From Phocoena phocoena (taxonomy: Eukaryota > Chordata > Mammalia > Artiodactyla > Phocoenidae), in contig NW_027077409.1 of the NCBI RefSeq assembly GCF_963924675.1, positions 186,001-250,000 of the forward strand: a stretch of DNA of 64,000 nucleotides, in the 5' to 3' direction. Numbering within the stretch: the first letter of the stretch is position 1; the number at the start of each line of letters is the position of its first letter. Below the pieces are notes generated by a model. The model made no database searches, had not been told where the DNA came from, and saw only the letters and a list, made by a program, of their open reading frames with translations. This document shows, piece by piece, positions 1 through 64,000 of this stretch. The translations under genes were made by a program, and so were the position numbers.

Positions 1-761
1 ATAATTCACTCAGGGCATGTGATGCAACCGGGATTTAACACATCTACACCCAGAGCTGGTTGAGACATAAGGCTGGACACTTCAGGCTGATAGCATTGGT
101 GAGTTTCGGTGAGCAAATGCAGACCCTTTGAAGTCATACTGCATGGTACCCATTCCATGGGTCCCAACTCTCCAGGTTCAAGGGATTCTTCCTCCAGCTA
201 AAACATGCATGGGAAACCAAGAGTATCGTCCACCATGTGATTGGGAAATGATTTAAAATGCATCTCAGTTTTCGTATCCTGGTCCTCGGGTTCACCATTC
301 CAGATGCTTTACTAACACTCTCCCCACTTGGAGAGTCAGTGCCTTTAACCTCCTCTTTGGCACAGCTTGCAATTTCTGTGCAAAATGAACAGGAATAGGG
401 AGAACCAATGAGAGACTAGCTGTAGGTGTCTGCACGGGCAAATGTAACGCTCATTGCCCACCAGGAAGACGAATTACACAAAGGCTCAGTGTGCCCTGCT
501 GGAAACAGATTAGGGCCTGAAGCAATCCTGCGGTTTTGTGCCCAGCTCACAAGAAAGCGAGTTGAAGAAAGGAGCTCAGGGGCACTGTAATTCACAAACC
601 TGCAGAGTTATAAATGACAGCTTTCCTCCAAAAATATATTGAAGTAAGCCTGCGAAGGGGACTTGAAAGCGGGGCAGAATTTCAGGAAAACGATTGCAGG
701 GGGTAGACTGGAATTGCCCTGAAAGCATAGGAAAAGAGGCAGAACGTCGACAATGATGCAC
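1..761. other. Non-L1 half of the monomer (shown in monomer 1)
   Basis: Bases 1-761 of the monomer (same offsets in all copies) show no similarity that I recognise to L1, SINEs, tRNA, rRNA or a coding gene. All frames on both strands are interrupted by stops, and the few open frames recur only because the repeat recurs. GC is moderate and no internal subrepeat is visible. Most A/B diagnostic differences of the 5' half lie here (for example tttcgg in A against tttagg in B at 111-116, gcatgg/gtatgg near 151). It may be an old transposon, an LTR remnant or former unique DNA captured with the L1. Confidence 0.6.
317..336. repeat. Short hairpin in type A monomers
   Basis: Seven-base inverted repeat actctcc / ggagagt separated by six bases. 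Type B monomers read agtctcc at the left arm, which shortens the stem. Probably incidental. Confidence 0.4.
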
Positions 762-833
762 TTGGCCATAAAGGGCGTATGCGTTTTTTCCTGAATATAT
801 TCAGGAAAAAACGCATACGCCCTTTTTGGCCAA
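762..833. repeat. 72 bp palindrome, one mismatch (monomer 1)
   Basis: Two 36-base arms meet with no spacer at 797/798 (centre aata/tatt). The outer ends are ttggcc and ggccaa. In this copy base 769 is t instead of a, giving a single arm mismatch. The base pairs just outside (c761, c834) do not match, so the palindrome stops sharply. Monomers 2-12, 14, 16-19, 21-23, 25-31, 35 and 37 carry the perfect form at start+761 to start+832. Confidence 0.95.
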
Positions 834-1356
834 CCAAGCAAGCCTGTAAATGAAATCTGCACTACAATGAAGTCTCACTGCCCCCCTGGCAAAAGGGCCA
901 TCTGAAAAAAGTGTAAAATCCAGAAAGGTAGGACAGGATATGGAGAACAGGGAGCCTTGTTATGCTGATTGGCAGGATGTAAATTGCCAGCAACCACCCT
1001 GGAGAAGTGTATGGTGTTTCCTGAAACACGAAAGAAACAAAGCAACACAGCCTATGGCACTTCCACTTATGGTCCTATAGCTTACGGAAATTAAAATCAA
1101 AAACAGACAGCCACCCCAATATTTGAGACGGCTGTGTTCACAAGAAGCTCGTCTACAGTATCAGGTAAATATCCCAGAAAGCAAAAAATGGATAAAGAAC
1201 TTGTGGCACGTACGTACAATGCAATATCACTCAGCAATGAAATCTGTGTCATCAGGCCCATAGCGGCATAGTGAGTGGATGCAGGTACGGTGATTCTACG
1301 TGAACTACGTCACACAGAAAAAGAATCATCATAAGATATCACGAATACACGGAATG

Positions 1357-1359
1357 TAA
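1357..1359 (+). other. Fossil L1 ORF2 stop codon (monomer 1)
   Basis: taa follows gga atg in the frame that reads H-K-I-S-R-I-H-G-M. It lies 139 codons downstream of the atg at 940 in the same frame, so the ORF2 register survives in length although internal stops have arisen. Confidence 0.65.
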
Positions 1360-1694
1360 ACTTGACTACATATGAACTGAATTACAAAATAGAAAAGGGT
1401 CTCAAATTTAGAAAACCAACTAGTGCTTGCTTATGGGGAAAGGTGCCTTGGGGTGCTGCATAAAACCAGAGACTGAAATTAGCACAGATAACTTTCCATA
1501 AGCCCAATATGTAATAGACAAGACCTACTCCTTGCTCAACGAAATGGACCCAACACCACATATTCAACGCCTAGGAATATACCTGACTAGGAAGAATCTT
1601 AAAACCCATGGATATATATGTCTCCGTAAGAGAATCAAGGGTGTGTACAGCGGCCGAAAGGCAGCAGTGAAAATCCGATAAATCCCATTATCAA

Positions 1695-1700
1695 AATAAA
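1695..1700 (+). promoter_or_regulatory. AATAAA polyadenylation signal of the L1 fragment (monomer 1)
   Basis: AATAAA directly before the A-rich tail, as expected at an L1 3' end. It is conserved in A and B monomers. Whether it acts on satellite transcripts is unknown. Confidence 0.6.
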
Positions 1701-2508
1701 TTTCGAAAACAAAACACAAAGACAGTGAAATAGAGAGCAATTCTTAAATAATTCACTCAGGGCATGTGATGCAACCGGGATTGACCACATCTACACCCAG
1801 AGCTGGTTGAGACATAAGGCTGGACACTTCAGGCTGATAGCATTGGTGAGTTTAGGTGAGCAAATGCACACCCTTTGAAGTCATACTGTATGGTACCTAT
1901 TCCATGGGTCCCAACTCTTCAGGTTCAAGGGATTCTTCCTCCAGCTAAAACATGCATGTGAAACCCACAGTATGGTCCACCGTGTTATGGGGAAATGATT
2001 TAAAATGCATCTCAGTTTTCGTATCCCGGTCCTCGGGTTCACCATTCCAGATGATTTACTAACAGTCTCCCTGCTTGGAGAGTCAGTGCCTTTAACCTCC
2101 TGTTTGGCACAGCTTGCAATTTCTGTGCAAGATGAACAGGAATAGGGAGAACCAATGAGAGACTAGCTGTAGGTGTCTGCACGGGCAAATGTAACGCTCA
2201 TTTCCCACCAGGAAGAGGAATTTACCAAAGGCTCAGCATGCCCTGCCCGAAACAGATTAGGGCCTGAAGCAATCCTGCGGTTTTGTGCCCAGTTCACAAG
2301 AAAGCGAGTTGAAGAAAGGAGCTCAGGGGCACTGTAATTCACAAACCTGCAGAGTTATAAATGACAGCTATCCTCCAAAAATATATTGAAGTAAGCCTGC
2401 GAAGGGGACTTGAAAGCGGGGCAGAATTTCAGGAAAACGATTGCAGGGGGTAGACTGGAATTGCCCTGAAAGCATAGGAAAAGAGGCAGAACGTCGACAA
2501 TGATGCAC

Positions 2509-2580
2509 TTGGCCAAAAAGGGCGTATGCGTTTTTTCCTGAATATATTCAGGAAAAAACGCATACGCCCTTTTTGGCCAA
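2509..2580. repeat. 72 bp perfect palindrome (monomer 2, reference copy)
   Basis: All 36 base pairs match, with no spacer at the centre. Arms run from ttggccaaaaagggcg through gtatgcgtttttt to cctgaata. As RNA from either strand it would form one hairpin of about 34 pairs with a four-base loop. As DNA it could extrude a cruciform. No protein-coding or terminator role is supported. Confidence 0.96.
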
Positions 2581-2593
2581 CCAAGCAAGCCTG

Positions 2594-3467
2594 TAAAGGA
2601 AATCTGCACTACAATGAAGTCTCACTGCCCCCCGGGCAAGAGGGCCATCTGAAAAAAGTGTAAAATCCAGAAAGGTAGGACAGGATATGGAGAACAGGGA
2701 GCCTTGTTATGCTGATTGGCAGGATGTAAATTGCCAGCAGCCAGCCTGGAGAAGTGTATGGTGTTTCCTGAAACACATAAGAAACAAAGCAACACAGTCT
2801 ATGGCACTTCCACTTATGGTCCTATAGCTTACGGAAATTAAAATCAAAAACAGACAGCCACCCCAATATTTGGGACGGCTGTGTTCACAAGAATCTCGTC
2901 TACAGTAACAGGTAAATATCCCAGAAAGCAAAATATGGATAAAGAAGTTGTGGCACGTACGTACAATGCAATATCACTCAGCAATGAAATCTGTGTCATC
3001 AGGCCCGTAGCGGCATAGTGAGTGGATGCAGGTACGGTGATTCTACGTGAACTACGTCACACAGAAAAAGAAACATCATAAGATATCACTAATACACGGA
3101 ATGTAAACTTGACTACACATGAACTGAATTACAAAACAGAACAGGGTCTCAAATTTAGAAAACCAGCTAGTGCTTGCTTATGGGGAAAGGTGCGTTGGGG
3201 TGCTTCATAAAATCAGAGACTGAAATTAGCACAGATAACTTTCCATAAGCCAAATATGTAATAGACAAGACCTACTCCTTGCTCAACGAAATGGACCCAA
3301 CACCACATATTCAACGCCTAGGAATATACCTGACTAGGAAGAATCTTAAAACCCATGGATATATATGTCTCCGTAAGAGAATCAAGCGTGTGTACAGTGG
3401 CATAAACGCAGCAGTGAAAATCCGATAAATCCCATTATCAAAATAAATTTCAAAAAAAAATCATAAA
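2594..3467 (+). mobile_element. 5'-truncated L1 LINE fragment, type B monomer
   Basis: Same L1 landmarks as in type A, with B-specific bases: cataag for cgaaag, tttggg for tttgag, taacagg for tatcagg, cgtagc for catagc, and an uninterrupted run of nine A followed by tcataaag as tail. The longer pure A run may be closer to the original poly(A), or may be later slippage. Confidence 0.85.
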
Positions 3468-3494
3468 GACAGTGAAATAGAGAGCAATTCTTAA

Positions 3495-5241
3495 ATAATT
3501 CACTCAGGGCATGTGATGCAACCGGGATTTAACACATCTACACCCAGAGCTGGTTGAGACATAAGGCTGGACACTTCAGGCTGATAGCATTGGTGAGTTT
3601 CGGTGAGCAAATGCAGACCCTTTGAAGTCATACTGCATGGTACCCATTCCATGGGTCCCAACTCTCCAGGTTCAAGGGATTCTTCCTCCAGCTAAAACAT
3701 GCATGGGAAACCAAGAGTATCGTCCACCATGTGATTGGGAAATGATTTAAAATGCATCTCAGTTTTCGTATCCTGGTCCTCGGGTTCACCATTCCAGATG
3801 CTTTACTAACACTCTCCCCGCTTGGAGAGTCAGTGCCTTTAACCTCCTCTTTGGCACAGCTTGCAATTTCTGTGCAAAATGAACAGGAATAGGGAGAACC
3901 AATGAGAGACTAGCTGTAGGTGTCTGCACGGGCAAATGTAACGCTCATTGCCCACCAGGAAGAGGAATTAAACAAAGGCTCAGTGTGCCCTGCTGGAAAC
4001 AGATTAGGGCCTGAAGCAATCCTGCGGTTTTGTGCCCAGCTCACAAGAAAGCGAGTTGAAGAAAGGAGCTCAGGGGCACTGTAATTCACAAACCTGCAGA
4101 GTTATAAATGACAGCTTTCCTCCAAAAATATATTGAAGTAAGCCTGCGAAGGGGACTTGAAAGCGGGGCAGAATTTCAGGAAAACGATTGCAGGGGGTAG
4201 ACTGGAATTGCCCTGAAAGCATAGGAAAAGAGGCAGAACGTCGACAATGATGCACTTGGCCAAAAAGGGCGTATGCGTTTTTTCCTGAATATATTCAGGA
4301 AAAAACGCATACGCCCTTTTTGGCCAACCAAGCAAGCCTGTAAATGAAATCTGCACTACAATGAAGTCTCACTGCCCCCCTGGCAAAAGGGCCATCTGAA
4401 AAAAGTGTAAAATCCAGAAAGGTAGGACAGGATATGGAGAACAGGGAGCCTTGTTATGCTGATTGGCAGGATGTAAATTGCCAGCAGCCACCCTGGAGAA
4501 GTGTATGGTGTTTCCTGAAACAGGAAAGAAACAAAGCAACACAGCCTATGGCACTTCCACTTATGGTCCTATAGCTTACGGAAATTAAAATCAAAAACAG
4601 ACAGCCACCCCAATATTTGAGACGGCTGTGTTCACAAGAAGCTCGTCTACAGTATCAGGTAAATATCCCAGAAAGCAAAAAATGGATAAAGAACTTGTGG
4701 CACGTACGTACAATGCAATATCACTCAGCAATGAAATCTGTGTCATCAGGCCCATAGCGGCATAGTGAGTGGATGCAGGTACGGTGATTCTACGTGAACT
4801 ACGTCACACAGAAAAAGAAACATCATAAGATATCACGAATACACGGAATGTAAACTTGACTACACATGAACTGAATTACAAAATAGAAAAGGGTCTCAAA
4901 TTTAGAAAACCAACTAGTGCTTGCTTATGGGGAAAGGTGCCTTGGGGTGCTGCATAAAACCAGAGACTGAAATTAGCACAGATAACTTTCCATAAGCCCA
5001 ATATGTAATAGACAAGACCTACTGTTTGCTCAACGAAATGGACCCAACACCACATATTCAACGCCTAGGTATATACCTGACTAGGAAGAATCTTAAAACC
5101 CATGGATATATATGTCTCCGTAAGAGAATCAAGGGTGTGTACAGCGGCCGAAAGGCAGCAGTGAAAATCCGATAAATCCCATTATCAAAATAAATTTCGA
5201 AAACAAAACACAAAAACAGTGAAATAGAGAGCAATTCTTAA
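3495..5241 (+). repeat. Monomer 3, type A
   Basis: Type A. Palindrome 4256-4327 perfect. L1 part 4341-5214. Private changes include aacaggaaag near 4530 and actgtttgctc near 5022. Confidence 0.92.
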
Positions 5242-6988
5242 ATAATTCACTCAGGGCATGTGATGCAACCGGGATTGACCACATCTACACCCAGAGCTGG
5301 TTGAGACATAAGGCTGGACACTTCAGGCTGATAGCATTGGTGAGTTTAGGTGAGCAAATGCACACCCTTTGAAGTCATACTGTATGGTACCTATTCCATG
5401 GGTCCCAACTCTTCAGGTTCAAGGGATTCTTCCTCCAGCTAAAACATGCATGTGAAACCCACAGTATGGTCCACCGTGTTATGGGGAAATGATTTAAAAT
5501 GCATCTCAGTTTTCGTATCCTGGTCCTCGGGTTCACCATTCCAGATGATTTACTAACAGTCTCCCTGCTTGGAGAGTCAGTGCCTTTAACCTCCTGTTTG
5601 GCACAGCTTGCAATTTCTGTGCAAGATGAACAGGAATAGGGAGAACCAATGAGAGACTAGCTGTAGGTGTCTGCACGGGCAAATGTAACGCTCATTTCCC
5701 ACCAGGAAGAGGAATTTACCAAAGGCTCAGCATGCCCTGCCCGAAACAGATTAGGGCCTGAAGCAATCCTGCGGTTTTGTGCCCAGTTCACAAGAAAGCG
5801 AGTTGAAGAAAGGAGCTCAGGGGCACTGTAATTCACAAACCTGCAGAGTTATAAATGACAGCTATCCTCCAAAAATATATTGAAGTAAGCCTGCGAAGGG
5901 GACTTGAAAGCAGGGCAGAATTTCAGGAAAACGATTGCAGGGGGTAGACTGGAATTGCCCTGAAAGCATAGGAAAAGAGGCAGAACGTCGACAATGATGC
6001 ACTTGGCCAAAAAGGGCGTATGCGTTTTTTCCTGAATATATTCAGGAAAAAACGCATACGCCCTTTTTGGCCAACCAAGCAAGCCTGTAAAGGAAATCTG
6101 CACTACAATGAAGTCTCACTGCCCCCCGGGCAAGAGGGCCATCTGAAAAAAGTGTAAAATCCAGAAAGGTAGGACAGGATATGGAGAACAGGGAGCCTTG
6201 TTATGCTGATTGGCAGGATGTAAATTGCCAGCAGCCAGCCTGGAGAAGTGTATGGTGTTTCCTGAAACACATAAGAAACAAAGCAACACAGTCTATGGCA
6301 CTTCCACTTATGGTCCTATAGCTTACGGAAATTAAAATCAAAAACAGACAGCCACCCCAATATTTGGGACGGCTGTGTTCACAAGAAGCTCGTCTACAGT
6401 AACAGGTAAATATCCCAGAAAGCAAAATATGGATAAAGAAGTTGTGGCACGTACGTACAATGCAATATCACTCAGCAATGAAATCTGTGTCATCAGGCCC
6501 GTAGCGGCATAGTGAGTGGATGCAGGTACGGTGATTCTACGTGAACTACGTCACACAGAAAAAGAAACATCATAAGATATCACTAATACACGGAATGTAA
6601 ACTTGACTACACATGAACTCAATTACAAAACAGAACAGGGTCTCAAATTTAGAAAACCAACTAGTGCTTGCTTATGGGGAAAGGTGCGTTGGGGTGCTTC
6701 ATAAAACCAGAGACTGAAATTAGCACAGATAACTTTCCATAAGCCAAATATGTAATAGACAAGACCTACTCCTTGCTCAACGAAATGGACCCAACACCAC
6801 ATATTCAACGCCTAGGAATATACCTGACTAGGAAGAATCTTAAAACCCATGGATATATATGTCTCCGTAAGAGAATCAAGCGTGTGTACAGCGGCATAAA
6901 CGCAGCAGTGAAAATCCGATAAATCCCATTATCAAAATAAATTTCAAAAAAAAATCATAAAGACAGTGAAATAGAGAGCAATTCTTAA
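5242..6988 (+). repeat. Monomer 4, type B
   Basis: Type B. Palindrome 6003-6074 perfect. L1 part 6088-6961. The variant aactcaattac near 6617 is shared only with monomer 7, three monomers away. Confidence 0.92.
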
Positions 6989-8735
6989 ATAATTCACTCA
7001 GGGCATGTGATGCAACCGGGATTTAACACATCTACACCCAGAGCTGGTTGAGACATAAGGCTGGACACTTCAGGCTGATAGCATTGGTGAGTTTCGGTGA
7101 GCAAATGCAGACCCTTTGAAGTCATACTGTATGGTACCTATTCCATGGGTCCCAACTCTTCAGGTTCAAGGGATTCTTCCTCCAGCTAAAACATGCATGT
7201 GAAACCCACAGTATGGTCCACCGTGTTATGGGGAAATGATTTAAAATGCATCTCAGTTTTCGTATCCTGGTCCTCGGGTTCACCATTCCAGATGATTTAC
7301 TAACAGTCTCCCTGCTTGGAGAGTCAGTGCCTTTAACCTCCTGTTTGGCACAGCTTGCAATTTCTGTGCAAGATGAACAGGAATAGGGAGAACCAATGAG
7401 AGACTAGCTGTAGGTGTCTGCACGGGCAAATGTAACGCTCATTTCCCACCAGGAAGAGGAATTTACCAAAGGCTCAGCATGCCCTGCCCGAAACAGATTA
7501 GGGCCTGAAGCAATCCTGCGGTTTTGTGCCCAGTTCACAAGAAAGCGAGTTGAAGAAAGGAGCTCAGGGGCACTGTAATTCACAAACCTGCAGAGTTATA
7601 AATGACAGCTATCCTCCAAAAATATATTGAAGTAAGCCTGCGAAGGGGAGTTGAAAGCGGGGCAGAATTTCAGGAAAACGATTGCAGGGGGTAGACTGGA
7701 ATTGCCCTGAAAGCATAGGAAAAGAGGCAGAACGTCGACAATGATGCACTTGGCCAAAAAGGGCGTATGCGTTTTTTCCTGAATATATTCAGGAAAAAAC
7801 GCATACGCCCTTTTTGGCCAACCAAGCAAGCCTGTAAAGGAAATCTGCACTACAATGAAGTCTCACTGCCCCCCGGGCAAGAGGGCCATCTGAAAAAAGT
7901 GTAAAATCCAGAAAGGTAGGACAGGATATGGAGAACAGGGAGCCTTGTTATGCTGATTGGCAGGATGTAAATTGCCAGCAGCCAGCCTGGAGAAGTGTAT
8001 GGTGTTTCCTGAAACACATAAGAAACAAAGCAACACAGTCTATGGCACTTCCACTTATGGTCCTATAGCTTACGGAAATTAAAATCAAAAACAGACAGCC
8101 ACCCCAATATTTGGGACGGCTGTGTTCACAAGAAGCTCGTCTACAGTAACAGGTAAATATCCCAGAAAGCAAAATATGGATAAAGAAGTTGTGGCACGTA
8201 CGTACAATGCAATATCACTCAGCAATGAAATCTGTGTCATCAGGCCCGTAGCGGCATAGTGAGTGGATGCAGGTACGGTGATTCTACGTGAACTACGTCA
8301 CACAGAAAAAGAAACATCATAAGATATCACTAATACACGGAATGTAAACTTGACTACACATGAACTGAATTACAAAACAGAACAGGGTCTCAAATTTAGA
8401 AAACCAACTAGTGCTTGCTTATGGGGAAAGGTGCGTTGGGGTGCTTCATAAAACCAGAGACTGAAATTAGCACAGATAACTTTCCATAAGCCAAATATGT
8501 AATAGACAAGACCTACTCCTTGCTCAACGAAATGGACCCAACACCACATATTCAACGCCTAGGAATATACCTGACTAGGAAGAATCTTAAAACCCATGGA
8601 TATATATGTCTCCGTAAGAGAATCAAGCGTGTGTACAGCGGCATAAACGCAGCAGTGAAAATCCGATAAATCCCATTATCAAAATAAATTTCAAAAAAAA
8701 ATCATAAAGACAGTGAAATAGAGAGCAAATCTTAA
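6989..8735 (+). repeat. Monomer 5, A/B mosaic (A start, then B)
   Basis: A-type to about 7110 (gatttaaca, tttcgg, gcagacc), then B-type from about 7130 (gtatgg onward). Palindrome 7750-7821 perfect. L1 part 7835-8708. The variant ggggagttg near 7646 is shared with monomer 8. It follows B monomer 4, breaking the A/B alternation. Confidence 0.92.
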
Positions 8736-10482
8736 ATAATTCACTCAGGGCATGTGATGCAACCGGGATTTAACACATCTACACCCAGAGCTGGTTGAGA
8801 CATAAGGCTGGACACTTCAGGCTGATAGCATTGGTGAGTTTCGGTGAGCAAATGCAGACCCTTTGAAGTCATACTGCATGGTACCCATTCCATGGGTCCC
8901 AACTCTCCAGGTTCAAGGGATTCTTCCTCCAGCTAAAACATGCATGGGAAACCAAGAGTATCGTCCACCATGTGATTGGGAAATGATTTAAAATGCATCT
9001 CAGTTTTCGTATCCTGGTCCTCGGGTTCACCATTCCAGATGCTTTACTAACACTCTCCCCGCTTGGAGAGTCAGTGCCTTTAACCTCCTCTTTGGCACAG
9101 CTTGCAATTTCTGTGCAAAATGAACAGGAATAGGGAGAACCAATGAGAGACTAGCTGTAGGTGTCTGCACGGGCAAATGTAACGCTCATTGCCCACCAGG
9201 AAGACGAATTAAACAAAGGCTCAGTGTGCCCTGCTGGAAACAGATTAGGGCCTGAAGCAATCCTGCGGTTTTGTGCCCAGCTCACAAGAAAGCGAGTTGA
9301 AGAAAGGAGCTCAGGGGCACTGTAATTCACAAACCTGCAGAGTTATAAATGACAGCTTTCCTCCAAAAATATATTGAAGTAAGCCTGCGAAGGGGACTTG
9401 AAAGCGGGGCAGAATTTCAGGAAAACGATTGCAGGGGGTAGACTGGAATTGCCCTGAAAGCATAGGAAAAGAGGCAGAACGTCGACAATGATGCACTTGG
9501 CCAAAAAGGGCGTATGCGTTTTTTCCTGAATATATTCAGGAAAAAACGCATACGCCCTTTTTGGCCAACCAAGCAAGCCTGTAAATGAAATCTGCACTAC
9601 AATGAAGTCTCACTGCCCCCCTGGCAAAAGGGCCATCTGAAAAAAGTGTAAAATCCAGAAAGGTAGGACAGGATATGGAGAACAGGGAGCCTTGTTATGC
9701 TGATTGGCAGGATGTAAATTGCCAGCAACCACCCTGGAGAAGTGTATGGTGTTTCCTGAAACACGAAAGAAACAAAGCAACACAGCCTATGGCACTTCCA
9801 CTTATGGTCCTATAGCTTACGGAAATTAAAATCAAAAACAGACAGCCACCCCAATATTTGAGACGGCTGTGTTCACAAGAAGCTCGTCTACAGTATCAGG
9901 TAAATATCCCAGAAAGCAAAAAATGGATAAAGAACTTGTGGCACGTACGTACAATGCAATATCACTCAGCAATGAAATCTGTGTCATCAGGCCCATAGCG
10001 GCATAGTGAGTGGATGCAGGTACGGTGATTCTACGTGAACTACGTCACACAGAAAAAGAATCATCATAAGATATCACGAATACACGGAATGTAAACTTGA
10101 CTACACATGAACTGAATTACAAAATAGAAAAGGGTCTCAAATTTAGAAAACCAACTAGTGCTTGCTTATGGGGAAAGGTGCCTTGGGGTGCTGCATAAAA
10201 CCAGAGACTGAAATTAGCACAGATAACTTTCCATAAGCCCAATATGTAATAGACAAGACCTACTCCTTGCTCAACGAAATGGACCCAACACCACATATTC
10301 AACGCCTAGGAATATACCTGACTAGGAAGAATCTTAAAACCCATGGATATATATGTCTCCGTAAGAGAATCAAGGGTGTGTACAGCGGCCGAAAGGCAGC
10401 AGTGAAAATCCGATAAATCCCATTATCAAAATAAATTTCGAAAACAAAACACAAAGACAGTGAAATAGAGAGCAATTCTTAA
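8736..10482 (+). repeat. Monomer 6, type A
   Basis: Type A. Palindrome 9497-9568 perfect. L1 part 9582-10455. It shares gaagacg, cagcaacc and gaatcatc with monomers 1 and 9. Confidence 0.92.
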
Positions 10483-12229
10483 ATAATTCACTCAGGGCAT
10501 GTGATGCAACCGGGATTGACCACATCTACACCCAGAGCTGGTTGAGACATAAGGCTGGACACTTCAGGCTGATAGCATTGGTGAGTTTAGGTGAGCAAAT
10601 GCACACCCTTTGAAGTCATACTGTATGGTACCTATTCCATGGGTCCCAACTCTTCAGGTTCAAGGGATTCTTCCTCCAGCTAAAACATGCATGTGAAACC
10701 CACAGTATGGTCCACCGTGTTATGGGGAAATGATTTAAAATGCATCTCAGTTTTCGTATCCCGGTCCTCGGGTTCACCATTCCAGATGATTTACTAACAG
10801 TCTCCCTGCTTGGAGAGTCAGTGCCTTTAACCTCCTGTTTGGCACAGCTTGCAATTTCTGTGCAAGATGAACAGGAATAGGGAGAACCAATGAGAGACTA
10901 GCTGTAGGTGTCTGCACGGGCAAATGTAACGCTCATTTCCCACCAGGAAGAGGAATTTACCAAAGGCTCAGCATGCCCTGCCCGAAACAGATTAGGGCCT
11001 GAAGCAATCCTGCGGTTTTGTGCCCAGTTCACAAGAAAGCGAGTTGAAGAAAGGAGCTCAGGGGCACTGTAATTCACAAACCTGCAGAGTTATAAATGAC
11101 AGCTATCCTCCAAAAATATATTGAAGTAAGCCTGCGAAGGGGACTTGAAAGCGGGGCAGAATTTCAGGAAAACGATTGCAGGGGGTAGACTGGAATTGCC
11201 CTGAAAGCATAGGAAAAGAGGCAGAACGTCGACAATGATGCACTTGGCCAAAAAGGGCGTATGCGTTTTTTCCTGAATATATTCAGGAAAAAACGCATAC
11301 GCCCTTTTTGGCCAACCAAGCAAGCCTGTAAAGGAAATCTGCACTACAATGAAGTCTCACTGCCCCCCGGGCAAGAGGGCCATCTGAAAAAAGTGTAAAA
11401 TCCAGAAAGGTAGGACAGGATATGGAGAACAGGGAGCCTTGTTATGCTGATTGGCAGGATGTAAATTGCCAGCAGCCAGCCTGGAGAAGTGTATGGTGTT
11501 TCCTGAAACACATAAGAAACAAAGCAACACAGTCTATGGCACTTCCACTTATGGTCCTATAGCTTACGGAAATTAAAATCAAAAACAGACAGCCACCCCA
11601 ATATTTGGGACGGCTGTGTTCACAAGAAGCTCGTCTACAGTAACAGGTAAATATCCCAGAAAGCAAAATATGGATAAAGAAGTTGTGGCACGTACGTACA
11701 ATGCAATATCACTCAGCAATGAAATCTGTGTCATCAGGCCCGTAGCGGCATAGTGAGTGGATGCAGGTACGGTGATTCTACGTGAACTACGTCACACAGA
11801 AAAAGAAACATCATAAGATATCACTAATACACGGAATGTAAACTTGACTACACATGAACTCAATTACAAAACAGAACAGGGTCTCAAATTTAGAAAACCA
11901 ACTAGTGCTTGCTTATGGGGAAAGGTGCATTGGGGTGCTTCATAAAACCAGAGACTGAAATTAGCACAGATAACTTTCCATAAGCCAAATATGTAATAGA
12001 CAAGACCTACTCCTTGCTCAACGAAATGGACCCAACACCACATATTCAACGCCTAGGAATATACCTGACTAGGAAGAATCTTAAAACCCATGGATATATA
12101 TGTCTCCGTAAGAGAATCAAGCGTGTGTACAGCGGCATAAACGCAGCAGTGAAAATCCGATAAATCCCATTATCAAAATAAATTTCAAAAAAAAATCATA
12201 AAGACAGTGAAATAGAGAGCAATTCTTAA
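10483..12229 (+). repeat. Monomer 7, type B
   Basis: Type B. Palindrome 11244-11315 perfect. L1 part 11329-12202. tcccgg near 10760 is shared with monomers 2 and 10, and aactcaattac near 11858 with monomer 4. Its two halves thus have different nearest relatives. Confidence 0.92.
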
Positions 12230-13976
12230 ATAATTCACTCAGGGCATGTGATGCAACCGGGATTTAACACATCTACACCCAGAGCTGGTTGAGACATAAG
12301 GCTGGACACTTCAGGCTGATAGCATTGGTGAGTTTAGGTGAGCAAATGCACACCCTTTGAAGTCATACTGTATGGTACCTATTCCATGGGTCCCAACTCT
12401 TCAGGTTCAAGGGATTCTTCCTCCAGCTAAAACATGCATGTGAAACCCACAGTATGGTCCACCGTGTTATGGGGAAATGATTTAAAATGCATCTCAGTTT
12501 TCGTATCCTGGTCCTCGGGTTCACCATTCCAGATGATTTACTAACAGTCTCCCTGCTTGGAGAGTCAGTGCCTTTAACCTCCTGTTTGGCACAGCTTGCA
12601 ATTTCTGTGCAAGATGAACAGGAATAGGGAGAACCAATGAGAGACTAGCTGTAGGTGTCTGCACGGGCAAATGTAACGCTCATTTCCCACCAGGAAGAGG
12701 AATTTACCAAAGGCTCAGCATGCCCTGCCCGAAACAGATTAGGGCCTGAAGCAATCCTGCGGTTTTGTGCCCAGTTCACAAGAAAGCGAGTTGAAGAAAG
12801 GAGCTCAGGGGCACTGTAATTCACAAACCTGCAGAGTTATAAATGACAGCTATCCTCCAAAAATATATTGAAGTAAGCCTGCGAAGGGGAGTTGAAAGCG
12901 GGGCAGAATTTCAGGAAAACGATTGCAGGGGGTAGACTGGAATTGCCCTGAAAGCATAGGAAAAGAGGCAGAACGTCGACAATGATGCACTTGGCCAAAA
13001 AGGGCGTATGCGTTTTTTCCTGAATATATTCAGGAAAAAACGCATACGCCCTTTTTGGCCAACCAAGCAAGCCTGTAAAGGAAATCTGCACTACAATGAA
13101 GTCTCACTGCCCCCCGGGCAAGAGGGCCATCTGAAAAAAGTGTAAAATCCAGAAAGGTAGGACAGGATATGGAGAACAGGGAGCCTTGTTATGCTGATTG
13201 GCAGGATGTAAATTGCCAGCAGCCAGCCTGGAGAAGTGTATGGTGTTTCCTGAAACACATAAGAAACAAAGCAACACAGTCTATGGCACTTCCACTTATG
13301 GTCCTATAGCTTACGGAAATTAAAATCAAAAACAGACAGCCACCCCAATATTTGGGATGGCTGTGTTCACAAGAAGCTCGTCTACAGTAACAGGTAAATA
13401 TCCCAGAAAGCAAAATATGGATAAAGAAGTTGTGGCACGTACGTACAATGCAATATCACTCAGCAATGAAATCTGTGTCATCAGGCCCGTAGCGGCATAG
13501 TGAGTGGATGCAGGTACGGTGATTCTACGTGAACTACGTCACACAGAAAAAGAAACATCATAAGATATCACTAATACACGGAATGTAAACTTGACTACAC
13601 ATGAACTGAATTACAAAACAGAACAGGGTCTCAAATTTAGAAAACCAACTAGTGCTTGCTTATGGGGAAAGGTGCGTTGGGGTGCTTCATAAAACCAGAG
13701 ACTGAAATTAGCACAGATAACTTTCCATAAGCCAAATATGTAATAGACAAGACCTACTCCTTGCTCAACGAAATGGACCCAACACCACATATTCAACGCC
13801 TAGGAATATACCTGACTAGGAAGAATCTTAAAACCCATGGATATATATGTCTCCGTAAGAGAATCAAGCGTGTGTACAGCGGCATAAACGCAGCAGTGAA
13901 AATCCGATAAATCCCATTATCAAAATAAATTTCAAAAAAAAATCATAAAGACAGTGAAATAGAGAGCAATTCTTAA
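12230..13976 (+). repeat. Monomer 8, A/B mosaic (short A start, then B)
   Basis: A-type gatttaaca near 12262, then B-type from tttagg at about 12332. Palindrome 12991-13062 perfect. L1 part 13076-13949. Shares ggggagttg with monomer 5. It follows B monomer 7, a second alternation break. Confidence 0.92.
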
Positions 13977-15723
13977 ATAATTCACTCAGGGCATGTGATG
14001 CAACCGGGATTTAACACATCTACACCCAGAGCTGGTTGAGACATAAGGCTGGACACTTCAGGCTGATAGCATTGGTGAGTTTCGGGGAGCAAATGCAGAC
14101 CCTTTGAAGTCATACTGCATGGTACCCATTCCATGGGTCCCAACTCTCCAGGTTCAAGGGATTCTTCCTCCAGCTAAAACATGCATGGGAAACCAAGAGT
14201 ATCGTCCACCATGTGATTGGGAAATGATTTAAAATGCATCTCAGTTTTCGTATCCTGGTCCTCGGGTTCACCATTCCAGATGCTTTACTAACACTCTCCC
14301 CGCTTGGAGAGTCAGTGCCTTTAACCTCCTCTTTGGCACAGCTTGCAATTTCTGTGCAAAATGAACAGGAATAGGGAGAACCAATGAGAGACTAGCTGTA
14401 GGTGTCTGCACGGGCAAATGTAACGCTCATTGCCCACCAGGAAGACGAATTAAACAAAGGCTCAGTGTGCCCTGCTGGAAACAGATTAGGGCCTGAAGCA
14501 ATCCTGCGGTTTTGTGCCCAGCTCACAAGAAAGCGAGTTGAAGAAAGGAGCTCAGGGGCACTGTAATTCACAAACCTGCAGAGTTATAAATGACAGCTTT
14601 CCTCCAAAAATATATTGAAGTAAGCCTGCGAAGGGGACTTGAAAGCGGGGCAGAATTTCAGGAAAACGATTGCAGGGGGTAGACTGGAATTGCCCTGAAA
14701 GCATAGGAAAAGAGGCAGAACGTCGACAATGATGCACTTGGCCAAAAAGGGCGTATGCGTTTTTTCCTGAATATATTCAGGAAAAAACGCATACGCCCTT
14801 TTTGGCCAACCAAGCAAGCCTGTAAATGAAATCTGCACTACAATGAAGTCTCACTGCCCCCCTGGCAAAAGGGCCATCTGAAAAAAGTGTAAAATCCAGA
14901 AAGGTAGGACAGGATATGGAGAACAGGGAGCCTTGTTATGCTGATTGGCAGGATGTAAATTGCCAGCAACCACCCTGGAGAAGTGTATGGTGTTTCCTGA
15001 AACACGAAAGAAACAAAGCAACACAGCCTATGGCACTTCCACTTATGGTCCTATAGCTTACGGAAATTAAAATCAAAAACAGACAGCCACCCCAATATTT
15101 GAGACGGCTGTGTTCACAAGAAGCTCGTCTACAGTATCAGGTAAATATCCCAGAAAGCAAAAAATGGATAAAGAACTTGTGGCACGTACGTACAATGCAA
15201 TATCACTCAGCAATGAAATCTGTGTCATCAGGCCCATAGCGGCATAGTGAGTGGATGCAGGTACGGTGATTCTACGTGAACTACGTCACACAGAAAAAGA
15301 ATCATCATAAGATATCACGAATACACGGAATGTAAACTTGACTACACATGAACTGAATTACAAAATAGAAAAGGGTCTCAAATTTAGAAAACCAACTAGT
15401 GCTTGCTTATGGGGAAAGGTGCCTTGGGGTGCTGCATAAAACCAGAGACTGAAATTAGCACAGATAACTTTCCATAAGCCCAATATGTAATAGACAAGAC
15501 CTACTCCTTGCTCAACGAAATGGACCCAACACCACATATTCAACGCCTAGGAATATACCTGACTAGGAAGAATCTTAAAACCCATGGATATATATGTCTC
15601 CGTAAGAGAATCAAGGGTGTGTACAGCGGCCGAAAGGCAGCAGTGAAAATCCGATAAATCCCATTATCAAAATAAATTTCGAAAACAAAACACAAAGACA
15701 GTGAAATAGAGAGCAATTCTTAA
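13977..15723 (+). repeat. Monomer 9, type A
   Basis: Type A. Palindrome 14738-14809 perfect. L1 part 14823-15696. Carries the monomer 1/6 variants. Private change tttcgggg near 14081. Confidence 0.92.
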
Positions 15724-17470
15724 ATAATTCACTCAGGGCATGTGATGCAACCGGGATTGACCACATCTACACCCAGAGCTGGTTGAGACATAAGGCTGGA
15801 CACTTCAGGCTGATAGCATTGGTGAGTTTAGGTGAGCAAATGCACACCCTTTGAAGTCATACTGTATGGTACCTATTCCATGGGTCCCAACTCTTCAGGT
15901 TCAAGGGATTCTTCCTCCAGCTAAAACATGCATGTGAAACCCACAGTATGGTCCACCGTGTTATGGGGAAATGATTTAAAATGCATCTCAGTTTTCGTAT
16001 CCCGGTCCTCGGGTTCACCATTCCAGATGATTTACTAACAGTCTCCCTGCTTGGAGAGTCAGTGCCTTTAACCTCCTGTTTGGCACAGCTTGCAATTTCT
16101 GTGCAAGATTAACAGGAATAGGGAGAACCAATGAGAGACTAGCTGTAGGTGTCTGCACGGGCAAATGTAACGCTCATTTCCCACCAGGAAGAGGAATTTA
16201 CCAAAGGCTCAGCATGCCCTGCCCGAAACAGATTAGGGCCTGAAGCAATCCTGCGGTTTTGTGCCCAGTTCACAAGAAAGCGAGTTGAAGAAAGGAGCTC
16301 AGGGGCACTGTAATTCACAAACCTGCAGAGTTATAAATGACAGCTATCCTCCAAAAATATATTGAAGTAAGCCTGCGAAGGGGACTTGAAAGCGGGGCAG
16401 AATTTCAGGAAAACGATTGCAGGGGGTAGACTGGAATTGCCCTGAAAGCATAGGAAAAGAGGCAGAACGTCGACAATGATGCACTTGGCCAAAAAGGGCG
16501 TATGCGTTTTTTCCTGAATATATTCAGGAAAAAACGCATACGCCCTTTTTGGCCAACCAAGCAAGCCTGTAAAGGAAATCTGCACTACAATGAAGTCTCA
16601 CTGCCCCCCGGGCAAGAGGGCCATCTGAAAAAAGTGTAAAATCCAGAAAGGTAGGACAGGATATGGAGAACAGGGAGCCTTGTTATGCTGATTGGCAGGA
16701 TGTAAATTGCCAGCAGCCAGCCTGGAGAAGTGTATGGTGTTTCCTGAAACACATAAGAAACAAAGCAACACAGTCTATGGCACTTCCACTTATGGTCCTA
16801 TAGCTTACGGAAATTAAAATCAAAAACAGACAGCCACCCCAATATTTGGGACGGCTGTGTTCACAAGAAGCTCGTCTACAGTAACAGGTAAATATCCCAG
16901 AAAGCAAAATATGGATAAAGAAGTTGTGGCACGTACGTACAATGCAATATCACTCAGCAATGAAATCTGTGTCATCAGGCCCGTAGCGGCATAGTGAGTG
17001 GATGCAGGTACGGTGATTCTACGTGAACTACGTCACACAGAAAAAGAAACATCATAAGATATCACTAATACACGGAATGTAAACTTGACTACACATGAAC
17101 TGAATTACAAAACAGAACAGGGTCTCAAATTTAGAAAACCAACTAGTGCTTGCTTATGGGGAAAGGTGCGTTGGGGTGCTTCATAAAACCAGAGACTGAA
17201 ATTAGCACAGATAACTTTCCATAAGCCAAATATGTAATAGACAAGACCTACTCCTTGCTCAACGAAATGGACCCAACACCACATATTCAACGCCTAGGAA
17301 TATACCTGACTAGGAAGAATCTTAAAACCCATGGATATATATGTCTCCGTAAGAGAATCAAGCGTGTGTACAGCGGCATAAACGCAGCAGTGAAAATCCG
17401 ATAAATCCCATTATCAAAATAAATTTCAAAAAAAAATCATAAAGACAGTGAAATAGAGAGCAATTCTTAA
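15724..17470 (+). repeat. Monomer 10, type B
   Basis: Type B. Palindrome 16485-16556 perfect. L1 part 16570-17443. tcccgg near 16000 is shared with monomers 2 and 7. Private change aagattaac near 16106. Confidence 0.92.
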
Positions 17471-19217
17471 ATAATTCACTCAGGGCATGTGATGCAACCG
17501 GGATTTAACACATCTACACCCAGAGCTGGTTGAGACATAAGGCTGGACACTTCAGGCTGATAGCATTGGTGAGTTTCGGTGAGCAAATGCAGACCCTTTG
17601 AAGTCATACTGCATGGTACCCATTCCATGGGTCCCAACTCTCCAGGTTCAAGGGATTCTTCCTCCAGCTAAAACATGCATGGGAAACCAAGAGTATCGTC
17701 CACCATGTGATTGGGAAATGATTTAAAATGCATCTCAGTTTTCGTATCCTGGTCCTCGGGTTCACCATTCCAGATGCTTTACTAACACTCTCCCCGCTTG
17801 GAGAGTCAGTGCCTTTAACCTCCTCTTTGGCACAGCTTGCAATTTCTGTGCAAAATGAACAGGAATAGGGAGAACCAATGAGAGACTAGCTGTAGGTGTC
17901 TGCACGGGCAAATGTAACGCTCATTGCCCACCAGGAAGAGGAATTAAACAAAGGCTCAGTGTGCCCTGCTGGAAACAGATTAGGGCCTGAAGCAATCCTG
18001 CGGTTTTGTGCCCAGCTCACAAGAAAGCGAGTTGAAGAAAGGAGCTCAGGGGCACTGTAATTCACAAACCTGCAGAGTTATAAATGACAGCTTTCCTCCA
18101 AAAATATATTGAAGTAAGCCTGCGAAGGGGACTTGAAAGCGGGGCAGAATTTCAGGAAAACGATTGCAGGGGGTAGACTGGAATTGCCCTGAAAGCATAG
18201 GAAAAGAGGCAGAACGTCGACAATGATGCACTTGGCCAAAAAGGGCGTATGCGTTTTTTCCTGAATATATTCAGGAAAAAACGCATACGCCCTTTTTGGC
18301 CAACCAAGCAAGCCTGTAAATGAAATCTGCACTACAATGAAGTCTCACTGCCCCCCTGGCAAAAGGGCCATCTGAAAAAAGTGTAAAATCCAGAAAGGTA
18401 GGACAGGATATGGAGAACAGGGAGCCTTGTTATGCTGATTGGCAGGATGTAAATTGCCAGCAGCCACCCTGGAGAAGTGTATGGTGTTTCCTGAAACACG
18501 AAAGAAACAAAGCAACACAGCCTATGGCACTTCCACTTATGGTCCTATAGCTTACGGAAATTAAAATCAAAAACAGACAGCCACCCCAATATTTGAGACG
18601 GCTGTGTTCACAAGAAGCTCGTCTACAGTATCAGGTAAATATCCCAGAAAGCAAAAAATGGATAAAGAACTTGTGGCACGTACGTACAATGCAATATCAC
18701 TCAGCAATGAAATCTGTGTCATCAGGCCCATAGCGGCATAGTGAGTGGATGCAGGTACGGTGATTCTACGTGAACTACGTCACACAGAAAAAGAAACATC
18801 ATAAGATATCACGAATACACGGAATGTAAACTTGACTACACATGAACTGAATTACAAAATAGAAAAGGGTCTCAAATTTAGAAAACCAACTAGTGCTTGC
18901 TTATGGGGAAAGGTGCCTTGGGGTGCTGCATAAAACCAGAGACTGAAATTAGCACAGATAACTTTCCATAAGCCCAATATGTAATAGACAAGACCTACTC
19001 CTTGCTCAACGAAATGGACCCAACACCACATATTCAACGCCTAGGAATATACCTGACTAGGAAGAATCTTAAAACCCATGGATATATATGTCTCCGTAAG
19101 AGAATCAAGGGTGTGTACAGCGGCCGAAAGGCAGCAGTGAAAATCCGATAAATCCCATTATCAAAATAAATTTCGAAAACAAAACACAAAGACAGTGAAA
19201 TAGAGAGCAATTCTTAA
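17471..19217 (+). repeat. Monomer 11, type A
   Basis: Type A with no private change noticed, close to the A consensus. Palindrome 18232-18303 perfect. L1 part 18317-19190. Confidence 0.92.
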
Positions 19218-20964
19218 ATAATTCACTCAGGGCATGTGATGCAACCGGGATTGACCACATCTACACCCAGAGCTGGTTGAGACATAAGGCTGGACACTTC
19301 AGGCTGATAGCATTGGTGAGTTTAGGTGAGCAAATGCACACCCTTTGAAGTCATACTGTATGGTACCTATTCCATGGGTCCCAACTCTTCAGGTTCAAGG
19401 GATTCTTCCTCCAGCTAAAACATGCATGTGAAACCCACAGTATGGTCCACCGTGTTATGGGGAAATGATTTAAAATGCATCTCAGTTTTCGTATCCTGGT
19501 CCTCGGGTTCACCATTCCAGATGATTTACTAACAGTCTCCCTGCTTGGAGAGTCAGTGCCTTTAACCTCCTGTTTGGCACAGCTTGCAATTTCTGTGCAA
19601 GATGAACAGGAATAGGGAGAACCAATGAGAGACTAGCTGTAGGTGTCTGCACGGGCAAATGTAACGCTCATTTCCCACCAGGAAGAGGAATTTACCAAAG
19701 GCTCAGCATGCCCTGCCCGAAACAGATTAGGGCCTGAAGCAATCCTGAGGTTTTGTGCCCAGTTCACAAGAAAGCGAGTTGAAGAAAGGAGCTCAGGGGC
19801 ACTGTAATTCACAAACCTGCAGAGTTATAAATGACAGCTATCCTCCAAAAATATATTGAAGTAAGCCTGCGAAGGGGACTTGAAAGCGGGGCAGAATTTC
19901 AGGGACACGATTGCAGGGGGTAGACTGGAATTGCCCTGAAAGCATAGGAAAAGAGGCAGAACGTCGACAATGATGCACTTGGCCAAAAAGGGCGTATGCG
20001 TTTTTTCCTGAATATATTCAGGAAAAAACGCATACGCCCTTTTTGGCCAACCAAGCAAGCCTGTAAAGGAAATCTGCACTACAATGAAGTCTCACTGCCC
20101 CCCGGGCAAGAGGGCCATCTGAAAAAAGTGTAAAATCCAGAAAGGTAGGACAGGATATGGAGAACAGGGAGCCTTGTTATGCTGATTGGCAGGATGTAAA
20201 TTGCCAGCAGCCAGCCTGGAGAAGTGTATGGTGTTTCCTGAAACACATAAGAAACAAAGCAACACAGTCTATGGCACTTCCACTTATGGTCCTATAGCTT
20301 ACGGAAATTAAAATCAAAAACAGACAGCCACCCCAATATTTGGGACGGCTGTGTTCACAAGAAGCTCGTCTACAGTAACAGGTAAATATCCCAGAAAGCA
20401 AAATATGGATAAAGAAGTTGTGGCACGTACGTACAATGCAATATCACTCAGCAATGAAATCTGTGTCATCAGGCCCGTAGCGGCATAGTGAGTGGATGCA
20501 GGTACGGTGATTCTACGTGAACTACGTCACACAGAAAAAGAAACATCATAAGATATCACTAATACACGGAATGTAAACTTGACTACACATGAACTGAATT
20601 ACAAAACAGAACAGGGTCTCAAATTTAGAAAACCAACTAGTGCTTGCTTATGGGGAAAGGTGCGTTGGGGTGCTTCATAAAACCAGAGACTGAAATTAGC
20701 ACAGATAACTTTCCATAAGCCAAGTATGTAATAGACAAGACCTACTCCTTGCTCAACGAAATGGACCCAACACCACATATTCAACGCCTAGGAATATACC
20801 TGACTAGGAAGAATCTTAAAACCCATGGATATATATGTCTCCGTAAGAGAATCAAGCGTGTGTACAGCGGCATAAACGCAGCAGTGAAAATCCGATAAAT
20901 CCCATTATCAAAATAAATTTCAAAAAAAAATCATAAAGACAGTGAAATAGAGAGCAATTCTTAA
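19218..20964 (+). repeat. Monomer 12, type B
   Basis: Type B. Palindrome 19979-20050 perfect. L1 part 20064-20937. Private changes cctgagg near 19747, agggacacg near 19902 and ccaagtatg near 20722. Confidence 0.92.
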
Positions 20965-22711
20965 ATAATTCACTCAGGGCATGTGATGCAACCGGGATTT
21001 AACACATCTACACCCAGAGCTGGTTGAGACATAAGGCTGGACACTTCAGGCTGATAGCATTGGTGAGTTTCGGTGAGCAAATGCAGACCCTTTGAAGTCA
21101 TACTGCATGGTACCCATTCCATGGGTCCCAACTCTCCAGGTTCAAGGGATTCTTCCTCCAGCTAAAACATGCATGGGAAACCAAGAGTATCGTCCACCAT
21201 GTGATTGGGAAATGATTTAAAATGCATCTCAGTTTTCGTATCCTGGTCCTCGGGTTCACCATTCCAGATGCTTTACTAACACTCTCCCCGCTTGGAGAGT
21301 CAGTGCCTTTAACCTCCTCTTTGGCACAGCTTGCAATTTCTGTGCAAAATGAACAGGAATAGGGAGAACCAATGAGAGACTAGCTGTAGGTGTCTGCACG
21401 GGCAAATGTAACGCTCATTTCCCACCAGGAAGAGGAATTAACCAAAGGCTCAGCGTGCCCTGCCGGAAACAGATTAGGGCCTGAAGCAATCCTGCGGTTT
21501 TGTGCCCAGCTCACAAGAAAGCGAGTTGAAGAAAGGAGCTCAGGGGCACTGTAATTCACAAACCTGCAGAGTTATAAATGACAGCTTTCCTCCAAAAATA
21601 TATTGAAGTAAGCCTGCGAAGGGGAGTTGAAAGCGGGGCAGAATTTCAGGAAAACGATTGCAGGGGGTAGACTGGAATTGCCCTGAAAGCATAGGAAAAG
21701 AGGCAGAACGTCGACAATGATGCACTTGGCCAAAAAGGGCGTATGTGTTTTTTCCTGAATATATTCAGGAAAAAACGCATACGCCCTTTTTGGCCAACCA
21801 AGCAAGCCTGTAAATGAAATCTGCACTACAATGAAGTCTCACTGCCCCCCTGGCAAAAGGGCCATCTGAAAAAAGTGTAAAATCCAGAAAGGTAGGACAG
21901 GATATGGAGAACAGGGAGCCTTGTTATGCTGATTGGCAGGATGTAAATTGCCAGCAGCCACCCTGGAGAAGTGTATGGTGTTTCCTGAAACACGAAAGAA
22001 ACAAAGCAACACAGCCTATGGCACTTCCACTTATGGTCCTATAGCTTACGGAAATTAACATCAAAAACAGACAGCCACCCCAATATTTGAGACGGCTGTG
22101 TTCACAAGAAGCTCGTCTACAGTATCAGGTAAATATCCCAGAAAGCAAAAAATGGATAAAGAACTTGTGGCACGTACGTACAATGCAATATCACTCAGCA
22201 ATGAAATCTGTGTCATCAGGCCCATAGCGGCATAGTGAGTGGATGCAGGTACGGTGATTCTACGTGAACTACGTCACACAGAAAAAGAAACATCATAAGA
22301 TATCACGAATACACGGAATGTAAACTTGACTACACATGAACTGAATTACAAAATAGAAAAGGGTCTCAAATTTAGAAAACCAACTAGTGCTTGCTTATGG
22401 GGAAAGGTGCCTTGGGGTGCTGCATAAAACCAGAGACTGAAATTAGCACAGATAACTTTCCATAAGCCCAATATGTAATAGACAAGACCTACTCCTTGCT
22501 CAACGAAATGGACCCAACACCACATATTCAACGCCTAGGAATATACCTGACTAGGAAGAATCTTAAAACCCATGGATATATATGTCTCCGTAAGAGAATC
22601 AAGGGTGTGTACAGCGGCCGAAAGGCAGCAGTGAAAATCCGATAAATCCCATTATCAAAATAAATTTCGAAAACAAAACACAAAGACAGTGAAATAGAGA
22701 GCAATTCTTAA
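20965..22711 (+). repeat. Monomer 13, type A'
   Basis: A-type ends with an A' centre: catttcccacc, aattaacc, cagcgtgccctgccgg, ggggagttg, and gtatgtg in the left palindrome arm. Palindrome 21726-21797 has one mismatch. L1 part 21811-22684. Confidence 0.92.
21726..21797. repeat. 72 bp palindrome, A' form with one fixed mismatch
   Basis: The left arm reads gtatgtg where the perfect form has gtatgcg, while the right arm is unchanged. The same change is in monomers 20 (33954-34025), 33 (56662-56733), 34 (58409-58480) and 36 (61903-61974). It was copied between monomers without any compensating change in the other arm. In RNA from the + strand the pair would be a G:U-type wobble. Confidence 0.93.
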
Positions 22712-24458
22712 ATAATTCACTCAGGGCATGTGATGCAACCGGGATTGACCACATCTACACCCAGAGCTGGTTGAGACATAAGGCTGGACACTTCAGGCTG
22801 ATAGCATTGGTGAGTTTAGGTGAGCAAATGCACACCCTTTGAAGTCATACTGCATGGTACCTATTCCATGGGTCCCAACTCTCCAGGTTCAAGGGATTCT
22901 TCCTCCAGCTAAAACATGCATGGGAAACCAAGAGTATCGTCCACCATGTGATTGGGAAATGATTTAAAATGCATCTCAGTTTTCGTATCCTGGTCCTCGG
23001 GTTCACCATTCCAGATGCTTTACTAACACTCTCCCCACTTGGAGAGTCAGTGCCTTTAACCTCCTCTTTGGCACAGCTTGCAATTTCTGTGCAAAATGAA
23101 CAGGAATAGGGAGAACCAATGAGAGACTAGCTGTAGGTGTCTGCACGGGCAAATGTAACGCTCATTGCCCACCAGGAAGAGGAATTAAACAAAGGCTCAG
23201 TGTGCCCTGATGGAAACAGATTAGGGCCTGAAGCAATCCTGCGGTTTTGTGCCCAGCTCACAAGAAAGCGAGTTGAAGAAAGGAGCTCAGGGGCACTGTA
23301 ATTCACAAACCTGCAGAGTTATAAATGACAGCTTTCCTCCAAAAATATATTGAAGTAAGCCTGCGAAGGGGACTTGAAAGCGGGGCAGAATTTCAGGAAA
23401 ACGATTGCAGGGGGTAGACTGGAATTGCCCTGAAAGCATAGGAAAAGAGGCAGAACGTCGACAATGATGCACTTGGCCAAAAAGGGCGTATGCGTTTTTT
23501 CCTGAATATATTCAGGAAAAAACGCATACGCCCTTTTTGGCCAACCAAGCAAGCCTGTAAATGAAATCTGCACTACAATGAAGTCTCACTGCCCCCCTGG
23601 CAAAAGGGCCATCTGAAAAAAGTGTAATATCCAGAAAGGTAGGACAGGATATGGAGAACAGGGAGCCTTGTTATGCTGATTGGCAGGATGTAAATTGCCA
23701 GCAGCCACCCTGGAGAAGTGTATGGTGTTTCCTGAAACACGAAAGAAACAAAGCAACACAGCCTATGGCACTTCCACTTATGGTCCTATAGCTTACGGAA
23801 ATTAAAATCAAAAACAGACAGCCACCCCAATATTTGAGACGGCTGTGTTCACAAGAAGCTCGTCTACAGTATCAGGTAAATATCCCAGAAAGCAAAAAAT
23901 GGATAAAGAACTTGTGGCACGTACGTACAATGCAATATCACTCAGCAATGAAATCTGTGTCATCAGGCCCATAGCGGCATAGTGAGTGGATGCAGGTACG
24001 GTGATTCTACGTGAACTACGTCACACAGAAAAAGAAACATCATAAGATATCACGAATACACGGAATGTAAACTTGACTACACATGAACTGAATTACAAAA
24101 CAGAACAGGGTCTCAAATTTAGAAAACCAACTAGTGCTTGCTTATGGGGAAAGGTGCGTTGGGGTGCTTCATAAAACCAGAGACTGAAATTAGCACAGAT
24201 AACTTTCCATAAGCCAAATATGTAATAGACAAGACCTACTCCTTGCTCAACGAAATGGACCCAACACCACATATTCAACGCCTAGGAATATACCTGACTA
24301 GGAAGAATCTTAAAACCCATGGATATATATGTCTCCGTAAGAGAATCAAGGGTGTGTACAGCGGCCGAAAGGCAGCAGTGAAAATCCGATAAATCCCATT
24401 ATCAAAATAAATTTCAAAAAAAAATCATAAAGACAGTGAAATAGAGAGCAATTCTTAA
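22712..24458 (+). repeat. Monomer 14, multi-switch A/B mosaic
   Basis: B-type start (gattgacc, tttagg, gcacacc), interleaved gcatgg (A) and acctatt (B) near 22853-22862, A-type from about 22882, B-type from about 24093 (acagaacagg, gcgttgg, gcttc, ccaaat), A-type ggccgaaagg near 24362, then the B-type A9 tail. It follows A' monomer 13. Palindrome 23473-23544 perfect. L1 part 23558-24431. Private change cctgatgg near 23208. Confidence 0.92.
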
Positions 24459-26204
24459 ATAATTCACTCAGGGCATGTGATGCAACCGGGATTGACCACA
24501 TCTACACCCAGAGCTGGTTGAGACATAAGGCTGGACACTTCAGGCTGATAGCATTGGTGAGTTTAGGTGAGCAAATGCACACCCTTTGAAGTCATACTGT
24601 ATGGTACCTATTCCATGGGTCCCAACTCTTCAGGTTCAAGGGATTCTTCCTCCAGCTAAAACATGCATGTGAAACCCACAGTATGGTCCACCGTGTTATG
24701 GGGAAATGATTTAAAATGCATCTCAGTTTTCGTATCCTGGTCCTCGGGTTCACCATTCCAGATGATTTACTAACAGTCTCCCTGCTTGGAGAGTCAGTGC
24801 CTTTAACCTCCTGTTTGGCACAGCTTGCAATTTCTGTGCAAGATGAACAGGAATAGGGAGAACCAATGAGAGACTAGCTGTAGGTGTCTGCACGGGCAAA
24901 TGTAACGCTCATTTCCCACCAGGAAGAGGAATTTACCAAAGGCTCAGCATGCCCTGCCCGAAACAGATTAGGGCCTGAAGCAATCCTGCGGTTTTGTGCC
25001 CAGTTCACAAGAAAGCGAGTTGAAGAAAGGAGCTCAGGGGCACTGTAATTCACAAACCTGCAGAGTTATAAATGACAGCTATCCTCCAAAAATATATTGA
25101 AGTAAGCCTGCGAAGGGGACTTGAAAGCGGGCAGAATTTCAGGAAAACGATTGCAGGGGGTAGACTGGAATTGCCCTGAAAGCATAGGAAAAGAGGCAGA
25201 ACGTCGACAATGATGCACTTGGCCAAAAAGGGCATATGCGTTTTTTCCTGAATATATTCAGGAAAAAACGCATACGCCCTTTTTGGCCAACCAAGCAAGC
25301 CTGTAAAGGAAATCTGCACTACAATGAAGTCTCACTGCCCCCTGGGCAAGAGGGCCATCTGAAAAAAGTGTAAAATCCAGAAAGGTAGGACAGGATATGG
25401 AGAACAGGGAGCCTTGTTATGCTGATTGGCAGGATGTAAATTGCCAGCAGCCAGCCTGGAGAAGTGTATGGTGTTTCCTGAAACACATAAGAAACAAAGC
25501 AACACAGTCTATGGCACTTCCACTTATGGTCCTATAGCTTACGGAAATTAAAATCAAAAACAGACAGCCACCCCAATATTTGGGACGGTTGTGTTCACAA
25601 GAAGCTCGTCTACAGTAACAGGTAAATATCCCAGAAAGCAAAATATGGATAAAGAAGTTGTGGCACGTACGTACAATGCAATATCACTCAGCAATGAAAT
25701 CTGTGTCATCAGGCCCGTAGCGGCATAGTGAGTGGATGCAGGTACGGTGATTCTACGTGAACTACGTCACACAGAAAAAGAAACATCATAAGATATCACT
25801 AATACACGGAATGTAAACTTGACTACACATGAACTGAATTACAAAACAGAACAGGGTCTCAAATTTAGAAAACCAACTAGTGCTTGCTTATGGGGAAAGG
25901 TGCGTTGGGGTGCTTCATAAAACCAGAGACTGAAATTAGCACAGATAACTTTCCATAAGCCAAATATGTAATAGACAAGACCTACTCCTTGCTCAACGAA
26001 ATGGACCCAACACCACATATTCAACGCCTAGGAATATACCTGACTAGGAAGAATCTTAAAACCCATGGATATATATGTCTCCGTAAGAGAATCAAGCGTG
26101 TGTACAGCGGCATAAACGCAGCAGTGAAAATCCGATAAATCCCATTATCAAAATAAATTTCAAAAAAAAATCATAAAGACAGTGAAATAGAGAGCAATTC
26201 TTAA
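24459..26204 (+). repeat. Monomer 15, type B, 1,746 bp
   Basis: Type B with a one-base loss in the G run at 25129-25131 (GGG instead of GGGG). Palindrome 25219-25290 with one left-arm change (ggcata for ggcgta). L1 part 25304-26177. The loss merges two frames into a longer chance ORF. Confidence 0.92.
25219..25290. repeat. 72 bp palindrome, one mismatch (monomer 15)
   Basis: The left arm has gggcatatgcg where other copies have gggcgtatgcg. The right arm is intact. Confidence 0.92.
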
Positions 26205-27951
26205 ATAATTCACTCAGGGCATGTGATGCAACCGGGATTTAACACATCTACACCCAGAGCTGGTTGAGACATAAGGCTGGACACTTCAGGCTGATAGCAT
26301 TGGTGAGTTTCGGTGAGCAAATGCAGACCCTTTGAAGTCATACTGCATGGTACCCATTCCATGGGTCCCAACTCTCCAGGTTCAAGGGATTCTTCCTCCA
26401 GCTAAAACATGCATGGGAAACCAAGAGTATCGTCCACCATGTGATTGGGAAATGATTTAAAATGCATCTCAGTTTTCGTATCCTGGTCCTCGGGTTCACC
26501 ATTCCAGATGCTTTACTAACACTCTCCCCGCTTGGAGAGTCAGTGCCTTTAACCTCCTCTTTGGCACAGCTTGCAATTTCTGTGCAAAATGAACAGGAAT
26601 AGGGAGAACCAATGAGAGACTAGCTGTAGGTGTCTGCACGGGCAAATGTAACGCTCATTGCCCACCAGGAAGAGGAATTAAACAAAGGCTCAGTGTGCCC
26701 TGCTGGAAACAGATTAGGGCCTGAAGCAATCCTGCGGTTTTGTGCCCAGCTCACAAGAAAGCGAGTTGAAGAAAGGAGCTCAGGGGCACTGTAATTCACA
26801 AACCTGCAGAGTTATAAATGACAGCTTTCCTCCAAAAATATATTGAAGTAAGCCTGCGAAGGGGACTTGAAAGCGGGGCAGAATTTCAGGAAAACGATTG
26901 CAGGGGGTAGACTGGAATTGCCCTGAAAGCATAGGAAAAGAGGCAGAACGTCGACAATGATGCACTTGGCCAAAAAGGGCGTATGCGTTTTTTCCTGAAT
27001 ATATTCAGGAAAAAACGCATACGCCCTTTTTGGCCAACCAAGCAAGCCTGTAAATGAAATCTGCACTACAATGAAGTCTCACTGCCCCCCTGGCAAAAGG
27101 GCCATCTGAAAAAAGTGTAAAATCCAGAAAGGTAGGACAGGATATGGAGAACAGGGAGCCTTGTTATGCTGATTGGCAGGATGTAAATTGCCAGCAGCCA
27201 CCCTGGAGAAGTGTATGGTGTTTCCTGAAACACGAAAGAAACAAAGCAACACAGCCTATGGCACTTCCACTTATGGTCCTATAGCTTACGGAAATTAAAA
27301 TCAAAAACAGACAGCCACCCCAATATTTGAGACGGCTGTGTTCACAAGAAGCTCGTCTACAGTATCAGGTAAATATCCCAGAAAGCAAAAAATGGATAAA
27401 GAACTTGTGGCACGTACGTACAATGCAATATCACTCAGCAATGAAATCTGTGTCATCAGGCCCATAGCGGCATAGTGAGTGGATGCAGGTACGGTGATTC
27501 TACGTGAACTACGTCACACAGAAAAAGAAACATCATAAGATATCACGAATACACGGAATGTAAACTTGACTACACATGAACTGAATTACAAAATAGAAAA
27601 GGGTCTCAAATTTAGAAAACCAACTAGTGCTTGCTTATGGGGAAAGGTGCCTTGGGGTGCTGCATAAAACCAGAGACTGAAATTAGCACAGATAACTTTC
27701 CATAAGCCCAATATGTAATAGACAAGACCTACTCCTTGCTCAACGAAATGGACCCAACACCACATATTCAACGCCTAGGAATATACTTGACTAGGAAGAA
27801 TCTTAAAACCCATGGATATATATGTCTCCGTAAGAGAATCAAGGGTGTGTACAGCGGCCGAAAGGCAGCAGTGAAAATCCGATAAATCCCATTATCAAAA
27901 TAAATTTCGAAAACAAAACACAAAGACAGTGAAATAGAGAGCAATTCTTAA
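26205..27951 (+). repeat. Monomer 16, type A
   Basis: Type A, close to consensus. Palindrome 26966-27037 perfect. L1 part 27051-27924. Private change atacttgac near 27783. Confidence 0.92.
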
Positions 27952-29698
27952 ATAATTCACTCAGGGCATGTGATGCAACCGGGATTGACCACATCTACAC
28001 CCAGAGCTGGTTGAGACATAAGGCTGGACACTTCAGGCTGATAGCATTGGTGAGTTTAGGTGAGCAAATGCACACCCTTTGAAGTCATACTGTATGGTAC
28101 CTATTCCATGGGTCCCAACTCTTCAGGTTCAAGGGATTCTTCCTCCAGCTAAAACATGCATGTGAAACCCACAGTATGGTCCACCGTGTTATGGGGAAAT
28201 GATTTAAAATGCATCTCAGTTTTCGTATCCTGGTCCTCGGGTTCACCATTCCAGATGATTTACTAACAGTCTCCCTGCTTGGAGAGTCAGTGCCTTTAAC
28301 CTCCTGTTTGGCACAGCTTGCAATTTCTGTGCAAGATGAACAGGAATAGGGAGAACCAATGAGAGACTAGCTGTAGGTGTCTGCACGGGCAAATGTAACG
28401 CTCATTTCCCACCAGGAAGAGGAATTTACCAAAGGCTCAGCATGCCCTGCCCGAAACAGATTAGGGCCTGAAGCAATCCTGCGGTTTTGTGCCCAGCTCA
28501 CAAGAAAGCGAGTTGAAGAAAGGAGCTCAGGGGCACTGTAATTCACAAACCTGCAGAGTTATAAATGACAGCTATCCTCCAAAAATATATTGAAGTAAGC
28601 CTGCGAAGGGGACTTGAAAGCGGGGCAGAATTTCAGGAAAACGATTGCAGGGGGTAGACTGGAATTGCCCTGAAAGCATAGGAAAAGAGGCAGAACGTCG
28701 ACAATGATGCACTTGGCCAAAAAGGGCGTATGCGTTTTTTCCTGAATATATTCAGGAAAAAACGCATACGCCCTTTTTGGCCAACCAAGCAAGCCTGTAA
28801 AGGAAATCTGCACTACAATGAAGTCTCACTGCCCCCCGGGCAAGAGGGCCATCTGAAAAAAGTGTAAAATCCAGAAAGGTAGGACAGGATATGGAGAACA
28901 GGGAGCCTTGTTATGCTGATTGGCAGGATGTAAATTGCCAGCAGCCAGCCTGGAGAAGTGTATGGTGTTTCCTGAAACACATAAGAAACAAAGCAACACA
29001 GTCTATGGCACTTCCACTTATGGTCCTATAGCTTACGGAAATTAAAATCAAAAACAGACAGCCACCCCAATATTTGGGACGGCTGTGTTCACAAGAAGCT
29101 CGTCTACAGTAACAGGTAAATATCCCAGAAAGCAAAATATGGATAAAGAAGTTGTGGCACGTACGTACAATGCAATATCACTCAGCAATGAAATCTGTGT
29201 CATCAGGCCCGTAGCGGCATAGTGAGTGGATGCAGGTACGGTGATTCTACGTGAACTACGTCACACAGAAAAAGAAACATCATAAGATATCACTAATACA
29301 CGGAATGTAAACTTGACTACACATGAACTGAATTACAAAACAGAACAGGGTCTCAAATTTAGAAAACCAACTAGTGCTTGCTTATGGGGAAAGGTGCGTT
29401 GGGGTGCTTCATAAAACCAGAGACTGAAATTAGCACAGATAACTTTCCATAAGCCAAATATGTAATAGACAAGACCTACTCCTTGCTCAACGAAATGGAC
29501 CCAACACCACATATTCAACGCCTAGGAATATACCTGACTAGGAAGAATCTTAAAACCCATGGATATATATGTCTCCGTAAGAGAATCAAGCGTGTGTACA
29601 GCGGCATAAACGCAGCAGTGAAAATCCGATAAATCCCATTATCAAAATAAATTTCAAAAAAAAATCATAAAGACAGTGAAATAGAGAGCAATTCTTAA
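27952..29698 (+). repeat. Monomer 17, type B
   Basis: Type B, with one A-type base (cagctcac near 28494). Palindrome 28713-28784 perfect. L1 part 28798-29671. Confidence 0.92.
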
Positions 29699-31445
29699 AT
29701 AATTCACTCAGGGCATGTGATGCAACCGGGATTTAACACATCTACACCCAGAGCTGGTTGAGACATAAGGCTGGACACTTCAGGCTGATAGCATTGGTGA
29801 GTTTCGGTGAGCAAATGCAGACCCTTTGAAGTCATACTGCATGGTATCCATTCCATGGGTCCCAACTCTCCAGGTTCAAGGGATTCTTCCTCCAGCTAAA
29901 ACATGCATGGGAAACCAAGAGTATCGTCCACCATGTGATTGGGAAATGATTTATAATGCATCTCAGTTTTCGTATCCTGGTCCTCGGGTTCACCATTCCA
30001 GATGCTTTACTAACACTCTCCCCGCTTGGAGAGTCAGTGCCTTTAACCTCCTCTTTGGCACAGCTTGCAATTTCTGTGCAAAATGAACAGGAATAGGGAG
30101 AACCAATGAGAGACTAGCTGTAGGTGTCTGCACGGGCAAATGTAACGCTCATTGCCCACCAGGAAGAGGAATTAAACAAAGGCTCAGTGTGCCCTGCTGG
30201 AAACAGATTAGGGCCTGAAGCAATCCTGCGGTTTTGTGCCCAGCTCACAAGAAAGCGAGTTGAAGAAAGGAGCTCAGGGGCACTGTAATTCACAAACCTG
30301 CAGAGTTATAAATGACAGCTTTCCTCCAAAAATATATTGAAGTAAGCCTGCGAAGGGGACTTGAAAGCGGGGCAGAATTTCAGGAAAACGATTGCAGGGG
30401 GTAGACTGGAATTGCCCTGAAAGCATAGGAAAAGAGGCAGAACGTCGACAATGATGCACTTGGCCAAAAAGGGCGTATGCGTTTTTTCCTGAATATATTC
30501 AGGAAAAAACGCATACGCCCTTTTTGGCCAACCAAGCAAGCCTGTAAATGAAATCTGCACTACAATGAAGTCTCACTGCCCCCCGGGCAAAAGGGCCATC
30601 TGAAAAAAGTGTAAAATCCAGAAAGGTAGGACAGGATATGGAGAACAGGGAGCCTTGTTATGCTGATTGGCAGGATGTAAATTGCCAGCAGCCACCCTGG
30701 AGAAGTGTATGGTGTTTCCTGAAACACGAAAGAAACAAAGCAACACAGCCTATGGCACTTCCACTTATGGTCCTATAGCTTACGGAAATTAAAATCAAAA
30801 ACAGACAGCCACCCCAATATTTGAGACGGCTGTGTTCACAAGAAGCTCGTCTACAGTATCAGGTAAATATCCCAGAAAGCAAAAAATGGATAAAGAACTT
30901 GTGGCACGTACGTACAATGCAATATCACTCAGCAATGAAATCTGTGTCATCAGGCCCATAGCGGCATAGTGAGTGGATGCAGGTACGGTGATTCTACGTG
31001 AACTACGTCACACAGAAAAAGAAATATCATAAGATATCATGAATACACGGAATGTAAACTTGACTACACATGAACTGAATTACAAAGTAGAAAAGGGTCT
31101 CAAATTTAGAAAACCAACTAGTGCTTGCTTATGGGGAAAGGTGCCTTGGGGTGCTGCATAAAACCAGAGACTGAAATTAGCACAGATAACTTTCCATAAG
31201 CCCAATATGTAATAGACAAGACCTACTCCTTGCTCAACGAAATGGACCCAACACCACATATTCAACGCCTAGGAATATACCTGACTAGGAAGAATCTTAA
31301 AACCCATGGATATATATGTCTCCGTAAGAGAATCAAGGGTGTGTACAGCGGCCGAAAGGCAGCAGTGAAAATCCGATAAATCCCATTATCAAAATAAATT
31401 TCGAAAACAAAACACAAAGACAGTGAAATAGAGAGCAATTCTTAA
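29699..31445 (+). repeat. Monomer 18, type A
   Basis: Type A. Palindrome 30460-30531 perfect. L1 part 30545-31418. ccccgggcaaaag near 30580 and atatcatgaat near 31034 are shared with monomer 22, four monomers on. Private ggtatcc near 29844 and tttataatg near 29950 open a chance + strand frame at 29826-30086. Confidence 0.92.
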
Positions 31446-33192
31446 ATAATTCACTCAGGGCATGTGATGCAACCGGGATTGACCACATCTACACCCAGAG
31501 CTGGTTGAGACATAAGGCTGGACACTTCAGGCTGATAGCATTGGTGAGTTTAGGTGAGCAAATGCACACCCTTTGAAGTCATACTGTATGGTACCTATTC
31601 CATGGGTCCCAACTCTTCAGGTTCAAGGGATTCTTCCTCCAGCTAAAACATGCATGTGAAACCCACAGTATGGTCCACCGTGTTATGGGGAAATGATTTA
31701 AAATGCATCTCAGTTTTCGTATCCTGGTCCTCGGGTTCACCATTCCAGATGATTTACTAACAGTCTCCCTGCTTGGAGAGTCAGTGCCTTTAACCTCCTG
31801 TTTGGCACAGCTTGCAATTTCTGTGCAAGATGAACAGGAATAGGGAGAACCAATGAGAGACTAGCTGTAGGTGTCTGCACGGGCAAATGTAACGCTCATT
31901 TCCCACCAGGAAGAGGAATTTACCAAAGGCTCAGCATGCCCTGCCCGAAACAGATTAGGGCCTGAAGCAATCCTGCGGTTTTGTGCCCAGTTCACAAGAA
32001 AGCGAGTTGAAGAAAGGAGCTCAGGGGCACTGTAATTCACAAACCTGCAGAGTTATAAATGACAGCTATCCTCCAAAAATATATTGAAGTAAGCCTGCGA
32101 AGGGGACTTGAAAGCGGGGCAGAATTTCAGGAAAACGATTGCAGGGGGTAGACTGGAATTGCCCTGAAAGCATAGGAAAAGAGGCAGAACGTCGACAATG
32201 ATGCACTTGGCCAAAAAGGGCGTATGCGTTTTTTCCTGAATATATTCAGGAAAAAACGCATACGCCCTTTTTGGCCAACCAAGCAAGCCTGTAAAGGAAA
32301 TCTGCACTACAATGAAGTCTCACTGCCCCCCGGGCAAGAGGGCCATCTGAAAAAAGTGTAAAATCCAGAAAGGTAGGACAGGATATGGAGAACAGGGAGC
32401 CTTGTTATGCTGATTGGCAGGATGTAAATTGCCAGCAGCCAGCCTGGAGAAGTGTATGGTGTTTCCTGAAACACATAAGAAACAAAGCAACACAGTCTAT
32501 GGCACTTCCACTTATGGTCCTATAGCTTACGGAAATTAAAATCAAAAACAGACAGCCACCCCAATATTTGGGACGGCTGTGTTCACAAGAAGCTCGTCTA
32601 CAGTAACAGGTAAATATCCCAGAAAGCAAAATATGGATAAAGAAGTTGTGGCACGTACGTACAATGCAATATCACTCAGCAATGAAATCTGTGTCATCAG
32701 GCCCGTAGCGGCATAGTGAGTGGATGCAGGTACGGTGATTCTACGTGAACTACGTCACACAGAAAAAGAAACATCATAAGATATCACTAATACACGGAAT
32801 GTAAACTTGACTACACATGAACTGAATTACAAAACAGAACAGGGTCTCAAATTTAGAAAACCAACTAGTGCTTGCTTATGGGGAAAGGTGCGTTGGGGTG
32901 CTTCATAAAACCAGAGACTGAAATTAGCACAGATAACTTTCCATAAGCCAAATATGTAATAGACAAGACCTACTCCTTGCTCAACGAAATGGACCCAACA
33001 CCACATATTCAACGCCTAGGAATATACCTGACTAGGAAGAATCTTAAAACCCATGGATATATATGTCTCCGTAAGAGAATCAAGCGTGTGTAGAGCGGCA
33101 TAAACGCAGCAGTGAAAATCCGATAAATCCCATTATCAAAATAAATTTCAAAAAAAAATCATAAAGACAGTGAAATAGAGAGCAATTCTTAA
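31446..33192 (+). repeat. Monomer 19, type B
   Basis: Type B. Palindrome 32207-32278 perfect. L1 part 32292-33165. Private change gtgtagagcgg near 33088. Confidence 0.92.
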
Positions 33193-34939
33193 ATAATTCA
33201 CTCAGGGCATGTGATGCAACCGGGATTTAACACATCTACACCCAGAGCTGGTTGAGACATAAGGCTGGACACTTCAGGCTGATAGCATTGGTGAGTTTCG
33301 GTGAGCAAATGCAGACCCTTTGAAGTCATACTGCATGGTACCCATTCCATGGGTCCCAACTCTCCAGGTTCAAGGGATTCTTCCTCCAGCTAAAACATGC
33401 ATGGGAAACCAAGAGTATCGTCCACCATGTGATTGGGAAATGATTTAAAATGCATCTCAGTTTTCGTATCCTGGTCCTCGGGTTCACCATTCCAGATGCT
33501 TTACTAACACTCTCCCCGCTTGGAGAGTCAGTGCCTTTAACCTCCTCTTTGGCACAGCTTGCAATTTCTGTGCAAAATGAACAGGAATAGGGAGAACCAA
33601 TGAGAGACTAGCTGTAGGTGTCTGCACCGGCAAATGTAACGCTCATTTCCCACCAGGAAGAGGAATTAACCAAAGGCTCAGCATGCCCTGCTGGAAACAG
33701 ATTAGGGCCTGAAGCAATCCTGCGGTTTTGTGCCCAGCTCACAAGAAAGCGAGTTGAAGAAAGGAGCTCAGGGGCACTGTAATTCACAAACCTGCAGAGT
33801 TATAAAGGACAGCTATCCTCCAAAAATATATTGAAGTAAGCCTGCGAAGGGGAGTTGAAAGCGGGGCAGAATTTCAGGAAAACGATTGCAGGGGGTAGAC
33901 TGGAATTGCCCTGAAAGCATAGGAAAAGAGGCAGAACGTCGACAATGATGCACTTGGCCAAAAAGGGCGTATGTGTTTTTTCCTGAATATATTCAGGAAA
34001 AAACGCATACGCCCTTTTTGGCCAACCAAGCAAGCCTGTAAATGAAATCTGCACTACAATGAAGTCTCACTGCCCCCCTGGCAAAAGGGCCATCTGAAAA
34101 AAGTGTAAAATCCAGAAAGGTAGGACAGGATATGGAGAACAGGGAGCCTTGTTATGCTGATTGGCAGGATGTAAATTGCCAGCAGCCACCCTGGAGAAGT
34201 GTATGGTGTTTCCTGAAACACGAAAGAAACAAAGCAACACAGCCTATGGCACTTCCACTTATGGTCCTATAGCTTACGGAAATTAAAATCAAAAACAGAC
34301 AGCCACCCCAATATTTGAGACGGCTGTGTTCACAAGAAGCTCGTCTACAGTATCAGGTAAATATCCCAGAAAGCAAAAAATGGATAAAGAACTTGTGGCA
34401 CATACGTACAATGCAATATCACTCAGCAATGAAATCTGTGTCATCAGGCCCATAGCGGCATAGTGAGTGGATGCAGGTACGGTGATTCTACGTGAACTAC
34501 GTCACACAGAAAAAGAAACATCATAAGATATCACGAATACACAGAATGTAAACTTGACTACACATGAACTGAATTACAAAATAGAAAAGGGTCTCAAATT
34601 TAGAAAACCAACTAGTGCTTGCTTATGGGGAAAGGTGCCTTGGGGTGCTGCATAAAACCAGAGACTGAAATTAGCACAGATAACTTTCCATAAGCCCAAT
34701 ATGTAATAGACAAGACCTACTCCTTGCTCAACGAAATGGACCCAACACCACATATTCAACGCCTAGGAATATACCTGACTAGGAAGAATCTTAAAACCCA
34801 TGGATATATATGTCTCCGTAAGAGAATCAAGGGTGTGTACAGCGGCCGAAAGGCAGCAGTGAAAATCCGATAAATCCCATTATCAAAATAAATTTCGAAA
34901 ACAAAACACAAAGACAGTGAAATAGAGAGCAATTCTTAA
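33193..34939 (+). repeat. Monomer 20, type A'
   Basis: A-type ends with an A' centre (aattaacc, ggggagttg, gtatgtg) but cagcatgccctgctgg, and B-like ctatcc. Palindrome 33954-34025 with the A' mismatch. L1 part 34039-34912. Private changes gcaccggc near 33624, aaaggac near 33804 and gcacatacg near 34399. Confidence 0.92.
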
Positions 34940-35878
34940 ATAATTCACTCAGGGCATGTGATGCAACCGGGATTGACCACATCTACACCCAGAGCTGGTT
35001 GAGACATAAGGCTGGACACTTCAGGCTGATAGCATTGGTGAGTTTAGGTGAGCAAATGCACACCCTTTGAAGTCATACTGTATGGTACCTATTCCATGGG
35101 TCCCAACTCTTCAGGTTCAAGGGATTCTTCCTCCAGCTAAAACATGCATGTGAAACCCACAGTATGGTCCACCGTGTTATGGGGAAATGATTTAAAATGC
35201 ATCTCAGTTTTCGTATCCTGGTCCTCGGGTTCACCATTCCAGATGATTTACTAACAGTCTCCCTGCTTGGAGAGTCAGTGCCTTTAACCTCCTGTTTGGC
35301 ACAGCTTGCAATTTCTGTGCAAGATGAACAGGAATAGGGAGAACCAATGAGAGACTAGCTGTAGGTGTCTGCACGGGCAAATGTAACGCTCATTTCCCAC
35401 CAGGAAGAGGAATTTACCAAAGGCTCAGCATGCCCTGCCCGAAACAGATTAGGGCCTGAAGCAATCCTGCGGTTTTGTGCCCAGTTCACAAGAAAGCGAG
35501 TTGAAGAAAGGAGCTCAGGGGCACTGTAATTCACAAACCTGCAGAGTTATAAATGACAGCTATCCTCCAAAAATATATTGAAGTAAGCCTGCGAAGGGGA
35601 CTTGAAAGCGGGGCAGAATTTCTGGAAAACGATTGCAGGGGGTAGACTGGAATTGCCCTGAAAGCATAGGAAAAGAGGCAGAACGTCGACAATGATGCAC
35701 TTGGCCAAAAAGGGCGTATGCGTTTTTTCCTGAATATATTCAGGAAAAAACGCATACGCCCTTTTTGGCCAACCAAGCAAGCCTGTAAAGGAAATCTGCA
35801 CTACAATGAAGTCTCACTGCCCCCCGGGCAAGAGGGCCATCTGAAAAAAGTGTAAAATCCAGAAAGGTAGGACAGGAT

Positions 35879-36100
35879 ATGGAGAACAGGGAGCCTTTTA
35901 ATGCTGATTGGCAGGATGTAAATTGTGAAGAGCCACCCTGGAGCAGTGTATGGTGTTTCCTGAAACACATAAGAAATAAAGCAACACAGCCTATGGCAAT
36001 TGCACTTATGGTCCTATTGCTTAGGGAAATTAAAATCAAAAACAGAGAGCCACCCCAATATTTGGGACGGCTGTGTTCACAAGAAGCTCGTCTACAGTAA
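35879..36100 (+). pseudogene. Readable L1 ORF2 C-terminal fragment (73 codons), type C
   Basis: A 73-codon open frame on the + strand in the L1 ORF2 register. It includes W-S-S-V-W-C-F-L-K, which corresponds to the conserved W-x-x-V-W-x-F-L-K stretch near the ORF2 C-terminus, and then M-A-I-A-L, resembling the family's P-A-I-P-L. It is part of the region after the reverse transcriptase domain and has no catalytic residues. It starts at a chance atg and ends at a taa shared with type B. I regard it as a relic, not an expressed gene. Confidence 0.6.
35898..36047 (+). repeat. Type C patch, probable gene-conversion tract
   Basis: Over 150 bases this monomer carries a cluster of changes absent from A and B: ccttttaatg, tgtgaagag, ggagcag, agaaataaag, ggcaattgc, cctattgcttaggg, cagagag. 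The same changes appear in monomer 24 at 41137-41286. Flanking sequence here is ordinary B, so the patch looks transferred. It removes the tag stop found in A and B within the L1 ORF2 frame. Confidence 0.85.
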
Positions 36101-36685
36101 CAGGTAAATATCCCAGAAAGCAAAATATGGATAAAGAAGTTGTGGCACGTACGTACAATGCAATATCACTCAGCAATGAAATCTGTGTCATCAGGCCCGT
36201 AGCGGCATAGTGAGTGGATGCAGGTACGGTGATTCTACGTGAACTACGTCACACAGAAAAAGAAACATCATAAGATATCACAAATACACGGAATGTAAAC
36301 TTGACTACACATGAACTGAATTACAAAACAGAACAGGGTCTCAAATTTAGAAAACCAACTAGTGCTTGCTTATGGGGAAAGGTGCGTTGGGGTGCTTCAT
36401 AAAACCAGAGACTGAAATTAGCACAGATAACTTTCCATAAGCCAAATATGTAATAGAGAAGACCTACTCCTTGCTCAACGAAATGGACCCAACACCACAT
36501 ATTCAACGCCTAGGAATATACCTGACTAGGAAGAATCTTAAAACCCATGGATATATATGTCTCCGTAAGAGAATCAAGCGTGTGTACAGCGGAATAAACG
36601 CAGCACTGAAAATCCGATAAATCCCATTATCAAAATAAATTTCAAAAAAAATCATAAAGACAGTGAAATAGAGAGCAATTCTTAA

Positions 36686-38431
36686 ATAATTCACTCAGGG
36701 CATGTGATGCAACCGGGATTTAACACATCTACACCCAGAGCTGGTTGAGACATAAGGCTGGACACTTCAGGCTGATAGCATTGGTGAGTTTCGGTGAGCA
36801 AATGCAGACCCTTTGAAGTCATACTGCATGGTACCCATTCCATGGGTCCCAACTCTCCAGGTTCAAGGGATTCTTCCTCCAGCTAAAACATGCATGGGAA
36901 ACCAAGAGTATCGTCCACCATGTGATTGGGAAATGATTTAAAATGCATCTCAGTTTTCGTATCCTGGTCCTCGGGTTCACCATTCCAGATGCTTTACTAA
37001 CACTCTCCCCGCTTGGAGAGTCAGTGCCTTTAACCTCCTCTTTGGCACAGCTTGCAATTTCTGTGCAAAATGAACAGGAATAGGGAGAACCAATGAGAGA
37101 CTAGCTGTAGGTGTCTGCACGGGCAAATGTAACGCTCATTGCCCACCAGGAAGAGGAATTAAACAAAGGCTCAGTGTGCCCTGCTGGAAACAGATTAGGG
37201 CCTGAAGCAATCCTGCGGTTTTGTGCCCAGCTCACAAGAAAGCGAGTTGAAGAAAGGAGCTCAGGGGCACTGTAATTCACAAACCTGCAGAGTTATAAAT
37301 GACAGCTTTCCTCCAAAAATATATTGAAGTAAGCCTGCGAAGGGGACTTGAAAGCGGGGCAGAATTTCAGGAAAACGATTGCAGGGGGTAGACTGGAATT
37401 GCCCTGAAAGCATAGGAAAAGAGGCAGAACGTCGACAATGATGCACTTGGCCAAAAAGGGCGTATGCGTTTTTTCCTGAATATATTCAGGAAAAAACGCA
37501 TACGCCCTTTTTGGCCAACCAAGCAAGCCTGTAAATGAAATCTGCACTACAATGAAGTCTCACTGCCCCCCGGGCAAAAGGGCCATCTGAAAAAGTGTAA
37601 AATCCAGAAAGGTAGGACAGGATATGGAGAACAGGGAGCCTTGTTATGCTGATTGGCAGGATGCAAATTGCCAGCAGCCACCCTGGAGAAGTGTATGGTG
37701 TTTCCTGAAACACGAAAGAAACAAAGCAACACAGCCTATGGCACTTCCACTTATGGTCCTATAGCTTACGGAAATTAAAATCAAAAACAGACAGCCACCC
37801 CAATATTTGAGACGGCTGTGTTCACAAGAAGCTCGTCTACAGTATCAGGTAAATATCCCAGAAAGCAAAAAATGGATAAAGAACTTGTGGCACGTACGTA
37901 CAATGCAATATCACTCAGCAATGAAATCTGTGTCATCAGGCCCATAGCGGCATAGTGAGTGGATGCAGGTACGGTGATTCTACGTGAACTACGTCACACA
38001 GAAAAAGAAATATCATAAGATATCATGAATACACGGAATGTAAACTTGACTACACATGAACTGAATTACAAAATAGAAAAGGGTCTCAAATTTAGAAAAC
38101 CAACTAGTGCTTGCTTATGGGGAAAGGTGCCTTGGGGTGCTGCATAAAATCAGAGACTGAAATTAGCACAGATAACTTTCCATAAGCCCAATATGTAATA
38201 GACAAGACCTACTCCTTGCTCAACGAAATGGACCCAACACCACATATTCAACGCCTAGGAATATACCTGACTAGGAAGAATCTTAAAACCCATGGATATA
38301 TATGTCTCCGTAAGAGAATCAAGGGTGTGTACAGCGGCCGAAAGGCAGCAGTGAAAATCCGATAAATCCCATTATCAAAATAAATTTCGAAAACAAAACA
38401 CAAAGACAGTGAAATAGAGAGCAATTCTTAA
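36686..38431 (+). repeat. Monomer 22, type A, 1,746 bp
   Basis: Type A with one A lost in the run at 37590-37594. Palindrome 37447-37518 perfect. L1 part 37532-38404. Shares ccccgggcaaaag and atatcatgaat with monomer 18. Private change gatgcaaat near 37660. Confidence 0.92.
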
Positions 38432-40178
38432 ATAATTCACTCAGGGCATGTGATGCAACCGGGATTGACCACATCTACACCCAGAGCTGGTTGAGACATA
38501 AGGCTGGACACTTCAGGCTGATAGCATTGGTGAGTTTAGGTGAGCAAATGCACACCCTTTGAAGTCATACTGTATGGTACCTATTCCATGGGTCCCAACT
38601 CTTCAGGTTCAAGGGATTCTTCCTCCAGCTAAAACATGCATGTGAAACCCACAGTATGGTCCACCGTGTTATGGGGAAATGATTTAAAATGCATCTCAGT
38701 TTTCGTATCCTGGTCCTCGGGTTCACCATTCCAGATGATTTACTAACAGTCTCCCTGCTTGGAGAGTCAGTGCCTTTAACCTCCTGTTTGGCACAGCTTG
38801 CAATTTCTGTGCAAGATGAACAGGAATAGGGAGAACCAATGAGAGACTAGCTGTAGGTATCTGCACGGGCAAATGTAACGCTCATTTCCCAACAGGAAGA
38901 GGAATTTACCAAAGGCTCAGCATGCCCTGCCCGAAACAGATTAGGGCCTGAAGCAATCCTGCGGTTTTGTGCCCAGTTTACAAGAAAGCGAGTTGAAGAA
39001 AGGAGCTCAGGGGCACTGTAATTCACAAACCTGCAGAGTTATAAATGACAGCTATCCTCCAAAAATATATTGAAGTAAGCCTGCGAAGGGGACTTGAAAG
39101 CGGGGCAGAATTTCAGGAAAACGATTGCAGGGGGTAGACTGGAATTGCCCTGAAAGCATAGGAAAAGAGGCAGAACGTCGACAATGATGCACTTGGCCAA
39201 AAAGGGCGTATGCGTTTTTTCCTGAATATATTCAGGAAAAAACGCATACGCCCTTTTTGGCCAACCAAGCAAGCCTGTAAAGGAAATCTGCACTACAATG
39301 AAGTCTCACTGCCCCCCGGGCAAGAGGGCCATCTGAAAAAAGTGTAAAATCCAGAAAGGTAGGACAGGATATGGAGAACAGGGAGCCTTGTTATGCTGAT
39401 TGGCAGGATGTAAATTGCCAGCAGCCAGCCTGGAGAAGTGTATGGTGTTTCCTGAAACACATAAGAAACAAAGCAACACAGTCTATGGCACTTCCACTTA
39501 TGGTCCTATAGCTTACGGAAATTAAAATCAAAAACAGACAGCCACCCCAATATTTGGGACGGCTGTGTTCACAAGAAGCTCGTCTACAGTAACAGGTAAA
39601 TATCCCAGAAAGCAAAATATGGATAAAGAAGTTGTGGCACGTACGTACAATGCAATATCACTCAGCAATGAAATCTGTGTCATCAGGCCCGTAGCGGCAT
39701 AGTGAGTGGATGCAGGTACGGTGATTCTACGTGAACTACGTCACACAGAAAAAGAAACATCATAAGATATCACTAATACACGGAATGTAAACTTGACTAC
39801 ACATGAACTGAATTACAAAACAGAACAGGGTCTCAAATTTAGAAAACCAACTAGTGCTTGCTTATGGGGAAAGGTGCGTTGGGGTGCTTCATAAAACCAG
39901 AGACTGAAATTAGCACAGATAACTTTCCATAAGCCAAATATGTAATAGACAAGACCTACTCCTTGCTCAACGAAATGGACCCAACACCACATATTCAACG
40001 CCTAGGAATATACCTGACTAGGAAGAATCTTAAAACCCATGGATATATATGTCTCCGTAAGAGAATCAAGCGTGTGTACAGCGGCATAAACGCAGCAGTG
40101 AAAATCCGATAAATCCCATTATCAAAATAAATTTCAAAAAAAAATCATAAAGACAGTGAAATAGAGAGCAATTCTTAA
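38432..40178 (+). repeat. Monomer 23, type B
   Basis: Type B. Palindrome 39193-39264 perfect. L1 part 39278-40151. Private changes aggtatctg near 38856, ccaacagg near 38889 and cagtttac near 38977. Confidence 0.92.
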
Positions 40179-40344
40179 ATAATTCACTCAGGGCATGTGA
40201 TGCAACCGGGATTTAACACATCTACACCCAGAGCTGGTTGAGACATAAGGCTGGACACTTCAGGCTGATAGCATTGGTGAGTTTCGGTGAGCAAATGCAG
40301 ACCCTTTGAAGTCATACTGCATGGTACCCATTCCATGGGTCCCA

Positions 40345-41286
40345 TCTCTCCAGGTTCAAGGGATTCTTCCTCCGGCTAAAACATGCATGGGAAACCCAGA
40401 GTATCGTCCACCGTGTGATTGGGAAACGATTTAAAATGTATCTCAGTTTTCGTATCCTGGTCCTCGGGTTCACCATTCCAAATGCTTTACAAACATTCTC
40501 CCTGCTTGGAGAGTCAGTGCCTTTAACCTCCTCTTTGGCGCAGCTTGCAATTTCTGTGCAAGATGAACAGGAATAGGGAGAACGAATAAGACACTAGCTC
40601 TAGGTGTGTGCACGGGCAAATGTAACGCTCATTTCCCACCAGGAAGAGGAATTAACCAAAGGCTCAGTGTGCCCTGCTGGAAACAGATTAGGGCGTGAAG
40701 CAATCCTGCGGTTTTGTGCCCAGCTCACAAGAAAGCGAGTTGAAGAAAGGAGCTCAGGGGCACTGTAATTCACAAACCTGCAGAGTTATAAATGACAGCT
40801 ATCCTTCAAAAGTATATTGAAGTAAGCCTGCGAAGGGGACTTGAAAGTGGGGCAGAATTTCAGGAAAACGATTGCAGGGGGTAGACTGGAATTGCCCTGA
40901 AAGCAGAGGAAAAGAGGCACAACGTCGACAATGATGCACTTGGCCAAAAAGGGCGTATGCTTTTTTTCCTGAATATATTCAGGAAAAAACGCATATGCCC
41001 TTTTTGGCCAACCAAGCAAGCCTGTAAAGGAAATCTGCACTACAATGAAGTCTCACTGGCCCCTGGGCAAAAGGGCCATCTGAAAAAAGTGTAAAATCCA
41101 GAAAGGTAGGACAGGATATGGAGAACAGGGAGCCTTTTAATGCTGATTGGCAGGATGTAAATTGTGAAGAGCCACCCTGGAGCAGTGTATGGTGTTTCCT
41201 GAAACACATAAGAAATAAAGCAACACAGCCTATGGCAATTGCACTTATGGTCCTATTGCTTAGGGAAATTAAAATCAAAAACAGAG
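40345..41286 (+). repeat. Type C segment (third satellite subfamily)
   Basis: About 940 bases with many changes not seen in A or B: cccatctc, ctccggc, aaacgattt, aaatgtatc, ccaaatgc, acaaacatt, tggcgcagc, acgaataagacac, ctctaggtgtgtg, gggcgtgaag, ccttcaaaagt, gcagagg, ggcacaac, actggcccctgg. It also mixes bases diagnostic of both A and B. By eye it is clearly further from A and B than copies within either group are from each other. Its 3' 150 bases equal the patch in monomer 21. Confidence 0.85.
40940..41011. repeat. 72 bp palindrome, two mismatches (type C)
   Basis: The left arm has atgcttttttt (g to t), and the right arm has cgcatatgccc (c to t). The two changes are at different pairs, so they do not compensate. 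Confidence 0.92.
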
Positions 41287-41339
41287 AGCCACCCCAATAT
41301 TTGGGACGGCTGTGTTCACAAGAAGCTCGTCTACAGTAA
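41118..41339 (+). pseudogene. Readable L1 ORF2 C-terminal fragment (73 codons), type C
   Basis: The same 73-codon translation as at 35879-36100, in the ORF2 register. The A and B monomers have an in-frame tag after codon 46 of this frame, while type C has ttg there. That makes type C the least damaged version of the ORF2 tail in this window. Not expected to be expressed. Confidence 0.6.
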
Positions 41340-41925
41340 CAGGTAAATATCCCAGAAAGCAAAATATGGATAAAGAAGTTGTGGCACGTACGTACAATGC
41401 AATATCACTCAGCAATGAAATCTGTGTCATCAGGCCCGTAGCGGCATAGTGAGTGGATGCAGGTACGGTGATTCTACGTGAACTACGTCACACAGAAAAA
41501 GAAACATCATAAGATATCACTAATACACGGAATGTAAACTTGACTACACATGAACTGAATTACAAAACAGAACAGGGTCTCAAATTTAGAAAACCAACTA
41601 GTGCTTGCTTATGGGGAAAGGTGCGTTGGGGTGCTTCATAAAACCAGAGACTGAAATTAGCACAGATAACTTTCCATAAGCCAAATATGTAATAGACAAG
41701 ACCTACTCCTTGCTCAACGAAATGGACCCAACACCACATATTCAACGCCTAGGAATATACCTGACTAGGAAGAATCTTAAAACCCATGGATATATATGTC
41801 TCCGTAAGAGAATCAAGTGTGTGTACAGCGGCATAAACGCAGCAGTGAAAATCCGATAAATCCCATTATCAAAATAAATTTCAAAAAAAAATCATAAAGA
41901 CAGTGAAATAGAGAGCAATTCTTAA

Positions 41926-43672
41926 ATAATTCACTCAGGGCATGTGATGCAACCGGGATTTAACACATCTACACCCAGAGCTGGTTGAGACATAAGGCTG
42001 GACACTTCAGGCTGATAGCATTGGTGAGTTTCGGTGAGCAAATGCAGACCCTTTGAAGTCATACTGCATGGTACCCATTCCATGGGTCCCAACTCTCCAG
42101 GTTCAAGGGATTCTTCCTCCAGCTAAAACATGCATGGGAAACCAAGAGTATCGTCCACCATGTGATTGGGAAATGATTTAAAATGCATCTCAGTTTTCGT
42201 ATCCTGGTCCTCGGGTTCACCATTCCAGATGCTTTACTAACACTCTCCCCGCTTGGAGAGTCAGTGCCTTTAACCTCCTCTTTGGCACAGCTTGCAATTT
42301 CTGTGCAAAATGAACAGGAATAGGGAGAACCAATGAGAGACTAGCTGTAGGTGTCTGCACGGGCAAATGTAACGCTCATTGCCCACCAGGAAGAGGAATT
42401 AAACAAAGGCTCAGTGTGCCCTGCTGGAAACAGATTAGGGCCTGAAGCAATCCTGCGGTTTTGTGCCCAGCTCACAAGAAAGCGAGTTGAAGAAAGGAGC
42501 TCAGGGGCACTGTAATTCACAAACCTGCAGAGTTATAAATGACAGCTTTCCTCCAAAAATATATTGAAGTAAGCCTGCGAAGGGGACTTGAAAGCGGGGC
42601 AGAATTTCAGGAAAACGATTGCAGGGTGTAGACTGGAATTGCCCTGAAAGCATAGGAAAAGAGGCAGAACGTCGACAATGATGCACTTGGCCAAAAAGGG
42701 CGTATGCGTTTTTTCCTGAATATATTCAGGAAAAAACGCATACGCCCTTTTTGGCCAACCAAGCAAGCCTGTAAATGAAATCTGCACTACAATGAAGTCT
42801 CACTGCCCCCCTGGCAAAAGGGCCATCTGAAAAAAGTGTAATATCCAGAAAGGTAGGACAGGATATGGAGAACAGGGAGCCTTGTTATGCTGATTGGCAG
42901 GATGTAAATTGCCAGCAGCCACCCTGGAGAAGTGTATGGTGTTTCCTGAAACACGAAAGAAACAAAGCAACACAGCCTATGGCACTTCCACTTATGGTCC
43001 TATAGCTTACGGAAATTAAAATCAAAAACAGACAGCCACCCCAATATTTGAGACGGCTGTGTTCACAAGAAGCTCGTCTACAGTATCAGGTAAATATCCC
43101 AGAAAGCAAAAAATGGATAAAGAAGTTGTGGCACGTACGTACAATGCAATATCACTCAGCAATGAAATCTGTGTCATCAGGCCCATAGCGGCATAGTGAG
43201 TGGATGCAGGTACGGTGATTCTACGTGAACTACGTCACACAGAAAAAGAAACATCATAAGATATCACGAATACACGGAATGTAAACTTGACTACACATGA
43301 ACTGAATTACAAAATAGAAAAGGGTCTCAAATTTAGAAAACCAACTAGTGCTTGCTTATGGGGAAAGGTGCCTTGGGGTGCTGCATAAAACCAGAGACTG
43401 AAATTAGCACAGATAACTTTCCATAAGCCAAATATGTAATAGACAAGACCTACTCCTTGCTCAACGAAATGGACCCAACACCACATATTCAACGCCTAGG
43501 AATATACCTGACTAGGAAGAATCTTAAAACCCATGGATATATATGTCTCCGTAAGAGAATCAAGGGTGTGTACAGCGGCCGAAAGGCAGCAGTGAAAATC
43601 CGATAAATCCCATTATCAAAATAAATTTCGAAAACAAAACACAAAGACAGTGAAATAGAGAGCAATTCTTAA
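41926..43672 (+). repeat. Monomer 25, type A
   Basis: Type A. Palindrome 42687-42758 perfect. L1 part 42772-43645. gtgtaatatcc near 42837, gaagttg near 43123 and ccaaat near 43429 are shared with monomer 27. Private t at 42627. gtgtaatatcc also occurs in monomer 14. Confidence 0.92.
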
Positions 43673-45419
43673 ATAATTCACTCAGGGCATGTGATGCAAC
43701 CGGGATTGACCACATCTACACCCAGAGCTGGTTGAGACATAAGGCTGGACACTTCAGGCTGATAGCATTGGTGAGTTTAGGTGAGCAAATGCACACCCTT
43801 TGAAGTCATACTGTATGGTACCTATTCCATGGGTCCCAACTCTTCAGGTTCAAGGGATTCTTCCTCCAGCTAAAACATGCATGTGAAACCCACAGTATGG
43901 TCCACCGTGTTATGGGGAAATGATTTAAAATGCATCTCAGTTTTCGTATCCTGGTCCTCGGGTTCACCATTCCAGATGATTTACTAACAGTCTCCCTGCT
44001 TGGAGAGTCAGTGCCTTTAACCTCCTGTTTGGCACAGCTTGCAATTTCTGTGCAAGATGATCAGGAATAGGGAGAAACAATGAGAGACTAGCTGTAGGTG
44101 TCTGCACGGGCAAATGTAACGCTCATTTCCCACCAGGAAGAGGAATTTACCAAAGGCTCAGCATGCCCTGCCCGAAACAGATTAGGGCCTGAAGCAATCC
44201 TGCGGTTTTGTGCCCAGTTCACAAGAAAGCGAGTTGAAGAAAGGAGCTCAGGGGCACTGTAATTCACAAACCTGCAGAGTTATAAATGACAGCTATCCTC
44301 CAAAAATATATTGAAGTAAGCCTGCGAAGGGGACTTGAAAGCGGGGCAGAATTTCAGGAAAACGATTGCAGGGGGTAGACTGGAATTGCCCTGAAAGCAT
44401 AGGAAAAGAGGCAGAACGTCGACAATGATGCACTTGGCCAAAAAGGGCGTATGCGTTTTTTCCTGAATATATTCAGGAAAAAACGCATACGCCCTTTTTG
44501 GCCAACCAAGGAAGCCTGTAAATGAAATCTGCACTACAATGAAGTCTCACTGCCCCCCGGGCAAGAGGGCCATCTGAAAAAAGTGTAAAATCCAGAAAGG
44601 TAGGACAGGATATGGAGAACAGGGAGCCTTGTTATGCTGATTGGCAGGATGTAAATTGCCAGCAGCCAGCCTGGAGAAGTGTATGGTGTTTCCTGAAACA
44701 CATAAGAAACAAAGCAACACAGTCTATGGCACTTCCACTTATGGTCCTATAGCTTACGGAAATTAAAATCAAAAACAGACAGCCACCCCAATATTTGGGA
44801 CGGCTGTGTTCACAAGAAGCTCGTCTACAGTAACAGGTAAATATCCCAGAAAGCAAAATATGGATAAAGATGTTGTGGCACGTACGTACAATGCAATATC
44901 ACTCAGCAATGAAATCTGTGTCATCAGGCCCGTAGCGGCATAGTGAGTGGATGCAGGTACGGTGATTCTACGTGAACTACGTCACACAGAAAAAGAAACA
45001 TCATAAGATATCACTAATACACGGAATGTAAACTTGACTACACATGAACTGAATTACAAAACAGAACAGGGTCTCAAATTTAGAAAACCAACTAGTGCTT
45101 GCTTATGGGGAAAGGTGCGTTGGGGTGCTTCATAAAACCAGAGACTGAAATTAGCACAGATAACTTTCCATAAGCCAAATATGTAATAGACAAGACCTAC
45201 TCCTTGCTCAACGAAATGGACCCAACACCACATATTCAACGCCTAGGAATATACCTGAGTAGGAAGAATCTTAAAACCCATGGATATATATGTCTCCGTA
45301 AGAGAATCAAGCGTGTGTACAGCGGCATAAACGCAGCAGTAAAAATCCGATAAATCCCATTATCAAAATAAATTTCAAAAAAAAATCATAAAGACAGTGA
45401 AATAGAGAGCAATTCTTAA
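43673..45419 (+). repeat. Monomer 26, type B
   Basis: Type B with a set of changes found elsewhere only in monomer 28: gatgatcagg, gagaaacaatg, aaggaagcctgtaaatg, agatgttg, ctgagtagg, cagtaaaaatc. Palindrome 44434-44505 perfect. L1 part 44519-45392. Confidence 0.92.
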
Positions 45420-47166
45420 ATAATTCACTCAGGGCATGTGATGCAACCGGGATTGACCACATCTACACCCAGAGCTGGTTGAGACATAAGGCTGGACACT
45501 TCAGGCTGATAGCATTGGTGAGTTTCGGTGAGCAAATGCAGACCCTTTGAAGTCATACTGCATGGTACCCATTCCATGGGTCCCAACTCTCCAGGTTCAA
45601 GGGATTCTTCCTCCAGCTAAAACATGCATGGGAAACCAAGAGTATCGTCCACCATGTGATTGGGAAATGATTTAAAATGCATCTCAGTTTTCGTATCCTG
45701 GTCCTCGGGTTCACCATTCCAGATGCTTTACTAACACTCTCCCCGCTTGGAGAGTCAGTGCCTTTAACCTCCTCTTTGGCACAGCTTGCAATTTCTGTGC
45801 AAAATGAACAGGAATAGGGAGAACCAATGAGAGACTAGCTGTAGGTGTCTGCACGGGCAAATGTAACGCTCATTGCCCACCAGGAAGAGGAATTAAACAA
45901 AGGCTCAGTGTGCCCTGCTGGAAACATATTAGGGCCTGAAGCAATCCTGCGGTTTTGTGCCCAGCTCACAAGAAAGCGAGTTGAAGAAAGGAGCTCAGGG
46001 GCACTGTAATTCACAAACCTGCAGAGTTATAAATGACAGCTTTCCTCCAAAAATATATTGAAGTAAGCCTGCGAAGGGGACTTGAAAGCGGGGCAGAATT
46101 TCAGGAAAACGATTGCAGGGGGTAGACTGGAATTGCCCTGAAAGCATAGGAAAAGAGGCAGAACGTCGACAATGATGCACTTGGCCAAAAAGGGCGTATG
46201 CGTTTTTTCCTGAATATATTCAGGAAAAAACGCATACGCCCTTTTTGGCCAACCAAGCAAGCCTGTAAATGAAATCTGCACTACAATGAAGTCTCACTGC
46301 CCCCCTGGCAAAAGGGCCATCTGAAAAAAGTGTAATATCCAGAAAGGTAGGACAGGATATGGAGAACAGGGAGCCTTGTTATGCTGATTGGCAGGATGTA
46401 AATTGCCAGCAGCCACCCTGGAGAAGTGTATGGTGTTTCCTGAAACACGAAAGAAACAAAGCAACACAGCCTATGGCACTTCCACTTATGGTCCTATAGC
46501 TTACGGAAATTAAAATCAAAAACAGACAGCCACCCCAATATTTGAGACGGCTGTGTTCACAAGAAGCTCGTCTACAGTATCAGGTAAATATCCCAGAAAG
46601 CAAAAAATGGATAAAGAAGTTGTGGCACGTACGTACAATGCAATATCACTCAGCAATGAAATCTGTGTCATCAGGCCCATAGCGGCATAGTGAGTGGATG
46701 CAGGTACGGTGATTCTACGTGAACTACGTCACACAGAAAAAGAAACATCATAAGATATCACGAATACACGGAATGTAAACTTGACTACACATGAACTGAA
46801 TTACAAAATAGAAAAGGGTCTCAAATTTAGAAAACCAACTAGTGCTTGCTTATGGGGAAAGGTGCCTTGGGGTGCTGCATAAAACCAGAGACTGAAATTA
46901 GCACAGATAACTTTCCATAAGCCAAATATGTAATAGACAAGACCTACTCCTTGCTCAACGAAATGGACCCAACACCACATATTCAACGCCTAGGAATATA
47001 CCTGACTAGGAAGAATCTTAAAACCCATGGATATATATGTCTCCGTAAGAGAATCAAGGGTGTGTACAGCGGCCGAAAGGCAGCAGTGAAAATCCGATAA
47101 ATCCCATTATCAAAATAAATTTCGAAAACAAAACACAAAGACAGTGAAATAGAGAGCAATTCTTAA
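45420..47166 (+). repeat. Monomer 27, type A with B start
   Basis: gattgacc (B) near 45450, then A from tttcgg at 45526. aacatatt near 45924 is shared with monomer 29, and gtgtaatatcc, gaagttg and ccaaat with monomer 25. Palindrome 46181-46252 perfect. L1 part 46266-47139. Confidence 0.92.
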
Positions 47167-48913
47167 ATAATTCACTCAGGGCATGTGATGCAACCGGGAT
47201 TGACCACATCTACACCCAGAGCTGGTTGAGACATAAGGCTGGACACTTCAGGCTGATAGCATTGGTGAGTTTAGGTGAGCAAATGCACACCCTTTGAAGT
47301 CATACTGTATGGTACCTATTCCATGGGTCCCAACTCTTCAGGTTCAAGGGATTCTTCCTCCAGCTAAAACATGCATGTGAAACCCACAGTATGGTCCACC
47401 GTGTTATGGGGAAATGATTTAAAATGCATCTCAGTTTTCGTATCCTGGTCCTCGGGTTCACCATTCCAGATGATTTACTAACAGTCTCCCTGCTTGGAGA
47501 GTCAGTGCCTTTAACCTCCTGTTTGGCACAGCTTGCAATTTCTGTGCAAGATGATCAGGAATAGGGAGAAACAATGAGAGACTAGCTGTAGGTGTCTGCA
47601 CGGGCAAATGTAACGCTCATTTCCCACCAGGAAGAGGAATTTACCAAAGGCTCAGCATGCCCTGCCCGAAACAGATTAGGGCCTGAAGCAATCCTGCGGT
47701 TTTGTGCCCAGTTCACAAGAAAGCGAGTTGAAGAAAGGAGCTCAGGGGCACTGTAATTCACAAACCTGCAGAGTTATAAATGACAGCTATCCTCCAAAAA
47801 TATATTGAAGTAAGCCTGCGAAGGGGACTTGAAAGCGGGGCAGAATTTCAGGAAAACGATTGCAGGGGGTAGACTGGAATTGCCCTGAAAGCATAGGAAA
47901 AGAGGCAGAACGTCGACAATGATGCACTTGGCCAAAAAGGGCGTATGCGTTTTTTCCTGAATATATTCAGGAAAAAACGCATACGCCCTTTTTGGCCAAC
48001 CAAGGAAGCCTGTAAATGAAATCTGCACTACAATGAAGTCTCACTGCCCCCCGGGCAAGAGGGCCATCTGAAAAAAGTGTAAAATCCAGAAAGGTAGGAC
48101 AGGATATGGAGAACAGGGAGCCTTGTTATGCTGATTGGCAGGATGTAAATTGCCAGCAGCCAGCCTGGAGAAGTGTATGGTGTTTCCTGAAACACATAAG
48201 AAACAAAGCAACACAGTCTATGGCACTTCCACTTATGGTCCTATAGCTTACGGAAATTAAAATCAAAAACAGACAGCCACCCCAATATTTGGGACGGCTG
48301 TGTTCACAAGAAGCTCGTCTACAGTAACAGGTAAATATCCCAGAAAGCAAAATATGGATAAAGATGTTGTGGCACGTACGTACAATGCAATATCACTCAG
48401 CAATGAAATCTGTGTCATCAGGCCCGTAGCGGCATAGTGAGTGGATGCAGGTACGGTGATTCTACGTGAACTACGTCACACAGAAAAAGAAACATCATAA
48501 GATATCACTAATACACGGAATGTAAACTTGACTACACATGAACTGAATTACAAAACAGAACAGGGTCTCAAATTTAGAAAACCAACTAGTGCTTGCTTAT
48601 GGGGAAAGGTGCGTTGGGGTGCTTCATAAAACCAGAGACTGAAATTAGCACAGATAACTTTCCATAAGCCAAATATGTAATAGACAAGACCTACTCCTTG
48701 CTCAACGAAATGGACCCAACACCACATATTCAACGCCTAGGAATATACCTGAGTAGGAAGAATCTTAAAACCCATGGATATATATGTCTCCGTAAGAGAA
48801 TCAAGCGTGTGTACAGCGGCATAAACGCAGCAGTAAAAATCCGATAAATCCCATTATCAAAATAAATTTCAAAAAAAAATCATAAAGACAGTGAAATAGA
48901 GAGCAATTCTTAA
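47167..48913 (+). repeat. Monomer 28, type B
   Basis: Carries every monomer 26 marker, so it is a recent duplicate of it. Palindrome 47928-47999 perfect. L1 part 48013-48886. Confidence 0.92.
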
Positions 48914-50660
48914 ATAATTCACTCAGGGCATGTGATGCAACCGGGATTGACCACATCTACACCCAGAGCTGGTTGAGACATAAGGCTGGACACTTCAGGC
49001 TGATAGCATTGGTGAGTTTCGGTGAGCAAATGCAGACCCTTTGAAGTCATACTGCATGGTACCCATTCCATGGGTCCCAACTCTCCAGGTTCAAGGGATT
49101 CTTCCTCCAGCTAAAACATGCATGGGAAACCAAGAGTATCGTCCACCATGTGATTGGGAAATGATTTAAAATGCATCTCAGTTTTCGTATCCTGGTCCTC
49201 GGGTTCACCATTCCAGATGCTTTACTAACACTCTCCCCGCTTGGAGAGTCAGTGCCTTTAACCTCCTCTTTGGCACAGCTTGCAATTTCTGTGCAAAATG
49301 AACAGGAATAGGGAGAACCAATGAGAGACTAGCTGTAGGTGTCTGCACGGGCAAATGTAACGCTCATTGCCCACCAGGAAGAGGAATTAAACAAAGGCTC
49401 AGTGTGCCCTGCTGGAAACATATTAGGGCCTGAAGCAATCCTGCGGTTTTGTGCCCAGCTCACAAGAAAGCGAGTTGAAGAAAGGAGCTCAGGGGCACTG
49501 TAATTCACAAACCTGCAGAGTTATAAATGACAGCTTTCCTCCAAAAATATATTGAAGTAAGCCTGCGAAGGGGACTTGAAAGCGGGGCAGAATTTCAGGA
49601 AAACGATTGCAGGGGGTAGACTGGAATTGCCCTGAAAGCATAGGAAAAGAGGCAGAACGTCGACAATGATGCACTTGGCCAAAAAGGGCGTATGCGTTTT
49701 TTCCTGAATATATTCAGGAAAAAACGCATACGCCCTTTTTGGCCAACCAAGCAAGCCTGTAAATGAAATCTGCACTACAATGAAGTCTCACTGCCCCCCG
49801 GGCAAAAGGGCCATCTGAAAAAAGTGTAAAATCCAGAAAGGTAGGACAGGATATGGAGAACAGGGAGCCTTGTTATGCTGATTGGCAGGATGTAAATTGC
49901 CAGCAGCCACCCTGGAGAAGTGTATGGTGTTTCCTGAAACACGAAAGAAACAAAGCAACACAGCCTATGGCACTTCCACTTATGGTCCTATAGCTTACGG
50001 AAATTAAAATCAAAAACAGACAGCCACCCCAATATTTGAGACGGCTGTGTTCACAAGAAGCTCGTCTACAGTATCAGGTAAATATCCCAGAAAGCAAAAA
50101 ATGGATAAAGAACTTGTGGCACGTACGTACAATGCAATATCACTCAGCAATGAAATCTGTGTCATCAGGCCCATAGCGGCATAGTGAGTGGATGCAGGTA
50201 CGGTGATTCTACGTGAACTACGTCACACAGAAAAAGAAACATCATAAGATATCACGAATACACGGAATGTAAACTTGACTACACATGAACTGAAATACAA
50301 AACAGAAAAGGGTCTCAAATTTAGAAAACCAACTAGTGCTTGCTTATGGGGAAAGGTGCCTTGGGGTGCTGCATAAAACCAGAGACTGAAATTAGCACAG
50401 ATAACTTTCCATAAGCCCAATATGTAATAGACAAGACCTACTCCTTGCTCAACGAAATGGACCCAAGACCACATATTCAACGCCTAGGAATATACCTGAC
50501 TAGGAAGAATCTTAAAACCCATGGATATATATGTCTCCGTAAGAGAATCAAGGGTGTGTACAGCGGCCGAAAGGCAGCAGTGAAAATCCGATAAATCCCA
50601 TTATCAAAATAAATTTCGAAAACAAAACACAAAGACAGTGAAATAGAGAGCAATTCTTAA
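48914..50660 (+). repeat. Monomer 29, type A with B start
   Basis: gattgacc (B), then A from tttcgg at 49020. aacatatt is shared with monomer 27. Palindrome 49675-49746 perfect. L1 part 49760-50633. Private changes gaaatac near 50292 and ccaagacc near 50464. Confidence 0.92.
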
Positions 50661-52407
50661 ATAATTCACTCAGGGCATGTGATGCAACCGGGATTGACCA
50701 CATCTACACCCAGAGCTGGTTGAGACATAAGGCTGGACACTTCAGGCTGATGGCATTGGTGAGTTTAGGTGAGCAAATGCACACCCTTTGAAGTCATACT
50801 GTATGGTACCTATTCCATGGGTCCCAACTCTTCAGGTTCAAGGGATTCTTCCTCCAGCTAAAACATGCATGTGAAACCCACAGTATGGTCCACCGTGTTA
50901 TGGGGAAATGATTTAAAATGCATCTCAGTTTTCGTATCCTGGTCCTCGGGTTCACCATTCCAGATGATTTACTAACAGTCTCCCTGCTTGGAGAGTCAGT
51001 GCCTTTAACCTCCTGTTTGGCACAGCTTGCAATTTCTGTGCAAGATGAACAGGAATAGGGAGAACCAATGAGAGACTAGCTGTAGGTGTCTGCACGGGCA
51101 AATGTAACGCTCATTTCCCACCAGGAAGAGGAATTTACCAAAGGCTCAGCATGCCCTGCCCGAAACAGATTAGGGCCTGAAGCAATCCTGCGGTTTTGTG
51201 CCCAGTTCACAAGAAAGCGAGTTGAAGAAAGGAGCTCAGGGGCACTGTAATTCACAAACCTGCAGAGTTATAAATGACAGCTATCCTCCAAAAATATATT
51301 GAAGTAAGCCTGCGAAGGGGACTTGAAAGCGGGGCAGAATTTCAGGAAAACGATTGCAGGGGGTAGACTGGAATTGCCCTGAAAGCATAGGAAAAGAGGC
51401 AGAACGTCGACAATGATGCACTTGGCCAAAAAGGGCGTATGCGTTTTTTCCTGAATATATTCAGGAAAAAACGCATACGCCCTTTTTGGCCAACCAAGCA
51501 AGCCTGTAAAGGAAATCTGCACTACAATGAAGTCTCACTGCCCCCCGGGCAAGAGGGCCATCTGAAAAAAGTGTAAAATCCAGAAAGGTAGGACAGGATA
51601 TGGAGAACAGGGAGCCTTGTTATGCTGATTGGCAGGATGTAAATTGCCAGCAGCCAGCCTGGAGAAGTGTATGGTGTTTCCTGAAACACATAAGAAACAA
51701 AGCAACACAGTCTATGGCACTTCCACTTATGGTCCTATAGCTTACGGAAATTAAAATCAAAAACAGACAGCCACCCCAATATTTGGGACGGCTGTGTTCA
51801 CAAGAAGCTCGTCTACAGTAACAGGTAAATATCCCAGAAAGCAAAATATGGATAAAGAAGTTGTGGCACGTACGTACAATGCAATATCACTCAGCAATGA
51901 AATCTGTGTCATCAGGCCCGTAGCGGCATAGTGAGTGGATGCAGGTACGGTGATTCTACGTGAACTACGTCACACAGAAAAAGAAACATCATAAGATATC
52001 ACTAATACACGGAATGTAAACTTGACTACACATGAACTGAATTACAAAACAGAACAGGGTCTCAAATTTAGAAAACAAACTAGTGCTTGCTTATGGGGAA
52101 AGGTGCGTTGGGGTGCTTCATAAAACCAGAGACTGAAATTAGCACAGATAACTTTCCATAAGCCAAATATGTAATAGACAAGACCTACTCCTTGCTCAAC
52201 GAAATGGACCCAACACCACATATTCAACGCCTAGGAATATACCTGACTAGGAAGAATCTTAAAACCCATGGATATATATGTCTCCGTAAGAGAATCAAGC
52301 GTGTGTACAGCGGCATAAACGCAGCAGTGAAAATCCGATAAATCCCATTATCAAAATAAATTTCAAAAAAAAATCATAAAGACAGTGAAATAGAGAGCAA
52401 TTCTTAA
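50661..52407 (+). repeat. Monomer 30, type B
   Basis: Type B. Palindrome 51422-51493 perfect. L1 part 51507-52380. Private change gatggcatt near 50750. Confidence 0.92.
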
Positions 52408-54154
52408 ATAATTCACTCAGGGCATGTGATGCAACCGGGATTTAACACATCTACACCCAGAGCTGGTTGAGACATAAGGCTGGACACTTCAGGCTGATAG
52501 CATTGGTGAGTTTCGGTGAGCAAATGCAGACCCTTTGAAGTCATACTGCATGGTACCCATTCCATGGGTCCCAACTCTCCAGGTTCAAGGGATTCTTCCT
52601 CCAGCTAAAACATGCATGGGAAACCAAGAGTATCGTCCACCATGTGATTGGGAAATGATTTAAAATGCATCTCAGTTTTCGTATCCTGGTCCTCGGGTTC
52701 ACCATTCCAGATGCTTTACTAACACTCTCCCCGCTTGGAGAGTCAGTGCCTTTAACCTCCTCTTTGGCACAGCTTGCAATTTCTGTGCAAAATGAACAGG
52801 AATAGGGAGAACCAATGAGAGACTAGCTGTAGGTGTCTGCACGGGCAAATGTAACGCTCATTGCCCACCAGGAAGAGGAATTAAACAAAGGCTCAGTGTG
52901 CCCTGCTGGAAACAGATTAGGGCCTGAAGCAATCCTGCGGTTTTGTGCCCAGCTCACAAGAAAGCGAGTTGAAGAAAGGAGCTCAGGGGCACTGTAATTC
53001 ACAAACCTGCAGAGTTATAAATGACAGCTTTCCTCCAAAAATATATTGAAGTAAGCCTGCGAAGGGGACTTGAAAGCGGGGCAGAATTTCAGGAAAACGA
53101 TTGCAGGGGGTAGACTGGAATTGCCCTGAAAGCATAGGAAAAGAGGCAGAACGTCGACAATGATGCACTTGGCCAAAAAGGGCGTATGCGTTTTTTCCTG
53201 AATATATTCAGGAAAAAACGCATACGCCCTTTTTGGCCAACCAAGCAAGCCTGTAAATGAAATCTGCACTACAATGAAGTCTCACTGCACCCCGGGCAAA
53301 AGGGCCATCTGAAAAAAGTGTAAAATCCAGAAAGGTAGGACAGGATATGGAGAACAGGGAGCCTTGTTATGCTGATTGGCAGGATGTAAATTGCCAGCAG
53401 CCACCCTGGAGAAGTGTATGGTGTTTCCTGAAACACGAAAGAAACAAAGCAACACAGCCTATGGCACTTCCACTTATGGTCCTATAGCTTACGGAAATTA
53501 AAATCAAAAACAGACAGCCACCCCAATATTTGAGACGGCTGTGTTCACAAGAAGCTCGTCTACAGTATCAGGTAAATATCCCAGAAAGCAAAAAATGGAT
53601 AAAGAACTTGTGGCACGTACGTACAATGCAATATCACTCAGCAATGAAATCTGTGTCATCAGGCCCATAGCGGCATAGTGAGTGGATGCAGGTACGGTGA
53701 TTCTACGTGAACTACGTCACACAGAAAAAGAAACATCATAAGATATCACGAATACACGGAATGTAAACTTGACTACACATGAACTGAATTACAAAATAGA
53801 AATGGGTCTCAAATTTAGAAAACCAACTAGTGCTTGCTTATGGGGAAAGGTGCCTTGGGGTGCTGCATAAAACCAGAGACTGAAATTAGCACAGATAACT
53901 TTCCATAAGCCCAATATGTAATAGACAAGACCTACTCCTTGCTCAACGAAATGGACCCAACACCACATATTCAACGCCTAGGAATATACCTGACTAGGAA
54001 GAATCTTAAAACCCATGGATATATATGTCTCCGTAAGAGAATCAAGGGTGTGTACAGCGGCCGAAAGGCAGCAGTGAAAATCCGATAAATCCCATTATCA
54101 AAATAAATTTCGAAAACAAAACACAAAGACAGTGAAATAGAGAGCAATTCTTAA
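52408..54154 (+). repeat. Monomer 31, type A
   Basis: Type A. Palindrome 53169-53240 perfect. L1 part 53254-54127. Private changes ctgcaccccggg near 53286 and agaaatggg near 53799. Confidence 0.92.
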
Positions 54155-55901
54155 ATAATTCACTCAGGGCATGTGATGCAACCGGGATTGACCACATCTA
54201 CACCCAGAGCTGGTTGAGACATAAGGCTGGACACTTCAGGCTGATAGCATTGGTGAGTTTAGGTGAGCAAATGCACACCCTTTGAAGTCATACTGTATGG
54301 TACCTATTCCATGGGTCCCAACTCTTCAGGTTCAAGGGATTCTTCCTCCAGCTAAAACATGCATGTGAAACCCACAGTATGGTCCACTGTGTTATGGGGA
54401 AATGATTTAAAATGCATCTCAGTTTTCGTATCCTGGTCCTCGGGTTCACCATTCCAGATGATTTACTAACAGTCTCCCTGCTTGGAGAGTCAGTGCCTTT
54501 AACCTCCTGTTTGGCACAGCTTGCAATTTCTGTGCAAGATGAACAGGAATAGGGAGAACCAATGAGAGACTAGCTGTAGGTGTCTGCACGGGCAAATGTA
54601 ACGCTCATTGCCCACCAGGAAGAGGAATTTACCAAAGGCTCAGCGTGCCCTGCCCGAAACAGATTAGGGCCTGAAGCAATCCTGCGGTTTTGTGCCCAGT
54701 TCACAAGAAAGCGAGTTGAAGAAAGGAGCTCAGGGGCACTGTAATTCACAAACCTGCAGAGTTATAAATGACAGCTATCCTCCAAAAATATATTGAAGTA
54801 AGCCTGCGAAGGGGACTTGAAAGTGGGGCAGAATTTCAGGAAAACGATTGCAGGGGGTAGACTGGAATTGCCCTGAAAGCATAGGAAAAGAGGCAGAACG
54901 TCGACAATGATGCACTTGGCCAAAAATGGGGTATGCGTTTTTGCCTGAATATATTCAGGAAAAAACGCATACGCCCTTTTTGGCCAACCAAGCAAGCCTG
55001 TAAAGGAAATCTGCACTACAATGAAGTCTCACTGCCCCCTGGGCAAGAGGGCCATCTGAAAAAAGTGTAAAATCCAGAAAGGTAGGACAGGATATGGAGA
55101 ACAGGGAGCCTTGTTATGCTGATTGGCAGGATGTAAATTGCCAGCAGCCAGCCTGGAGAAGTGTAAGGTGTTTCCTGAAACACATAAGAAACAAAGCAAC
55201 ACAGTCTATGGCACTTCCACTTATGGTCCTATAGCTTACGGAAATTAAAATCAAAAACAGACAGCCACCCCAATATTTGGGACGGCTGTGTTCACAAGAA
55301 GCTCGTCTACAGTAACAGGTAAATATCCCAGAAAGCAAAATATGGATAAAGAAGTTGTGGCACGTACGTACAATGCAATATCACTCAGCAATGAAATCTG
55401 TGTCATCAGGCCCGTAGAGGCATAGTGAGTGGATGCAGGTACGGTGATTCTACGTGAACTACGTCACACAGAAAAAGAAACATCATAAGATATCACTAAT
55501 ACACGGAATGTAAACTTGACTACACATGAACTGAATTACAAAACAGAACAGGGTCTCAAATTTAGAAAACCAACTAGTGCTTGCTTATGGGGAAAGGTGC
55601 GTTGGGGTGCTTCATAAAACCAGAGACTGAAATTAGCACAGATAACTTTCCATAAGCCAAATATGTAATAGACAAGACCTACTCCTTGCTCAACGAAATG
55701 GACCCAACACCACATATTCAACGCCTAGGAATATACCTGACTAGGAAGAATCTTAAAACCCATGGATATATATGTCTCCGTAAGAGAATCAAGCGTGTGT
55801 ACAGCGGCATAAACGCAGCAGTGAAAATCCGATAAATCCCATTATCAAAATAAATTTTAAAAAAAATCATAAAGACAGTGAAATAGAGAGCAATTCTTAA
55901 A
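54155..55901 (+). repeat. Monomer 32, type B, 1,746 bp
   Basis: Coordinates here close at 55900 for the 1,746 bases; 55901 is the shared junction base. Type B with A-like cattgccc near 54606 and A'-like cagcgtg near 54640. One A lost and c to t at the tail (tttt then eight A, 55859-55866). Palindrome 54916-54987 damaged. L1 part 55001-55873. Private changes gtgtaagg near 55161 and gtagagg near 55414. Confidence 0.9.
54916..54987. repeat. 72 bp palindrome, most damaged copy (monomer 32)
   Basis: Three changes, all in the left arm: aaaaatggggtatgcg for aaaaagggcgtatgcg, and tttttgcctg for ttttttcctg. The right arm is intact. Confidence 0.92.
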
Positions 55902-57647
55902 TAATTCACTCAGGGCATGTGATGCAACCGGGATTTAACACATCTACACCCAGAGCTGGTTGAGACATAAGGCTGGACACTTCAGGCTGATAGCATTGGT
56001 GAGTTTCGGTGAGCAAATGCAGACCCTTTGAAGTCATACTGCATGGTACCCATTCCATGGGTCCCAACTCTCCAGGTTCAAGGGATTCTTCCTCCAGCTA
56101 AAACATGCATGGGAAACCAAGAGTATCGTCCACCATGTGATTGGGAAATGATTTAAAATGCATCTCAGTTTTCGTATCCTGGTCCTCGGGTTCACCATTC
56201 CAGATGCTTTACTAACACTCTCCCCGCTTGGAGAGTCAGTGCCTTTAACCTCCTCTTTGGCACAGCTTGCAATTTCTGTGCAAAATGAACAGGAATAGGG
56301 AGAACCAATGAGAGACTAGCTGTAGGTGTCTGCACGGGCAAATGTAACGCTCATTTCCCACCAGGAAGAGGAATTAACCAAAGGCTCAGCGTGCCCTGCC
56401 GGAAACAGATTAGGGCCTGAAGCAATCCTGCGGTTTTGTGCCCAGCTCACAAGAAAGCGAGTTGAAGAAAGGAGCTCAGGGGCACTGTAATTCACAAACC
56501 TGCAGAGTTATAAATGACAGCTATCCTCCAAAAATATATTGAAGTAAGCCTGCGAAGGGGAGTTGAAAGCGGGGCAGAATTTCAGGAAAACGATTGCAGG
56601 GGGTAGACTGGAATTGCCCTGAAAGCATAGGAAAAGAGGCAGAACGTCGACAATGATGCACTTGGCCAAAAAGGGCGTATGTGTTTTTTCCTGAATATAT
56701 TCAGGAAAAAACGCATACGCCCTTTTTGGCCAACCAAGCAAGCCTGTAAATGAAATCTGCACTACAATGAAGTCTCACTGCCCCCCTGGCAAAAGGGCCA
56801 TCTGAAAAAAGTGTAAAATCCAGAAAGGTAGGACAGGATATGGAGAACAGGGAGCCTTGTTATGCTGATTGGCAGGATGTAAATTGCCAGCAGCCACCCT
56901 GGAGAAGTGTATGGTGTTTCCTGAAACACGAAAGAAACAAAGCAACACAGCCTATGGCACTTCCACTTATGGTCCTATAGCTTACGGAAATTAAAATCAA
57001 AAACAGACAGCCACCCCAATATTTGAGACGGCTGTGTTCACAAGAAGCTCGTCTACAGTATCAGGTAAATATCCCAGAAAGCAAAAAATGGATAAAGAAC
57101 TTGTGGCACGTACGTACAATGCAATATCACTCAGCAATGAAATCTGTGTCATCAGGCCCATAGCGGCATAGTGAGTGGATGCAGGTACGGTGATTCTACG
57201 TGAACTACGTCACACAGAAAAAGAAACATCATAAGATATCACGAATACACGGAATGTAAACTTGACTACACATGAACTGAATTTCAAAATAGAAAAGGGT
57301 CTCAAATTTAGAAAACCAACTAGTGCTTGCTTATGGGGAAAGGTGCGTTGGGGTGCTGCATAAAACCAGAGACTGAAATTAGCACAGATAACTTTCCATA
57401 AGCCCAATATGTAATAGACAAGACCTACTCCTTGCTCAACGAAATGGACCCAACACCACATATTCAACGCCTAGGAATATACCTGACTAGGAAGAATCTT
57501 AAAACCCATGGATATATATGTCTCTGTAAGAGAATCAAGGGTGTGTACAGCGGCCGAAAGGCAGCAGGGAAAATCCGATAAATCCCATTATCAAAATAAA
57601 TTTCGAAAACAAAACACAAAGACAGTGAAATAGAGAGCAATTCTTAA
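55901..57647 (+). repeat. Monomer 33, type A'
   Basis: A' (aattaacc, cagcgtgccctgccgg, ggggagttg, gtatgtg) with ctatcc. Palindrome 56662-56733 with the A' mismatch. L1 part 56747-57620. Private changes atttcaaaat near 57281, tctctgtaag near 57520 (also in monomer 34) and cagcaggg near 57563. Confidence 0.92.
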
Positions 57648-59394
57648 ATAATTCACTCAGGGCATGTGATGCAACCGGGATTGACCACATCTACACCCAG
57701 AGCTGGTTGAGACATAAGGCTGGACACTTCAGGCTGATAGCATTGGTGAGTTTCGGTGAGCAAATGCAGACCCTTTGAAGTCATACTGCATGGTACCCAT
57801 TCCATGGGTCCCAACTCTCCAGGTTCAAGGGATTCTTCCTCCAGCTAAAACATGCATGGGAAACCAAGAGTATCGTCCACCATGTGATTGGGAAATGATT
57901 TAAAATGCATCTCAGTTTTCGTATCCTGGTCCTCGGGTTCACCATTCCAGATGCTTTACTAACACTCTCCCCGCTTGGAGAGTCAGTGCCTTTAACCTCC
58001 TCTTTGGCACAGCTTGCAATTTCTGTGCAAAATGAACAGGAATAGGGAGAACCAATGAGAGACTAGCTGTAGGTGTCTGCACGGGCAAATGTAACGCTCA
58101 TTTCCCACCAGGAAGAGGAATTAACCAAAGGCTCAGCGTGCCCTGCCGGAAACAGATTAGGGCCTGAAGCAATCCTGCGGTTTTGTGCCCAGCTCACAAG
58201 AAAGCGAGTTGAAGAAAGGAGCTCAGGGGCACTGTAATTCACAAACCTGCAGAGTTATAAATGACAGCTATCCTCCAAAAATATATTGAAGTAAGCCTGC
58301 GAAGGGGAGTTGAAAGCGGGGCAGAATTTCAGGAAAACGATTGCAGGGGGTAGACTGGAATTGCCCTGAAAGCATAGGAAAAGAGGCAGAACGTCGACAA
58401 TGATGCACTTGGCCAAAAAGGGCGTATGTGTTTTTTCCTGAATATATTCAGGAAAAAACGCATACGCCCTTTTTGGCCAACCAAGCAAGCCTGTAAATGA
58501 AATCTGCACTACAATGAAGTCTCACTGCCCCCCTGGCAAAAGGGCCATCTGAAAAAAGTGTAAAATCCAGAAAGGTAGGACAGGATATGGAGAACAGGGA
58601 GCCTTGTTATGCTGATTGGCAGGATGTAAATTGCCAGCAGCCACCCTGGAGAAGTGTATGGTGTTTCCTGAAACACGAAAGAAACAAAGCAACACAGCCT
58701 ATGGCACTTCCACTTATGGTCCTATAGCTTACGGAAATTAAAATCAAAAACAGACAGCCACCCCAATATTTGAGACGGCTGTGTTCACAAGAAGCTCGTC
58801 TACAGTATCAGGTAAATATCCCAGAAAGCAAAAAATGGATAAAGAACTTGTGGCACGTACGTACAATGCAATATCACTCAGCAATGAAATCTGTGTCATC
58901 AGGCCCATAGCGGCATAGTGAGTGGATGCAGGTACGGTGATTCTACGTGAACTACGTCACACAGAAAAAGAAACATCATAAGATATCACGAATACACGGA
59001 ATGTAAACTTGACTACACATGAACTGAATTACAAAATAGAAAAGGGTCTCAAATTTAGAAAACCAACTAGTGCTTGCTTATGGGGAAAGGTGCCTTGGGG
59101 TGCTGCATAAAACCAGAGACTGAAATTAGCACAGATAACTTTCCATAAGCCCAATATGTAATAGACAAGACCTACTCCTTGCTCAACGAAATGGACCCAA
59201 CACCACATATTCAACGCCTAGGAATGTACCTGACTAGGAAGAATCTTAAAACCCATGGATATATATGTCTCTGTAAGAGAATCAAGGGTGTGTACAGCGG
59301 CCGAAAGGCAGCAGTGAAAATCCGATAAATCCCATTATCAAAATAAATTTCGAAAACAAAACACAAAGACAGTGAAATAGAGAGCAATTCTTAA
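57648..59394 (+). repeat. Monomer 34, type A' with B start
   Basis: gattgacc (B), then A' from tttcgg at 57754. It follows another A' monomer, so the alternation breaks. Shares tctctgtaag with monomer 33. Palindrome 58409-58480 with the A' mismatch. L1 part 58494-59367. Private change aatgtacc near 59223. Confidence 0.92.
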
Positions 59395-61141
59395 ATAATT
59401 CACTCAGGGCATGTGATGCAACCGGGATTGACCACATCTACACCCAGAGCTGGTTGAGACATAAGGCTGGACACTTCCGGCTGATAGCATTGGTGAGTTT
59501 AGGTGAGCAAATGCACACCCTTTGAAGTCATACTGTATGGTACCTATTCCATGGGTCCCAACTCTTCAGGTTCAAGGGATTCTTCCTCCAGCTAAAACAT
59601 GCATGTGAAACCCACAGTATGGTCCACCGTGTTATGGGGAAATGATTTAAAATGCATCTCAGTTTTCGTATCCTGGTCCTCGGGTTCACCATTCCAGATG
59701 ATTTACTAACAGTCTCCCTGCTTGGAGAGTCAGTGCCTTTAACCTCCTGTTTGGCACAGCTTGCAATTTCTGTGCAAGATGAACAGGAATAGGGAGAACC
59801 AATGAGAGACTAGCTGTAGGTGTCTGCACGGGCAAATGTAACGCTCATTTCCCACCAGGAAGAGGAATTTACCAAAGGCTCAGCATGCCCTGCCCGAAAC
59901 AGATTAGGGCCTGAAGCAATCCTGCGGTTTTGTGCCCAGTTCACAAGAAAGCGAGTTAAAGAAAGGAGCTCAGGAGCACTGTAATTCACAAACCTGCAGA
60001 GTAATAAATGACAGCTTTCCTCCAAAAATATATTGAAGTAAGCCTGCGAAGGGGAGTTGAAAGCGGGGCAGAATTTCAGGAAAACGATTGCAGGGGGTAG
60101 ACTGGAATTGCCCTGAAAGCATAGGAAAAGAGGCAGAACGTCGACAATGATGCACTTGGCCAAAAAGGGCGTATGCGTTTTTTCCTGAATATATTCAGGA
60201 AAAAACGCATACGCCCTTTTTGGCCAACCAAGCAAGCCTGTAAAGGAAATCTGCACTACAATGAAGTCTCACTGCCCCCCGGGCAAGAGGGCCATCTGAA
60301 AAAAGTGTAAAATCCAGAAAGGTAGGACAGGATATGGAGAACAGGGAGCCTTGTTATGCTGATTGGCAGGATGTAAATTGCCAGCAGCCAGCCTGGAGAA
60401 GTGTATGGTGTTTCCTGAAACACATAAGAAACAAAGCAACACAGTCTATGGCACTTCCACTTATGGTCCTATAGCTTACGGAAATTAAAATCAAAAACAG
60501 ACAGCCACCCCAATATTTGGGACGGCTGTGTTCACAAGAAGCTCGTCTACAGTAACAGGTAAATATCCCAGAAAGCAAAATATGGATAAAGAAGTTGTGG
60601 CACGTACGTACAATGCAATATCACTCAGCAATGAAATCTGTGTCATCAGGCCCGTAGCGGCATAGTGAGTGGATGCAGGTACGGTGATTCTACGTGAACT
60701 ACGTCACACAGAAAAAGAAACATCATAAGATATCACTAATACACGGAATGTAAACTTGACTACACATGAACTGAAGTACAAAACAGAACAGGGTCTCAAA
60801 TTTAGAAAACCAACTAGTGCTTGCTTATGGGGAAAGGTGCGTTGGGGTGCTTCATAAAACCAGAGACTGAAATTAGCACAGATAACTTTCCATAAGCCAA
60901 ATATGTAATAGACAAGACCTACTCCTTGCTCAACGAAATGGACCCAACACCACATATTCAACGCCTAGGAATATACCTGACTAGGAAGAATCTTAAAACC
61001 CATGGATATATATGTCTCCGTAAGAGAATCAAGCGTGTGTACAGCGGCATAAACGCAGCAGTGAAAATCCGATAAATCCCATTATCAAAATAAATTTCAA
61101 AAAAAAATCATAAAGACAGTGAAATAGAGAGCAATTCTTAA
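59395..61141 (+). repeat. Monomer 35, type B with A' patch
   Basis: B-type, but ctttcc and ggggagttg at about 60010-60057 are A/A'-like, with gttaaag, aggagcac and gtaataaatg just before. acttccgg near 59473 is shared with monomer 37. Palindrome 60156-60227 perfect. L1 part 60241-61114. The substitutions open a chance 148-codon minus-strand frame. Confidence 0.92.
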
Positions 61142-62888
61142 ATAATTCACTCAGGGCATGTGATGCAACCGGGATTTAACACATCTACACCCAGAGCTGG
61201 TTGAGACATAAGGCTGGACACTTCAGGCTGATAGCATTGGTGAGTTTCGGTGAGCAAATGCAGACCCTTTGAAGTCATACTGCATGGTACCCATTCCATG
61301 GGTCCCAACTCTCCAGGTTCAAGGGATTCTTCCTCCAGCTAAAACATGCATGGGAAACCAAGAGTATCGTCCACCATGTGATTGGGAAATGATTTAAAAT
61401 GCATCTCAGTTTTCGTATCCTGGTCCTCGGGTTCACCATTCCAGATGCTTTACTAACACTCTCCCCGCTTGGAGAGTCAGTGCCTTTAACCTCCTCTTTG
61501 GCACAGCTTGCAATTTCTGTGCAAAATGAACAGGAATACGGAGAACCAATGAGAGACTAGCTGTAGGTGTCTGCACGGGCAAATGTAACGCTCATTTCCC
61601 ACCAGGAAGAGGAATTAAACAAAGGCTCAGCGTGCCCTGCCGGAAACAGATTAGGGCCTGAAGCAATCCTGCGGTTTTGTGCCCAGCTCACAAGAAAGCG
61701 AGTTGAAGAAAGGAGCTCAGGGGCACTGTAATTCACAAACCTGCAGAGTTATAAATGACAGCTATCCTCCAAAAATATATTGAAGTAAGCCTGCGAAGGG
61801 GACTTGAAAGCGGGGCAGAATTTCAGGAAAACGATTGCAGGGGGTAGACTGGAATTGCCCTGAAAGCATAGGAAAAGAGGCAGAACGTCGACAATGATGC
61901 ACTTGGCCAAAAAGGGCGTATGTGTTTTTTCCTGAATATATTCAGGAAAAAACGCATACGCACTTTTTGGCCAACCAAGCAAGCCTGTAAATGAAATCTG
62001 CACTACAATGAAGTCTCACTGCCCCCCTGGCAAAAGGGCCATCTGAAAAAAGTGTAAAATCCAGAAAGGTAGGACAGGATATGGAGAACAGGGAGCCTTG
62101 TTATGCTGATTGGCAGGATGTAAATTGCCAGCAGCCACCCTGGAGAAGTGTATGGTGTTTCCTGAAACACGAAAGAAACAAAGCAACACAGCCTATGGCA
62201 CTTCCACTTATGGTCCTATAGCTTACGGAAATTAAAATCAAAAACAGACAGCCACCCCAATATTTGAGACGGCTGTGTTCACAAGAAGCTCGTCTACAGT
62301 ATCAGGTAAATATCCCAGAAAGCAAAAAATGGATAAAGAACTTGTGGCACGTACGTACAATGCAATATCACTCAGCAATGAAATCTGTGTCATCAGGCCC
62401 ATAGCGGCATAGTGAGTGGATGCAGGTACGGTGATTCTACGTGAACTACGTCACACAGAAAAAGAAACATCATAAGATATCACGAATACACGGAATGTAA
62501 ACTTGACTACACATGAACTGAATTACAAAATAGAAAAGGGTCTCAAATTTAGAAAACCAACTAGTGCTTGCTTATGGGGAAAGGTGCCTTGGGGTGCTGC
62601 ATAAAACCAGAGACTGAAATTAGCACAGATAACTTTCCATAAGCCAAATAGGTAATAGACAAGACCTACTCCTTGCTCAACGAAATGGACCCAACACCAC
62701 ATATTCAACGCCTAGGAATATACCTGACTAGGAAGAATCTTAAAACCCATGGATATATATGTCTCCGTAAGAGAATCAAGGGTGTGTACAGCGGCCGAAA
62801 GGCAGCAGTGAAAATCCGATAAATCCCATTATCAAAATAAATTTCGAAAACAAAACACAAAGACAGTGAAATAGAGAGCAATTCTTAA
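61142..62888 (+). repeat. Monomer 36, type A' variant
   Basis: A-type ends, cagcgtgccctgccgg and gtatgtg as in A', but aattaaac and gacttg as in A. Palindrome 61903-61974 with two mismatches. L1 part 61988-62861. Private changes aatacgg near 61536 and aataggtaat near 62647. Confidence 0.92.
61903..61974. repeat. 72 bp palindrome, two mismatches (monomer 36)
   Basis: It has the A' left-arm change (gtatgtg) and a right-arm change (cgcacttttt for cgcccttttt). They lie at different pairs and do not compensate. Confidence 0.92.
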
Positions 62889-64000
62889 ATAATTCACTCA
62901 GGGCATGTGATGCAACCGGGATTGACCACATCTACACCCAGAGCTGGTTGAGACATAAGGCTGGACACTTCCGGCTGATAGCATTGGTGAGTTTAGGTGA
63001 GCAAATGCACACCCTTTGAAGTCATACTGTATGGTACCTATTCCATGGGTCCCAACTCTTCAGGTTCAAGGGATTCTTCCTCCAGCTAAAACATGCATGT
63101 GAAACCCACAGTATGGTCCACCGTGTTATGGGGAAATGATTTAAAATGCATCTCAGTTTTCGTATCCTGGTCCTCGGGTTCACCATTCCAGATGATTTAC
63201 TAACAGTCTCCCTGCTTGGAGAGTCAGTGCCTTTAACCTCCTGTTTGGCACAGCTTGCAATTTCTGTGCAAGATGAACAGGAATAGGGAGAACCAATGAG
63301 AGACTAGCTGTAGGTGTCTGCACGGGCAAATGTAACGCTCATTTCCCACCAGGAAGAGGAATTTACCAAAGGCTCAGCATGCCCTGCCCGAAACAGATTA
63401 GGGCCTGAAGCAATCCTGCGGTTTTGTGCCCAGTTCACAAGAAAGCGAGTTGAAGAAAGGAGCTCAGGGGTACTGTAATTCACAAACCTGCAGAGTTATA
63501 AATGACAGCTATCCTCCAAAAATATATTGAAGTAAGCCTGCGAAGGGGACTTGAAAGCGGGGCAGAATTTCAGGAAAACGATTGCAGGGGGTAGACTGGA
63601 ATTGCCCTGAAAGCATAGGAAAAGAGGCAGAACGTCGACAATGATGCACTTGGCCAAAAAGGGCGTATGCGTTTTTTCCTGAATATATTCAGGAAAAAAC
63701 GCATACGCCCTTTTTGGCCAACCAAGCAAGCCTGTAAAGGAAATCTGCACTACAATGAAGTCTCACTGCCCCCTGGGCAAGAGGGCCATCTGAAAAAAGT
63801 GTAAAATCCAGAAAGGTAGGACAGGATATGGAGAACAGGGAGCCTTGTTATGCTGATTGGCAGGATGTAAATTGCCAGCAGCCAGCCTGGAGAAGTGTAT
63901 GGTGTTTCCTGAAACACATAAGAAACAAAGCAACACAGTCTATGGCACTTCCACTTATGGTCCTATAGCTTACGGAAATTAAAATCAAAAACAGACAGCC
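62889..64000 (+). repeat. Monomer 37, type B, cut by the window end
   Basis: The first 1,112 bases of a B-type monomer. Palindrome 63650-63721 perfect. The L1 part begins near 63735 and is truncated by the window edge. Shares acttccgg with monomer 35. Private change ggggtactg near 63468. Confidence 0.92.

Follow-up and report, generated by a model that had tools for sequence, protein, structure and literature searches.

Origin and persistence of the palindrome

How does a palindrome of 72 bp with no spacer come to stand in every monomer of a long satellite array, when spacer-less palindromes of such size are expected to be fragile? The explanation that we favor, to which we give a probability of around 60%, is that satellite turnover has preserved the uniformity of an ancient palindrome, with weak long-term constraint as a possible addition. 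Here, we present the evidence from the array itself, from copies elsewhere in the genome, and from older lineages of the same satellite, and we then weigh the other explanations that have some claim to attention.

Structure of the array

The window, by which we mean the whole 64-kb stretch of DNA that was analyzed, contains 37 copies of the palindrome, one per monomer of 1,746–1,747 bp (Table 1), and successive copies are separated by 1,747 bp in 32 of the 36 intervals and by 1,746 bp in the other four. The original prediction had placed a palindrome at the same position in every monomer, on a grid of about 1.75 kb, with 28 of the 37 copies perfect over all 36 base pairs. The grid is confirmed by these spacings, and our recount arrived at the same 28, the remaining nine copies having one to three altered bases. 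One of these nine is the copy at 762–833 itself, in which the 8th base is changed from A to T. Altogether, the imperfect copies carry 13 base changes, nine of them at CpG columns. It had also been claimed that the center, AATATATT, is unchanged in all copies; this holds for the window (37/37) and for the window only, as the center is altered in 2 of the 156 monomers scored in a wider sample that includes the window.

The 37 copies are not independent of each other because the monomers of the window belong to two main types that alternate irregularly, together with one outlier. Monomers two apart are on average more alike (98.5%) than neighbors (96.9%). Tandem Repeats Finder, run on the window with a longest period of 500, returned no rows.

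Table 1. Coordinates in the window of the array, its first monomer, and individual palindromes
Feature	Position	Strand	Remarks
Tandem array, head to tail, of 1,747-bp satellite monomers	1..64000	+	36 complete units and a partial one
First complete monomer	1..1747	+	Register of the analysis; palindrome = monomer bases 762-833
Palindrome copy 1	762..833	.	1 arm mismatch
Palindrome copy 2	2509..2580	.	Perfect; later copies every 1,746-1,747 bp up to 63650
Imperfect palindrome	21726..21797	.	1 mismatch, CpG to TpG
Imperfect palindrome	25219..25290	.	1 mismatch, CpG to CpA
Imperfect palindrome	33954..34025	.	1 mismatch, CpG to TpG
Imperfect palindrome	40940..41011	.	2 mismatches
Imperfect palindrome	54916..54987	.	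3 mismatches
Imperfect palindrome	56662..56733	.	1 mismatch, CpG to TpG
Imperfect palindrome	58409..58480	.	1 mismatch, CpG to TpG
Imperfect palindrome	61903..61974	.	2 mismatches
Final palindrome of the window	63650..63721	.	Perfect

Abundance and identity of the satellite

The window, at positions 186,001–250,000 of contig C77, is one stretch of a 2.51-Gb genome that we estimate to hold about 53,700 such palindromes. The estimate is based on a 31-nt pattern made of one arm and a neighboring base, with up to three mismatches allowed, which gave 53,671 matches in the forward and 53,743 in the reverse direction, and none when it was written backward as a control; as a palindrome yields one match per strand, these figures correspond to some 53,700 palindromes. 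With one 1,747-bp monomer per palindrome, this number of copies would occupy around 94 Mb, or 3.7% of the 2.51 Gb. Among the matches listed, there are interior sites on contigs C1 (at ~122 of 187 Mb), C2 (~94.6 of 178 Mb), C3 (~136 of 174 Mb), C5 (~51.6 of 140 Mb), C7 (~19.4 of 115 Mb), and C12 (~72 of 91 Mb), as well as one on C4 at 36.6 Mb, and there are sites near contig ends on C4, C6, C8, and C19, in addition to a second site on C1. Several contigs (C23, C28, C44, C70, C164, C251, and others) have sizes in exact multiples of 1,000 bases, which suggests curation cuts.

Judging from its unit size and abundance, we take the satellite of the window to be, most likely, the common cetacean satellite, which has a unit of about 1.75 kb in non-delphinid cetaceans and is very abundant, occurring on many chromosomes. 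This common cetacean DNA satellite is said to have been treated by Arnason, Gretarsdottir, and Widegren in 1992, in a paper that is among the references of PMC5615363. Here, the unit measures 1,746–1,747 bp in the window, and the estimate of ~53,700 palindromes, with many contigs among the matches listed, agrees with the expected abundance. The likeness covers the unit of ~1.75 kb, the abundance, and the presence of arrays both inside and near the ends of chromosomes.

Divergence among present-day copies

Our sample of 163 monomers was composed of the 37 from the window, 112 from 20 loci of 10 kb, and 14 from 22 loci of 600 bp, in eight of which the extrapolated position contained no palindrome. 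The 10-kb loci were chosen from the best matches to positions 700–900 of the window, a choice that favors close relatives. Scoring was possible for 156 of the 163 monomers, six being left out because they did not span all of the aligned columns and another for having more than six gaps. Two of the loci, L020 and L021, have rare variants in common and may be duplicates.

The original prediction had named arms diverging as fast as the flanks as its own refutation, and by this measure unusual conservation of the palindrome finds no support in the current copies. In the 119 monomers outside the window, non-CpG divergence from the consensus was 1.69% for the palindrome, 1.35% for the 72 bp to its left, and 2.92% for the 72 bp to its right. 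In 89 complete monomers, drawn from 97 by requiring intact palindrome borders and leaving out those with altered ones, the palindrome diverged by 1.95% against a mean of 2.30% for 72-bp windows, which puts it at the 46th percentile. Special conservation of the palindrome in the present arrays is rejected, its divergence being average for the monomer, and selection on the whole palindrome is not detectable among present copies. In the window alone, the palindrome ranks 219th among 1,676 windows ordered from the least to the most divergent, and in the 89 monomers its central 28 bp, a segment chosen post hoc, fall within the lowest 0.5% of windows.

Self-complementary copies decrease from 28 of 37 inside the window to 41 of 119 outside it, as would be expected from the accumulation of random change. 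The instability that is attributed to long palindromes can indeed be seen, but breakage is rare: only 2 of the 163 monomers have a large change, consisting of the loss of the center and right arm in L019 (near 7117) and a 14-bp tandem duplication in L037, and one-base deletions of the palindrome were found in 3 of 97 monomers, two of the three probably being duplicates of each other.

Older lineages and the reconstructed ancestor

A pattern restricted to the left flank recovered 42 diverged monomers, of which 5 were already in the sample and 37 were added; because it was designed from lineages first found with the palindrome pattern, these 42 copies favor those lineages. They are distributed among lineages I (31 copies), II (1), III (1), IV (4), and V (5). 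The palindrome is mostly near-perfect in lineages I, II, and III and decayed in lineages IV and V, and it is perfectly self-complementary in none of the 42 copies. Relative to the modern consensus, 7.7% of sites differ in the palindrome, 11.7% in the left flank, and 10.7% in the right flank. A further lineage, VI, was recovered with a palindrome-based pattern, so its low palindrome change is biased, and the tests below were made with and without it. A tree of ten full monomers, with an older one from the edge of an array added, is star-like, its basal splits having weak support (28–65). In lineages II and III (L110 and L111), good agreement with the monomer begins only around base 500, the match before that point being 38–59%, and these lineages look as if they had been truncated or joined to other DNA; their poorly aligned first 500 bases give them longer branches in the tree. 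Changes per lineage were counted over bases 501–1100 only.

The majority ancestor computed from the seven lineages (modern and I–VI) is a perfect 72-bp palindrome. At columns 12/59 (numbering is 0-based, column 7 being the 8th base), the T-A pair of this ancestor became G-C in the modern family, and these are the sole two modern changes in the 72 sites. Two random changes would be partners with a chance of 1/71, and about a third of those would be complementary, for an event observed in one lineage of seven. The ancestral state of column 12 becomes ambiguous when the older monomer, which has G, is used as the outgroup; the placing of T-A at the root of the modern family depends on lineages I and VI and on two basal modern copies.

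The number of changes in the palindrome, with the flank-based expectation in parentheses, was 2 (3.4) in the modern family, 1 (3.3) in lineage VI, 2 (3.8) in I, 1 (4.9) in II, 2 (5.5) in III, and 12 (6.9) in IV, while lineage V has 5 changes and three deletions (4.6). In lineage IV, both members of the 14/57 pair have changed in a complementary way, each at a CpG site. The five lineages with an intact palindrome, a grouping made post hoc, changed more slowly in the palindrome than in the flanks (8/360 compared with 151/2,598 sites, p = 0.0026; without VI, 7/288 compared with 128/2,090, p = 0.009), and among 386 overlapping windows taken from the flanks, not one showed so few changes as their palindrome. 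For lineages IV and V together, the palindrome was not significantly faster than the flanks (p = 0.15), and no difference in rate between palindrome and flanks was found for all seven lineages (p = 0.24; p = 0.41 without VI). Long-term retention of the palindrome is uneven among lineages.

The older monomer mentioned above, located at an array edge (L022:2616-4164, G000:C414), differs from the modern one by about 28% as far as base 1330, beyond which the two are 87–91% identical, and it is probably a composite of two histories. Identity is 85.7% in its palindrome, compared with 69% and 59% in the neighboring 72-bp segments, and the 75-bp block that contains the palindrome is the best kept of its diverged part. 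The fold is retained, although imperfectly (z = −6.0). At least 40 further places contain a 301-bp piece of this monomer (L022:3040-3340) with 100% identity; a distance of 25,207 bp between copies is seen twice on C59 and a distance of ~28.7 kb on C12, which perhaps reflects a compound unit of longer period.

Folding and sequence features

The original proposal of a hairpin former is in agreement with the predicted fold: folded as single-stranded DNA, copy 2 (72 nt) reaches −43.1 kcal/mol, compared with a shuffle mean of −7.9 (z = −15.4), and 0 of 200 shuffles fold as well. According to this single-strand model, the palindrome qualifies as a dyad with predicted extrusion. A CENP-B box is absent from the window consensus at up to one mismatch to the core or five to the full box. 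The ratio of observed to expected CpG is 1.28 within the palindrome (monomer bases 762–833) and 0.49 in the monomer, and in the 89 monomers CpG sites within the palindrome are changed at a rate of 4.2%, about half of the 8.8% found for those outside it. No direct repeat was seen by eye at the palindrome ends, where a palindromic transposon or MITE would have a target-site duplication, and a scan of viral contigs with the inner 50 bp of the palindrome gave no match. Elsewhere in the monomer, the segment at window positions 1190–1350 (monomer bases ~1190–1350) appears similar to the 3′ end of an L1 element.

Possible correction between the arms

The A to T change at the 8th base, in the left arm, is present in 31 of the 119 copies outside the window and in 1 of the 37 inside it, and in 14 of the 119 it is found with the inner 64 bases otherwise exact. 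The symmetric version of this change, with the inner 64 bases exact, exists once genome-wide. That so common a mismatch has a symmetric form only once argues that arm-to-arm correction is not frequent, at least at that outer pair, and frequent correction is rejected on this basis. Symmetric double changes in the 156 monomers number 5 against a shuffle mean of 1.9, which is a weak excess (77 of 2,000 shuffles were as high), and one copy has a complementary double change at columns 17/54.

G-C is found at columns 12/59 in 126 of the 156 monomers. T-A at this pair, with the remaining inner 56 bases exact, occurs in 355 copies genome-wide, and one-sided forms, with the remainder of the 56-mer exact, occur in 2,527 (1,341 forward and 1,186 reverse). 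The flanks of 20 of the 355 T-A copies belong to several monomer subfamilies, some of them ~11% diverged, and T-A is thus at least partly inherited; as it is also common to the older lineages, descent explains many of the 355 copies.

Comparison with known systems

Dyad symmetries of centromeric satellites were reportedly examined by Kasinathan and Henikoff in 2018. Our palindrome, considered from its sequence alone, resembles such symmetries in being an inverted repeat capable of forming a cruciform within a consensus in which no CENP-B box was found. However, the short dyads described at many centromeres in PMC8997354 are less than 10 bp long, unlike the single spacer-less palindrome of 72 bp per 1,747 bp found here. 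For its long unit, the satellite can be compared with another mammalian one, SATCHO2 of two-toed sloths, which was described together with SATCHO1 and has a unit of ~2,292 bp and predicted dyads, although the small palindromes reported in that work measure 4–5 bp (PMC7644632). Inverted symmetry in arrays is also known from the macro-dyad symmetries of Tribolium satellites, proposed to shape pericentromeric chromatin; these span tens of kilobases of arrays, whereas here the symmetric segment lies inside each monomer (PMC13081366). Among the papers listed in literature searches on cetacean satellites (including those of killer whales and baleen whales), whale centromere repeats, and perfect palindromes in satellites, none describes the 72-bp palindrome in its title or in the opening of its abstract, and an earlier description is possible.

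Alternative explanations

Could the palindrome be under selection as a dyad that is extruded as a hairpin or cruciform, aiding centromeric or pericentromeric chromatin in place of CENP-B boxes? Such a role has been proposed for short dyads at other centromeres, and for this palindrome we regard it as unlikely rather than far-fetched. The very stable predicted single-strand fold would suit it, as would the slower change in five of seven lineages, the best-kept 75-bp block of the older monomer's diverged part with its fold at z = −6.0, the complementary T-A to G-C switch, the lack of a CENP-B box in the window consensus at the thresholds scanned, the location of copies, among the matches listed, at interior sites and near the ends of chromosome-scale contigs, and the dyads of less than 10 bp reported from many centromeres in PMC8997354. 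Nevertheless, no constraint on the palindrome as a whole is detectable among present copies, two lineages have decayed, 0 of 42 diverged copies are perfectly self-complementary, and the seven lineages together are not slower (p = 0.24; p = 0.41 without VI). Perfection could also arise without selection if, during replication, hairpin-templated (quasipalindrome) correction copied one arm onto the other. Template switching of this kind has been reported in RNA genes (PMC8794818), and the switch at a single pair, the 355 symmetric T-A copies beside 2,527 one-sided ones, and the complementary doubles at 14/57 in lineage IV and 17/54 in one copy would be in keeping with it; however, descent accounts for many of the 355, the excess of symmetric doubles is weak (5 against 1.9, with 77 of 2,000 shuffles as high), and the 8th-base mismatch is symmetric in one copy genome-wide while 14 of 119 copies have it in exact asymmetric form, and we consider this mechanism improbable.

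The likelihood is smaller still that the hairpin is transcribed and processed as a putative small-RNA or miRNA-like precursor acting in the silencing of the satellite. The predicted RNA fold of the palindrome with its flanks (z = −10.5) would be compatible with such a precursor, and there were 18 weak Rfam matches, the best at E = 3.7e-05, which fell into six families of miRNA hairpins, but none of the 18 reached the gathering score of its family, all of them remaining below half of it, and three of the six families matched on both strands, which indicates generic hairpin similarity. Identity as a miRNA precursor is rejected because every gathering score was missed. Finally, long perfect palindromes can be misassembled, and the rounded sizes of several contigs, in multiples of 1,000 bases, might raise the suspicion of an assembly artefact. 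We give this almost no credence, as all 20 of the sampled loci of 10 kb, which come from 20 contigs, have this palindrome at the identical position, and it is also present in diverged lineages bearing their own substitutions.

Probable turnover with possible constraint

In the explanation that we prefer, turnover of an ancient palindrome, the palindrome would be an old, built-in segment of an abundant, long-unit mammalian satellite monomer, and the modern family would have expanded recently from a perfect founder. Whole monomers would turn over through unequal exchange and conversion between repeats, as the divergence of ~2% suggests, and the uniformity of the window would result from this turnover together with the recent expansion. 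Although it can form a hairpin or cruciform, a palindrome of 72 bp would be small enough to be passed on, in most cases, with no large rearrangement; hairpins probably form during replication, and palindromes would be lost more slowly than arrays turn over.

The slow change of the palindrome in several older lineages leaves room for weak long-term constraint in addition to turnover. Indeed, the slower change in five lineages, the retention in the older monomer, the complementary switch, and the low divergence of the central 28 bp provide a hint of constraint beyond turnover, for which the likeliest candidate might be a structural hairpin role in satellite chromatin. That the palindrome has a role in chromosome structure is a guess, and a structural function in centromeric DNA or in heterochromatin is possible, as argued for the shorter dyads of PMC8997354.

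Significance

Tens of thousands of copies of a 72-bp palindrome persist in one genome despite its expected fragility. If a cruciform former of 72 bp in a mammalian centromeric satellite had been weakly selected since before the lineages split, through the replacement of T-A by G-C, it would represent a long-dyad alternative to CENP-B boxes, a proposition that we hold to be rather doubtful. In any case, the system provides a natural count of the breakage, decay, and re-symmetrization of a 72-bp palindrome in a mammal, and it also offers a test of the proposal that centromeres lacking CENP-B boxes are marked by dyads.
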